NCBI GenBank assembly: GCA_003290165.1
Contig: QNQO01000200.1
Location: 930,001-994,000, forward strand
Length of the DNA stretch: 64,000 bases
Direction of reading: 5' to 3'
Origin: Berberis thunbergii
Taxonomy: Eukaryota; Streptophyta; Magnoliopsida; Ranunculales; Berberidaceae
The translations under genes and the position numbers were made by a program. The notes beneath the pieces are model-generated. The model worked only from the letters and a program-made list of their open reading frames with translations, was not told the DNA's origin and did not search any database. Position 1 is the first letter of the stretch. Each line of letters opens with the position of its first letter. This document shows, in pieces, positions 1-64,000 of this stretch.

Positions 1-282
1 ATAGAAGAAAAATTAAAGAAAGACGTTTAACTTGGTTTGGTCATGTGCGGAGGAGACCAAGCACGGCGCCAATTAGAAAATGTTTAGATTGGCAAGTTAA
101 TGGAGGGTGTAGACGGAGGGGACGACCGTTGAAAACTTGGATGAAGACGGTGAATGAAGATATCATTGAGCTTGGATTAGGTGAGGAAATGTGGGAAGAT
201 CGCATTGCTTGGAAGACCAAAATCCATGTAGCCGACCCCGAAAATCTCGGGAATGGGCTTTGATGATGATGATGATGATGAG
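1..282 (+). mobile_element. 3' end of an RTE-type LINE
   Basis: An open frame at 45-263 reads like the extreme C-terminus of RTE-clade reverse transcriptases. It has a basic stretch, a repeated Arg-rich RRRGRPLKTW motif, then WKTKIHVADPENLG. It is followed directly by a (TGA)n run at about 260-282. RTE LINEs end in short simple repeats rather than poly(A), so this is the element's 3' end. The 5' part lies outside the window. The element appears to have landed in the intron after the second exon of the ULP2-like fragment on the opposite strand. Family assignment rests on the end sequence only. Confidence 0.75.
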
Positions 283-341
283 GCAACTGAAAGCTTAATC
301 CCAAACCAAGAGCAAGGAAACCACTAACAGAACAGGTATAC

Positions 342-577
342 CTCTGGATAAGATTTTTGAGGCCTTTATGACTTCCTTTGATAGAATCCAAGTGCAATAT
401 ACAAGGTAACCTAAGTGACTTGCCAATTTCCTCATCTGAAAATTCATTGATGGAGATAAATGAAAAATCAGAAAATCACACACCATAGAAAGCAAACAAC
501 CAATATTCCATTTGAACTTGCCTCTGAAACCAACCACTTCCCCAGGATGGCAAATAACGAGCAAACTCCAATGAAGA
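342..577 (-). pseudogene. ULP2-like SUMO protease fragment (2 exons)
   Basis: Two exons are read on the minus strand. Exon 522-577 gives LHWSLLVICHPGEVVGFR, the C48 peptidase core around the catalytic His of the HW pair. Exon 342-435 gives EEIGKSLRLPCILHLDSIKG and then SHKGLKNLIQ, typical of plant ULP2/SPF-type SUMO proteases. The intron (436-521) has an AG acceptor and a GC donor (GCAAGT), so it looks like a GC-AG intron. The Asp and Cys catalytic regions are not present, so this is a captured genomic fragment and not a gene. The downstream intron is cut by the RTE LINE tail ending at 282. Confidence 0.8.
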
Positions 578-689
578 CTGGAAAAATATAAATCAATGAA
601 ATGTTTGTTCAATGATTTCAATCCAAATATTTGAAAAAATATATATAATAAGACATATGTCTTTGAAGAGGATTGGTATAATGTATTAT

Positions 690-800
690 ACACAATGTTT
701 TAAAAAGCGTTTTTCAACCTCAAGGTGGTCATGCTTTTTCCGAGGCGAAGCGTAGCCTCGAAGTGTAGCGAGGCGTTTTTTAATAAAAAAAATTAAAAAA
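690..800. repeat. unclassified short dispersed repeat
   Basis: The GC-rich block GCGAGGCGTTTTTT with CGAGGCGAAGCG repeats stands out from its AT-rich surroundings and contains short inverted copies (CGAGGC / GCCTCG). It resembles the ends of small non-autonomous elements. I could not define termini or a target duplication. Confidence 0.25.
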
Positions 801-950
801 TTACAAAAAAAAACAATTGAAACAATTATAGTTTATATTAAGATATTCTAGAAGACTTGCATGCTTGTTTAATCGTTATTTACTTATTTTATGAATTTCT
901 TTTGCAGATTGAATGAAGCACCAAAATGAAAATGAAGACTGAACATTTCA

Positions 951-1026
951 AAGTCATGCAAGGGACTACAAATAGCAAGTCATGCAAGGGACTACAAATA
1001 GCAAGTCATGCAAGGGACTACCAATA
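951..1026 (+). repeat. 26-bp tandem repeat, 3 copies
   Basis: The unit CAAGTCATGCAAGGGACTAC plus AAATAG is repeated about three times with almost no change (the last copy has ACCAATA). The near identity suggests recent slippage or unequal exchange within the transposon. No function is suggested. Confidence 0.85.
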
Positions 1027-1154
1027 ACATACTTTATAACATTACTTATATTCCAGAGAGTGTACTTCATTTATGTTAAAACAATTTTGAGGGCATGACA
1101 AACTTACAAAAAAGAAATGAAGAATGCTCTTTTCATCATCAAAATTATGGAACA

Positions 1155-1297
<143 letters not shown>

Positions 1298-2224
1298 TAT
1301 AAAAATAAAAACATGGCCATTTTGTCAGTAGAACAAATGAAGTAGCTTCAATTAACAAAGAAAGGATCATAACAAAAAAGTACCTACAGTCCATTAAAAC
1401 AAATAAATGATCATATGTTACCAAATTCAGGAGAACCTCGTTTTGAAATTCATAGATGCCTAGGCTCTGAACTTCTAAACTGTGACTGTTATCAAATGGA
1501 AGTAACAACATTTGATACATGGCCCTTACCAAAAAAAGATTAACAACGTCATTCATGTGACTGTCCTTGCAAAGCTTGTTAATGAGTACATTGTAAGTGA
1601 TTTCATTCTACCAATACCCATAACAAGTTCATGGGTTGGTCTAATTTATCATTCACACAAATACCAGCACAGTGCTTAGTGTAATATCACTTTGTTTTAC
1701 TATTCAAAAAACTAAAAACAAAAAAATCCACAATACCTAAATGGAAGTAATAGTACGTTAAGGGTAACAATGTCAAATTGTGAAACTTTAAAAGGAAATT
1801 CAGATGGCTGCAATATTTCAAGGCCTTTCTGCTTCAGTTTTGTGAACTATAAAATACAATATAAGATTTGTCTGATTTCTCTTATAGAGATATGACCAGC
1901 AAAAAAAATCAGAAACTTCTTAGAAGTGTATAATTAGAAGAAGATGAAGAAGTATAACTGTATAATTAGAAGAAGCAATTAAAACAAAAAAACAAACAAG
2001 AAAAGATGACCAATATAGAACAGACTGAAGTGTTGGAGTTTAATTTGTTTATTGGGAAAAGGAGAAGGAACAGACTGAAGATTTTTGGGAGGAGAAAGAG
2101 TTTACAAAAATAGAAATAGAACAGAGCTTATAGAACTTACAACACTGAAACAGAACAGAGCTTGGAGTTGGATCTTCGATGGTCGTCTTCTCTTCTCAAA
2201 CAAATTTAGCCGTCGTCTTCTTCG

Positions 2225-2353
2225 ATGGGTCGATTACCTTCTTTAGTTCGAGCTTCTCTTCTTCTTCTCTTATTCTTCAGTTCATCCTCTTCTTTGTCTG
2301 CAAATGAAATATGTGAAAATTCAGAAATATGTGAAAATTACAAGTTGCCATGA
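2225..2353 (+). other. short ORF with signal-peptide-like N-terminus
   Basis: ATG at 2225 opens a 42-codon frame beginning MGRLPSLVRASLLLLLFFSS, a classic secretion signal pattern of a basic start and an 11-residue hydrophobic core, ending near SLSA. It stops at 2351-2353 after two copies of a NEICENS-like stretch. The preceding 60 bases are CT-rich like a plant 5' leader. It could be a captured first exon, and it would be the only one on the plus strand of this element. Chance is not excluded. Confidence 0.3.
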
Positions 2354-2529
2354 AAACACAGTGAAAAAATGTGAATTAGTGCGCATAAATATATCTGCTA
2401 CAACCTAAGAGTGAAAATTCATCTGCCGAATGCTTGGTAGCTTCAAAGGAAATAACAAATAACTACTTTATTATTCACATTAATGCGAAAAACCATACTG
2501 AAATTTAATAGTGAGTTAGGATGGAAAAG

Positions 2530-2637
2530 ATACAATGAGGTCCAATTCTCAGTCCAAATTGCAGGCTTGTTAGGTGAGTTGGGGCCTATAAATGTTGATA
2601 CACATTTCATCCCATTGCATGCATTGATCTTGAAATT
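2530..2637 (-). pseudogene. beta-galactosidase (GH35) fragment
   Basis: The minus strand encodes INACNGMKC, then [16 protein letters not shown]. This is the GH35 plant beta-galactosidase segment in which a glycan-binding C-x-G block precedes the W-T-E-x-W motif carrying a catalytic glutamate. Only this stretch, about 35 residues, remains. The frame upstream and downstream is not beta-galactosidase. It lies between the kinase and BRWD fragments, on the same strand. Confidence 0.75.
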
Positions 2638-3041
2638 GCGAACAATACCTAATTTAAAATCAAAGAAAACTTGGATTTCAAAAAAACAATGAAGCAACAG
2701 TACATCGAAAAGTTAATCAACATTACTAGTTATTTTATTATCAAATGTTGAATTTTGACCATATGAAAACTAACTGCAACCATTTCTATAATGCTCATTA
2801 TAAATCTATAAGAGAACCCCAGTTTAGAGAATTTTAGAAGAAGAAGAACTGAATTATCAACACAACCCATTTCAAATAAAGTACTTCAAAAAAATACCAC
2901 CCAAGCGTTGTTTATACTAACAACCAAGTCAGTAATGTCACCCTTTGCAAGCAAAAGTAGAAAGCTAGTAAAAATATTGAAAAATTAAAAAAAGGAGAAC
3001 TTTGAAATCCACAAAAAAAAAAGTAAACTCTATTAACTCAC

Positions 3042-3151
3042 TTCATGCCCACGGCAGCCAGCCAATCAAAATGCAGTTTCCATCGACCAAATCTTTACAA
3101 AGCGATCATCAGAACCAGTAATGACATATCTTCTTGAGTGATCAAATGTGG
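3042..3151 (-). pseudogene. BRWD/PHIP-type WD40 protein exon
   Basis: A single exon is bounded by TTGTAG and GTGAGT. It reads TFDHSRRYVITGSDDRFVKI then WSMETAF, a stop, LAGCRGHE. This is the WD40 repeat of plant bromodomain and WD-repeat proteins, with TGA in place of a Cys codon. Splice signals at both edges are intact, so it was taken as genomic DNA. It is a different WD40 family from the fragment at 3651-3959, so the two are not parts of one captured gene. Confidence 0.75.
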
Positions 3152-3650
3152 CTACAAAATATAAATGATGTTATAATCAGTAGAACATCAGAAAACAGTG
3201 TAATTAATTGAGTCAAAGTGGCATAATGCATACTGGTGTTTAGTAGGTTCTTGAAGCTCGGGTTCAATCAGCAAAGTCTCTGAAAATAATGTATAAGATT
3301 GTCAGATAGTTAAGGGAAAAGTTATTAGAAAATTTTGTAACAAAAATAACCATCTAAACAAAAATCTGAACAGGCCGAAGATCCAAACAAAGATCTGCAG
3401 AGTCAAAATCAAGTCGAAGATCCAAATTCTCTCTAGCATTCACAAGCATTGATCCTTGGGGTTAATGGTCAGTCTTGAACAGGCTTGCTATGATCCTTGG
3501 GGGTTCACAAATTCAGTCACACCAAACCTATAATATCAGATTTGTAACCATTTATACATTTAGATCTAACTTGAAAAACAGACCCTTATAAAAAAAAGTT
3601 GGAATAGGAAAGAAATAGTTAATTGTAAGATTTTTACCAAAACAATATAC

Positions 3651-3959
3651 CTTCTCAGTTCCACCAGAAACAAGTACAATGCTACTTTCATTCATGGCTA
3701 ATGCATACACTGAATCTTTATGGCCTTTTGCAGCAATTGGAACATGTCCATGAGACTGGCTTGTGTGCAGAGGAAGGCTGTTGCTAGAACTAATAGAACG
3801 AGCATTTGTAACTATAAGGCCATAATTGCTGGAACCAATTATACCATTTGGACCGTCATCCTCCATTAAATTAGTTGACTTTGAGATCAGAACAGCCGCG
3901 ACTTCAAGATCCCATATAAATACCTCCCCTCCAAGACCACCTGAGGCAATGACATTGCT
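3651..3959 (-). pseudogene. WDR48-like WD40 protein exon
   Basis: The minus-strand exon is bounded by CATTTTAG and GTATAT. It is open throughout (103 codons), beginning NVIASGGLGGEVFIWDLEVA, continuing with a Ser-rich linker, and ending AAKGHKDSVYALAMNESS then VSGGTEK. The order of WD repeat, linker and next WD repeat matches plant WDR48 homologues (LRS1-type, partners of ubiquitin-specific proteases). Flanking exons of that gene are not found nearby. The exon upstream at 4039-4093 belongs to something else. This is the best-preserved frame in CACTA-A. Confidence 0.8.
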
Positions 3960-4038
3960 CTAAAATGCACGACACTACCTGAATTATTTACAAAGAAAAT
4001 ACGGAAATTCAATACAGTCATTGTACAAGTAAGCATAC

Positions 4039-4230
4039 CTTGTATCCTACACCTGTAGCAATTGAACCCATCTTCATTTGGCACTGATCAACCCTAAAAT
4101 CATTTGAGGTTAAAAAAAGAGGGCTACAGAAGAATGATCTCTCAACGGCCACCATTGCAAAACTTTGTCCATAATGTTCACCGAACAACTTCGTTAGCTT
4201 TTGCAGCTCAGGAAGATCACCACACCAAGT
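4039..4230 (-). pseudogene. IST1-like (MVB pathway) fragment fused to MCM7 piece
   Basis: The minus strand reads [20 protein letters not shown] then SFAMVAVE. This resembles the IST1 domain of ESCRT-III regulators (C-x-D-L-P-E-L, then a YG-x-x-F-A pattern). A second exon at 4039-4093, bounded by TTTTAG and GTATGC, reads [18 protein letters not shown] and may be the following IST1 exon. The first segment is joined in frame, without an intron, to the MCM7 fragment at about 4230. The IST1 assignment rests on a short pattern and is moderate. Confidence 0.45.
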
Positions 4231-4378
4231 AGGATTTGCAGCAGCAAGAACTGCGGTTCTTGCATTGAGAAAAGTAGTTATTCCAGCCTTAGCAATGCTG
4301 ACTGTCTGCTACTCCATCACTTCATGGATTGAAGTTCGATCAGATTCATCTCCATCTTGTAAAATTCATCAATGGCGC
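4231..4378 (-). pseudogene. MCM7: MCM7 replication helicase fragment
   Basis: The minus strand encodes CAIDEFYKM (a Walker B region, DEFDKM-like with D changed to Y). After a one-base shift it reads DESDRTSIHEVME, a TAG, then [20 protein letters not shown] and LAAANP. This is the MCM AAA+ core between Walker B and sensor 1, in the form found in MCM7. The frame is broken by the shift and by TAG in place of a Gln codon. It runs straight into the IST1-like sequence, so the arginine finger and the rest of the helicase are missing. Confidence 0.85.
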
Positions 4379-5502
4379 ATATTCCCATATCTGCGAGAAA
4401 TGGACCACAAACAGTTTCACTTGTAAATTCCAAAGTCCTTCCAAACCCTCAAACGAAACCAGAAAAGAGTCATTGGATCTCTAACTATTTGTTTATCTAC
4501 ATACAGTTTCAGATAGGGCAGTCTTTTCAAAAAGGAGTTTCAGATTGGACAATTGAAATGGGTTTTGTGCTACTAACAGGGTCATGATTCAGCTGCCATG
4601 TATTTAGTTATTGAGCCTCAACTTCTATTTTTTTTATGGGCCCAACATCAAATAGAATGTCTAAATTTTCTCAGGAAGTTGACTCAAAATCCCTTGAACT
4701 AATAAAAAAACCTGTCTAATTTTCATAAAACTATTATCTCAGGATTTACCACATCTCAGGATGAATAGGCCAAACCTGTCTATTAACCATTCTTTTAATT
4801 TTTCTTAGTTTTCATCAAGGTCTTTTCTTTGTCATGCTACTGCTGTCTAATTTTCTTCTACCTTAGAAGCCAATGATTGTTTAGTTATAAACAACTGTTG
4901 TATCTTGTTTTGAATCCTTCTTCGATTGTTATATATTGTAACAGGAATTACTTTATCTACAGGTATAGTGTCACCTTGCTTTCCTGGTGAGAGCTAGCAT
5001 AAATAACTCCATCAGTTACTAATCTTGTCATTAGTTATCTTACTACTGACACAAACTATCCATTAGGAGATCAAAAGGTTTGAGCTAGCAGTAATAGCTC
5101 AAGGAATCTTGCATAAGCATGTGTTTCACTGTAATTAGTACAAGTGTTCCACAAAGGCACTCAATCATTGCCATAAAAGGAAAACAACATAGTTTTATCA
5201 AAAGAAGAAGAAGAAGAAGAGGGAAACACCATAGCAAACAAAAGAATGGTGGAATCATTTATTTTTTCCAAAGATAATTATATATTTTATTGATATATAT
5301 TCCCTAGAAGCAAAGCAGTTATATGGTTGAGCTTTTGGTCGCACTTGTCCTTTTGAAACGCCGTACTAAAGAACGTCAGCAGTAAAATAGAATAGGATGG
5401 TAAAGTTGAAACAGAGAACAAACTCTATATTTGTAGGGATGGTTACTATTCCTCCTCGACGGGAAAATCATTCCTAGCAACTTAAGGAACCAAATATTTA
5501 TA
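4379..5502. other. intergenic part of CACTA-A, nothing recognised
   Basis: AT-rich sequence between the MCM7 and NAD-malic enzyme fragments. It holds an (AAG)n run near 5203-5222. A short plus-strand frame near 5328-5383 ends LLKRRTKERQQ; I do not recognise it. No exon with convincing similarity was found on either strand. Confidence 0.5.
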
Positions 5503-6800
5503 CTTATAGAGAGGATCTTCAAGCTGGAACCAACTTAAGAAACTTTTGATTATTGGTTCCAACATCTAGCATCACTGGAAGTATCTACAATAAAAATAAC
5601 AGTAAACTGAGAGTACTTGTAATGGTGTAATGGTATAATGGTATATGCAGCAGTATTCAAAAGTTGAAAGACATAATATATTGAAGACAAATAAAGAGAG
5701 GGTATAACGCCGGCTGTAGCAATATATATATATAGAGTTTCCCGATGGGTATTCCAATTCCCTGAACTCCAAGATCCCCAAGTCCAAGAATGTGACTTCA
5801 GTCTGTCACCACTATCAGTTCAACCTGTAATAAATGGAAGGTAAACCAAAAATGTGAAAAATATTAAAGAGTGCATACAGTAATTGTTCTCATTATGTAA
5901 CAGTCAATCCCAAAAAATTCATCAACATTCATAAAGGAATGATGATATTGTGCCAGAAGCAAACAAAAATCTAAGTAAAAACTAGAAATCAAACAACTCC
6001 AACTGAAATAACATTCCTTATTAAATTTCTATTTTATTTCATCTTATATGAAGTAAAAAAAAATTTCCCTCCACAAAAGTCTGACTCGTACATTTGTCCT
6101 AACCTAAGACTATCTAGATCTAGACTAAGAGCGTAAAAAAGAAACTTATAAAATCACCTTATGATGCAATAACCTATGCTCAAGGGAACTTGGAATTTTA
6201 GTTCACAAATTCCTCAACTCTTGAGTGAATTAAAAGTGAGGCAAGCTCACACTTTATGTAAGAACATTTTAGGAATAGATGTTATTATGAAAGAGCAGTG
6301 AAACAGTCCTAGCAAGTTACATGTTAATGTGATTCCAATTCCAAGTACTAAGAAACAAAAAACCAGGTTACAAAATTAGCTTCCATGAAGTGAACAGTAC
6401 ATGAAATTCGTACAAAGAACAAACCTCCAAGAGCAAACTAGAACAACTAATCCTCTTGACCCCTTACTAACCTGTTCAGATGGCCAGTTATAGGTCATGG
6501 ACATCATCTCTCCTTTATCCTTTACACTGAAATACATCCCACGTGGGCGTTTAAACAAGCCTCCATAGTTTTGACATACCAACCCCACAGTCGGATTGTA
6601 TTCTATTGGAGCAAAATTTTCAATGTTTTCAATAAGGACCTGGAGAAACCAAGTAAAGCGATTAGTTTAAGCTGATGAAATTCCAAAAGTCTAATGAAGT
6701 TTTAAGCTTTTATCTGGCAAACTTACTTTGTAATATAGTGTCTCGTTCCTGTCATGCAATCTGTTCAAGACTCTCCATTGCGCTAATGATGATACCTCAT
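5503..6800 (-). pseudogene. mitochondrial NAD-malic enzyme fragment, 4 exons with introns
   Basis: Four exons lie in order on the minus strand. 6727-6800 reads LAQWRVLNRLHDRNETLYYK. 6472-6639 reads from VLIENIENFAPIEYNPTVGL to MMSMTYNWPSEQ. 5700-5824 reads VELIVVTD, stop, SHILGLGDLGVQGIGI then PIGKL. 5503-5585 reads ILPVMLDVGTNN. This is the N-terminal half of malic enzyme, with the malate-site YNPTVG block and the GLGDLG motif. Splice signals are retained (CCAG, GTAAGT, CTCCAG, TTACAG, TTGTAG). Defects are TGA for Gly after VVTD, an AT-rich expansion with a frameshift in the third exon, and an insertion in the fourth. The C-terminal NAD domain is absent. Retained introns show capture at DNA level. 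Confidence 0.93.
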
Positions 6801-7507
6801 CTGGTTGGTATAGAGTATTCTTCACCACTAATTAGTATGACTCCACTACAATTTGAAATAATAAAAAATTCACCTTAAATCAATTGCCTTAAAAACTACT
6901 ACACTGTTATAGATAACAAAATTTTGACAGTGGTGAAACTCATGAACCATGATCAAGTGAAGAACTTTATTTTACAATTTCAGATTAAACAACTTTGAAG
7001 AGGCGGTGCACCCTCCACGAGTTAGTACATCTTGAATTGTGTCCCCTACAATCCGTCCCCTAAATTGCTTTGAGACTGGAAAATGTTTGAGACTGGAAAA
7101 ACTTATATAGCTTGTGGTATTTAATTTAATTCATTTTTCTTAAAATGTTTAGGTTTAGCTTTAGGGTGTTCTTCTTTAAATCAGTCATAACTTATTTCTT
7201 TGTATTATCTTATAATATAATTTTTTTAAACGGTTCATGAAATTGTGTCTGATGGAACGTTCTATGATTATTACTATTATTTAGATAAACCATTTGTGGT
7301 TTTGGTTATTATATGACACGAATCTCTAAAAACACAAAACAAACAATCACTACCATGCTTCGATTCCATTATTATGTAAAGAAGAAAACCCAATTATATA
7401 CAGGAAATCAAAGTCAAGCCAAAGGGACAACCAATTATCACGCATTAATCAAGCAATTGAAAACCCAACAATGAAACTAAACCCAAAAGCAAAAGGGGAA
7501 AACTCAC

Positions 7508-7748
7508 CAGTACGAACAACTTTACATCTAAAGCACCTGGTGGTGGTAGCGCATTAACAAACAGCACATTGAGTCTGGCGAACGGTGAAAACAGCTCCGT
7601 ACTGGGATGCAACTTCAAGCTCGGCCCTTGCCGTCTACTCTGATGCCATGGCCACAAGGCGCATGATCTCCTTCTTCTTCTCGACCCAATTCTGCCATTT
7701 TTGTCTGATTAAGAAACTCACAATTGACACAAAGAAGAAGAAGAACAT
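7508..7748 (-). pseudogene. UBP16-like deubiquitinase first exon with MYND finger start
   Basis: ATG at 7748 opens MFFFFFVSIVSFLIRQKWQN, an N-terminal membrane segment and then KKKEIMRLVAMASE. After a TAG comes TARAELEVASQYGAVF, then CAVC, a stop, CATTTRCFRCKVVRT and a GTGAGT donor. The order of a short N-terminal hydrophobic anchor, an Arg/Glu-rich helix and the first C-x2-C pairs of a MYND zinc finger is that of plant UBP16/17-type ubiquitin proteases. Two stops make it non-functional. It is the captured fragment nearest the right terminus, keeps its start codon, and has about 700 bases of upstream sequence that may include its old promoter. Confidence 0.75.
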
Positions 7749-8060
7749 GAAGCTAAGATCTGGAAACCCTAGATCTCTGAGAACCAGCATTGATGGAGCA
7801 CCACCGATGCATCCAATTCTGCCACCACAATCACTCGCTAGTTCTCACCGTCACAACTCCTTCGCTTCAGCTCAAATCAACTCACCTTCTCTTCACTTTG
7901 CTTGCTTGAAGAGTCGTTTGTTCCTGAGTGAGTGAAATGGAGAGGTGAGAAAAAGAAATTGGAGATATGAAAGAATGGTAGAATCCAGATCTAAAGGGAA
8001 CCAAAGCAGAGAGAGATAATGGCGTTGGATGAGATAAAAAGAAGATTGAAGGAGCACATA

Positions 8061-8170
8061 CATGTTGCTTGCAGAAGAAGATGGAGTGAAGGATGGTATG
8101 TTGCTTGCAGAAGAAGATTGGAGTGAAGGATGGTATGTTGCTTGCAGAAGAAGATGGAGTGAAGGATTGT
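8061..8170 (+). repeat. 36-37-bp tandem repeat, 3 copies
   Basis: The unit TATGTTGCTTGCAGAAGAAG plus ATGGAGTGAAGGATGG is repeated three times with one-base differences. It lies between the UBP16-like fragment and the right terminus of CACTA-A. Arrays in this subterminal position can be transposase-binding clusters in CACTA elements, but this unit has no clear palindrome. Confidence 0.8.
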
Positions 8171-8478
8171 TGTGTTCTTTCGATTTTGCTATGTTTTAGG
8201 GCAATAACAAGAGCAAGAAGGAGACAAGCAAGAGGTCGAGCAGAGAGAGGCGAGCAAGAGTGAGATGAAGGCGAGCTTTGTGGTTTAGTGTACTGAATGG
8301 GAGAGAGGAGAGATAAAGTCACAAAATGCAAAAAAAAAATTGGGAGCGCCAAAACCCCCGCGAGATTTCTATAGCGTTTTTCATTTTCTAAGTCATTTTC
8401 AAAATTGACTTCTTATAGTACATTTATAAAAAACGCTATTGGCAAATGCTATCAATGAGCATTTGTGTTGTAGTGTTA

Positions 8479-8671
8479 CCTTCCTCGGGTTATAGGCAGC
8501 AGACATGAGATAAGTAGGTATACTCAAAGTCATGTGCTTCATCAAAATCAATTGAACACCTTGGGAGAGCATAGAGCTCTCTCCAACCAGCAATTTTCTT
8601 TTTGTCATCAAAATAAATAGTTTTATATCTCCCTTCACAGATAGGCACACCCAGGGCTTTGAGAGGAGCAT
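8479..8671 (-). mobile_element. L1-type LINE reverse-transcriptase fragment
   Basis: The minus strand reads LSQGVQLILMKHMTLSIPTY then LMSAAYNPRK. This is the segment after the palm domain of plant L1 reverse transcriptases (the L-S-x-G-x-x-x-L-I-x-x-x-L-x-x-x-P-x-Y pattern). It stops exactly where CACTA-A begins, so the transposon inserted into this LINE. The continuation should lie beyond the left end of CACTA-A, outside the window. Confidence 0.7.
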
Positions 8672-9343
8672 TTTATGAATAAACCCAGTTTAATTATGCA
8701 TGTTGTCATCCCTAACTCGGATCCTAGGTAGTGTTTAGTTGCAATGAGGAAAATTGTATGAATAATTTTTGCACAAGTAAACGCCTTCCATGTGCATGCG
8801 CAATCTTGTGAACATTTAAGATTATTTTTATTTTGTTATCACCCTAAGAATAGATGTGAATTATAAACCCTGAAACTAACCCTATGGATCTTAAGCTAGT
8901 TTTCTAGATTCGAACTTTTAAAAACCCAAATTTTTAAACACACCAATTCCACCTTATTTTCTGATTTCTTTTCTTGTCTCCAAGTTCTACAGATGAGAAG
9001 ACTAAGGTTTCTTCTGCAATGGCATCTTCAAGCATTGTTTCTTTCTACTAGCTTTCTTTGATGAGCTTCGCATCCAAACATTCAAGGAGGCATGCTTTTG
9101 TGATTCACTAAAATTCATAGTTGCTTGCTCTTAATAATATCTTGTTAATAATCCGGAAGTTAAAAATAAAAAAAATATCAACTTTAGCTTAAAAATGGTA
9201 AATTTGCAATCATCTAGCTGGATTTGATTGTTTAAAATCACAATAGGGTTTGTGACTAATATTGACTTAGTGTTTATGGAATCACTTCCAAGCTCCAACA
9301 TCAAAAGACAAAGTAGAACAATTTATTTAATTATCAAAAATAT
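8672..9343. other. no recognisable content
   Basis: AT-rich sequence with no ORF, repeat or motif that I can support. Confidence 0.5.
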
Positions 9344-9512
9344 TAGGAAACCAGGTTTTTGCAACCATGTTTTGTAACCAGGGTGACGTGGCGCGATCTC
9401 GAAAGAATGATCGATGAAATCTCCAAAGAGTTTATGTGTATCTCGAGGTTAAAAAACCTCCTCTTATGACGCTACATCATCCTGGTTGCAAAACCTAGTT
9501 CCCTAGCCTCAT
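9344..9512. mobile_element. MITE with inverted ends, possibly hAT-like
   Basis: The left end TAGGAAACCAGGTTTTTGCA and the reverse complement of the right end, TAGGGAACTAGGTTTTGCAA, pair closely, followed by CCAGG on both arms. The arms enclose about 120 bases with no ORF. No clear 8-bp duplication is visible, so the superfamily is uncertain. Confidence 0.5.
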
Positions 9513-10131
9513 TCATTTAATTATATATTTTCACATTCACATAAAAACTAAAACAAACTAGAACCTTTCACATAAGCAAATTGAATGAAGTCTCCTGTAC
9601 TGATAACAAATAACATCAGCTACTATGAGGGATGGTCAAAATCTAATACTTTTTTTTTTTTAATTTAGACTCTCTATTGGAAATGGTCTTAGTGGTAGTA
9701 AAAAAGAATAATACTTGAAAAACTACCACTTCACTTGCAAAACTACTTTACTACAATATTTTTCATCCCCTTTCCAATTCTATATATATCGTTATTAGTT
9801 AATAACTTCTTGATCAAAGATCTTGGAATGGAGCATATGAGAATGAATCTAGGGTTTTTGAAGAAGAAATCCAATAAAGCTTTGTAGAGGAGATCTAAGA
9901 AAGCTTTGCAGAGGAGAAGATCCGATTTTGGTTGGAGTAGCTTGGAGAGATCAACTTCCCGATCTCTTTCGAGTCATTTTTCTTCTTCATTCAAGTTTCC
10001 TTCTTTGGTAATAAACTTAATCAAGTTCCCCCTCGACCAAGCCATCCCGGATATCTTTGGCTCTACTACACCTTTAGCTACACAAATCTCCAATGATTTC
10101 CACTGCCTAGAAGCATCCTTTTTAAATTCTC

Positions 10132-11340
10132 ATGGCCTCCACCGACCTGGTACCGAACAGAGAAGAGGTTATCTGCAGAGATGGAAGTGGAGATGGAGAA
10201 GGTTCTGTCAAGAGTCAATCTCAGCGGAAATGGGCTCACTTATTCAGTGGAAGCAGGAATTGGAATGGGTTGGAGGCTCCAATCTACTACTCAAATCTCA
10301 TGTTTGAGGAAGGTGCGTTACTGTGCCCACCATGTATTTGAGAAAATGCCAAACAGATATGGTCGGACCAGTTGGTAGGGATGTTCCTTGAGAAACGTCC
10401 TCCATTCAGCCAAGTCAAGATATTTGTGGAGAGGAAGTGGAAACCAAAAAGAGTTCTTGAGGTTACATCGAATGGAGAATTTTTCTTCTTTAAGTTCACG
10501 AATGAAGATGATCGAGCCAAAACACTTAGTGCCATTCAAAATTAGGGACAAACTCATGGTGACTAAGCCATGGAAGGAAGATTTAGGGAGTCGAAGGAAG
10601 GAGTCAATATAATTCCAGTATGGGTACATCTTTACAATGTTCCCACTTGCATGTGGTCCAAAGAGGGGTTGAGTTACATTGCTAGCTTGATTGGGAAACC
10701 TATCAGGTTTGTCCGAGCAACCTCAGCTAGAACTCGCCTCACATATGCAGCAAATTGTGTGGAAGTAAAGCCAAATAAGGAGCTTTCAACCTTCATTAAA
10801 TTAGATGTGGGTAGGGAAGGAAGTGATTTGGGGTAAATTGCAATCGACTACCCTTGGAAACCATTGATGTGTTCTGAGTGTTGTGTCTTTGGGCACGACA
10901 AAAGCCAGTTTATGATGAATGGGCATGACAAAATGAGAGAATAACAACTAGAAGAAAGAACTTTGAAAGGAAGAATCAGTTGAATAGTAAGAGAAATAAT
11001 GACAAAGGAACTAAAGAATGTGCCGCAGAATGGTTTGAGGTGAGTCGGAAGTCGAGACACGCGAAAAAAGATAAGAGGGACGAGAACCTTAGGTTGGAAA
11101 ATAATTAATTAATTCAAGTTCTACTAGGTATTGATGAGAATAATAATATGGAAATGACAAACAGTACAGAGCCTCTATGTGCAGATACAGGAATGGCAGT
11201 GCAGGATGTTGATGAAGGTAGAGAGGCAATTCCTAATGTTGAGGCATTAGCAGTGACTACTACATAAGAAAAAATGACTTCAGAAGTTGGGTAAACTGGG
11301 ATCAATGAAAACGATTCGAAGGATGGTAATGAAAATGATA
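10132..11340 (+). pseudogene. LINE-1 ORF1 5' part (DUF4283 / zinc knuckle)
   Basis: From MASTDLVPNREEV at 10132 the reading continues, over several stops (for example TGA after CPPCI), through VPVWVHLYNVPTCMW-type sequence (in the window, IPVWVHLYNVPTCMWSKEG) and LSYIASLIGKPIRF. It reaches a damaged knuckle MCSECCVFGHDKSQF in which the final Cys is lost. This order is the nucleic-acid-binding DUF4283 domain followed by CCHC found in plant L1 ORF1 proteins. At 11340 it is cut by CACTA-B. The multiple stops show that it is old. Confidence 0.75.
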
Positions 11341-14300
11341 CACTACAAGAAATTTGGCCTTTGGTGACGAACATTGTTCCTCACTGAAACATGTTTATTC
11401 GTCACCGTTCAGCAACGGTGATGAATTTCAGTCGTCACAGCGTCCCTCACATAAAGAGCATCAAGGAAAGTATTAGGTGACAAATTCACAACTCTTCATG
11501 GAAAGTTTGCTTACGTGGCGTGTGGTTCCTCACATAAACTTAGCGTGCAAATATACAATTACAAAATGGGTGACGAAAATATCGTCACTGTAGAGTGTTA
11601 TACGTAACGAAAATTTGGTCGTCACGTGTGGTAACTTTCTGTGATGAATCGTTCTTCACTTATGTGATTTATATGTGAGGAACAGTTTGTCACGATAGTG
11701 ATTTAAATATCTACTATGAACTTTCTGTGAGGAATCTTTCCTCACTTATATAATTTATATGTTAGGAACATTTTGTCATGGTATTGATTTCATACTTTAA
11801 AATTATCTACCTATGATGAATATTTTGTCACACTTTCATTATATTTGTGACAACTCATTCTTCACTCATTTATTGTAGTTGTCTACTAGCAGAGACTCTT
11901 AAATAACACTACCTATTTTTTGTGTAATGCACAATCTAAATTCAAAGTAGTAAAATTTTCATTCATAAAAAATATTGGATTCTTTCATTGCATATGCAAA
12001 GTCACATAACTGAATACAATAATGATATCAAGTTACATCATTTTGATGTCCAAAAAATAACTAAGTCTACTATAGTAACACTAAGCTCCTTAACTCATCA
12101 TCTATTCATACCCACACCTCCTCAAATAATTCTTCATCGCCATCATGATCACCAAGCTCATCAAAATAATAATCATTTGAATGTGCATCACTACCATTAG
12201 AGCTGTTTGGATCGTGGCGGGAGAAAACACTGTTGATACGACCTGATTGCATTATAGTTGCCAAAAAAAACCTGCATTCGACATTAACAAGTGCAAATGT
12301 TAGTAAAATTTAATTTTCTATATAATAACTCATGGTTGCCAACTTGCTATAGATCATGAACCATTGTCCATTACTTCATATATGGTAAGACGTTTACTAA
12401 CTAAAAATATACTAAAACAAACAACAAAAGCCAACGGTAGTACAATAACAATCCTTTTGTATGGCAGAAAGACAGGGTAAACAAGGCTTTCTAGACTTTT
12501 TATAATGCAAAAAATCAGGATAATCTTATCCAGGTCGACTTTCATCTAGCTGCTTGAAGAGCAGTGCAACTCATGAGTCTGACAATATATACATTCAAGC
12601 TAAATAGTTAATTAAGGTGCTGCATAATGTTCATTTTATAAAGATGCTATAGTACGTATTTGCAGTATTCGTAAAATAAATCGTTCCATAGAACAACATA
12701 ACAAAATTTTGTAGTTCCCAAATCAGATATGAGTTTCTGACACATTAAGTCCTAAAATAAGAATTCAAAACTTCCATGTTAGAGAATTTGTCTGAAGCAG
12801 AAGATTGCCTTATTTGATAGTTGTGAAGATTCTAAAGAAGAAATTATAGAATTAATAATAGGAAAAAGAAGTGCAATTTGCACATTTGTGAAAGTATAAA
12901 AGTGATTCTCTGCAAAGCTAGGAAAGGAGAATATATGATTTTTGTGGGGAGGCACAAGTAAAAAAAAACAAATATAGGGAAATCTCTTTTGTTTTCCTTA
13001 CAGATTGTATTCATCGAATGTCGTTAATCATTATAGTGGCCTACTTAGATCTTTTCCACTTTTTTTTTTTCTTCTTCTTCTTTAGTTAGATAATATATCA
13101 TGGCATACTAGACACTGCTTGAGCAATTCTTTCCAACCATCATAGTGATTGAAACTTCTGCTTCAAACTAGTTGGTAAAGGGGATTTGATGGGGTTAGCT
13201 GTAGTCAATTAGTTTGGTCTGTCCCCAAATTAGGTATTAAAATCCTTCCAATAGATTATAATCTATTGTTTTCTTAATAATAATGACAATATTTAAGAAA
13301 ATATATCAATGAAGAGAAGATAAAAATAATGATAACAGTAACTGATGAAATTTTACATATTCTAATCCCCATTTAAATCCAAAATGAATTTCCACTTAGA
13401 CCCAGCCAGACATTTCAAAATGGCATCGTTAGGCTTTCACGAAACTGTTATTTTGCATAATACTATTATGATACTGTTATTGGGCACTAGAAAAACATTT
13501 AGTAATTTCTTAGAATAAACAGAACAACATTGCTCTCTAGAGTTATGGCAGAACCTTACTATTTTACTACTGCAAACCAACATTTCCACAAAACTTTGTA
13601 GAAACACAGGCTAATGTATCTCTAAACATCAACTAATTTGGGAACTAGGAATGAGAAAAAAGTGTAAATTCCTTTGGTTAAGGAATCGTTCTTCATACAA
13701 ATTGTGCACCAAATCCATATACTCTTGCAAAAAATATCCCATAGCTCCTACAGATTTGCACAGGGAAATCATTGTAGCAGTGGACATTCCTTGTCCTCAA
13801 AACCACAACGAAATTGTGCCTTTTGGTTATTTTAGGTTGTCTTTATTGGAAGCAATGGTGTTGAAAATCCATTTAAATTCTTAAAGAGGCGGAGGGGGTT
13901 TACCTTCAAAAAAGAAGAAGAAGAGTACGTTGCTTGGTCGTTGGTTCACACCTTCTTCACTCGTTGGTTCACATAGTCCTTGAGAGATGAGGATTTATAT
14001 AGATGTTGATGCTTTTGGAGTTTGGAGGAGAGAGATCGTGATTCTCTCACTTAGGTTTTTTTTTTTTTTTTTTTAATTTATTTCGTCACTATTGGGTTTC
14101 TATTTCGTCACTCTTGGGCCGGGCTTTAATCAAATGTCACGAAGTATTAATTTTTCTCACCAAAGATATTTCATTTAGGTGCCAAATTTCCCTCTCTGTG
14201 ATGTGACGATTTCGAAACGTTTATGTGAGGAACTGGGAATCAAAATTTTACGTGAAGAAATAGGTGATAACTCGTCAAAATTCCTCACCTAAACGGGAAA

Positions 14301-14363
14301 ACGGTGACAACTTTAAAAGCGTCACATATAATTTCGCCACCTAATGCCAGATTTCTTGTAGTG
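11341..14363. mobile_element. CACTA-B, non-autonomous CACTA element
   Basis: The element starts CACTACAAGAAATTTGGC and ends GCCAGATTTCTTGTAGTG, so the inverted ends agree over about 18 bases. The 3-bp duplication ATA is at 11338-11340 and 14364-14366. Both subterminal regions carry many GTGACGA / GTGAGGA / TCGTCAC motifs (about 11360-11860 and 14080-14340), the usual dense transposase-binding arrays. It is 3023 bp. No transposase domain is visible. It interrupts ORF1 of LINE-1. Confidence 0.93.
12113..12262 (-). pseudogene. acidic C-terminal exon-like frame in CACTA-B
   Basis: The minus strand reads SGRINSVFSRHDPNSSNGSD then AHSNDYYFDELGDHDGDEEL and FEEVWV, stop. It is open, acidic and Asp/Glu-rich. 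It could be the end of the element's own second or first ORF, or a captured exon. I do not recognise the family. Confidence 0.3.
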
Positions 14364-14814
14364 ATATGATAAATCAAGATCAGGCGATAGACAATGAAGA
14401 GGCTATTCAAGGGGATTCTCCCAGAACCCCAAAGGATATTGTCTCTATTTCCATGGAAGAAAATGTAGCTGAACTAAGGTTCGAGGTTTGAGGAATGGGG
14501 TTTGACATTGAAGGTATGAAAAGTCCAATAACCTTATCTAAGGGTTTTTTTTTTTTTTTTTGAAAACTTAGAAGATTACGAAAATGGAATTGAAATTAAC
14601 AATGCAATGAAAGATGCAATAGAGAAATACGGTGGGGATATGGTGAAACAATGTGTCTTAAAACTAAAAGATATGTTGGAAGTGGAATTAACTAGGTTGG
14701 GTCAAAAGAACATTGAAAATGAAGGTGAGGCTACCACAACTCAATCGCCTAATGGAAATGCTCCTCGAAGATCTACGCACACAAAGCATGCAAACCCTAA
14801 ATTTAGGGCTTAAC
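14364..14814 (+). pseudogene. LINE-1 ORF1 3' part
   Basis: After CACTA-B the LINE resumes with Glu/Asp-rich sequence, a poly-T interruption at about 14547, and then an open stretch from 14607 reading AIEKYGGDMVKQCVLKLKDM and ending PNGNAPRRSTHTKHANPK, stop. The acidic, low-complexity tail matches the position and character of the ORF1 C-terminus in LINE-2. Confidence 0.6.
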
Positions 14815-15280
14815 CCAAACATAGAAGTTAGATGAAAATCGTTATCAGCTGCTGGAATCTTTCAAGAACTAATACGGTCCTAGTGTTTAATGGCATTTCT
14901 TTTCAAGTCAATGTGCTTCATGAACACCATTTAGATCTCTTTTATCGGCTAGGGAAGGGATGGGCTAATCACATCCTCAAGATGATCAAGCATTTGATAG
15001 GTACCTACCCAGATCATGAGGTCAAGCTTGTGCACCAATAAATCACCTGGACATTAACTCGTTTGGTGAGTTTAACCCTTAGATCACCCATCTTTGATCC
15101 ACCTCTTAACTTGGTTGTGGATTTGAAGGAAGTTTTCTTTCCTTGTTTTGATATAGTGAATGATCAAGATAATTGAATCATGTAAACTCGATGTACTCTT
15201 ATGACTTTTATTTTAATGATAAGGTTGGGGATCCTCAAAACCCCAGCTTGGCTTTCAAAAAAAAAACTACTGTGAGGGAT

Positions 15281-16250
15281 CGCTGCTCCATTGTCAGGTC
15301 AAATGCCATTTGAGAGTCAGCTGCTGGTTGAAGCTGAATCCCACAAAAGAATTGAACAAGACTATACGCTGGAAATAAGATGAATATTGATAGGCATCTT
15401 AGTATAAAAAATTACCAGACGATTTAATTTAATTATACATTTACAAAAATCTAGACATCATTGATTGGTCATACTAACGGTATGTTTGTTTGAATAGAAT
15501 CTAAATCCTTGGATGTGACCCTTTCAAAGGCTTTTTTGAAGAGTGTGATCATGGCCATCCTTCACTCCTAAAGTTTTTCTCTTCATTTGTTTTTTTACAA
15601 CATACGTACAGGAATCAAATTCTCAAATTTCTCAAAAAATTTAGAATCGAATATTTTGGGAGCAACTTGGACCTGGAGTATGTTTTGCAAATAAATGAGA
15701 AGTGGAATGTCATCCTCAATGTCACATCTCTCTTGTTCTCTTTTCTCCTTCTATGCACTCTCATTCATTTCCCTCCTTTCCATGGAATGGGACTTTTGGA
15801 AATAAACACACCTAAGCTTTCTTTTTGGATTGGCATTGAGAATTTTATCTTTGTTTATCTAATGCGATTTTCTGAGTTGCTGGCCGGAAGCCCAAACAAG
15901 ACCTTTGGCTGACTCAACCTACCCAATGATCTCTATGGCACCAAGTTTGTGCATTGTGTCTGGACTGATGATGGATTGCCCATCCAAAACGCCAACGATT
16001 ATATGTTTACTCTGAGATGGAGTTATGGTCTTTCACGTCATATTGTGATCAAAATTGGCTCATGTCCCCTATCTAGTTCATTTAATTACCTGTTCAACTG
16101 TTAGTATTTTGGCCTATACTAATCGACAACAAAAATATCTTGCATGTCTGTTCACATTTTTTTGACATTCCTTTCGAAGAAACAATCTAAATTTCAAAAT
16201 GCATTGAGATTACTTTACTGCAAGAGCGTATATGAACAAAGTTCAAACTA
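15281..16250. other. no recognisable gene
   Basis: An ordinary AT-rich flank after LINE-1. The frame at 15667-15912 is hydrophobic and of low complexity and has no family resemblance. A stretch near 15915-16050 reads TKFVHCVWTDDGLPIQNAND without a recognisable domain. Confidence 0.45.
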
Positions 16251-16254
16251 TGAA

Positions 16255-17080
16255 GAAAAATAAATAATCTATCTTACAAATCAGGACGGTGTTTTAAGGA
16301 ATTTGAGATAAAAGATTGCTAGGATTGAAAGTTGGGAAATATGTTTGAGGGATAAGATTAATTTTCTATTATGGCATGTTTGTGAATATAACACAATTAT
16401 AAGGGAAAAAATGAAAAAAAATGGAGAAAACAAGTATGTGGAATGTACATGTGGAGGGGAGAGAAAATTTTGTTGTATTTTGTTTCTCAAAATTAAAATT
16501 GTCATAATTATTTACTTGGTTGTCGAATTTTGGTAAACTTAGTATTGTTGAAATGCATTTTTAAAGATCTTTCCAATGAAACCAATGATCAATACAAACG
16601 CTATAATTTTAAATAAATATATCTTATTGCTAAATAACGTATAATGCATTTTATGTCATTCGTATTTTTCAAATAAATGGGACTGGTTTATCATCCAATG
16701 GAAATAAGAAGAAGAAGAGATGAGACAAACATCTTAATGCACGTTTAAACAAAAATCATGAACTTCATGTTTTGACAAATTCAAGGTTTAGGAGAGAACT
16801 CACTATCGGCGTTTAAATTTTTTTTCCCAACTCAATCAAATTTTGGCCGAGTCTAACCCTGAAGTGAATATAATATATTTTTACCTTAGAATAGACTTAC
16901 ACTTCAAAACAGATTGAGGGCGAAATTGGAAATGGTGGCGAGGGTGTTACGTACATGATATTTAGCAAAAACAATTAATATGCAGAATGCCAAAAACAAG
17001 GGGAATACCCTAGTCTATATTACAAATCAGAATAGTGTTTGAGGTTGGAGATAAAAGACTGTTGGGATTTACCCAAATCT
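16255..17080 (-). repeat. inverted copy of the ~580-bp repeat
   Basis: Read on the minus strand, this block follows the unit of the 23.9-26.8 kb array: the AATGCATTT..TTCAA block, the tract AAAATTTTCTCTC, the ACATGTACATTC stretch, and the TTTCAATCCTAGCAATC tail followed by AATTCCTTAAAACACCG. A second, partial unit begins near 17025 (ACAGTCTTTTATCTCC on the minus strand). Orientation is opposite to the main array 7 kb away. Confidence 0.7.
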
Positions 17081-17084
17081 AAGA

Positions 17085-17165
17085 ATCTAATGGATCACAT
17101 AGACTTAAAACACCAAGAGTGCATGAGTTCGATTCTCATACCCAACATTTTAATATTTATTTATC
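17085..17165 (+). repeat. possible degenerate tRNA-derived SINE
   Basis: GAGTTCGATTCTC at about 17126-17138 resembles a pol III B box (GGTTCGANTCC), preceded by sequence of tRNA-like length. There is no clear A box or poly(A) tail, so this is weak. Confidence 0.25.
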
Positions 17166-17443
17166 TTGATATTTAAAATAGAAAAAACTCTATTTAACAT
17201 GTTAAACTTTTATCGTGTCAACAACACGATAAAATACCTAATATATTTACAAATTTGAGAAACAAAAATATGAGGATGGACGTCTTGGCACAAGTCTCTT
17301 TCTTCAATAATGAAAAACAAAAATTTAGTAGGCCTACAGTTGATGGACATCTTGTATAATGAGTGTAACATCAAATCCTAACACATGCTAGAAATTTTGG
17401 AGAAAAGTAAATTTTTCTTGGTAAAATGCTTTATGGTTCCTTA

Positions 17444-17574
17444 TTTTTGTTTAGGATTGATTCTGATAGGGATGTTGTTACTGATGTTAAAATGTCACTA
17501 AATTTTTGGAACAAGATTGTTGATAGAGTCAGAGATTCGATTGTGAGAGAAGATGAAAATTGGTATTCAGGTAG
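17444..17574 (+). pseudogene. unidentified exon-like fragment
   Basis: Between a TTTGTTTAG acceptor and a TTCAG|GTAGAT donor the plus strand is open and reads RDVVTDVKMSLNFWNKIVDR then VRDSIVREDENWYS. It is polar and helical and looks like a real protein, but I cannot name it. About 80 bases downstream is TATAAATAAG (17646), which could be a promoter box but has no gene after it. Confidence 0.35.
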
Positions 17575-17699
17575 ATGTTGACATGATTTCATAAATCTTG
17601 TCCATCTTTGCTTCAATTGTTAGTCACGTGTCTCGTTTGTACGCCTATAAATAAGAGTTTTCGTCCGACTGAGTAGGAATACAGGTGTCACCTGAGAGA

Positions 17700-18220
17700 C
17701 AAGTCAAGACTGGCTTGATTATGTTCCCATAAGTGATCTCCCTGATTTTTCATCCTAAGGTCTGCTCTGATTTCTGAGTTGAAGAATGTTGAAGGTTTAT
17801 CAGTTAAATCGAAAAATTAAAAGCATGTTTGATTGAAAAACAGGGAAAGGGAGAAAGGGGGAAGAGGAGAGAAGGAAAGAGAAGGGGAGAGAATGGAGGT
17901 TGATTGCTTGATTATGGTCATCCAATTCCTATTTCAGCAGGCATAGAAATTTTTTAGCCCCTTCCCATATCATTTAGTTCCCACATGAGAACCCCAAGAA
18001 CTCAACTCCCATATGAGATTACAAAAGCCATGATATACCCTAGTTTCCTGGAAATTGAAATCTATGTAAACCAAATGTACCTAAAATCATTGAATCACCC
18101 CTTACTAGCATCTTTAGTGGAAAATAGCCTTTCTATGGAGGTTTTTGTGTTTAATATAAGTATGTATAATATGGGAAATTCTCAAACACATAACCTGATA
18201 TATTATCAATAATTTGATAG
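17700..18220. other. no recognisable gene; purine-rich tract
   Basis: There is a GGGAAAGGGAGAAAGGGGGA tract near 17845-17895. I see no supported ORF. Confidence 0.45.
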
Positions 18221-18227
18221 TGCCAAC

Positions 18228-18312
18228 GACAATTAGTTAGTTGGTAAGACTTATGGCGGATGAGATCACAAGTATAAGGTTTCATTTCTGCTACGATAAT
18301 GGTAAAAAAAAA
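18228..18312 (+). mobile_element. degenerate tRNA-derived SINE
   Basis: TTAGTTAGTTGGTAAGACTT resembles an A box region (TAGCTCAGTTGGTAGAG). About 38 bases later, GGTTTCATTTC resembles a B box, and the block ends GATAATGGTAAAAAAAAA. The order and spacing are tRNA-like and the tail is poly(A). Flanking duplications are not evident. Confidence 0.4.
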
Positions 18313-18848
18313 ACTCATAAAATCATTTCCGAACAAAAAAAATTATAATAGCAACTTGGCCTTCCTAACTTGACCCTTAGATTTTTCTCTAGAAAAAGGT
18401 ACAAGACGGTGGCAAAGCCTGAAAAGATGATTCCTTCTGAAAAAGAGCGAACTCGAACTGGCCTCAATTGCTTAAAAGATTATTCCAACATGATAAGAAA
18501 GAATCTGGAGAGCAAAAAGAAGGTAGTTACCATTTTGTTTTGTGCAACTCTGAGATTTATTTGTTTCCAAGTGTGACACCAAATTTATTCTTTAGCTTTC
18601 TGAAATCACATGGTTGAGTATCAGTTTGTAGATTACAAGCTCATATGGCTAAGGAAAACATGCCAAGCATAAAGGAACAACCATAGCATAAGAAGACTGT
18701 TTGAGTTAGCTCAAGTAATAGGTTGGTTTCTCATTTAATTTGCGGTTCTACAAAGTAAACATATGAAGTAAATGAGATAGAACTCATGTTAGTTGCTTAT
18801 CACGTTGCGATCAAGGAAAAGAATAATTCTAAGGAGCTTTGTTAATTA
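18313..18848. other. no recognisable gene
   Basis: The frame at 18370-18576 is basic (KMIPSEKERTRTGLNCLK) but shows no domain. Nothing else is supported. Confidence 0.4.
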
Positions 18849-18979
18849 GGGGTCTCTTTTGTGCCTCTTTGGGGTTTTTTTATACTTCTACCCTTTCTGT
18901 GAATAGTGTTTGTGGTTGTGTTTTAAAGAAAATGATTAAAAAGTGTTAAAAAAAAAAATAAAAAACCCCTAACAAGCCC
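18849..18979. mobile_element. MITE of the TTTGTGGTTG family, diverged copy
   Basis: Inverted arms GGGGTCTCTTTTGTGCC.. and ..AACAAGCCCC flank a core TGTTTGTGGTTGTGTTTTAA that is shared with the copies at 22083-22244, 28251-34582 (split) and 58866-59029. It has no coding capacity. Confidence 0.65.
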
Positions 18980-19258
18980 CACAACAAGACTCCCTAAACT
19001 TACTCCAAGGAAAAAGAAAGACAACAATTTTGACAACTAATAAAAAATGTGTTCCTTTAAGAAAGATATGAACTTTATTTAAAGATGATTCTGACAAGAG
19101 ATAGGCTTTGCCAGGCTGACCAAGGCAAATGCAAAGAAATGAAGGGTGCTTGCCAAGTCGGTTTTTTCCAGTTGAGAAGCAATAAGTAGGTAAGGCCTTC
19201 AACATCCTAGTTGTGAATCAATAGCAATAAAAAAGGAAAGCTTCAACCCCTAATCTTT

Positions 19259-19618
19259 TTGAAAGCAATCCCAGATTTTCTATCAATATCTGAATTGCGA
19301 GTGCAAAACATCATGTATTTGAACCAACGACATGGGATAGCCAGAAGAAGCAAGCCAACGCTTACAAAGGAGCAGTTTAAGAAGGTGTTAAGGCTGTACA
19401 AATCTAATAGTTCTGACAAGTATAAAATGAGATTATCTGACCTAGGAGACTTCCTTCCTTCCCTGGGAGATTGGTTCCCCCACAGTGAATATCAGATAGC
19501 GGATCAGAAACTGGTGGACTTCTTGGAGAGGGAGTTGGAAGTCAAGATTGAACTTATTGACAATCGCATGGATGTTGGGACATCAAATGCTGTCTCAGTG
19601 ATTACCATACCTGAATGA
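19259..19618 (+). CDS. unknown protein, first of three related copies
   Basis: A 119-residue open frame with a soluble, mixed-charge protein: KEQFKKVLRLYKSNSSDKYK, MRLSDLGDFLPSLGDWFPHS, QKLVDFLERELEVKIELIDN, ending SVITIPE. The same YKSNSSDKY..LERELxVKIxxIDNR block occurs in copies A (about 21040-21190) and B (57856-58140), which are more decayed. Its start is uncertain: similarity to copies A and B begins earlier, at AGTAGGTAAGGCCTTCAA (19185), so a real start or an upstream exon may lie there. I do not recognise the family. It may be the least damaged member of a small duplicated family, or a later exon of a larger gene. Confidence 0.4.
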   Translation: MKAIPDFLSISELRVQNIMYLNQRHGIARRSKPTLTKEQFKKVLRLYKSNSSDKYKMRLSDLGDFLPSLGDWFPHSEYQIADQKLVDFLERELEVKIELIDNRMDVGTSNAVSVITIPE

Positions 19619-20815
19619 TTAGAAGACATGCTCAGGTTATCCTTGGGGTTCATTAGGAGAAATAACCCTACTGCCAATCACTTTCCGGAAATGAGTTTAT
19701 TGTATTGTTTCATTTTTACTATTGTTTCATCCTTTGTGAGTGATTAGCGTACATCGCACTGGTTGAGATAGTTTTGCTTAGTAGCAAACTCCACAAATAT
19801 ATTGCAAGTCATTTATGAAATGAATTGTATTTGTTTGTTCTTCACTTCAATTTTAGACGAATTTCAAATCCTTTTATACTTATCTGAATTCTGAAGTTGT
19901 GGCTGGCTTAATACTCTGCATAACCTAATAATTTGGATTTTTCGGTTGTTGACATTTTCCATGTCTTTTATGAATGTTATTATTTAAGCAAAACTTTCTA
20001 AGTAAATAGGAGCTTATTTTGCGAGCTTCTTTTGATAATGTTTACGTATCTATTTAGTATAATTTATGACAAAACTTTCCTAACTGACTTTTACTTGCAC
20101 CTTCTTGTATTATCCAAATTCCAAACATAGATCCATAGGGTTTTATGGTAAACCCTCCAATGCTAGACCAGGATCCCCCAAAAATAGGGTCTCAAGTGGA
20201 GGAAAAATGGATTCAGATGCATTTTAGGGAACACAGCTGAACGAGCTCTTAGCACACATATTTATGAATCGTGTTTTGAGTCTGAAAATCTCAGTTTTAC
20301 ATGATCGAAGTTTTGCTCAAATCCTCTTGAGAAAATAATTTGTTCTGTTTCTTGTCATAATATTAGTGGAGCTAAAAGGAGATTTGACCTTGAGACAGGA
20401 TCACAGATTACTTCTTATGCTCAGGAAGGGCTATTAATGGACAAATCTCAATCTTCTGGCAGATAACAATTTTATAACCTCAGTTACCCCAGATACTAAC
20501 ACCTAAAGAAAAAGTTGGGCTGCGCCATACCTCCAACAGATTTCATAGATCCAAGTTCAAAATTCCCAATCTCCTAAAGTTTATTTCAGAGTATTTGCTG
20601 TCTTTTATCATGCTCTTGATTATGAGTTTCTTTTGTTTAACGCCCTGCATAACAATAGCTAAAAAGATTATTCCATTCAATAGGAAATGACCACACTTAC
20701 TGAAAGGTATTCCAACGAGAGAATATTAATGTTGTTCAACTTTTGACATGTCATTATAGATTGATTCTCAGTTGTAAATTACAAGCTCCTTAGGAACATT
20801 TACTCCTGATTTTTT
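19619..20815. other. no recognisable gene
   Basis: AT-rich sequence downstream of the unknown ORF. I see no exon-like frame, inverted repeat or tail that I can support. Confidence 0.45.
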
Positions 20816-20880
20816 TTATTTTTTTTTTGGAAAGCGAGCGGGTTATTTAGGATCCCCGAACCTTAGAAATGAAAAAAGAG
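20816..20880 (-). mobile_element. 3' tail of an L1-type LINE
   Basis: On the minus strand, AAGGTTCGGGGATCCTAAAT then AACCCGCTCGCTTTCC and a poly(A) run match the tails of LINE-1 (15222-15266) and LINE-2 (49287-49328). Only the last tens of bases are present, so this is a very short 5'-truncated insertion. It lies between the first unknown ORF and copy A. Confidence 0.6.
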
Positions 20881-21039
20881 GATGATAAAGTTTACAATCA
20901 CTCATACGTTCACTCGTACAGCGTCCATAGGACAATAAACTTGCTTTAAGATAGGCTTTACCTCAAAGTCATTTGTTTCTTCTCCAAGTGAGAGTCAACA
21001 AGTAGTTAAGGCCTTCAACGCCTGTTATTTCCAAGTACA

Positions 21040-21664
21040 AATCCAATAGCTCTGACAAGTTATAATATGAAACTAGATGACCTAGCTAAGTCGCCTCTTA
21101 CCTTGGACATTGTTCCCCACGATGAATAGCTGATGGTGGATTAGAAATTCGTGTACTTCTTGGAGAGGGAGTTGAATGTCAAGATTGATATTATTGACAA
21201 CCGTATACCTAAGCATATTGAGATGCCAACCAAACAGAAGGAGTTGAATGTGAAGATTCATACTATTGACAATCCCCGGCCTGGGATTTGAAGATATTTT
21301 CTGCTTCAATTGATAATGAATAAGCACACGAATGAGTGGTGTTTGCATTGGTTAAATCATTTTTCATTAATATAAACGTTTGACGATCTTTCATACCCCT
21401 TCTTACTTTCCCCCAAAAAGCAGTTGAATGCGAAGGTTGATTCTAATGACAATCCTAGGCTTGGGGATACTGATGTCAATGGCCCAACTGAAGAGGGGGT
21501 TGAATGCGAAGATAGATACTATTGACAATCCTAGGCCCAGGGATACTGAGATGTCAAAGGCTGAACTGAAGAGAAAAATGAATGTGAAGGTTGATACTAT
21601 TGATAATCCTAGGCCTAGAGATAGATCGATGTCAATTGCTGGATGGTTTGCTAGCCTGCCATGA
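21040..21664 (+). pseudogene. degenerate unknown gene with IDNPRPRD repeats, copy A
   Basis: The YKSNSSDK and LEREL block is present with stops (DE-stop-LMVD-stop). It is followed by four tandem copies of a ~24-residue unit whose core is LNxKxDTIDNPRPRD, separated by TEMSKAELKRK-like spacers. The last part, 21428-21664, is open and ends SMSIAGWFASLP. The unit looks like an expansion of the LERELxVKIxxIDNR block of the 19259 ORF. Function is unknown. Confidence 0.5.
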
Positions 21665-22082
21665 TTGATGTAAGACCACGAAAGGATATGATCTTGAGTG
21701 GGTGAATAAGGCACATCTGCTAACTCAATTTTGCTTGAAATGTATGGTTGGATAGCAGCTAAAGAGTTATTTTAGCAAGATGAGAAAGCATTTGGATTGT
21801 GCCACTCCTACATGTGTGGTGCCAACCGCTTCGAGTTGTTTCATCCATATGGCATTGGCTGGGATAGTTATGCTTATGCGTTAAAAGTTCATATATATGT
21901 TGCAGGGCATTATAAAAGTGAAATTGTATTGCTGGTCTGAAGTCATTAATTAGGTGTCTTAATGTTATGTGCTACCTATGTTTGGGATATCAAATACTGT
22001 CTACAGTATCAATGTCTTTACGAAGTTATTGTGTAATTGATAACTTTCTTATGGAAAAGAACATTATTTTTCCACAAACATT

Positions 22083-22244
22083 CCAGGCAGTCAGGGGTAT
22101 CAGCCATTTTTTTGTCAGGGTTGGGCTCTTTTACACTTCTACCCTTTCTATAAATGATGTTTGTGGTTGCGTTTTAAAGAGAATGGGTAAAAGTATAAAA
22201 GAGCCCAACCTTGACATAAAAAATGATTGGTAGACCTAGCTGTC
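22083..22244. mobile_element. MITE, TTTGTGGTTG family (copy A)
   Basis: The inverted arms are about 60 bases long: left AGGCAGTCAGGGGTATCAGC..GGGTTGGGCTCTTTTACACT, right the complement of ..AAAGAGCCCAACCTTGACA..CTAGCTGTCTAG. The centre, TGTTTGTGGTTGCGTTTTAA, is unbroken. It is the intact reference for the copy split by CACTA-C. Confidence 0.8.
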
Positions 22245-22532
22245 TAGACTTACTCATTTTTCCAGCTTCATTTTATTTTTACACGTATTTGATAGTGGTA
22301 ATTGATTAGTAAAGTTGTGCTAAACGCCTTCTAGTTTGTCCTTCTGGTACTTTCCAAAGCATAGGTCCATCTCAACATGAATAATCTCCTTATCATACAG
22401 ATTCTCAGAAATCACAATTCTTGTGAAGTGTTCTGAAGGGCAATGTCAATATTGACATAGATATATTTTGTTTTGAAATTGAAAACTTTTTATGTAATCA
22501 AAGATTCTAATGAAAACAAGTTCAATAATACA

Positions 22533-22840
22533 CACTACACCAAATTGGCATTTTAGTAACAATCCCCAAAACAGTAATACTTTTCGGCTATAACGGTCCA
22601 CCAAACAATTTCAAATCAAAAATAAATTTAGTTAAAAAATTTAAAAATAATTACACAAAAAAAGGTTACAACAAATTGAACCACCATGAATAGTATCACT
22701 TGTATTACCATACTCTTCATGGTGATACAATTATTGTATCACTTTGTTTGTGAAAATGTATAAAATTGTTTGGTTGATTGTTACAGCTCAAAAGTGATAT
22801 TGTTTTGAAGGTTGCTACAAAATGTCAATTTGGTGTAGTG
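22533..22840. mobile_element. CACTA-type MITE, 308 bp
   Basis: The left end CACTACACCAAATTGGCATT pairs with the right end, whose reverse complement is CACTACACCAAATTGACATT. It has no ORF. The bases outside are ACA and ACT, so the 3-bp duplication is imperfect. Related, more damaged copies occur in copy B at about 59309-59545 and 60239-60390. Confidence 0.8.
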
Positions 22841-23435
22841 ACTTGGTTGTTTCTCATTTGATGTGAACTAATGCTATGTAAATTTTTCGGTGTTCGAGTG
22901 CCATGAGCAACATTCAAGTTGTATTTTACTAGATCTTGAGGAATTGCTTCGAATTTTCATTTTAGAATTCTCAATATTTTAGCAGCTGGATAAGTCTAAT
23001 TCATAGTTCATGATGATCTTCAAGTAACTGAATTGGATTGATGATGAGACAAACTAGACAAAAATATAGAAAGCATATTTTGAAGAATCCAGGACGTCTA
23101 CACCGGCTCATAGGGTTTAGTTGTACACCCTACAAAATTTGGGGTTCAGAAACACAGCTCACCTCACAGGGACCCTCCCCCATCTTTCAGGCGTACAACA
23201 GGCTTTTCCCCGCATTTTTGTACGATTTAGGAGTATAAATGGTAAGGTTGTGGTTAGCATTAACTTGTAGCAGGAATGAGCAATCGTGACCAAACTGATG
23301 AGTGAAGTTTAGGTTTGACAAGGATATGAAAACTTGGACAATATATCAAATTGCTCACATGATTTTCTTTATGGACGATGCCAAGTTCACTGCCACAAAA
23401 GTTGAGATCATTCCAATATTTCTAGCTGATTGAAT

Positions 23436-23590
23436 ACAGTGATTTTTCGAGAATGCTTTACTGAGAATTCTGCTATAGATGAAGCGAGTGATCCCAAAAC
23501 CTTCGTTCTGAGCCAATAGGTAATCTGCTACATGATTTGCTTCACACCATAATTTTGACGTGCAAGTGAAGTAGTCAGGCAATCTACCAA
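23436..23590 (-). mobile_element. LINE-type RNase H remnant
   Basis: The minus strand reads RLPDYFTCTSKLWCEANHVA then DYLLAQNEG. The EANHVADxLA pattern is the last catalytic block of the RNase H domain at the C-terminus of plant L1 ORF2. Upstream blocks are not recognisable. The assignment is based on this single motif. Confidence 0.5.
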
Positions 23591-23889
23591 CAGAAATGAA
23601 CCTCAAGTTCCCTTTAGAATCTATTTGAAGAATTACCCAAATCGGAATGAACAACAATGAAATTACAAGAAGGGTGTTTTGCAATGGTGAGAATTCACCA
23701 AGCATGAAGAATAGCCGCAGTTACTACTACTTAATTGCTTGTGACTACCACGCCTAGTTATAAATTATCATCAACCTTTGTGGGCAATTAATTTTGAAAC
23801 GAGTTCAACAAATCAAAATAGAGATTTTGTTCTAAAACACATGGAAATTTTTTTTTCCTTTACTGTTTGTATGATCTATCTTAAGTGAG

Positions 23890-26760
23890 TTATACATTGT
23901 CAGAATGAAAGTTGTTGGAATGTCAAATTTATTAAAATCCAACAATTAAGTAGATATATAGTTATAATGTTTTTAATTATGAGAAAAAAAAATACAAAAT
24001 TTTCTCTCTCCGCCACATGTACATTTTACCAACTTTTTCACTATTTTTCATTTTATTTCCCCTTCTACATGTTTTATAAATACAACACATGTCATTATAA
24101 AGAATGAATCTCAACCCTCAAGATCTTTGCAACTTTCAATCATATATCTCAAAATCCTTATGAATAGTAAAACACATCTGATTTGTGAGAAAGATTGTTG
24201 GCACAATAGAAGGTGGGTCAAGAGAATATGTCAAACTCGGTTAAAAGTTTAAGCAATTAAGGAAAAACACATTTTAAAACCGCCACAATTAATCCTCCCA
24301 AAGCTTTGATTTTCTAAAATATTGAGTACATGGCTTTTGCTTGAATGTGTCTTAATATTGAAAATACTAATGATCTGAATTGCACTAGATTACAAATGTT
24401 TTTTTTTTTGAAAAAATGCATATGGTGTGAAATGCATATTTAAAAGCGTTTTTATTAGTAATTGGTTTCATTGGAAAGATCTTCAAAAATGTATTTAACC
24501 ATACCAAGTTTACTACAACTAAGTAGATAGTTATTACAATTTTCATTTAAAAATACACAAATTTTCTCTCACTGCACAAAAGCACTTCACAAACTTTTTC
24601 ACATTTTTGTTCATTTCATTTGTCATTCTAGTTGCAACTTATTTACAAATATGTCATTCTTGATAATGAATCTTCACCATCAATATCTTTCGCAATTTTC
24701 AATCCTGACCATCTTTTATCTCTAACCCCAAACACCATTCTGATTTGTAATATAGCCTAATGTGTTAATCGTGTATTTGGCACGGCAGAAAGTAGGTCAT
24801 TAGATTAGGTCAAATTCAGTTTTAAAAAATATATTTAAAACACGCCGCAATGAATTCTCCCCGAACTTTGATTTTCCAAAATATAGAGTTCGGGGTCTTT
24901 CCTTGAATCCGCCTTAAGATGTACGTCTCATACTTTGATTAAATTATGATATGAAATGCATTAGACATGTATTTTTAATGCATATGACGTGAAATACATA
25001 TTTTGAAAATTTAAGTGTTTGTATTGATCATTAATTTCATTGAAATGATTTCAAAAATGCATTATAACAATACCAAGTTTACCAAAATTTGACAACTAAG
25101 TCGATGGTTGTGCTAATTTTATATTTTAGAAAAACACACGCGCACACAAAATTTTCTCTTCTTCATATGTAAATTCAACCAATTTTGTTTTCCCATTTTT
25201 CATTTTATTTTCCATTGCAAACATGTCATTATAGGAAATGAATTTCAACCCACAACATATTTCCCAACTTTCAATCCTAATTATCTCTAACTTCTTATGA
25301 ATAGTGAAACACCTAGCCGATTTGTAAGATAGATTAGTATATTACCCGTGTCGTTGGCATGATAGAAAGTGTCTTGATATTAGATCAATCTTGATTAATA
25401 TATTAAATAATTGAATAAAAAAATGAATTTAATACCGTCGTAGCGAGTTCTTCCCAAACTTTGATTTTTCAAAATATGGAGTTTATGGTCTTTGCTTAAA
25501 TTAGGGGTGGGCACGAGACGGGATGAACCTTATCGTTGTCCCATCGCGTTGGTTCAGAATCGGGACGAGATAACCCTCATCTCGCTCTCGTCCCATCCCA
25601 AACGGGTTTGGGATATAACGGGACGAGATCGGATGAGCGGATCCTAAATAGTCCTCCAATGAAAAATAACAAAAGAATTACATTTCACATTGTTCACACG
25701 CCAATAATGTTAAATTTATGTACATATAACTTTTATCTTAACAATATTAAATGTCAATCAAATTTATGGTTCAATGAACTTACAGTTTTTGTGTTAAACA
25801 TCATTTGCATGATACACTAACCAATAGTTGTACATATACCTAATAGTACAAAACTAACCAAACCATCATTTGCCTTTTTTTCTGCAAGAATACTTGTCCT
25901 ATCACTAATCTAAAATGAGAAAAAAAAATTATTTTCATGGTTTTATTTGTACTAAAATATCCAAAGTGAATTTTTTATTTAAACAAAAAATATCAAATTA
26001 AGCAAGGTAATTTTCAAATAGTAGATATTTTGATTTAATTTCAACACATCTTAAACTTTCCTTTAGAATAGTAATTTGATAAAAAATAATAATAATAAAC
26101 ATTAAATAAATAAGTTCAGGACGGGATGAGCGGGGTTGAAAATCTTTATCCCAATCTCATCCCACTCTAGATCTGGAAAGGATAGGTTTGATCAATCCTA
26201 ACAGAACCCCAAAAATTGAGACAGAATCGGGATCGCGGGATGGGATGGGATGCCCACCCTAGCTTGAATGTGCCTTAAGATTTCCGTCTCTTTATTTGAT
26301 AAATATTGAAAATACTTACGACATCAAATGTATTAGACTTTTTTATAAATGCATATGGCGTGAATTGAGTATTTTAAAATTTTAAGCATTTGTACTGATC
26401 ATTGATTTCATTGTAAAATCTTTAAAAATGCATTTCAACGATATTAACTTTTTGAAAATACGATAACTAATAAGATAGTTATGACAATTTCCATTTTGAA
26501 AAAAATACAAACACACATGTACATTCTACATAATCTTTTTAAGTTTTATGTTCATTTACCCTTGTATATGTTTCATATTCACAAATTTGTCATTACGGAG
26601 AATGGATCTCAACCTTTAACATTTTTCCTAACTTTCAATCCTAGTCAACCTTCACCATTTTCCCTAACTTTCAATCCTAACCCTATTTCATCTCTAATTA
26701 CTTATGAATTGTGAAAAAAAATTGCTAATTTGAAAGATAGACATAGAAAACCATGTCTCC
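23890..26760 (+). repeat. tandem array of a ~580-bp unit, four copies
   Basis: Landmarks recur in the same order: the AATGCATNT..TTTCATTG block, AACTAAGTNGATNGTTAT, an AAAATTTTCTCT tract, CACATGTACATT-like, ATGTCATTAT..GAATG, and CTTTCAATCCTA. They sit near 24018, 24583, 25168 and 26518. The spacing is 565 to 585 bases, or 1350 where the third unit carries the 760-bp hAT MITE. Divergence between units is substantial, so the array is old. An inverted relative lies at 16255-17080. Confidence 0.75.
25502..26261. mobile_element. hAT-type MITE, 760 bp
   Basis: The left end TAGGGGTGGGCACGAGACGG and the reverse complement of the right end, TAGGGTGGGCATCCCATCCC, are typical hAT termini. The 8-bp duplication is GCTTAAAT (25494-25501) and GCTTGAAT (26262-26269), with one mismatch. 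The GC-rich ends GGGATGAGCGG contrast with an AT-rich middle and no transposase. It sits inside the third unit of the tandem array. Related ends are at 36380-36409 and 57720-57872. Confidence 0.88.
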
Positions 26761-28250
26761 ATTTATTGAAAGAATGTTCATTATATCTTTGGCATGATTT
26801 CACTATGCTAAATATACCAAAAAAATATTTGTTGGAAACAAGGCAAAATGTTGAATCCCATGCCACGTGTTCCCATCCCTGATTATATTATACTTGGGTG
26901 TCGACGCGCTTTACATGTGCAGATATTCGGTACTTTTTATTTATTTATTACAACCTTTCAATAATAAGCAAAAATTATTATTGAAATTCTAAATAAAGTA
27001 ATTATTTATAATTGTAAGGACCTATGTATAGTTTACAAATAATTAAAGGCTTCGAATAAAATATGTTAGAACTTACGAATAATTAACAATATTTGATGGG
27101 CGGATTTTTTAAAGGAAATAATCTGCATTTGGGAGTGTAAAATGATACATATGTAAAATAACAAAAATACTCCGGACCACTAGTTCGTTATCCACACATT
27201 GCTGTTCCTAAGCCGGTCTTACATTATAAAGTTTAGATATTTGGCGAATGCATGGTGATATAACATTACTATACTCGATGCCGTCTTGAAAAGAAATTGA
27301 TATTATATATTTCTCTGTTGATCAAAAGGTTATGTTAAAGAAAATTTGGGGTTGAGTGTTTTAGAAAGAAAAAGAGATATTCTTTGGGTGCTTTAGACTT
27401 TATGAAGCATTTCATCCACTTTGGTGTTGCAAGAAACAAGTTTTTCATTGGGTTATACATCAGCATCACTCGTCACACAGTTTTTCAGTATAGAGAAAAA
27501 CGAAAGAATATTTTGACGGCAAACTCGAGGCCATAACATTAAGTGATTCCGTAAGTGTTGTGCATCCCGAGCCAACTGAAAGGTTGCAAATTTTCGGGAG
27601 ACAGATGCATAATAAGAAAATTTACCCCATAGAGTTTCTTCACATTTGTGTAATACACTGTGCAATATTTGTAATGCATTTTGTTGTAGTTTCAAACATC
27701 ATTAGGCTTGTATTTGTTAGTGTCGAAAATTAAAATGAGAAATTTAAAATTAGGTGAAAATCTCAGCCATTTAGATGAAATTTTTACTTGCATGTATGTA
27801 ATAGAACAAGACTTCAGCAAGTGCGTACAATTAGGGTTTTCTTTTAGATTAATTAAGGGATAAGCGGAAAGATTAAAATAGGAGCCCATGTTAGATTAAA
27901 TTTTAGGACTTGATATCATACATACTTGATTTTTTTTTATGAAAATCTAATATACATGACAACACCAGGAGAAAAAAAATAACAAATCGCCCCACAGACC
28001 CTGTCAAAATGCTGGTAAAGTTTTTTTTATTATTAGAGCAATAAAAAGATATGGGAAATTATTAATTGGATTTATTTTAACAATTAAAATATCAAACATC
28101 TTAAAAAAGAAATTCCTAATAACAATTCAGTAATTAACAATGAGGCCTCGACATTCGCTAGCTCTTTGTGGTTGCACAACTCGGACCACCCCAGGTTGGG
28201 GCTTGAGTACTATAATGACATTGTTAACCATCATAAAACATTCCCTAATT
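26761..28250. other. no recognisable gene
   Basis: An AT-rich spacer. The minus-strand frames at 27453-27695 and 27692-27889 have no domain that I recognise (for example LQNALQ-like, RKFATFQLARDAQHL). No repeats were identified. Confidence 0.4.
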
Positions 28251-28781
28251 CTAGGCAACCAGACTTTATAGCCACTTTTTGTCAGGTTTTGGTCTTTTTA
28301 CACTTCTACTCCTATATTTAATGTTTGTGCACTACTACAAATATTAGCTTAGGTAACGCTACTTAGATAGCGCTTTTTTAAAGAGCTATCCAAGTGGGCA
28401 CTAGGATAGCGCTTATTTGTATCTAAAAAAAAATCAAAAAAAAAAAACACTACAATAGCGTTTTTTTTTTTTTTTTTCAGTTAAGCGCTATCTTAGTTAT
28501 GTCTTAGATAGCGCTTTAAAAAACGCTATGAGAAAAAACATTACCAAAGCTACCATAGCGCTTTCGAACCGCTATGCTACTTACATTTAGGATAGCGATT
28601 CGAAGCAGCGCCTAAACCCCTAAACCATCGAAGCAGCGCCCCTGTTCTCCCAAACCTAACAAAAAAAAAAAAAAAAGGAAACGGCGCCCTTAAACCACCG
28701 AAACAGCCACCGTTCAAGCTGCCTCCAAACCCACCGTTCTCCATCGACTTCTCCAGCCAAGCAGCGGTTTCTTCAGCCAAG

Positions 28782-29010
28782 ATGGTTTTCAAGAACAACA
28801 GTAAGAAGAAGAAGAAGAATTGCAAGAAAGGGGAGGAGAAGGTTCAAGAGATGATTTGTGTACCAAAGTGTTGTCAACAAAGGAGAAGTAATGGGACTCG
28901 ACCCCGCACTGATTTCTCCCTCTTCTTCAACTCTTCTTCCTCTTCACAAGGTTTGCTCTAATTCACTCCCTCTATGTTTGTGCTCGTCCTTTTATCAATT
29001 GAATTGCTTT
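28782..29010 (+). other. unidentified short frame near left end of CACTA-C
   Basis: ATG at 28782 opens a Lys-rich frame, MVFKNNSKKKKKNCKKGEEK, running through VQEMICVPKCCQQRRSNGTR into a Ser-rich stretch. It could be an untranslated leader or a captured first exon. The rest, up to about 29880, has no recognisable exon. Confidence 0.25.
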
Positions 29011-29889
29011 ACAATGTTTTGTGTTGTTGAAGGTTTGTGTGTTTTGGTAGAATTGATTTTGAAATTTGTGGCATTGATTTGTTCATTCAATTAACATATT
29101 TTATTTTTAGCAAATTGTGGTTTTATTTGATTAGGTATTTGCCCAATGTAATTTGTCAGTTTTATTGCATTGCGAAGTTTGTTTGTGTTTTCAATCAGGG
29201 GGTTTTGTTGGTTTCTGTTTGTTGATGATCCTCACACCCACACTCCCCAATTTACTTGGAGAAGTTCAGGGATAAACAACATGGGTATTGTACTCATTAA
29301 AATTAGGTATTTTGTGTTGGTGAATTTTGAGAAATTAAGTGCCCCAGTTATCAAACATTATATAGGAGATGAAAAGGAAAATCCCAAAAAGAATTCTCCA
29401 TTGTCTAGGTTGATCTTGTTGCTCAGTAGGCAGAACATTTTCTTGGTACACAGAATATGGAAGTTATCTTATATTCTGATCATCTAAATGTTGAGATTGG
29501 TTAGGAATGGCTAGGAATAACAATGTATGGTCTCCACATTAAAATCTTGTTATGTAACAAATGTGACTAATCAGAGCTCACCACGTGAACATAAAAACCT
29601 GCCATGTAATCATAGTGGCAATTTGACTAATTTGTTTCTGTTTATTTCATTAAGTTAATTACTCGGTGGCGGCACTGGCCTGGTAATTGGTTTTATTTGA
29701 ATGTGGTGGTTTCCATTATTATTTCTCTACTCTTTGCATTATCTGCCGGGATTCATGAAAAGATAAATGTATGAAAAACAAATAGAAATAAAAAAATTCA
29801 AACAAGAAAAAAGATTGTTGACTTAACCATTATAATAGAAATACAGATTAAATATCTTATCAAAGAATGGCAGATATAGCATAATAACC

Positions 29890-29899
29890 ACTATAAATA
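29890..29899 (+). promoter_or_regulatory. TATA box of the captured beta-glucosidase
   Basis: CTATAAATAC lies about 15-18 bases before the first ATG (29908) of the GH1 fragment. For a plant TATA box this is short, so transcription would start near or inside the first codons. A second in-frame ATG (29935) lies further down, within the same signal peptide, and may be the used start. Confidence 0.5.
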
Positions 29900-29907
29900 C
29901 AAAAGCC

Positions 29908-32210
29908 ATGGAGTCTCTAAGATCCAAACCTACCATGGCTATTCGAGTTGTTCTCTTCTTAGGCATTCTTGCCATGGCTCTTAGTATGGTACTTGTTCAA
30001 GCGGATCATAATGACTCTGTCCCCTTCAATCGATATAGATTTCCTAAAGTTTTTGTTTTCGGAACTGCTTCTTCTTCATATCAGGTACATTTTCTTTATT
30101 TCATTGTCATATGTTTGTATAATAGCATAAACTTTTCAAGAAGTCTTTTAACATTTCCGATGTTATTGTCTATGTTGTAGATTGAAGGTGGAGCTAATGA
30201 AGGTGGTAGAGGTCCAAGCATATGGGATACTTTCACCCATCAACACCCTGGTTTTCCTACTATCTGTTCTGACACTCCAGTATATGGATTTGTGTAATCT
30301 ATGCACATAAGGGAATCCAATAATAAAATCAGGCTGTTAGTAATAGAAATAAACTACAAACTACATTTCCCTGTTTTGTTTTAGTTTTCTTTTCATTCTG
30401 GCTATTGCAATTTCCCAATGGACGCTAGGCTCAAAGATCAAATTAATTAATAGATGAAAAAATAAAAAAAATCAAAGACAACATAACATGCATGACAGGG
30501 GATGAATTTAATTATATATGTGTGTGTGTGTACACACATATATATAAACATCTCTAAGCCTCTAATACATGTTATATTTTATGGTAAACAAAAATACGGT
30601 GTTTTATATGTAATGATGTTTATACCATCCCATTTTTAGTTATAAATATGCCAATGGTTCCCTGATGATATATGTTGGCAGCACAGAGAAGATAACAGAC
30701 CACAGTAATGGCGATGTTGCAGTTGATTCCTATCATCTTTATAAGGTTAATACTTTTAACATCTCTTTCTGTTATTGTTTCTCTGTATTGGTTATTTGTG
30801 TTCTCTGAATGTGGACTTTTTATTTACATGTATATAATTTTGTTTTTCCCCATTCAGGAAGATGTCAAGATCATGAAAAAAATGAACATGGATACATATC
30901 GGTTCTCCATTTCTTGGTCAAGACTTATACCAAGTGAGCATGTTTCCAACCCTACTTTTCAAGTCATGTGGATAAGTTGGTTATTCAATAAAATACATTT
31001 GGTCACTTTCTTTGTCCATTTCACGATAATATATATCTATTAATTGAAAATATATTTTTCATATGCACTCGGCATATGATGAACCAAACTTCCCATGTCT
31101 TTACTCTTTACAGAAACTTATAAGTGTGGATGTGAGAATTTATTTACGTAAAGAAAGTAACTTTTTGTGGTGACATTTATGACCAAGAGGCCCCTTCTAC
31201 ACCTCAATCTATTTTTAGGAACTTTTATCCTGGTAACATACATTTTCTACAAAACTATCAAAATAAAACCCTGCAATAATAGTTTTTTTAACTGGGTCTT
31301 GATAACTTCTTGTGTTAGATGGGAAGAGAAAGGACGGAGTGAATCAAGAAGGCATCAATTATTACAACAACCTCATCAACGAGCTCCTATCCAAAGGTCG
31401 TCATTCTGATAAAATGCCACCTCTTCCATTTTTTCTCTGTTTTCTTCACTGCTATAATGTGCATTCCATCCATCTTATGCTTTTGTAAGCTTCCAGGTGT
31501 GCAGCCTTATGTGACTCTCTACCACTGGGACTGTCCACAACTCGTGAATTATTTCGTGCAGAGATCTCAGAAAGGACACGTTGGAATAACATTAGTGGCC
31601 CATTGGATGGTTCCTCTCTCTGAATCCAAGGCAGACAAGGATGCTGCTCATCGAGCCCTCGACTTTATGTTTGGATGGTAAGATTTTTTTTTTTTTTTTT
31701 TACTGGGACATCAATATCACACATACTATAAATTTCAAAATATCCTTTTTTCCCTCTCTTTTTGATAAACATCCTATCAATCCTTTGGTTATTATGAAAG
31801 AACACAGCGCAACAAGCGCGCACACACCATAGTATTTTCAAGGTCATAGTACAATCATGTATTTTTTAAATAGGTTTATGGATCCACTAGTGAATGGGGA
31901 CTACCCAAAGAGCATGATATCACTTGTGGGGAATCGACTACCCAGATTCTCTAAAGAGCAATCCAAATTGGTCAAAGGTTCATTCGACTTCATTGGATTA
32001 AACTACTACACTGCAAACTATGCATCTCATGCTCCTCCTTCTAATAACCCACCGAGTTATCAAGTTGATTCTCGTGCTAAACTCACTAGTAATTTCTGTG
32101 ATTCAACTTTGCTTGACTGATTATTCTAGCTTACAATTGAAAAACTAATGTTTATAAACACTTCCCTTTCTTTTACAGCTGAGAAAAATGGAATCCCAAT
32201 TGGTGCTCAG
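29908..32210 (+). pseudogene. GH1 beta-glucosidase, 8 exons, catalytic part deleted
   Basis: Exons: 29908-30084 (signal peptide with VVLFLGILAMALSMVLVQA, then FPKVFVFGTASSSYQ), 30181-30250 ([20 protein letters not shown]), 30687-30745 (KITDHSNGDVAVDSYHLYK), 30858-30933 (EDVKIMKKMNMDTYRFSISW), 31319-31396, 31497-31677, 31874-32088 and 32179-32210. All splice sites are canonical. In exon 31497-31677 the reading goes from YVTLYHWDCPQLV straight to QRSQKGHVGITLVAHWMVP. About 90 residues, including the T-x-N-E-P acid/base motif, are missing. The C-terminal part with the nucleophile (TENG) is absent. The fragment therefore cannot be an active glucosidase. It was captured as genomic DNA with its upstream region. 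Confidence 0.95.
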
Positions 32211-32509
32211 GTACTTCTGAATAAAATCTCAACAAGACTTTCATCAAGTGATTTCTGTATTTCAAAGCCAGTTCCCTAGACTAGTTATAAAGGACAAGGA
32301 CTACTTTACTCTGAGTTTTTACCTATGTCCTGATATATCTTGTTTTGCAGGGAATTGAACTCTGAAATTTGTTGTCTGAGTTTTTACCTATGTCCTGAAG
32401 TTGCACGAGCATTTATTGTGTCATGGTATTGACAACACATATAAGGTTCTCATTCCCCCTGTTCTATACTAAATTCTGTATAGGACACTAAATGTGTCTT
32501 GAATTGCAG

Positions 32510-32701
32510 GATGAATTGGAAGCTGAGCTTGAGGAATTAGAAGGTGCGGAGTTGGAAGAACAACTTCTCCAGCCTGCTACAACTGCCCCTGCAGCTCCCA
32601 TACATGTTCCAGCAGGAAGACAGCCAACTCGACCTGCTCCTCGAAAGAACACTGCTGAGGAAGACGAGCTGGCTGCATTACAAGCAGAGATGGCACTCTG
32701 A
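32510..32701 (+). pseudogene. VPS32/SNF7 (ESCRT-III) last exon
   Basis: After a TTGCAG acceptor the frame reads DELEAELEELEGAELEEQLL, a Pro/Ala linker VPAGRQPTRPAPRKN, and then EEDELAALQAEMAL, stop. This is the acidic C-terminal tail of plant SNF7/VPS32, with the final helix that binds ALIX/BRO1-type partners. The exon is undamaged, but the core helices are absent, so on its own it cannot form ESCRT-III filaments. It follows the GH1 fragment on the same strand and could be spliced onto it. Confidence 0.93.
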
Positions 32702-32969
32702 GCTGGTAGGTTACCAGTTGTTACTCTGTCTCTTCAATTTTTTCTGTTTCTTACTGTCCCCTTCTTATGAACTACTTTCAAGTTTTTCAAATAGAAAATT
32801 GTGAGAACTTCTCTATACTAGCTCAGAATTTGTGAAAGGTGCTTAAAAAGGCTTAAATTATTTGTCTTTTCAGCTGGGCTTTGACATTTTGTGGTCCTTG
32901 TGGATATTAAGTTGAAGTATTGATATGTATGATATAGTGCAGATGTTTCTTGTGCATTCTGTTTCAGAA

Positions 32970-33072
32970 TTTGGATAACGCTTTTGCTGAAATAAATGTA
33001 CCTCCTCGTTCTCCCCCAGTGGTCATTGACAATGCCTCTGTCTCCTTGGCTGATAAATGTGGCAAAAATTGG
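32970..33072 (+). pseudogene. unidentified exon-like fragment in CACTA-C
   Basis: After TTTCAG the plus strand reads LDNAFAEINVPPRSPPVVID then NASVSLADKCGKNW. The character is that of a real protein (Pro-rich, then polar), but I cannot name it. It lies between the VPS32 and CURT1 exons. Confidence 0.3.
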
Positions 33073-33449
33073 TAAAGGGTTTGTTGCAGCTGGTAAAATA
33101 TGTCACTTCACAACTATCAGAGGGGTTGTCAGTAGACTACTTGGCAACATTTTTTTTTCTGAAGTTTTTTACATGTTATAAACTATTGTGCTAACCCAGA
33201 ATCTCCTAATTAGAAGCTCATAATGCTAGTGACCTACAATAAGGTTAGTATTGTTTCGCTTACTAGCTGAATGTTGAAGCTTGATAAGTACACTCATATA
33301 GATTTGACACCGTCTGATGATATTGCAGGTATGAGAGCACCTGTCCGGCCTCCTCCTGGCCATCCTTCTCAATGTAGTTCTCAAATGTTTTCACAATCTT
33401 CATCATCTTCTTGTGATTAATCTTGTCCTTGTGCATTCTGTTTCTGCAG

Positions 33450-33512
33450 GCCATTGATAGGCTTCCTTTAGTTCCCGGAGTTCTTGAGCTCGTTGGAATT
33501 GGTTATTCTGGG
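33450..33512 (+). pseudogene. CURT1/CAAD-domain exon
   Basis: A 63-base exon between TTTCTGCAG and GTAAGT encodes AIDRLPLVPGVLELVGIGYS plus G. This is the first transmembrane helix region of the thylakoid curvature (CURT1, CAAD-domain) proteins. It is intact but isolated. Which paralogue it came from cannot be told from 21 residues. Confidence 0.7.
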
Positions 33513-33765
33513 GTAAGTTCCACACCTATTACTGCTACTATATATATATATATTAGTTGAGAAGGCTGCTATCAAGAAATATAGTTGGACCTTTAGTCAT
33601 TTACATTTATCTTACTGATACAAAACCCTTTGTGTTTGGCAGTGGTTTGCATATATATAGTAGCAGTAATAGGTGTGTTCTTGTATTTCAGGTTAAGATT
33701 TATATACCGACTTAGTGTGTGTGTGTGTGTTGTTATACTTATACAATGCCATGATGCAATTTCAG

Positions 33766-33959
33766 GTTATGCGAGGATACAATTTGAAGTGGCGGTAGAA
33801 TATGAGAAACATTCAGCGGTGCCGCAATGTACAGATGAAGTTAGGACTGTAGGAGAAGCTGTTGGCCATTTCATTTCGTGGCCAAAAAAGCTGATGTATA
33901 TATATGATAGCATATTAACAATTTTGTATGAATGCTTAAATTATATTTTGAATGAATGA
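33766..33959 (+). pseudogene. DUF8039-like C-terminal exon, probably the transposon's own
   Basis: After an ATTTCAG acceptor the frame reads GYARIQFEVAVEYEKHSAVP, QCTDEVRTVGEAVGHFISWP, KKLM, and ends NE, stop. The VGEAVGxxxxWPKxL pattern occurs in a domain (DUF8039) found in plant proteins associated with CACTA-type and related transposons. Lying at the 3' end of the element just before the subterminal array, it may be the remnant of the element's accessory gene. Confidence 0.45.
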
Positions 33960-34084
33960 GAAATAGTTAGTTATCATGTTGTGTCTTTATTGATTGATTG
34001 AACGTTGTCATTATTATATTAAATATTATATTTAGCCCAGAAAATCGGTATCGGAAAAATAGAAAAAACAAATCAAATAACTTA

Positions 34085-34490
34085 GACAGCGCTCAAATTA
34101 GCGCTATCTAAGTTTAACATATATACTACAATAGCGCTTCTTTAAGCACTATCTAAGAACAATCTAATTACTTCCATAGCGCTTATTTACGCGCTATCTT
34201 AGCAGATAAACAAATCTAATTTAAAAAAATTATTTAAATTAAATAGCGCTTAACAAAGCGCTATTCAAGCTAATTTAAAAAAAATTAGCGCTTACATAGC
34301 GCTTTAGAAGGCGCTATTAAAGTTAATTAAAAAAAACGTTTAAAGCGCTATCTAAGCGAAGCACTATTCAAGTACGCGCCTTGCATAGCGCTTTTTTGAG
34401 CGCTATCTACGCTACCATAGCGGTAGCTTAGATAGCGCTAAAAAGCGCTATCTAAGCCTATTTTTAAGCGCTATGCAAGCCTATTTTTGT
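34085..34490. repeat. subterminal hairpin-forming repeat array of CACTA-C
   Basis: More than ten copies of AGCGCTATCTAAG / CTTAGATAGCGCT in both orientations, many as close inverted pairs such as AGCGCTAAAAAGCGCT. The matching array at the left end is at 28351-28590. In CACTA elements such clusters bind the accessory transposase protein. Confidence 0.85.
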
Positions 34491-34639
34491 AGTAGTGGTG
34501 GTTGTGTTTTAAAGAGAAGGGGTAACAGTGTGAAAAAGCCCAAGCCTGGCTAAAAAATGGCTTTAAAGCCTGGCGGCCTAGACAAACTCTAAAACATCAT
34601 TCAGTCTCATAGTTTAGAAAGCTTATGCTTCATTCTAGA

Positions 34640-36240
34640 CAATGGATTGCCCTTGGAATTGTGACAATAGGGTGATCCGTTGTCCCCATTGTTATTTGTT
34701 ATAGCCTCGGAGGTTCTTAGAAGAGGATTGTTGGCCGCCTTTGGAAAAGGTGATTTCTGCTATTTCTATATGCCTAGACACTGTCAGCCCATTACACATC
34801 TTTTGTACGCAAATGACACCCTGGTGTTTCTTAATGGGAGAAAGGCCTATATTACTGGTTGCATGAAACTCTTGGAAAAATATGAGAAATCATCGGGACA
34901 AAAAATTAATGCAGATAAAAGTTCTTTTATGATTGATGAAAAAGCTGAAGTGGAACAAGTGGTGACAGTTAAAACTTATACAGGTTTGCTACTTAAATAT
35001 TTGGGGGTTCCAATTTATCTGGGTCGTTGCAAGATTATATATTTTGATGCGCTGATCAGTAAAATTCAAAAGAAGATCAGTGGTTGGAAAGCTAAGCTCT
35101 TATCTCCGGGTGGGAGATTGATTTTGATTAAGCATTTGTTGAGTTTTATTCCAGTTTATACAATTAGCACAATGTGTGTCCCTAAGCAAGTTATTTTCAG
35201 AATCTATAAATTACTGGCGGATTTCTTTTGGGGAGATTGTGAGGGAAGACAAAAGAAGAAATTGATTTCTTGGAATAACATTTGTTTCCCAAAGTCAAAA
35301 TGCGGGCTTGGGGTTAGAAACCTTGATACGGTCTCTAGGGCTTTTCGCATGAAAACACTATGGAACTTGGTTAATGCGGAATCCTTGTGGGCGAATTTCA
35401 TGAGAGCTAAATATTGGAAGAAGGACGTCCATTTGATTTATCAAGAAGTGAAGAATAGTGTCTCGGCTTTTATGAAGGAAATCATGAAGTTTAAAGCTGT
35501 TTTTGTTGGAAGTAGTATGTGGCGGATTGGTAAAGGAAATTCGAGCTTCTTTGCTTCAAACTGGAATCTCACATATGTTTTTCTGAAAATGGGTGGTTTG
35601 GAGTTGCAAGATATGCGGCCGTCAGTGGCGGAGGTGTGTAATGGAGACTTCGAGTTGGTGTCACCAGCTCTTAGAGACTTGGCGAGGACTTTGTTTGATG
35701 ACAGTTTAAAGGGTAGTGAGCAAGGAAAGAACCAATGTGTATGGACCCCGGATTCAGATGGATTTTTTAGCTTGCATTCGACATATGAACTAATTCGTGA
35801 TAATAAGGGTAGATCCATGTTGTTTGACAAGATTTTGCGGCCTATTCTGCCGTCCAAAATCTCGGTATTCATTTGGAAGCTCTTATTAAGAGGTGTCCCA
35901 GTTGATGGGGAATTATATAGGTGCGGGATTAGCTTATCGTCGAGGTGCTATTGTTGTCACTCTCCGAGGGTGAAAACCTTGACTCGTCTTTTTCTTGAGG
36001 GAAGCCTAGCTAATGGGATTTGGCGACATTTTGAAGCGATATTTGATATCCATGTTAGAAGGCCGGCAAAAATTTATACTGTGTTGACTGTTTGGTTTAG
36101 TTAGGCCAATAAGAATTCTTAGGTGGGTCTCCTTTATTATTTAATGTCTATGTTTATCATATGGGAGATTTGGAAGCAACGTTGTCGGGCTGCTTTTGAT
36201 AATGGAAAGCCGAGTATGGGATAGTTATTGAATGCAACTG
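34640..36240 (+). mobile_element. L1-type LINE ORF2 fragment, truncated at both ends
   Basis: The frame opens at GDPLSPLLFVIASEVL (RT palm) and includes HLLYANDTLVFLNGRK, in which the catalytic YADD is changed to YAND. It continues with GWKAKLLSPGGRLILIKHLL, a thumb/connection region and a zinc-binding RCYCCHSP segment, then ends at TAG near 36102. A remnant (LMSMFIIWEIWKQRCRAAFD) continues to about 36225. The frame is open for 474 codons. It is closely related to LINE-3 ORF2. Endonuclease and RNase H are absent. Confidence 0.9.
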
Positions 36241-36500
36241 CTTAGATGGATTAGACCAGAGCGAAGCGAAAGTGAGTTCATCCAAGATGGAGGTGATGGA
36301 TTGGAGTGAAAGCAAGTCTCTATGCGAGATGAAGACGACGAGGATATTAAGTGGTTGCACAAAAATCCAACCATGCTCATCCTGTCCCGTCCCGTGCCCA
36401 CTCCTAATTAGATATAAATGGGAAAAAAACAAGATGAGAGTGAAATGATAATGTCATAAACGATATAAATCATTGTCGCGGTAATTACCAAATAGATTAA
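36241..36500 (-). mobile_element. end of a hAT-type MITE and flank
   Basis: On the minus strand TAGGAGTGGGCACGGGACGG at 36390-36409 matches the left end of the 760-bp hAT MITE at 25502. No partner end is visible, so it is a fragment. The rest of the stretch is unremarkable. Confidence 0.5.
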
Positions 36501-36813
36501 CATAACCTTAATTCAATTCAATATCCCTACTCAATAATTCCCCCCAAGATAGCAAATTGCAGTCTCTGATTCCTTCAAACTCAATCACTATTTCTTTTTT
36601 ATTATTCTCCTCTAGTCTAATATTCCCCTATAATCATGTTGTGTCTCTAAAAATCTCAGTTAATATACTGTTCCAAGATAAGCTATCCATAGTAAGTTTT
36701 GCAACTCAATTAATTGAGTGGCACCAAAGATTCTTGATAATGGATAAGAAGGAACCAAAGAAAAAGAAGAACACCTCACATGCTTTGTTTCCCAAACCCT
36801 ATCCCATACCTAG

Positions 36814-36821
36814 TATAAATA
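36814..36821 (+). promoter_or_regulatory. TATA box of the EF-hand gene
   Basis: TATAAATA lies 93 bases before the ATG at 36914, leaving room for a leader of about 60 bases. It is the best-placed TATA element in this interval. Confidence 0.6.
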
Positions 36822-36913
36822 AAGTACTAGGATGCACTCCATTCTAACTGCAACGGCAACGGTAAAGACTTAACTGATATTTGTAGTTAAGAGAGTGTAA
36901 TTAATCAGCTAGC

Positions 36914-37198
36914 ATGGCCATCGGAAAGCATGGGCCTGCGAGACCCCAGAGAGAGATGACAATTGAGGAGTTCAAGAATTGGTTGAAGGGGTTTGATAAG
37001 GATGGCGATGGGCGTATAAGTAGAGAAGAGTTAAAAACAGCTATCCGTAGTCTTGGTGCAAAGTTCACCACCATCAGGAGCCTATTTGGCCTATGGACTG
37101 CTGACTCGAATAGCAACGGGTACATCGAGGATAATGAAATCGAGCATCTTGTTAAGTTTGCCAAGAATAGTTTAGGCATGCAGATTGCTGTTAAGTAG
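36914..37198 (+). CDS. small EF-hand calcium-binding protein
   Basis: An intact single-exon frame of 94 residues. Two canonical EF-hand loops are seen: residues 28-39 DKDGDGRISREE and residues 64-75 DSNSNGYIEDNE. Both have the acidic or polar residues at loop positions 1, 3, 5 and 12 and Gly at 6. Each is preceded by an amphipathic helix (EEFKNWLKGF and IRSLFGLWTA). The protein is short, soluble, has no transmembrane segment, and is the size of two-EF-hand polcalcin or CML-type Ca2+ sensors. An upstream TATA and an AT-rich downstream region with AATAAT signals fit an active gene. It is the only complete host gene that I see. The exact subfamily is uncertain. Confidence 0.88.
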   Translation: MAIGKHGPARPQREMTIEEFKNWLKGFDKDGDGRISREELKTAIRSLGAKFTTIRSLFGLWTADSNSNGYIEDNEIEHLVKFAKNSLGMQIAVK

Positions 37199-37784
37199 GT
37201 GAAGTATGTAATATCAGATATGTAATATTATTAGGAGCGGTAGTAGTAGGAATGTATTTGAGCGTCTTTGTATCTAGCTAACTATTGTACTCTTCAACCT
37301 TTGTAATAATACAATAGTGTTTTTAGTTATTATATGAACTTCTGGTATCGGAGAGATCTTAAAATTAAGCTCGATCTTCCCACTCGTTTGAATGGAGTTA
37401 ACTACATGGAGCCATGAATTAATACAAGAGGTTTGCTTCTTTTAGTAGTCTAACAACTTTCATTAATTGAGGTGAAAAATAAAAAAGAAAGAAAGAAATA
37501 AGTAAACATATTTTGAAGGCATTCATGCAGATGATAATAATATTTGGTCACTGAGTTCTCAGTGCATATTTCAGACGTAAAGATTCAGTCTGTAGCCATA
37601 TCAGCTTTTTACGAGTGAATCTTTAATGTCCAAAAATATTATACCATGCAATAAAAGGCAAATCTATCATACCATGCAAGGACAATGGTGGACTATACTT
37701 TAATCTCACTAGTCCTAGTGCTTTAATAGACAAGTCTCAGCGAGCAACTGTGTTGAACTAGAATCAAACCAAACTCATGAAAAC
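37199..37784. other. 3' region of the EF-hand gene, then nothing recognised
   Basis: TGTAATAATACAATAGTG near 37300 may serve for polyadenylation. Beyond it the sequence is AT-rich with no supported feature. Confidence 0.4.
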
Positions 37785-37948
37785 CATTGCTTTGATACGT
37801 CGGAAAAAGTTTAAATTATTAAACCATTGCTTTCGAGTCCAGATATTAATTTAAGAATGGAGAGAGAGATTTTAGCGGGAAGAGAATGTGAGTAACAGCG
37901 AGTGAGGGACTCCTCTGTGTGAATCTCTTTTGAGTTGTAGGCTGCCCT

Positions 37949-38155
37949 ATGTCAGATCTGCACGGAGAGTCACCGCCCTCGGCCAGATCTGCACGGAGGT
38001 CACCGATCTGCTGCGATCTCTCCCAATCTGCTACGTTTTCTTTGGCTGACAGAGAGGTTGTCGCTGTAGAGAGTTGTCGACCTCGACTGGATCTGCACGG
38101 GGAGTCACCGCCCTCGGCCATAACTGCACGGAGAGTCACCGATCTGCTACGTTCT
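37949..38155 (+). repeat. repeated units in LINE-2 5' leader
   Basis: GATCTGCACGGAGAGTCACC then GCCCTCGGCC recurs at about 37957 and 38091, followed both times by a CACGGAG..TCACCGATCTGCT block. The unit spacing is about 135 bases. The leader is far more GC-rich than the surroundings. Duplicated leader units in LINEs can be promoter monomers. Confidence 0.7.
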
Positions 38156-38418
38156 TGCCTGAGTTTATGTTGCTGTGAAAGTCCCCGCGAGTGTGGAGAG
38201 CTCAGATCGGGTTCGAGAGAGAGCAGATTTGGTTCGACTCCGACTCAGATCTCTCTTCTTCGATTCTTAACAGCAGGCAAGAGCTTCTTCGACTCCGACT
38301 CAGATTTGCATAGATCCGACTTGATCCAGCCGGTTGGGGAGCTTTGATCGATCTGTTGCTGATTGAGTAGATCTATTTCTGGGCGAATCGAATTGATGAC
38401 AACTCGATAGACTTTGAC

Positions 38419-39379
38419 ATGACTACCACGGACAGGCCACCGGGGAGCGAGGGAGCCACAGTTGGCAAGACGACCGGCACTCCTTCGTTTGCACAGATTG
38501 TGGGACGGTTCAGACCTAATGAAGTTGATGAGTCACCCACAGACCATGTGTATTCAACTTTTGATGGCAAGCCATCTGTTTCTCTATTGAATCTGGATCT
38601 TGAAAGAGGCAATATTTATATGAAATATGCTTTGGTGATGAAGTTTGCTCAAGAAAGACCTTACCTAAGTGACATTAGAGATGCAGTGACTAAGTATTGA
38701 GGCATTCCCGGTGAATTTACAATTGGTGCTTTAAACTATCGACATGTTCTAATCAAGTTTGAATCTGAAGAAGCAATGATCAAAGCTATGGAAAGAGAGA
38801 AATGCAATATCAAAGGGTACCCTTACAGGCTTTCAAAATGGGATTCTTCTTTTGATAGCAAGAGAGACTCCCGCAACAAACCGATATGGATCAAACTCCC
38901 TCATTTACCATTGGTTTTTTTCCAGCCTAAACTTCTCAAAGTAGTTCTAGAATCGATTGATAAATTTCTAGCCATGGACAACCTTACAAGGCACCTCTTA
39001 AGCTCATCTGTAGCTAAGGTTTGTGTTTCGATGAATATTTCAAAACCGCTTCCAGACAAAATATGGATACAAGCTCCAGATCTACCAATACCAGGTTTCT
39101 GGCAACATATTAGGTATCATTTTCCACCATTGTATTGCAACCAATGTGGCCTTCAAAACCATACTGATCAAACATGCTGGGTGAAACACCTTGAGTTGAA
39201 GAAGTCAGTACCAACTCAACAACTATCGGATAAGGAAAAAAGTAAGGAGGGGTCAGAAAATGTTGACCAGGAAGGATTCAAAAGAGCAGAAAACAAGAAG
39301 CACAAGAAACAATACTATCAACAAAAGACTACAAATATTCCAGTCATTCCGGATTCGGCTAATGAACACAATGATGGAG
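38419..39379 (+). pseudogene. LINE-2 ORF1 5' part (DUF4283 + CCHC knuckle)
   Basis: The frame begins MTTTDRPPGSEGATVGKTTG, then PSFAQIVGRF. It continues with the DUF4283 region (IYMKYALVMKFAQERPYLSD; GALNYRHVLIKFESEEAMIK; NKPIWIKLPHLPLVFFQPKL) and a perfect CCHC knuckle, CNQCGLQNHTDQTC. The only defect in this part is TGA at 38698-38700, where the related LINE-3 ORF1 has Trp. It is cut at codon HNDG by CACTA-D. The frame continues without change at 48390 when the transposon and one GAG copy are ignored. Role: RNA-binding protein of the retrotransposon particle. Confidence 0.88.
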
Positions 39380-39398
39380 CACTACACCAAAAACCCCC

Positions 39399-39792
39399 AT
39401 TAGCAACGGTTCTATACCGTGGGCGTAACCCATTGCCACGGCTAAGAGCCGTGGGCTACAGAGGCGTCGCGAAATTATTTGTAACGGCTCAAAACCGTTG
39501 CTAAATGTTTAGCAACGGTTTTATGCTTGAATAGGGGTGGTGATTTTCAGCATTTAGCCACGGTTTTAAACCGTTGCAATAAGCATAGCAACGGTTTTTA
39601 GCCGTGGCAAAAATAGCCACGGTTTTAAGCCGTGACAAGGTGTAGATATTAGCAACGGTTTTAAACCGTGTCTAATTAAGTAGCAACGGTTTTAAGCCGT
39701 GGCTAACCATAGCCACGGTTATAAGCCGTGGCAAGGTAGCCACGGTATTTAGCCGTTGCAATAGTTAGCCACGGTTTAAAACCGTGGCAAAT
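39399..39792. repeat. left subterminal hairpin repeat array of CACTA-D
   Basis: About fifteen copies of AGCAACGGTTTT or AGCCACGGTTTT, each followed by the inverted half AAACCGTGGC or AGCCGTTGC. Each unit can fold on itself. The right array at about 48032-48362 has the same unit. Spacing between units is about 22 bases. Confidence 0.9.
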
Positions 39793-41420
39793 TTTTTTTT
39801 TTTTTTTTTGCTATCAAATGACTTTGAGTCATTGAGTCAAAATCTATCAAGTAATGTAATATGCATAACAATTATTCTTTCATAAACGCTTTTGGTATTG
39901 TTCTATCTCCACTACTATATTGCAACCAACATGCGTGTTTGGGGCACTTAGCAGCCATGAAAGATGAAATGTGAACACAAGAAGAATAACTGTGGGTATT
40001 ATTTAATAAAGAAAATCAGGGGATGAAGAACAAGTGAGTACCGAGTTATACAATCAAAATAACCACTTGATAAGCAGCACTTCCACGATTCAATAACCTA
40101 TGGCCGAAAGCATGCTTTTTGACAACAGATAAATTTAGAGCAGGACCTATATCTAAAAACCAACATTGGAGAGCAAACTCTCAACAAAGTTCTTCTCACT
40201 CGATTCTTTTAATAAAGAACTGGAAACCTTCATTTATCAAATATTGGACATTGATACACATTCCAAACTATTAGGGCTGTGTTTAGGTCATACTACTTGT
40301 TTTACATATTGCTCTACATAATCTCCATTACCTAGTGATAAGTCTTGCATAATCTGCCCAAAACTTGCAAACCTCTTCTAAGCACCAATTGTTGTCAACA
40401 AATCTCCAATTCCTCCAGCTGAAGAAAGCCTCCCCATCCCATGATCCCTGCAGCTGAAACACGCCCCCAATCAGTTATGTTTTTGGCCAAAAAATAGAGC
40501 CTAATAACACTCTGTTTTGTGAAATAAATGCAGTAGGCATTCTCAGCTGAAACACGTCCCCAATGTGCTCTGTTTCAGACTGAAAACAGATCGAGCCTAA
40601 TAAAACTTTGTTTTTTGACCAAAAAACAGATTATCTGTTCGCCATTGATACTCCACTTCACCATTTCCAAACAATTAAAACCACACATATTCATTGCAGT
40701 TTCCTCAAATATGCAATCTTGTGCGAATGATCAAAGATAATAAAAACTTACAGGAACTACCTCTACTTGTTTCAACTGTGGTAATGAATCAGGATGGGAC
40801 AAATCTACAGAGGGGAAACGGTTTAAGTTGAAGCAAGTTTGTGGATAATACCAAAGGGTGGTTGGTATACTCTAATTACCATGTTCACGTCGAACTACAT
40901 CATGTAGATACTACGCACTGTTCATGATCATGAAGAAATCTTTCGTCAGCAACACTGAACTTCCTCTTAGTGCATGGCATGGGGACCTTCTTGACGAAGA
41001 GATGATGAGTTTGAAATGCCTTGAAGGGCTTTTATTGGCCCAGTCCACCTTTCTTTGAGAAGCTTTAGCGATACTCTTCAACGTACCCTTAACAATAAAG
41101 CCTGAACAAAGAATACTAGAGCACTTAAGCACAAATTAATTTCTGCCGCCACAATTATATCAGGAAGGCTAAAAATTTGGTGATACAGTATTACCTTTTA
41201 TGCCTGGTGAATGTCCAAATTCTGAGATTCAAATATCAGCCCCGGACCTCCTCGTGATTTCGACATCAATCTTTCTTGTGAACAGTGTGATGGTTAAGCT
41301 CTGAGATATGTCAATAGTTCAATCTAGCTAATAGAACATTTCAAGTATCAAGCTTGAGGTAAAAATATGTTAAAGTATTTCTGTATTTGTATAATCATAA
41401 AAAAAAGAACCCGTCTAAGT
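39793..41420. other. CACTA-D interior, nothing firmly recognised
   Basis: Mostly AT-rich. On the minus strand near 40920-41010 a frame reads VKKVPMPCTKRKFSVADERF then LHDHEQ, which looks protein-like but which I cannot assign. Direct repeats of GCTGAAACACG.CCCCAAT occur near 40450 and 40545. Confidence 0.4.
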
Positions 41421-41565
41421 GTCGAGGAAAACAGCGAGGGGGAGGGGTGGTGGTGGGGGGGGGGACCGTCCATCCCCCCGGGATGCGCGCTTGACTTTTC
41501 AATGCACGCATCCCGGGGGATGGACGCTCCCCCCTCGCTGTTTTCCTCGCCATTTCCCTCGACAG
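41421..41565. repeat. GC-rich foldback (long hairpin)
   Basis: The left arm GAGGAAAACAGCGAGGGGG.. CGTCCATCCCCCCGGGATGC pairs with the right arm GCATCCCGGGGGATGGACG..CCCCCTCGCTGTTTTCCTC around the loop TTGACTTTTCAAT. The left arm has an extra G-run, GGTGGTGGTGGGGGGGGGGG, that bulges out. It has no ORF of its own. It may be a tiny foldback element inside CACTA-D. Confidence 0.85.
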
Positions 41566-41984
41566 TTAGAATTTTTGAAATTTGAAAACACCACTTCATA
41601 TTTAAAAACACAGTTATTGGTACATATCCCCAAACCGATTCAGCAATGATGCCTTTGTAGTGTTTGACCAAGTAAATAACAAAGTCAAGTTAATTTGAAT
41701 GTCAAATGGATACTCATAATTGGTCCTTCTATAAAACAAGAAAATTGAATATCCAAATTTCAGACTCCAATTACAAGCATAACAATGAGACACAAATTGA
41801 CGTTAAAAGCTAGTTACAATATTCATCCATATAATGACTTCATTTAGAGCAGTTTCCATTAAAAAGATATGCAAACTGGTTATGTAGCTGAGTTTACGTA
41901 TGTGCAACATCAATTCCAGGGACAACAAACATTACTTCGAATTTAACTTGTCATGCAGTTTCCCAATTTTATAGCTGATTTGAT

Positions 41985-42100
41985 TGTGTTTAGGTTTACC
42001 TTGAACACCAACTGCAAGCTCGAATGCCTTTCCGGATAAATATTTCTTTTCTTGTGAAGACAATCTAAAACATCTCAGCCTGAAATAGTTGCTAAGAGTA
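41985..42100 (-). pseudogene. unidentified exon-like fragment in CACTA-D
   Basis: Between a TTTCAG acceptor and an AAG|GTAAAC donor the minus strand reads RLSSQEKKYLSGKAFELAVG plus VQ. It has splice-site-like edges like the neighbouring captured exons. Family not recognised. Confidence 0.35.
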
Positions 42101-42496
42101 CCTGAAGAAGAACCATAGATCATAAAACAGTGAGATACATTCATTCATTGAAGAGCCCTCAAAAGCAATAAAAGTCCAATCTTGAAACTTACCCAGATAA
42201 AAGCAATAAGAGACCTAGAAATATTGAGATTAAAATATTGCAACTTATGAAAATGACAACTATGTATCAATAATTTCAAAAGCCCAAACATGTATAAATT
42301 GTACTAATATCAATTGCAACAGATTTCGTCAAGAAAATTCAGACTAGATTTCCACTCATGCTCTTTTGGAGGTGAGATTCCTGTTCTTAGGCAGTCAAAT
42401 ATAAGAAAACCCATGTATAAATGATCCCCGCAAACAATAAAAGCACCTAAACAGCAATTGTATTCACATAAATAAGAAAACCCATATTGCAGAGTG

Positions 42497-42572
42497 TCGC
42501 AGCAGCGTGTTCACATGAAGGCCACTGCATCGCAGCAGCGTGTTCGCATGAAGGCCACTGCATCGCAGCAGC
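42497..42572 (+). repeat. 33-bp tandem repeat, 2-3 copies
   Basis: The unit CGCAGCAGCGTGTTCACATG plus AAGGCCACTGCAT is repeated twice, with the start of a third copy. A second pair, GACTTCCTATGCAGGTTATACTC-like (each about 50 bases), follows at 42683-42765. Confidence 0.8.
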
Positions 42573-43139
42573 TCAGAACACAGCACAGCAACAGGACGCT
42601 CTGCGACGCAACAACGTCCATCAGCCTAACGCGTATCCACAGTAATATTTGTGTGTGTGTTTTCCCCAAGTGGAAGGCTGTTTCGGGTTCAACTTCCTGT
42701 GCAGGTTATACTCAAATTTCCTAAGTTGTTTCAGTCTGACTTCCTATGCAGGTTATACTCAGTTTTCCTTGTATGTTCACTAGCACATTTAAGGATCGCA
42801 ACAAGAAGTTTTGGCTACATCTACACCATAGCATTGGGATTTGACAATATAAGGTATTTCTCATGAATCCATATAAGGATTAATCAACTGAATAAAAACA
42901 AGGATTTTAAAGTCTTCAGATTGAAACAGTAAATACTTCTTTAACAATCAATAAGGAAAACTTGAACTTCTCTGCCATGTTTCTTTTCCCCCAAGGCTGA
43001 CCATGAAAGATAGAATTCAAGTTTTGAATCGTGAAATTTGCTTTACTGAATCAAAATAGTATATAACGAACTTAGACGGAACTGATTGCAAAATAAATCT
43101 TAAAGTAAAGTATAAAAGCAAAAAAGAACAGCCTCTTAC

Positions 43140-43222
43140 CCGCAAACTTCTAAATTTGTCTGGCTCAAGAAAGCGAGTAAAAGGATCATCTAGAGTGGAA
43201 AGCATCTTCCTTATTGCCGTGT
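43140..43222 (-). pseudogene. chloroplast CtpA-type C-terminal processing peptidase exon
   Basis: The exon between ATCCAG and GTAAGA reads TAIRKMLSTLDDPFTRFLEP then DKFRSLR. This is the conserved N-terminal helical block before the PDZ domain of CtpA, the peptidase that matures the photosystem II D1 protein. Splice sites are intact. The PDZ domain and the Ser/Lys catalytic region are absent. Confidence 0.85.
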
Positions 43223-43993
43223 CTGGATGCAACATCAATAAGATTCAGACATGAATACATATCACAGGAAATCATGTTGAAAACTTCTAATTTGAATAAA
43301 TAACACACTCTACTAGTTTACTCTTTATGCAAAACATACTAAAGTCATAAAAAGCAATGTGCCATCTGAAATGCCCTTTTCTATTGTATTCATGTAATGT
43401 ACAAGTTACTGCATTCAGTGGCTCTTTGAATGTTATCAATATTCATAAGATCAACTACAAGACCAACAGTAAGAAGAATGGTAAAATGACCATCTGATCT
43501 AATATCTTACTGTTTGTATTTTAATAAGTGACAAACTAATTCGTAAGTTCAAGAACCAGATTCACTTTGAAAGCTTTTGAAAAAACCAAAATAAATAAAT
43601 TTGATAGCATTGAGTTACTTACATAAACAAATTAACAACCATCTGAAGATGAAAACTGGCTTGGTCTTTGACATTAAAGCTATAAATTTTTGCATGGTCA
43701 AACTCAAAATTTAGCCGTAATAAGGTAAGCGTACTAGCATGTATACCCTAACCCAAAATGTGCAAACAATAGAGGTCAAATCCAAGTTTGTCTATCAAGT
43801 CTGAAGTATCGTCGTTCATTGTGCAATCTAGAAGGTAAGAAAATTCTAAAGGACTGGCTCTATATGCCTGTTAGAATGCCTTCCAGCACTTAAAATTACA
43901 CTTAAAGACAAAAATTGTGATGAATTGGGAATTATTGAGAGCAAAGAAGAAATTAACTCATTCATATAAAATTAAACAAGTTTGACTACTTAC
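43223..43993. other. CACTA-D interior spacer
   Basis: AT-rich sequence between the CtpA and cysteine synthase exons. I see nothing supported. It may be captured intron. Confidence 0.4.
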
Positions 43994-44053
43994 CAGCAAT
44001 CCTTCTTTCAAGGCAAGTAGCTTTGCAGTTTCAATTGCTTTTTCACTTGATAC
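43994..44053 (-). pseudogene. cysteine synthase (O-acetylserine thiol-lyase) exon
   Basis: A 60-base exon between TTCCCAG and GTAAGT encodes VSSEKAIETAKLLALKEGLL. This is the helix before the GISSGA pyridoxal-phosphate region of plant cysteine synthases. Upstream and downstream exons are absent. It lies downstream of the AGO exons on the same strand. Confidence 0.85.
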
Positions 44054-44818
44054 CTGGGAAAGTACAAAATACAGAAAAATTAAAAAAAGGGGCGGATGAA
44101 GGCCAAATCTGATAAGAGATTCAGTACCATGATCATACATCTAACCATCGAGGGAAAAATATTTATTTCTTAATGTTAGCATTGGAAAGTCATAAGGAAC
44201 AGAAAAAAGTAGTTTATCTACAAAGCAAGCTTTTTATATGTCATTCTCAATTATTTTGGATAGCAGCCAACAGTAGTTACAACAGATTTAACACATGAAA
44301 CAAAATAAATGAATATGTGGATTAAAGTTAGACAACAAGAAGCTTGACAAATAAATAATTTTTTATGAAGTGGCTATGATCAATACAAATCTCATATGAA
44401 CTCATCAGAAGCTTCAAATAGTAATTACATGCTTTCAAATAGTAATATAGATTTTTGTTGTTGAGAGATTGATTGCAGCTCTGTGTCAGATATTGTTTAC
44501 TAGTACTACTATCATACTAGCATCTATGAATATATAATTTGAATTTAGTATTGGCAACAATGCTATCTACAATGGTATCCCTACTTCAGCTTCTTTTAGA
44601 TTACACCAGGTGTCCCTAAATTGACAGAAGCCAGAAATGGAACATACATGAACAACAAACAGAAAACAAGTCCTGCAACCAAAACATTATTCTACTATCT
44701 GATCCACTCAATTGAATATTCTTACTCTTTTCAAAATATATGTAACTGCCAAAAGATATCCAAGCATTTACAGACAATTTCTTAGACAAACAAAAGCATA
44801 GTTTTAAACAGCAAATAC

Positions 44819-45818
44819 CTGAATATTATGATTTGACTGGGCTTTCGTGAATGACTTGTTCTATAGAATTCAAGAAGCAATTCTCTGCAAGTCAATGTAA
44901 AAAATCATATTTCAGTAGCATGTGGAGATAACAAAATGGCCATTTCAATTTTACTATCATTAGAAAAATTAAGGTTATACAATCATTAAAGAGACTACCT
45001 CATAATGCCATCATCTGCCCCATTTGCTAGTGGTTTGTACAATGAATCAATCATCTCCAGCTTTGGTGACTGTGTTGGTACAGCTGCCCTGTACCTTGAG
45101 ATCAGTGGCCATTCTCGAGAACCAACAACCTGAGATTGGACAAAGAGATTTCCAAATAAGCTCCCAAAATGTCATTGTACAATTGTACAAACATAAGTCA
45201 ATCATTAGAATAAGTATAGTGAGACTACCGCAGCCACAGATGGGACGTCTGATTGACCAGGTGACCCATGAGACACGTCCATTCCCATTATCATAGTTGG
45301 ATTTTCGCTTAAGAGTGGAATACTTGGAACACGCTCAATTGATAACAACGAATTAATGCCTCCAAGCTGGAATGAATAAGAAAAGGTTCCATTATAGCAT
45401 GCCAAAGATGTGAAACAAACAAAATAATCTAGGAAAAAAATCCTTTCTAGTAGAGTTTTACCTTGGAATTTATCTTCAGAAGTACATTTGTGAGGTACTG
45501 GTCGTTGATTTTGTTGGAGAAATGCATTGTGTGACAATTCCCATTTCATGAAGATTCTTCTTCTTCCAAGGACCTTCAGAGTGAGAAAGCATAAACACTT
45601 TGCAACAAATAATAATAATAACAGTAATAATAGTAACATAAAAAATTATTAAATGAAATATCATACCATAAATATCACAGTTTTTCTTTTCTGGCAGAAC
45701 ACAGAGAATAAATTGTGGCTCACTAGGGAGCTTTGTCATCAACTGTTCAAACATATTTTCCACCCTCACAATAGGACCAGCTCTCCTCAATTGGGGTTCT
45801 TCCTCAATCAGATCACCA
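44819..45818 (-). pseudogene. AGO6: AGO6-like Argonaute PIWI-domain fragment, 5 exons
   Basis: Exons on the minus strand: 45667-45818 (EEEPQLRRAGPIVRVENMFE .. FILCVLPEKKNCDIYG), 45462-45573 (PWKKKNLHEMGIVTQCISPT .. YLTNVLLKINSK), 45229-45366 (LGGINSLLSIERVPSIPLLS .. MIMGMDVSHGSPGQSDVPS), 44999-45129 (VVGSREWPLISRYRAAV .. KLEMIDSLYKPL) and 44819-44884 (ELLLEFYRTSHSRKPSQIII). All splice sites are canonical and the introns are short. The first catalytic Asp (GMDVSH) is present; the later PIWI catalytic residues are beyond the fragment. One base is missing in exon 45462-45573 after SPTK, shifting the frame. Wording is closest to the AGO4/6/9 clade that guides RNA-directed DNA methylation, and to AGO6 in particular. 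Confidence 0.93.
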
Positions 45819-46540
45819 CTAACAATATCTATTTTAAGTAGTCTATGTTTGCATTATTACCAAGCAATACCACCATCTGATTTCAATACACATTTATTTA
45901 TTGTTCCTTGGCATTGTCACAAATTCTGAAAGTTAACTCAATATATGATAAATTCTCTAGAAGTGTATTGCCAACATTTATATTCTTACTTTTTTTCTTA
46001 ATCAGCTCTATGATGGATCTTCACAACACCATCATGAATATTGCTTTGTATAAAATATGCAATCATTGTGAAATATTCTCAAATTGCCTTAGAAGTTTGA
46101 ATCATTCATCCCCAACAACTATGTAATAAGAGACGTAAAAATAGTTGCTACATCTGTATTTTTGGTTTTTCATGCTTAAACATAATAAATACTTCACTGG
46201 TCCAACAGGGATCAGAAATAAAGTGTAAAAGCTTGGGTGACAACTGAAACAACTTCATGCAGGTAAGCAAAGCATGTATGTATTTCCCTACATATGTATA
46301 TAAACCCAAGGTACAAGGCGAAAAGGTGAACATACGTTCATCTTTTACATGGGAAGCATGTTCTTAGGATGGTTCTCGTTCCAATAAATCAAGTTGTCCA
46401 TTAAGAGCACTGACTAAAACTTGATATATAAAAAGCACATTTTGAAGTCAGCGTAACTTGATAGGAACACAAATACATCAATAGAAAATAATAATAAAAT
46501 CCCATCAAACAGTATACAAGAAGAACCTGGGTGAGAAACT
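45819..46540. other. CACTA-D interior, nothing recognised
   Basis: AT-rich sequence upstream (on the minus strand) of the AGO exons. No AGO N-terminal, PAZ or MID exon is found here. Confidence 0.45.
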
Positions 46541-46773
46541 GAGCATGCCGTATTAACTTCATATATACACCTAAATCCTCCTTTTCCACATCCATACTTT
46601 TCATGAACAAAACTACAGTGCAAACATTGAACCTTTCAAGAAACAAGAGAAGGATGAAACCTACTAAAGATACAACACGTACCTCTTTGCATTCCTGCCC
46701 ACAAAATGAAGTGCATAAACTATCTGACCCAGTAGGAGACATGTTTATTTGTCGTATGCATGATTTATGATCT
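46541..46773 (-). pseudogene. possible PHD/GNAT-type nuclear protein exons
   Basis: The minus strand reads RQINMSPTGSDSLCTSFCGQ then ECKE before a GTACGT donor (46682-46773). The FCGxxCxE pattern occurs after the PHD finger of IDM1-like acetyltransferase proteins. A second frame at 46541-46640 reads FVHEKYGCGKGGFRCIYEVN and is unassigned. The assignment is weak. Confidence 0.3.
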
Positions 46774-47526
46774 GCAGCGAACAAAAATGTCAACAGGTTT
46801 CAGTCTACACTCTTGTAGTCCTCTTTGAAGAGAGGATGGAAGAAAAAGCATAAACAACTAATCCCAGACAAAAAAGCAAACGAAGTATTGTTTGCACTAG
46901 CAGCTAGAACTTTCATATTCTAAAATATGAGAATAAATAATGCTGAGTTGGGTTGGGTTTTTCTCTGAGAATTTTTTTTTTTTTTTTAAATCATGAACAA
47001 CACCCTAAATTCCGATCAGGTTTTACACCCCAATATGATTCGTAACCAATATAAGTCGTTGAACAGATCTAAGAAAAACATGCAAATCAATTATCAAGAT
47101 TAAAACCATTAATTTCAATTGAAAACAGATAAGAAGGTCTTAGATCAAACCAAAACCTCCAATTTCATATCCAAAACAACCCCATACAAAAAACCCTAAT
47201 TTAATCAGCTCCAAAATTGATCAAAACCGTGAATTTTTAAATTGGAAAACGCAATCAAATCTAAAGACCAAACAACATCACCTGATCCCGACAGAAAGCC
47301 AAAATCCAGATCTACGAGTTATCGATTTAAACAATAATTAGACCTCAAATTACTAATTACTGACCAAACAATATCACCTAATCAATCAGAAACCCTAAAT
47401 CCAGATCTATGAATTACGGATTTAAACCTCAATTAGACCTCAGATTACTAATTACTCATATAAACAGATCAGTTGAAGAACAAAAACGGAAATCGAATAA
47501 CAAAAAAAGAGAGAAATCTATCTTAC

Positions 47527-47600
47527 CTTAAGAGAGCGAGAGAGAAAACTTTGAAGAAGCTTTGAATGAAATCGAAATAAGAATGATCAGAATTTTAGAA
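47527..47600 (-). other. 5' leader-like exon with splice donor at right side of CACTA-D
   Basis: On the minus strand a CT-rich leader TTTTCTCTCTCGCTCTCTTA ends AAG|GTAAGATAG at 47527/47526. This is a strong donor after a typical plant 5' untranslated sequence. It could start a transcript running leftward through all captured fragments. The stretch 47640-48030 beyond it is GC-richer, with CTCCTCTGCGCTGCCTCGAT repeats (47750-47850), and may hold the old promoter. Confidence 0.4.
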
Positions 47601-48031
47601 TCAAAACCTGATTGCTTCATATGTTTCTTTGTTGGGAAGATGACCCGACCCTAACTCAAACCTCGTTTCATCACTTCTTGAGCTTTTTCCATTACAAGGG
47701 CTCACAAATGATCAAACAAAACCTTCTGAAATCGAAGGAAACCTCAATCGATCTCTCCTCTGCGCTGCCTCGATCTCTCCTCTGCGCTCCTCTGCTCCTC
47801 AATCGATCTCTCCTCTGCTCCTCTGCCTCGATATCTCCTCTGCGCTGCCTCGAAGGAAATCGTTGGGTTTCTCTCAGTGTCGAAAATCTTTCACCCAATG
47901 ACCGCCCAAACTCTTTCTATTCCCCCATTTTTTTCGCAAGCGGGAAACCTGTTTTCGCCAAAGCGGGAAACGCGTTTTCGCCAAAGTGCGAAAGTCATTC
48001 CTCCACGCATGCGGCCCACATGCAAAACGCT

Positions 48032-48362
48032 CTTATTAGCAACGGTTTTTGGCCGTTTCCCCTTATAGCCACGGTTTTGAGCCGTTGCTAACTATAGCCA
48101 CGGTTTTAGACCATTGGCATTATAGACACAGTTTTTAGCCGTGGCAAAGACACCAACGGTTTTGAGCCGTGGCCATAGTTTTAGCCACGGTTTTAAACCG
48201 TTGGTAATTATAGCCACGGTTTTGTGCCGTGGCAAATAAACCAACGGTGTTTAGCCGTGGCCAATTTTTTTTTTGCCACGGTTTTAGGCCGTTGGTAATT
48301 ATAGCCACGGTTTTAGGCCGTGGCAAATTAACCAACGGTTTAAAACCGTGGCCATCTTGGCG
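48032..48362. repeat. right subterminal hairpin repeat array of CACTA-D
   Basis: The same 22-base unit as at the left end (AGCCACGGTTTTNNACCGTTGG and variants), about twelve copies, ending 27 bases before the terminus. Confidence 0.9.
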
Positions 48363-48389
48363 TGGCTAAACTGGCTTTTTGGTGTAGTG

Positions 48390-49152
48390 GAGCTGGTACT
48401 AATGGGGCAAAGAACAAAGTTGAAGTTGAAATCATTTCAGATAAGTTGAACTCAGCCAAGAAGATGGACTTAAATTGTGGATATACTCCTGAAGAACTAA
48501 CACATTTGACGGATGCAGACAAAGTTATGCTCAACAACTTTGCTCATAATGCAAATGACATCAAGGTTGCAATGACAGAAGAAAATCAGGCTACATTTGT
48601 AGAAGACCAGGCAATAGAAAAGAATGACAACGAATTGGTGGAAGAACATGGAAGTAAGTACCCAAATGAAATTGTGCCCAACTCAAACGAGGATGATAAA
48701 GTAGGAGAAGTCAACAACATGCCAGCAGGCAATAGTTCGGGTGCAAAGAAAGACAACAACTTCCAGGATGATGGTATGCAATTCATGCACCGCAGTGTGA
48801 TACAACTCACCGAAGCAGAACTGAATAAAGCGAAAGGTTTCCTTCCTCTTCCTGAGATTGAATATGCGTTAACGATAATAAAGAATACGAAAAGGGGAAT
48901 GTAGTTCCTTCTACATTGCAAGAAGCTATTGCAAGTCATGGCAAAGATGCAGTGAATGCAAACTACATTTGGTTAAAAGATGTATGGGAAGAGGATAAGA
49001 ACCGCACATGCAATAGATTGAGACAGGAAATTTGTCAGGTTCCTGAAGAAGAGCATGAGCCAGGCCTCTCCAGTGATGATGATGTGTTTACACAACCGGC
49101 TGCAAAGATGTTTTCTAACACCCACACCAAGATTTTTGACTCTGTCCCCTGA
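48390..49152 (+). pseudogene. LINE-2 ORF1 3' part
   Basis: Resumes AGTNGAKNKVEVEIISDKLN in the frame that was cut at 39379. It is acidic (EENQATFVEDQAIEKNDNEL), continues to MQFMHRSVIQLTEAELNKAK and reaches a stop at 48902-48904 after a frameshift. The next frame, from 48916 (AIASHGKDAVNANYIWLKDV), ends DSVP, stop at 49152. Besides the shift it is well kept. Confidence 0.8.
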
Positions 49153-50078
49153 AATCCAATAGAACTAAGAAAGCAAACAAAAAGTACAAAGGCTTAGTTG
49201 ATTTATAGTTTAGGTTTGTTTTTGGTGAATCCTCTCTTATGAGAGTTTGTTTCAGTATTTGCTTTTACTTTTGTTTCATTTGTGTAAAGGTTTTGGGGTC
49301 CTTAAAACCCAGCTCGATTTCCAAAAAAATATTAATTTAAACTTTTTCCAATGTATCAAAGCAATGGAAAATTTATATTGGATTAAAGAGGAAGCTAAAT
49401 AATTTAATCAGATTCTCTAATGGGCCCTCAAATAACACAAAATTTGTTTTGAGATGCTTTTTCAAAAGATATTACAGCATGTAACACAATAACATATTTC
49501 AACAAAACATAATAAACACAATCTCTAGCATAGTAAATATAGTAATGTGAGAAAATGATGTAGAGTGATGACTGTTTCAGTGGTAACGCATTGAATAACG
49601 CATCCAAGTGGGCTCTGAGGCGATTCTGAAGGGTTTTTTGGGCATTCTCCAATTTTTTGGATCCTCTGATCCCAGCCCTTCCTCTTTCCTAGGAATTAAT
49701 CTGAGCCGCTGCTTCTTGCGCCGCTTTGGGCAGACCTAGCCGCTGCAACCCATTACGGCTTTGCGCCGGTATCTCGTTGCTCGGGGGCTTCCCCGATCCG
49801 GCTGGGCTTCCATCTCGCCTGTTGGGATTCAGTTCGCGACACGATTTGCCACTTCGTCTTGATCTGTAGACCCGATCGGATCCCTTTTCCGGTCTGTTAC
49901 GACCCTCTCTCTGTTACGAATCTTGCACTGTTACGCATCTGACGGTCTGTTTCCTAATCTCGGGCTGTTACAAGTCGTTGTTCCAACTGATTAACGATTC
50001 GTAACAGGTCTGTTTCGTTTCTGATCCGTTTCTTACAAGTCTTCCATTGGTTTTGGTACCATATTTCTTCTTGATGTG

Positions 50079-52429
50079 ATGACCGTGCAAACCGCCAGTC
50101 CATCACCCACTGGTCCTGGTCACGGGGATTACCGGCCGGATCTCCGAAGCTCTCTTTCGCCCAGATTCTGGGCAAGATTTTGGTTGATGACAATGTCGAA
50201 ACTCAGGTTGAAGGAACCCGCTTCCGTAAGGAGGGGGCTCCAGCTATCGGACTCACGGCATCCGATGAGGTTCGGGGGGAAGCTTTCATGGAGAAACATG
50301 TCATTGTTCTCAAATTTTCTAGTTACCGTCCGACTTTGACAGATATTCGCGATTCTATTCACAGAACTTGGGGAATTTTGGGAGACTTCTCTTTGGGTTT
50401 GTTGAATCAACGACATGTGCTCGTACGACTTCAGTCGGAGGTAGAAGCAAAGAAAGTTCTGTCGAGGGATACATTCCTGATTCGAGGAGTTCGGTTTAAA
50501 GCTTTTCGTTGGCATGATGGATTCAGTTTGAAGGAGGATCCCATCTCGGTGCCCCTATGGGTAGAGTTACCTAACCTCCCTTTACACTTATTTCATCCCC
50601 CTATTTTAAAGGCTATTGTGAATTCTTTTGGCGGTTATTTGCGGATGGATGATCATACTCGTTGTCTCACTCGGTCGGGTTTTGCCCGTGTGTGTGTGGA
50701 GATGTCGTTAGCGGACAAATTACCGACTAGAGTTTGGATTGATAGGGCCAATAACAGAGGATTCTGGCAGAAAATCGATTATCCAGGTTTCAAATATTGC
50801 GACTTTTGTTCCTTGATAGGTCACCAAGAGGCTTTTTGCAGGAAAAAATTTGGAGTCAAGGCCGGTGAGGGAATTCCCGACTCTGGTAAGGTAGAAAAGA
50901 CGGTTAAGCCGCCTGTGGAACACAAAACTTTGAAACAACAATATGTCCCGGTACTCAAACACGCTCAAATTGATCGACCAGCGGTTGGTCCGAGTGGCGC
51001 TAAGAACAGCCAGGGGGAAGAAGTGGTTGAGGACATTGGGAAAACGAAGCCTGTGGCCATGGTTCCGGTCAAGATGGAGTTGTCAAATCAATTTGACTCG
51101 CTTAATGATCACATGGCTGAGGATGGTAGTGAGCATTTGGTTCCGGTTAGTGTTGAGAAGGTCACCGAAAATACAGAAAAATGTCTTCTGGAGGCGGGAT
51201 ACACCATTTCTGAGATTGCTAATACCATTGGATTTCCAACTTAGCCGCAACAGTCACCTATAGATTCACAAGAAGAGGAGGTCAAGGGTGGTTTAGTAGA
51301 TGATCTATCCACTTCTCCCACAGAAGTGCTGCCGCGGGTGGTAATTGAGTCCGAACACTTGGGACATCAAGGTTTAATGTTACGATCTGTCACTAAGTTT
51401 GCCAGCAGTCCCGACATGGCGTTTAGCCCTCCGAACACACTCAGCACATGCCCTGCTGGCCCTGCCCCTCTCACCTCCAACAGTCCCGGACTACATACAG
51501 CGACCAGCATTCGTTTAGACAATGTTTTAGCGACCAACAATCGTCCCGGCAGTGTCATAGCGACCACCACAACCTGTCCAGGCAGTGTTTTAGTGACCAA
51601 CACAGGTCCTTGTTGGGTTCCAGCGACCACTCTTCCAGCAGTTCATGTCGCAGCCAGTGTTCCCGCGACCGACACAGGCACATTTCCAGCGACCACTCCT
51701 CTGCGCCCTCCAGCAGTTCATGTACCAACCAATGATCCAGCGACCGACACAGGTCCATTTCTAGCGACAGGTTCCTGTCAAGACACTGGTCCAGATCAGG
51801 CAACTGCCACCCCAGCTCATGCCCAGCTCTGTATTTCTGGCTCTGTTCCTGTGTTTGCTCAATGCCCTGCGCAACAAAACGGTCCTGTTCCAGCCCACGA
51901 CAGCCCTTCTTCTCGGGTCCAGCCCTTCCACGGCCCAGCTCAGTCCAGCTCGTCTAAAGATGGCCACATGCAGTCCAGTCCGCCACATCAGGTTTCTGCA
52001 GGGGACGCGGTCTCTCAGGCAACAGGGACTAAAGTTGGGAATGATACAGCACAGCCGACAGTGATGGACCAGTTGACAGAAATTATGACCAAGCGCGCTC
52101 AATCCATGGCTTCGGGTAATGTCTCAGTTCCCTCGGCAGTCAGAAATGAAGTGGATGGGAGTCTGTATGATGTTTTCGTCCAGTTGGTGGAGGAGAACCG
52201 TGTTTTACAGAGTCAGAAACATTCATACCTCGCCAATACAATGGTTAACGCCACAGATGATAGTGACGCGGCTGCGTCGGAATCGGAGTTGGGATTGGAA
52301 CCACAGGCTATTAAGGATGTTAATTTGGGGGCACTCTCTGATAAAGATCAACAGAACAAAGTCAAATCGACGGCCCTCCCGGGCAAACGTCGCAAGACTA
52401 AGAAGGGTAAAGCTTCGGTCCGTGTTTAA
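50079..52429 (+). pseudogene. LINE-3 ORF1 (DUF4283, CCHC knuckle, P/T/A-rich tail)
   Basis: Start MTVQTASPSPTGPG at 50079. One frameshift near 50130 leads to SPKLSFAQILGKILVDDNVE. The DUF4283 region runs EAFMEKHVIVLKFSSYRPTL to VPLWVELPNLPLHLFHPPI. The knuckle CDFCSLIGHQEAFC is a perfect C-x2-C-x4-H-x4-C. TAG at 51242-51244 interrupts the frame after ANTIGFPT, and the same frame then continues to 52429. From about 51450 to 51810 the protein is rich in Pro, Thr and Ala, with imperfect PATDTGPF-type repeats. It ends with a basic tail KGKASVRV. The stop codon is one base before the ORF2 start. Confidence 0.88.
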
Positions 52430-52430
52430 G

Positions 52431-55400
52431 ATGATAGAAAACTTTTTGTTTTGGAATGCTCGTGGGATCGCAAATCAGGCCACGAGGCGGAGGTTGAAAA
52501 ATATGGTGTTGGAGCATAAAGTCAGAATTCTTATGATTGCGGAGCCTATGATTCCTGCTAGTAGATCTATGGAGATTGGCAACAAAATCCAACTGGGCGG
52601 CTTTGCCTCGAACGACTCGGTTGGTGGAAAGATTTGGATCTTTTGGGATTCTTCCCTCACTCTTTCGGTGGTGGACATGTCGGACCAGATCATTCATTGC
52701 CAGGTAAAGGATTCTGATTCAAAAATATTTTTCATATCTTTTGTTTATGCTAAATGTTCTGTAGATGGTAGAAAGGAACTTTGGTTGAATATGACAAACT
52801 TTGCTGCATCCCTTGTCGTTCCCTGGATGGTCGGAGGAGATTTTAACACCTATTTGAATTCTCGAGAGAAAGTAGGAGGGGTGGAGCCGTCCATGGCAAG
52901 TATGTCACACTTCTCTGATTGTATTGAAAACAATGGTCTCATTGATTGTGGCTTCTCGGGTCCTCGCCTCACCTGGTGTAATAACAGACGGGGTAGTGAG
53001 CGCATTTGGGCCAGACTGGATAGGATCTTCACCAATTCCGCTTGGTTGACAGATTTTGGTAGTCCAAAAGTGGAACATCTTAGCAGAACTTTCTCAGATC
53101 ACTGTCCGTTGTTGGCCTCTATGCCAATGCATTCTAAAGTCGGTTATGTCCCATTTCGGTTCCTTAATATGTGGACGACACATCCTGAGTTTATGCATTT
53201 GGTCAAGGAAACATGGTTGACAGACATGGGTACTATGAGGCCTATTGATCGTGTGGATGCCAAACTTAAATTGACACGCCGAGCTCTAATTCAGTGGAAT
53301 AGGATGGTTTTCGGTAATGTGTTCAGCAAAATTCGTGCATTAGAAGATGAAATGCAGCAGTGGGAAACAATTCTTTTGGCAGGTTTTGCGAATAACAGTT
53401 CTAATGGGTTAAATGTCAATGCTAACTGGGATGTTCAGGCTTGCTGCAATTTACACCGTTGTCAGGCAAAGTATCGATTGGCTCTCAAACAGGAGGAGCT
53501 CTACTGGATCCAAAATCTGGTGAAAAGGAATTCAAGGAGGGGGATGCCTGCACTAAATACTTTTTTGCATCCACCAAATCCAAACAAAAGACACGCGCCA
53601 TAAATCAGATCACCTTACCGGACGGTAGAATTATTTCGGAACCTGGTCAGATTCTGGATGAAGCCAATCAATTCTTTTCGAAGTTGTTGTCCTCTCAAGG
53701 TGAGGTTCGGGAAGATGTGGATTTGTTAAATTGTCTCCCGACATTGTTGGACGCTGGTCATTGCGAGTCTCTGGTTCACCGCCCCTCTCTTATGGAAGTA
53801 AGGGATGCAGTTTTTGACATTCCCAAAAATAGTGCGCCAGGACCGGATGGTTTTACTGCTGACTTTTATCAGTCTTGTTGGGAGGTTTTGAGTATGGATA
53901 TATGGGAGGCTGCTATTCAATTTTTTGAAGGGGATGCACTGCCGGCGTCTTTCTCAGCGAATTTCTTGGCTTTGATTCCCAAAATTGCTAATCCAGGTTC
54001 TTTTCCTGATTTTCGCCCCATCAGTTTATGTAATGTGATTTATAAGATCTTTAGCAAAGTTCTGTGCAATAGGCTGGTAGATATTCTGCCAAGATTGATT
54101 TCGCCGGAGCAGGGAGCTTTTGTTAAAGGCAGATTTATTGGGGAAAATATTGGATTGGCGCAGGAATTGATCAGAGACATCAATAGGAAGGTTATTGGAG
54201 ATAATGTGGTGCTGAAAATTGATATGGAGAAAGCATATGATAGACTGGAATGACACTTTTTGCTTAAAGTGCTTAGAAAATTTGGCTTTACGGGTAGATT
54301 CTGCCACATCATCTCTAACTGTATTACTTTTTGTGGCTTCTCGGTTCTGCTTCAAGGAGTTTACAAAGGTTTTTTCAGATCCACTAGGGGACTTCGGCAG
54401 GGAGATCCCCTATCCCCTTTTCTTTTCATTATTGCTTCCGAAGTTTTGAGTAGGGGTTTGACATCAGCCTTCGAGACTGGCAAAATTGGATACTACTATA
54501 CTCCAAGGAATTGCAACCCTATTTCCCACCTTCTGTATGCCGACGACACTATTATTTTTTTGAATGGCAGACATTCCTCAGTTACGGGTTGTATGGAGTT
54601 CCTGCGTAGATATTGCACGGCCTCGGGACAGAAAATAAATGAAGGAAAAAGCTCATTTACTCTAGCTGATCAGAGCACAGCGGAGCGTATTGTAGCGTTA
54701 AAAAGTGGCACCGCTTTCCAATTTCACTCTGCTCCATTGAAGTATTTGGGTGGGCCAGTTTTCCAAGGGAGAGTTAAAATTTCTTATTTTGAAGATTTAA
54801 TTTCTAAGATTCAGTTTCGTATTCAAGGATGGAAGGCCAAATTGTTATCTCCCGGAGGCCGCCTAATCTTGATAAAGCATGTTCTTAGCTCCATTCCGAT
54901 CTATATTCTTAGTACCATGTGTGTACCAAGGACTGTCATAGCACGGATTAATAGATTGTTGGCGGACTTCTTCTGGGGGGATTGTGAAGTTCGCCTTAAG
55001 AAAAAATGGGTTTCATGGGAAAAAATTTGCTTTCCCCTAGCGGAAGATGGTTTGGGTGTTAGAGACTTGACGGTGGTGATGAAAGCTTTTCGGGTCAAGG
55101 CTCTATGGAGGTTACTTACTTCCGACTCGTTATGGGCTACTTTCATGAGGAATAAATACTGGGTTCAGGGTGTTGGTTTGCATTGTCAAACTGTGAGAGG
55201 TGGTTCGTCTCCGTTTTTCAAAGAGATCATGCTTGGGCGAAATTTTCTCTTGAGCAATTCGCTTTGGCGTATTGGCACTGGGGATACTGGTTTCTTTGAG
55301 GAGAATTGGAACATGGTGGCTTTTTTCAGGAGATCGGCAGCATTGGTTGACCAAGATTTATGGCCTTCAATCCGTGAGGTGTCATCCACAGACTTTGTTA

Positions 55401-56614
55401 TGGTTCATCGGGATCTCCGAAATTTAGCGCGTGACCTTTATGCAGATATCCTACGTGGGGAGAACAAGGAGAAGGACACATGTGTGTGGGTTCCAAACCT
55501 GAATGGGCTTTTTTCGCTTCAGTCGGCATACGAACGGTTACGAAGTCATGGGCAGGTCAATGCATTAAGTCATTTTCTTTGGCACGACATTTTGCCGTCC
55601 AGAATATCAGTTTTTGTTTGGAAAGTGATTCGTCGAGGAGTACCTGTGGACGGTGAATTATACAGATGTGGGTTGAGCTTAGCCTCTAGATGCCACTGCT
55701 GTACCTCGCCAAAACAGGAATCTTTGAAACATCTCTTTCTTGATGGAGAACTGGCAAGGCAGGTGTGGAATCATTTTGATAGGATTTTTGATGTTCATAC
55801 TCGACGCCCAGCAGAAATATCTACGGTTCTTGCCATTTGGTTCAAGAAAGCTAAACGCTCTTCGCAAACAGGTGTGTTTTTCTTCCTCACTCCTATGTTC
55901 ATTATATGGGAAATTTGGAAACAAAGGTGCAAATGTTTGTTTGAAAATGCTTCTCCCAATTCTGCTTTTGTGATCTTGAATATTCGGCGCCAGTTGAGAA
56001 TAGCTAATAAGTTTATAACTCCCAAACAAGTTAGCAGTAATAAGGCTCCCTTACAATTTTTGGGGTTGGAAGTGCTTCCTGTTAGAAGGAAGTCGGTTCA
56101 ATTTGTTTTCTGGCACCCTCCCCCTAAAGATTTTGTTGCGCTTAATATAAAAGGTTCCTCTCGCAAGGATATGATAGCCGGTGGTGTGATTATTCGTGAT
56201 CCTCGTGGTTTAAGTGTTGTTGGAAAATATATTTTTTTCGGCACAAGTTCCCATCACAAAGCGGATTTTTTGGCTCTCTTAGAAGGTCTTCGCCTCTGTC
56301 TCCTTTGTGGAATTAACAAGGTGGTTATTCAAACAGATTCTGACTTGGTTTGTGGTTGGTTTAAGGATAGTTTCACAACCCCATGGCATTTGGAGAACAT
56401 ATTGAAAGAAATCAAGCTGTTGACAGAGAAGATGACGATTTACTGTCAACATATCTATAGAGAGGCAAATGCGGTCGCATCTGCATTAGCCGATAGAGCT
56501 TTTCATGTTCTTGGAACAGGTTCTTTTATTGGAGCTGATCTTCCCAGGCGAATAGCTGGCTTGATCGTGCTTGATAGAGTTCAAACGGCGTATCTTCGTC
56601 ATGGGGAAGACTAG
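52431..56614 (+). pseudogene. LINE-3 ORF2 (endonuclease, reverse transcriptase, RNase H)
   Basis: The endonuclease starts MIENFLFWNARGI and keeps its blocks IAEP, GGDFNTYLNSREK, RIWARLDRIFTN and SDHCPL. A frameshift lies near 53515 (between ELYWIQ and EFKEGDACTKYFFA). RT blocks are NSAPGPDGFTADFY, DFRPISLCNVIYKI, KIDMEKAYDR, then TGA at 54251-54253, then RQGDPLSPFLFIIASEVL and HLLYADDTIIF with intact YADD. A zinc-binding segment (RCHCC) and a C-terminal RNase H-like domain (VIIRDPRG .. VVIQTDSDLVCGW .. REANAVASALADRA) follow. Key RNase H residues appear changed. Only two lesions separate ORF2 from an open frame. Confidence 0.92.
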
Positions 56615-57444
56615 AGGCCGCTCATGTTGTTTCGGTTTTGCCTGCGTGATGTGACATTGGCTGGTGATTGCTTTCACAATTTTTTGTAGTGCAGGATATG
56701 GTAAGAATTGTTTGCCTTCATGGGGTCGACCAGGAGTGCGGCGGGTTCTGTGACACTGTGATTTGGCTGTTTTGGTTGGCCTGGATGGGTTCGGGAACTG
56801 CTAGACGAATGCGAATGGAAGGATCATTGGCTCGAAATGGCGGGCAGCGACATTGCTGCTCTGTCGGGTATTTGCGAAGTTTTGCATTCAGCTGAAATGT
56901 GGGTGAGTCATGATGTAGATCTGGACGATGAACCAGCACCTGCTGCTGCATCTTTCAGCTCTCTGGATTGCAGGATATCAAATTTGGAGCTGCTCCGACG
57001 CAGGGTTATGGTGTTATGCGGTGGTGCTTTGTTTGGGAATGTAGGCAAGGGACAGCAAGTGGGAGCAGGGCACTCTGTTTCTGCTGCTCTTTGTGTTGCG
57101 AATTGTGATGATGCTGCTCTATGTTTTTGCGGCTTTTGCGCAATGGTTTTTTCATTTCTTTTTGGGTTGTGTTTTATTTCTATGAGTGTGAGATGGCTGT
57201 CTAGGATGGTTTCGCGTGCCCTATCTGTTTTTGGTTTTAGTCCTTAGATGTCTTTTACTGTTTGCTATTTTTTTTTCGGACAATTGCTTACAAGATGTTA
57301 CGATTATTTTGTTTGATGTCTTTACGCGGGTAACGTCGTAATGTACCCCCGCATTGATTGTAAGGTTTTTTTTGGTTAATTAATAAAGGTCTGGCATCCC
57401 ATAGTTGCCCCTCCCCACTGGAGGTTAATTTAAAAAAAATATAT
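56615..57444 (+). other. LINE-3 3' untranslated region
   Basis: 830 bases after the ORF2 stop, G/T-rich, with a 136-codon frame at 56837-57247 that has no recognisable domain. It ends with a short A-rich tail before the target duplication. Confidence 0.7.
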
Positions 57445-57457
57445 ATATAGTAATGTG

Positions 57458-57875
57458 TAACATATTACTATGTTGTAACATATAGACTTCATTCACAATC
57501 TCTAACATAAACATAGGCTTCAATCACAATATGTAACATAAACTTCATTCTGACTTCATTCACACTTCATTGATTCATTATGACTTCATTCACAAACATA
57601 ATACACAACATGTAACATTATGCCCAAACATTATATGGGCATCCAAATAATTGCAATTCTAAAATAAATATATAAAATAAATATTAAAATTATTAATAAT
57701 AAATATTACAAAATCAATACGGGACGGGATGGGATTGGTGGGATTTGAAAATATTCATCCCATCCCATCCCATTCTAGATCGAGACAGGACGGGATAGAT
57801 ATGAGATCAATCCCAATAAAACTCGAAAAAATCGCAACGGGATCGAAATCGCAGAATGGGATGCCCATCCCACAA
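57458..57875. other. AT-rich flank and partial hAT MITE end
   Basis: AACATA-rich sequence continues the flank left of LINE-3 (49440-49536). At 57720-57872 the GACGGGATGGGAT .. GGGATGCCCATCCCA block matches the right end of the hAT MITE at 26100-26261. Its left end is not seen. Confidence 0.6.
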
Positions 57876-58470
57876 ACCACAAGTAGTTAAGGCCTTCAAT
57901 GCCTGTTGTTTCAAGTACAAATCCAATAGCTCTGACAAGTATAATATAAAATTAGATGACCTAAGTCGCCTCTTACCTTGGACATTGGTTCCCCACGATG
58001 AATACCTAATGGTGGATCAAAAATTAGTGTACTTCTTGGAGAGGGAGTTGAATGTCAAGATTGATATTATTGACAACCGTATGCCTAAGCATATTGAGAT
58101 GCCAAAGACTGAACAAAAGAAGTTGAATGTGATGATGTAATAAGCGCACGAATGAGCAGTGATTGCATTTGGTTAAATCATTTTTCATTAATATAAACGT
58201 TTGAGGATCCTTCATATCCCTTCTTACTTTCCTCAGAAGGAGTTGATTCTAATGGCAATCCTAGGCTTAGAGATACTGATGTCAAAGGCCCAACTGAAAA
58301 GGGAGTTTAATGCGAAGATAGACACTATTGACAATCCTAGGCCCAGGGATACTGAGATGTCAAAGGCTGAACTGAAGAGAAAAATGAATGTGAAGGCTAA
58401 TACTATTGACAATCCTAGGCCCAGAAATAGATCGATATCAATTGCCGAATGGTTTGCCAGCCCGCCATGA
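57856..58470 (+). pseudogene. unknown gene with IDNPRPRD repeats, copy B
   Basis: CFKYKSNSSDKYNIKLDDLS, then RLLPWTLVPHDEYLMVDQKL, then VYFLERELNVKIDIIDNRMP is open to 58140. After a frame break the repeat part resumes at 58201 and reads LNxK..DTIDNPRPRD twice, ending SISIAEWFASPP at 58470. It is better preserved than copy A in the first part, and related to the ORF at 19259-19618. Function unknown. Confidence 0.5.
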
Positions 58471-58865
58471 TTGATGTAAAACTACGAAAGGATATGATCT
58501 TGAGTGGGTGAATAAGGCACATCTGCTAACTCACTTTTGCTTGAAATGTATGGTTGGATAGCAACTAAAAGGTTATTTTAGCAAGATGAGAAAGCATTTG
58601 GATTGTGCCACTCCTACATGTGTGGTTCCAACCGCTCCGAGTGGTTTCATCCATATGGCATTGGCTGGGGTAGTTATGCTTATGCGTTAAAGTTCATAGA
58701 TATGTTGCAAGGCATTATAAAAGTGAAATTGTATTGCTGGTCTTAAGTCATTAGGTAGGTGTCTTAATGTTATGTGCTACCTATGTTTGATATCAAATAC
58801 TTTTACAAAGTTAGTGTAATTGATAACTTTCTTATGGAAAAGGACATTATTTTTCCACGAAAAAT

Positions 58866-59029
58866 CTAGGCAGTCAGGGGTACCCGCCATTTTTTGTAAG
58901 GATTGGATTCTTTTACACTTCTACCCCTTTCATAAATGATGTTTGTGGTTGTGTTTTAAAGAGAATAGGTAAAAAAGTAAAAGAGCCTAACCCTCACCAA
59001 AAAATGGTCGGTAGCCATGGCTGCTTAGA
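58866..59029. mobile_element. MITE, TTTGTGGTTG family (copy B)
   Basis: Long inverted arms (CTAGGCAGTCAGGGGTACCC .. GGTAGCCATGGCTGCTTAG) around the intact core GATGTTTGTGGTTGTGTTTT. It is orthologous to the copy at 22083-22244 by position within the duplication. Confidence 0.8.
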
Positions 59030-59796
59030 CTTACTCATTTTTCCAGCTTCATTTTATGTTTACACGTATCTGATAGTGGTAATTGATTAGTAAAGTTGTG
59101 CTAAACGCCTTCTAGTTTGTCCTTCTGGTACTTTCCAAAGCATGGCTCCTTCTCAACATGAATAATTTCCTTATCATACAAATTCTAGAATTAACAATTT
59201 CTGTGAAGAAGAGCAATGTCAATATTGACATAGATATATTTTGTTTTGAAATTGAAATTCTTTTTTATGTAATCAAAGTTTCTAATGAAACCAAGTTCAA
59301 TAATACTCACTACACGAAATTGGCATTTTAGTAACAATCCCCAAAATAGTAATATTTTTCGGCTATAACAATCCACACCAAGCATTTTTAAATCAAAACT
59401 AAATTTGGAATACGATGAATAGTATCACTTGTATCACCATATTATTGTATCACTTTGTTTGTGAAAATGTAAAAAATTATTTGGTGGATTGTTATAGCTC
59501 AAAAGTGATATTGTTTTTAGGGTTGCTACAAAAATGTCAAGTTGGGTTCCGCTTGGTACACCGTAAAACTTTGCATTCTGCAAAATTTTGCATTTGCATA
59601 TGCATTAATTTGCAGTGCATTGCTTTACAACTGCTTGGTAACAATTAATGAAAAATAATGCATACACCCAATGTTTGCTTGGTTGGCCTGGATATTGCAT
59701 TTATGCAAACATGAACTACATAAAAATTGAAAAATAATTATAATTAACTCATTCTTTCCCACTACTATTATTCATTAATTTTATAAAAAAGAGTTC

Positions 59797-59797
<1 letters not shown>

Positions 59798-59856
<59 letters not shown>
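59798..59856. repeat. (AAT)n microsatellite
   Basis: An uninterrupted AAT/TAA run of about 58 bases, absent from copy A. Confidence 0.97.
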
Positions 59857-60403
59857 TACAGATATACATACATAAATTTTTAACCCAATGAGAGAAAGGA
59901 AAAAAGTGTTCTAAAAAAAAGAAATACGTGAGTTACCTGATTCACAGTTTCCATACAAGCTAAGAGTTCTAAAAAAACTTGTTTCCTTATAAAGTTCGAC
60001 TGTCTAAGTAGAAGTTGAAGGAAATAGTGAGACTTGCAAAGTTTTACGGGAGATTTTAACCCATAAAAGATTTGCGGAACCACTTAACTACAAGATACGT
60101 AAGCGTGAAATTAGAATTCCACAAACTATTTTTTGCAAATCATAACCTTAATGTCAATGTTGACAAAGATATATTTTGTTTTGAAATTGAAAACTTTTTA
60201 TGTAATCAAAGTTTCTAATGAAACCAATTTCAATGATACTCATTACATCAAATTGGTATTTTAGTAACAATCCCCAAAAAAGTAATATTTTTCGGCTATA
60301 ATAGTCCACCAAACAATTTCAAATCAAAACTAAATATGGACCACCATGAATAGTATATTATGGTATCAATTTGGTTGATTTAGTGTAGTGACTTGGTTGT
60401 TTC

Positions 60404-60519
60404 TTTTTTTTTTAAACCCTTAAAACCCTTCCCACTGCATGCCGTCAGCCGGATTCGAACCCATGACGTAAGATACCATTCGCCACACCTCCATTAACTC
60501 AAATGGCACACCTTTGCCA
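60404..60519 (-). mobile_element. tRNA-derived SINE, 116 bp
   Basis: On the minus strand it starts TGGCAAAGGTGTGCC, carries an A-box-like TTTGAGTTAATGG and a perfect B box GGTTCGAATCC (complement at about 60452-60462), and ends in a TTTAAAAAAAAAA tail. It is flanked by ACTTGGTTGTTTC (60391-60403) and ACTTGGTTTTTTC (60520-60532). Copy A has the uninterrupted ACTTGGTTGTTTCTCATTTG at 22841-22860, which proves the insertion. Confidence 0.9.
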
Positions 60520-61010
60520 ACTTGGTTTTTTCTCATTTGTACGTGAGCTGAATGCTTTGTGAATTTGTCGGTGTTCGAGTGCCATGAGCAACATTCAAGT
60601 TGTATTTTACTAGATGTTGAGGAATTGCTTCGGATTTTCATTTAGAATTCTCAATATGACCGAGGAAGTTTAGGGAGGAAGCAAAAGATAAAGTACTATT
60701 TTAGCAGCTGAATAAGTCCAATTGATAGTTCATGATGATCATCAAGTAACTTAATTGGATTGATGATCAGACAAACTAGACAAAAATATAAAAAGCATAT
60801 TTTGAAGGATCCAGGACGTCTACACCGGCTCATAGGGTTTAGTTGTACACCCTACGAAATTTGGGTTCAGAAACACAGCTCACCTCACAGGGACCCTCCC
60901 ATGTCTTTCAGGCATACAACTGGCTTTTCCCCACATTTTTGTACGGTTTAGGAATAGAACTGGTAAGGTTGTGGTTAGCATTAACTTGTAGCAAGAATGA
61001 ACAATCATGA

Positions 61011-63478
61011 TGTGATATCTGCGTTTTTCAAAAAAAAAAGATTTTGGGCAGGGTGTACTCAGTAGAAGTGGTGGGGGCACATAGCCACCCACCCTTTAAG
61101 AGACAAAACGACCCCCCCCCCCCTTTCTTCTTCTCTCTTTTCTTCTTTCTTTTTTTGTCTGTTCCAGTGAGCGAGGCGTCGGGAGGTTCGTTCCTCCAAC
61201 AAATTTTTTTTTTGTGGTTTTGTGATTTTTTCTTCCCCAATCTCACCTTCTCCTCCTCAATTCATCCTCTCCTCTTTCCCTTCTTCACTTCTCTGTTGAT
61301 TTTCTTTTTTTCGAAAAAAAAGAAATCAGTTTTCATTTGGGTTTGGTTTGTTTTTTGTTTCCATAGCTCCCATCAGCCATGGAGGGACCTTGGAGGCAGC
61401 ATTGGGAGCCTTAATTAGAACCGATGTGCAAGGTTGATTTTCGGGTTGGTCGAAAATTTTCGAAAATCAGGTTGCATGCTCATTTTTTTAGGGTTCTTCG
61501 GCAGGAATGCGGGTTTTGGATGCGTGGGTGAGCCTCACATTCATGTCTCTGAGGGTTCTTAGACCCATTTCCAGCATGTTGTGCGGTTTGGAGGCGATCA
61601 GACCGGAGTAGGGAGAGTTTTTGCGCGTTTTCGCCAAACTTTGGGTTTCGGCGGAGTGGTCGCCGAATTCCCATTGCATGTAAGTTTTTTTTTATGTCGC
61701 GCGCCGATTGTATTTATTTATTTATTCGAGTTTTCGGCTAGTTTACTCATTTTCGAGTCCGCCTTGCAGTTTTAGAATTTTTGTGGTCCTGCATTTGTGG
61801 TTTTGGGTGTTTGGAGCTTCGACCGGTAGGAATTGGGTTTTGAAAATCCATTCCGCCCAGGTGAGTGAAATTATAATATTTATTTTGACAAAATAATTAT
61901 TTGAAATCCTGAATTGAATTTTTACATTATACCGTCAATTGTGTATAATTGAATCCAAATCCGAAATTCGGGGTTTCAGATATTTCGATGATTATGTTGG
62001 TTATTTATGATTGAAGTATGTATTAGGTTTCCTGAAAGCATGATATACTTGAATAAAGTCGAATAGTAAATGAATTTTGGGCGTGATTAGGTTTTGGTGT
62101 AATGATATTGGACTTGTATGCTTCATTTTCGAGTTTGCATTGCATGTCATATTTTACCATGGATTGCCAAGTCTTGAGCATGTATGATAATTGACTCGAA
62201 TAAATTTATCGTGGTGAATTGGGTCATGTTGGGACCCTGACATAGTCGTGGTTTTATAAAAAATTACCGAATTATTTATGATTGCACGTCTGTACCTTTG
62301 GTTATATACAGACTTGTCATTTGTGCATGTGGATAGTAGTATAAGTGTCTTTACCCCGCTATAATGTATGTTGTGCCGATGCTTGGGAGTTTGCTCGCAT
62401 CGTGAGTTGGATGGTGCTTGAGATGACTCGCACCTTACATTGTGAACGCTATTCCATGTGGCAAGCTTGCTGAGGTGCGGCGTGCTCCCGCACACACTTG
62501 CCACTATAGAGTGCAGTAGGACGGGTCCCGGAGGACGTGCTTTGGAGATTACTCGCTTTCCCTCCCAGCGCGCTTGAATTTGATTGTGTTAGGTTGGTCG
62601 TGTTAGGCCAGTCGGTCGGGATGTTTGAGTTTGTATCCTGGCAGATGGCACCCCATTAGGATACAAACAAGCCCGAAGTGGTACTGGTCCACGTTGTGGG
62701 ATGTGTCTGGGTGAGACACATTCGTAGGGTATGCGGATACCTACGATATGAGACACTTATACAGAATTTTAGAGGAGTTTTGGTTTCAACCTGATTGCTA
62801 TACCTAGGAGACTAGGAAGAATTATGAGATTGTCTTTATTTCCATTGCATGATATTTACCATGTTTGAATCACGTGGAATGATCGACACATATCGTAAAC
62901 TGGTAGTTATTGTTGAATCTGAAATGTTTGTGTTGTTGCTTGAACTTAGAAATATTATCTTTAGAGACATGGTGTGATTTAGTCTTTAGAACTTGTTATT
63001 TATCATTTATTGTTTGGCATGAATTTTTCTGGTATGGTATTCCGTTATTTGTATTTAGTTCACTCGCACCAATTAGCTTTGTGCTTTGTTGACCCCGCAA
63101 GGGGTGTGCTTCTATTGGAGTGCAGGCAGGGTTGGCGTTCCTGCTGATCGTGGCGCGTAGGCCGCGATTTCCGTTGTAGGCGCATTTTGTGCTTTTTGGT
63201 TGTGTCCACCCTGTACGGGTATGTTTTGCTTCATCTGTGTTTCAGATGTATTATATTGCTATACTAGATGTTTGTATACTGGTTTTGTCACTATGACTCT
63301 GGCGAGGCGAATCAAATATATTTATTTTGTTCAAACTTTAGCGTAGTTTTATTTCCGTTTAATTATCGTATCAAGAATGTGTTATATTATGATGTTGTGG
63401 TCGGTTATGATCCGCCTGTGTACGTGTTAGTTCACGCATCGGCACGCTGCGATTCCAGTGGCGGGTCGGGGCGTGACA
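61011..63478 (+). mobile_element. 5' LTR of a Ty3/gypsy retrotransposon
   Basis: It begins TGTGATATCTGCG at 61011, exactly where copy B stops matching copy A, and ends GGGGCGTGACA at 63478. The TG..CA ends and TGT/ACA mini-inversion are standard. The primer-binding site follows after five bases. Length is 2468 bp. A C-run (61111-61122) and a TC-rich tract lie near the start. The 3' LTR is outside the window. The expected left target duplication is CATGA. Confidence 0.88.
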
Positions 63479-63483
63479 GAGCT

Positions 63484-63497
63484 TGGTATCAGAGCCA
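63484..63497 (+). promoter_or_regulatory. tRNA-iMet primer-binding site
   Basis: TGGTATCAGAGCCA is complementary to the 3' end of the plant initiator methionine tRNA, the usual minus-strand primer of plant LTR retrotransposons. It lies five bases after the LTR end. Confidence 0.95.
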
Positions 63498-63629
63498 TTG
63501 TTTACTGGTTCACATAGAACATCATCGTATACCACTTTCTTGAGTGGATTGGGTAGAGGAGTTAGGACTTTTGTTGTGTTGTTTGATGTATGGTATGTGT
63601 GTTTTCTTTTTCGTAGAGGTTGTTTGGTG

Positions 63630-64000
63630 ATGGCACATGGTAAGAGATCCCAGGGTGAGGGATCAGACACTGTTGGGGAGGATATCTCTCAGGCTTTTAT
63701 GAAAATGATGACCCAGTTGGCACAGAATATGAGGCAGGGCAGTCAGTCAGAGGATCCATTTACTTTGCGCAATAGGGATTTCGTCAGCTTGGGTGGTGAA
63801 AGGTTTGATGGTACTGGAGATTCTCCAGCTGCGGATCGGTGGATCTGTAAGGTAGAGCTCATATTTGAGAGGATGGTGTTGACACCTATACAACGTACTA
63901 AGTTAGCAGCACACCAGCTTGACGGAGAGGCTATGTACTGGTGGGATACAGTGAGGCAGAGCCGTGACGTGTCAGAGATGCAGTGGGATACATTTTACCA
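63630..64000 (+). CDS. gag: Ty3/gypsy gag, N-terminal part (runs off window)
   Basis: ATG at 63630 opens a frame without stops to the window edge (123 codons). It reads MAHGKRSQGEGSDTVGEDIS, then a Met/Gln-rich helix, then GGERFDGTGDSPAADRWICK, KLAAHQLDGEAMYWWDTVRQ. The F-x-G-x-x-x-P-x-x-A-x-x-W and L-x-G-x-A-x-x-W-W patterns are those of the plant Retrotrans_gag capsid domain. The open frame suggests a fairly young element. Confidence 0.93.
   Translation, partial: MAHGKRSQGEGSDTVGEDISQAFMKMMTQLAQNMRQGSQSEDPFTLRNRDFVSLGGERFDGTGDSPAADRWICKVELIFERMVLTPIQRTKLAAHQLDGEAMYWWDTVRQSRDVSEMQWDTFY

Follow-up and report, generated by a model that had tools for sequence, protein, structure and literature searches.

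What kind of sequence carries pieces of unrelated host genes one after another on a single strand and then stops at a CACTA end? The question is raised by positions 283-8475 of a 64,000-nucleotide stretch of Berberis thunbergii DNA (the window), where pieces of ten unrelated plant genes were found, all on the minus strand. This block is probably the right part of a non-autonomous gene-capturing CACTA transposon (Pack-CACTA) with about ten host-gene pieces, inserted into a LINE. A left end beyond the window's left edge, a history of capture and past mobility would go with this reading. The visible block is at least 8.2 kb long and holds ten genes, with one end seen.

Gene content of the block

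Read from the CACTA terminus, the order is UBP16-like, malic enzyme, MCM7, IST1-like, WDR48, BRWD/PHIP, beta-galactosidase, PPR, CTR1/Raf-like kinase and ULP2-like, with each donor gene represented by one to three exons:

7508-7790, minus strand: UBP16-like first exon (start codon ATG, GT donor at 7507, two in-frame stops)
6727-6850, minus strand: malic enzyme exon A (approximate at its right edge; splices in frame to exon B)
6472-6639, minus strand: malic enzyme exon B (Pfam, PDB, splicing)
5700-5824, minus strand: malic enzyme exon C (left edge approximate; Pfam, splicing)
4225-4390, minus strand: MCM7 exon part (AG acceptor at 4391, one stop, one frameshift)
4139-4224, minus strand: IST1-like part (edges approximate; fused in frame to MCM7, without intron)
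3651-3959, minus strand: WDR48-like exon (GT donor at 3650)
3042-3151, minus strand: BRWD/PHIP-like exon 1 (one stop)
2903-2942, minus strand: BRWD/PHIP-like exon 2 (approximate at its left edge; spliced in frame to exon 1)
2527-2628, minus strand: beta-galactosidase (GH35) piece (PDB)
1533-1607, minus strand: pentatricopeptide repeat (PPR) piece, the tenth gene (Pfam, under the cut-off)
1188-1296, minus strand: CTR1/Raf-like kinase piece (matched core 1214-1285, remainder and frameshifts by eye; AG acceptor at 1297)
522-577, minus strand: ULP2-like exon 1 (GC donor at 521)
342-435, minus strand: ULP2-like exon 2 (GT donor at 341)

A sequence-only reading of this DNA had named nine host-gene fragments on the minus strand. 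All nine are borne out by Pfam, PDB and protein matches together with a strand control. Its tally needs correction in two places, as the PPR piece had been overlooked and the ULP2 piece consists of two exons.

The UBP16-like frames have no relevant Pfam match. Among 131 candidate proteins this piece gave two matches, named Stephania and Nyssa, with 68% over 92% of the searched region (E 6.5e-13) for P0002, a Stephania USP-domain protein, and in tblastn 63% over 92 aa, beginning at residue 1. It aligns with residues 1-92 in one relative and 1-95 in the other, and the piece nearest the terminus is a first exon with its start codon. The malic enzyme piece, which we take to be of the 'NAD' form, was detected by Pfam (8.4e-14 and 3.5e-7) and PDB (3.9e-16), exon A having no Pfam match of its own. 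For MCM7 (Pfam MCM 1.8e-9), the seven best PDB sequences are all MCM7 when the longer reading is used, with its one stop taken as X; in the shorter frame, MCM5 ranked first in PDB, ahead of MCM7. A single ORF holds Pfam MCM at residues 1-28 and Ist1 at residues 27-57, and the MCM7-IST1 junction at about 4224 is a direct fusion within this one open frame. The ten best PDB sequences for the WDR48-like piece are all WDR48. The BRWD/PHIP piece matched 378 of 379 candidates at E<=1, and many of the 120 matches listed are named BRWD or PHIP. Its motif NNAWV is common to Ranunculus and Aquilegia and absent in grape, which, with the names of the UBP16-like matches, would tentatively hint at a host in the Ranunculales.

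The weakest labels are IST1 (Pfam 2.4e-4, found within the open frame of the MCM piece) and PPR (1.8e-4), both under Pfam's cut-offs, and beta-galactosidase, for which two of five PDB sequences are beta-galactosidases at E 0.0038 (the other three have E>=0.82) and Pfam GH35 reaches only 0.11, with an unrelated family ahead at 0.07. The Raf-like kinase piece matches CTR1 in PDB at 1.6e-7 and has a Pfam value of 0.0019, under the cut-off. The ULP2-like frames have neither a Pfam nor a PDB match. One of three candidates matched, P0001 (950 aa, with PF02902, presumably a C48 peptidase domain), at 74% over 65% (E 1.1e-8). According to the partial texts consulted, ULP is known as a transposon-borne domain in CACTA and MULE elements. 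That origin was rejected for the present piece, for which a host gene is likelier because the matching protein has 950 aa and its alignment extends across two native exons.

For the strand control, all stop-to-stop frames of at least 30 aa within 283-8475 were searched against Pfam at E<=0.01. The 77 minus-strand frames gave six unrelated gene groups (malic, MCM, WD40, Ist1, PPR and kinase), whereas none was obtained at this threshold from the 78 plus-strand frames, the best value there being 0.012. Therefore, the Pfam signal is one-stranded. Under random orientation, ten of ten pieces on one strand would have a chance of about 0.002, if captures are assumed to be independent and bearing in mind that domain-less pieces might be missed on either strand. 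No transposase Pfam family appeared at E<=0.1 among the 155 frames of the visible block. The frame at 3890-4087 has no family match, and an additional exon is suspected at about 4038-4090. Scans of the window for tRNAs and Rfam families gave no match. A blastn self-comparison of 1-8700 against the window (E 1e-3) returned only the region itself and a 37-bp repeat, so no donor copy is present in the window at this level.

Introns, splice sites and decay

As the sequence-only reading had stated, introns were kept. In the ULP2, BRWD and malic enzyme pieces, native introns splice in frame (GT-AG, with GC-AG for ULP2). Splicing yields a gapless reading over 49 residues against P0001 for ULP2 and, for BRWD, one over 50 residues against three plant proteins, with one stop taken as X, and the malic enzyme reading continues through two introns, as judged by frame only. 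Since three pieces retain their native introns, the cargo consists of genomic copies and was not retro-copied.

Eight donors and nine acceptors were placed. Seven GT donors, excluding the GC donor of ULP2 exon 1, have a mean score of 7.0 versus 4.2 for GT sites of the block, and all nine acceptors average 12.2 versus 7.8 for AG sites of the block. Both comparisons reach the floor of the test (p 2e-5), and these p-values are optimistic because the position of each site was chosen by hand, close to where similarity ends. Individual sites can be weak, as the score of the ULP2 exon 2 donor is equalled or exceeded by 40% of GT sites and that of the WDR48 acceptor by 35% of AG sites. Acceptors were left unplaced for malic enzyme exon A, IST1, beta-galactosidase and PPR (the UBP16-like piece being a first exon), and donors for malic enzyme exon C, MCM7, IST1, BRWD exon 2, beta-galactosidase and the kinase.

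The sequence between the exons was compared with the rest of the window by its base composition. With exons masked (5,660 bases of 283-7507), the AT skew is +0.139 on the plus strand, i.e. T-rich on the gene strand, a value that none of 97 overlapping 7,225-base windows elsewhere reaches in absolute terms (maximum 0.112). The skew is positive in 13 of 15 bins of 500 bp in the block and slightly negative in the remaining two, versus positive in 55 of 111 bins elsewhere. From its composition, the non-exonic cargo looks intron-like.

In-frame stops were found in the UBP16-like (two), malic enzyme (two), BRWD (one) and MCM (one) pieces, and frameshifts were read by eye in MCM, the kinase and malic enzyme exon C. 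No intact chimeric protein was seen in the block, nor is one expected given the stops and frameshifts in several pieces. The block is not a working gene, and its cargo is decayed. A chimeric spliced RNA could have been made had transcription started from the UBP16-like end.

The CACTA terminus and the flanking sequences

The block has a CACTA end next to LINE sequence on the right and a LINE-like stretch on the left:

8477-8663, minus strand: LINE reverse-transcriptase sequence of the flank, broken off at the CACTA terminus (likeness to the window's LINE ORF)
8476-8478, no strand: TTA, the expected half of a 3-bp target duplication (sequence; right side only)
8460-8475, minus strand: CACTA right terminus, CACTACAACACAAATG read from the minus strand (exact-copy search)
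8330-8475, no strand: subterminal region with short palindromic repeats (inverted 8-mers compared with shuffles)
8046-8167, no strand: 37-bp unit in about three tandem copies (the first 70% alike), between the terminus and the first gene piece
7791-8040, minus strand: CT-rich stretch upstream of the UBP16-like ATG, a possible 5' leader (by eye)
1-281, plus strand: LINE-like 3' end with a (TGA)7 tail, adjoining the ULP2 piece (sequence; no relevant Pfam match)

The claim that the fragments end at a CACTA terminus at 8475 holds, with TTA adjoining CACTACAACACAAATG and LINE similarity ending at 8477. The terminal sequence has exactly one copy in the window; three others carry 3 mismatches. In the last 146 bp there are five exact inverted 8-mers against a shuffle mean of 0.64, a count reached in 5 of 500 shuffles, while the inverted 7-mer count was reached in 22 of 500. 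No long repeated motif was found in the subterminal region. On the other side of the terminus, the minus-strand flank is collinear in two frames, from 8663 to 8477, with the window's LINE ORF (34671-36101), and the similarity ends at what corresponds to residue 174 of its 477. Pfam alone identified no LINE in the flank 8477-8663. The right terminus looks real, and the LINE flank that ends there is one half of an insertion site.

On the left, position 283 is not an element end, because the LINE-like stretch, which we take to be of the RTE type, abuts the block there. It stops at about 281, beside the DNA that lies downstream of the ULP2 exon, which suggests an insertion of this stretch into the cargo and a continuation of the cargo further left. 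No CACTA left end was found between the fragments, a feature that the sequence-only reading had held to be incompatible with a single element: none of the six plus-strand CACTA pentamers in 1-8475 follows TTA, and none continues like the right terminus. The candidate CACTACAA at 6844 was rejected as a left end, having no TTA and no continuation of the repeat and sitting where the malic enzyme reading begins. The longest pair of inverted repeats in 1-9600 is an AT-rich one of 34 nt at 71%. A Pack-MULE was provisionally set aside on the lack of a long inverted repeat pair in this region, a search in which an arm beyond the window would be missed.

Origin of the block

A single element would be the best reading of these data. 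Such an element would have picked up genomic DNA from about ten host genes, with their introns and in one direction, and would have inserted into a LINE. By analogy with published Pack-TYPE work, the build-up might have proceeded through related elements that repeatedly insert nearby, the intervening DNA then being mobilised jointly. The sense-only arrangement is unexplained by this capture model. A tentative and rather doubtful extension is that the cargo resembles a single artificial gene in its layout, with a leader and first exon at the terminus followed by sense internal exons with usable splice signals from ten donors, which would mean that direction governs the capture or the filtering of CACTA cargo. 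One conceivable cause is that transcription through the element is disturbed by any piece that is not sense and spliceable. An unsystematic look at the ten pieces revealed none that includes the 3' end of its gene.

The cargo might instead belong to a Helitron inside or beside the CACTA element, since Helitrons also collect several gene pieces; for the maize Helitron ZmhelA1, eight predicted gene fragments are described and stepwise capture is argued in the excerpted accounts. We consider this unlikely, as a crude scan for CTRRT after a hairpin (1-9000, both strands) gave only one weak, AT-rich candidate, at 5066 on the minus strand and inside the block, when 20 crude shuffles scanned on both strands gave two matches in total, and an equally crude scan of the minus strand of 7790-8475 revealed no Helitron-like 5' start. 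Two or more gene-capturing elements, adjacent or nested, could also share the block, so that the right CACTA end would own only part of the cargo. Only one end is visible in the window, and decayed ends could hide in, e.g., 4500-5650 and 1650-2500, yet the block contains neither a CACTA end with TTA nor a long inverted repeat pair, all pieces found are on one strand and there is a single skew, though with its two slightly negative bins. This arrangement too is improbable. The stops and frameshifts would also suit local pseudogenes or a decayed chimeric gene from ordinary duplication, with the CACTA end as a coincidental neighbour. Ten unrelated genes contributing one to three exons each, with MCM7 fused directly to IST1, are unlike tandem or segmental duplicates, and this explanation is very hard to credit.

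In plants, exons are shuffled in part by gene-capturing transposons. With ten donors in one direction and splice sites kept, strand choice in captured cargo would become testable. Genome annotation would tend to split such a block into several genes. The orderly, sense-only layout with a first exon leading is the noteworthy part of the locus.

Comparison with known systems

The sequence-only reading had called the cargo exceptional. This is too strong, as CACTA elements that captured several genes together with introns are on record in the parts of the literature available, namely Tgm-Express1 and the maize Pack-CACTAs. According to the excerpts on Tgm-Express1, a soybean CACTA element of the wp allele, its 5.7 kb carry five gene fragments with introns kept, which are spliced into host transcripts. 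Like the Berberis block, it combines a CACTA end with exons and introns taken from several host genes that are unrelated to one another, and its pieces share one direction, judging from their splicing as host-transcript exons. Unlike the block, which has at least 8.2 kb, ten genes and one end seen and is read from sequence alone, Tgm-Express1 has five genes, both ends known and is transcribed. Pack-CACTA and other Pack-TYPE elements of Arabidopsis, maize and rice are described in the same partial way as non-autonomous, with coding DNA from several loci and, in Arabidopsis, CACTACAA ends; of the superfamilies compared, the Pack-CACTAs of maize hold the largest number of distinct loci. These descriptions give neither an upper limit of loci for a single element nor a rule for the strand of the cargo.

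The Tpn1 family of Ipomoea nil likewise comprises En/Spm elements that capture host genic regions. In the available portions of its description the average length is 7,081 bp and the longest element 40,619 bp, and one element gives chimeric transcripts. Its terminal inverted repeats of 28 bp and subterminal tandem repeats of 122/104 bp differ from the 37-bp unit in about three copies found here. As in the maize Helitrons of the excerpted accounts, several gene pieces stand together in the block. It differs from them in being bounded by a CACTA terminus and in showing no convincing Helitron end in the scans. An extract on wheat 3B reports 140 CACTA capture events. A sense-only cargo is not a rule, because a grapevine survey, in its accessible part, describes PPR capture in a CACTA family in an orientation opposite to the transposase. 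No CACTA element with ten fragments occurred among the matches listed from the open-licence literature, in which the fragment count was mostly not what was searched for, and ten donors exceed the explicit per-element counts found in those partial texts. Set against the published examples compared, as far as their excerpts go, the block is most likely of a known kind, a Pack-CACTA-like remnant, with a gene count above theirs.

Repeats and transposon-related frames

Within the cargo, i.e. the minus-strand pieces of ten unrelated host genes, a GAGGCG-rich tract is found at 690-790, which we take to be similar to a short repeat frequent in plant intergenic DNA. At 951-1028, a 26-bp unit in approximately three tandem copies lies between the ULP2-like exons and the CTR1/Raf-like kinase fragment.

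The long open frames identified elsewhere in the window, together with a second DUF4283 frame, are:

34671-36101, 50075-51241 and 54254-56611, plus strand, LINE reverse-transcriptase frames and one DUF4283 frame
38701-39501, plus strand, second DUF4283 frame, adjoining a cluster of short repeats

The LINE frames among the first three carry RVT_1 and zf-RVT, the last of them also RVT_3.

Segments of approximately 2-3 kb at 20998-23289 and 57879-61010 are 85-92% similar piecewise and represent an element repeated inside the window. A palindrome of approximately 208 bp (28345-28552, 71%) includes CACTACAA at position 28448 and may represent a small element with inverted repeats. The short repeats at 39550-39793 and 48034-48355 match each other and themselves, including in reverse orientation; in this they resemble the subterminal repeats of a DNA transposon.
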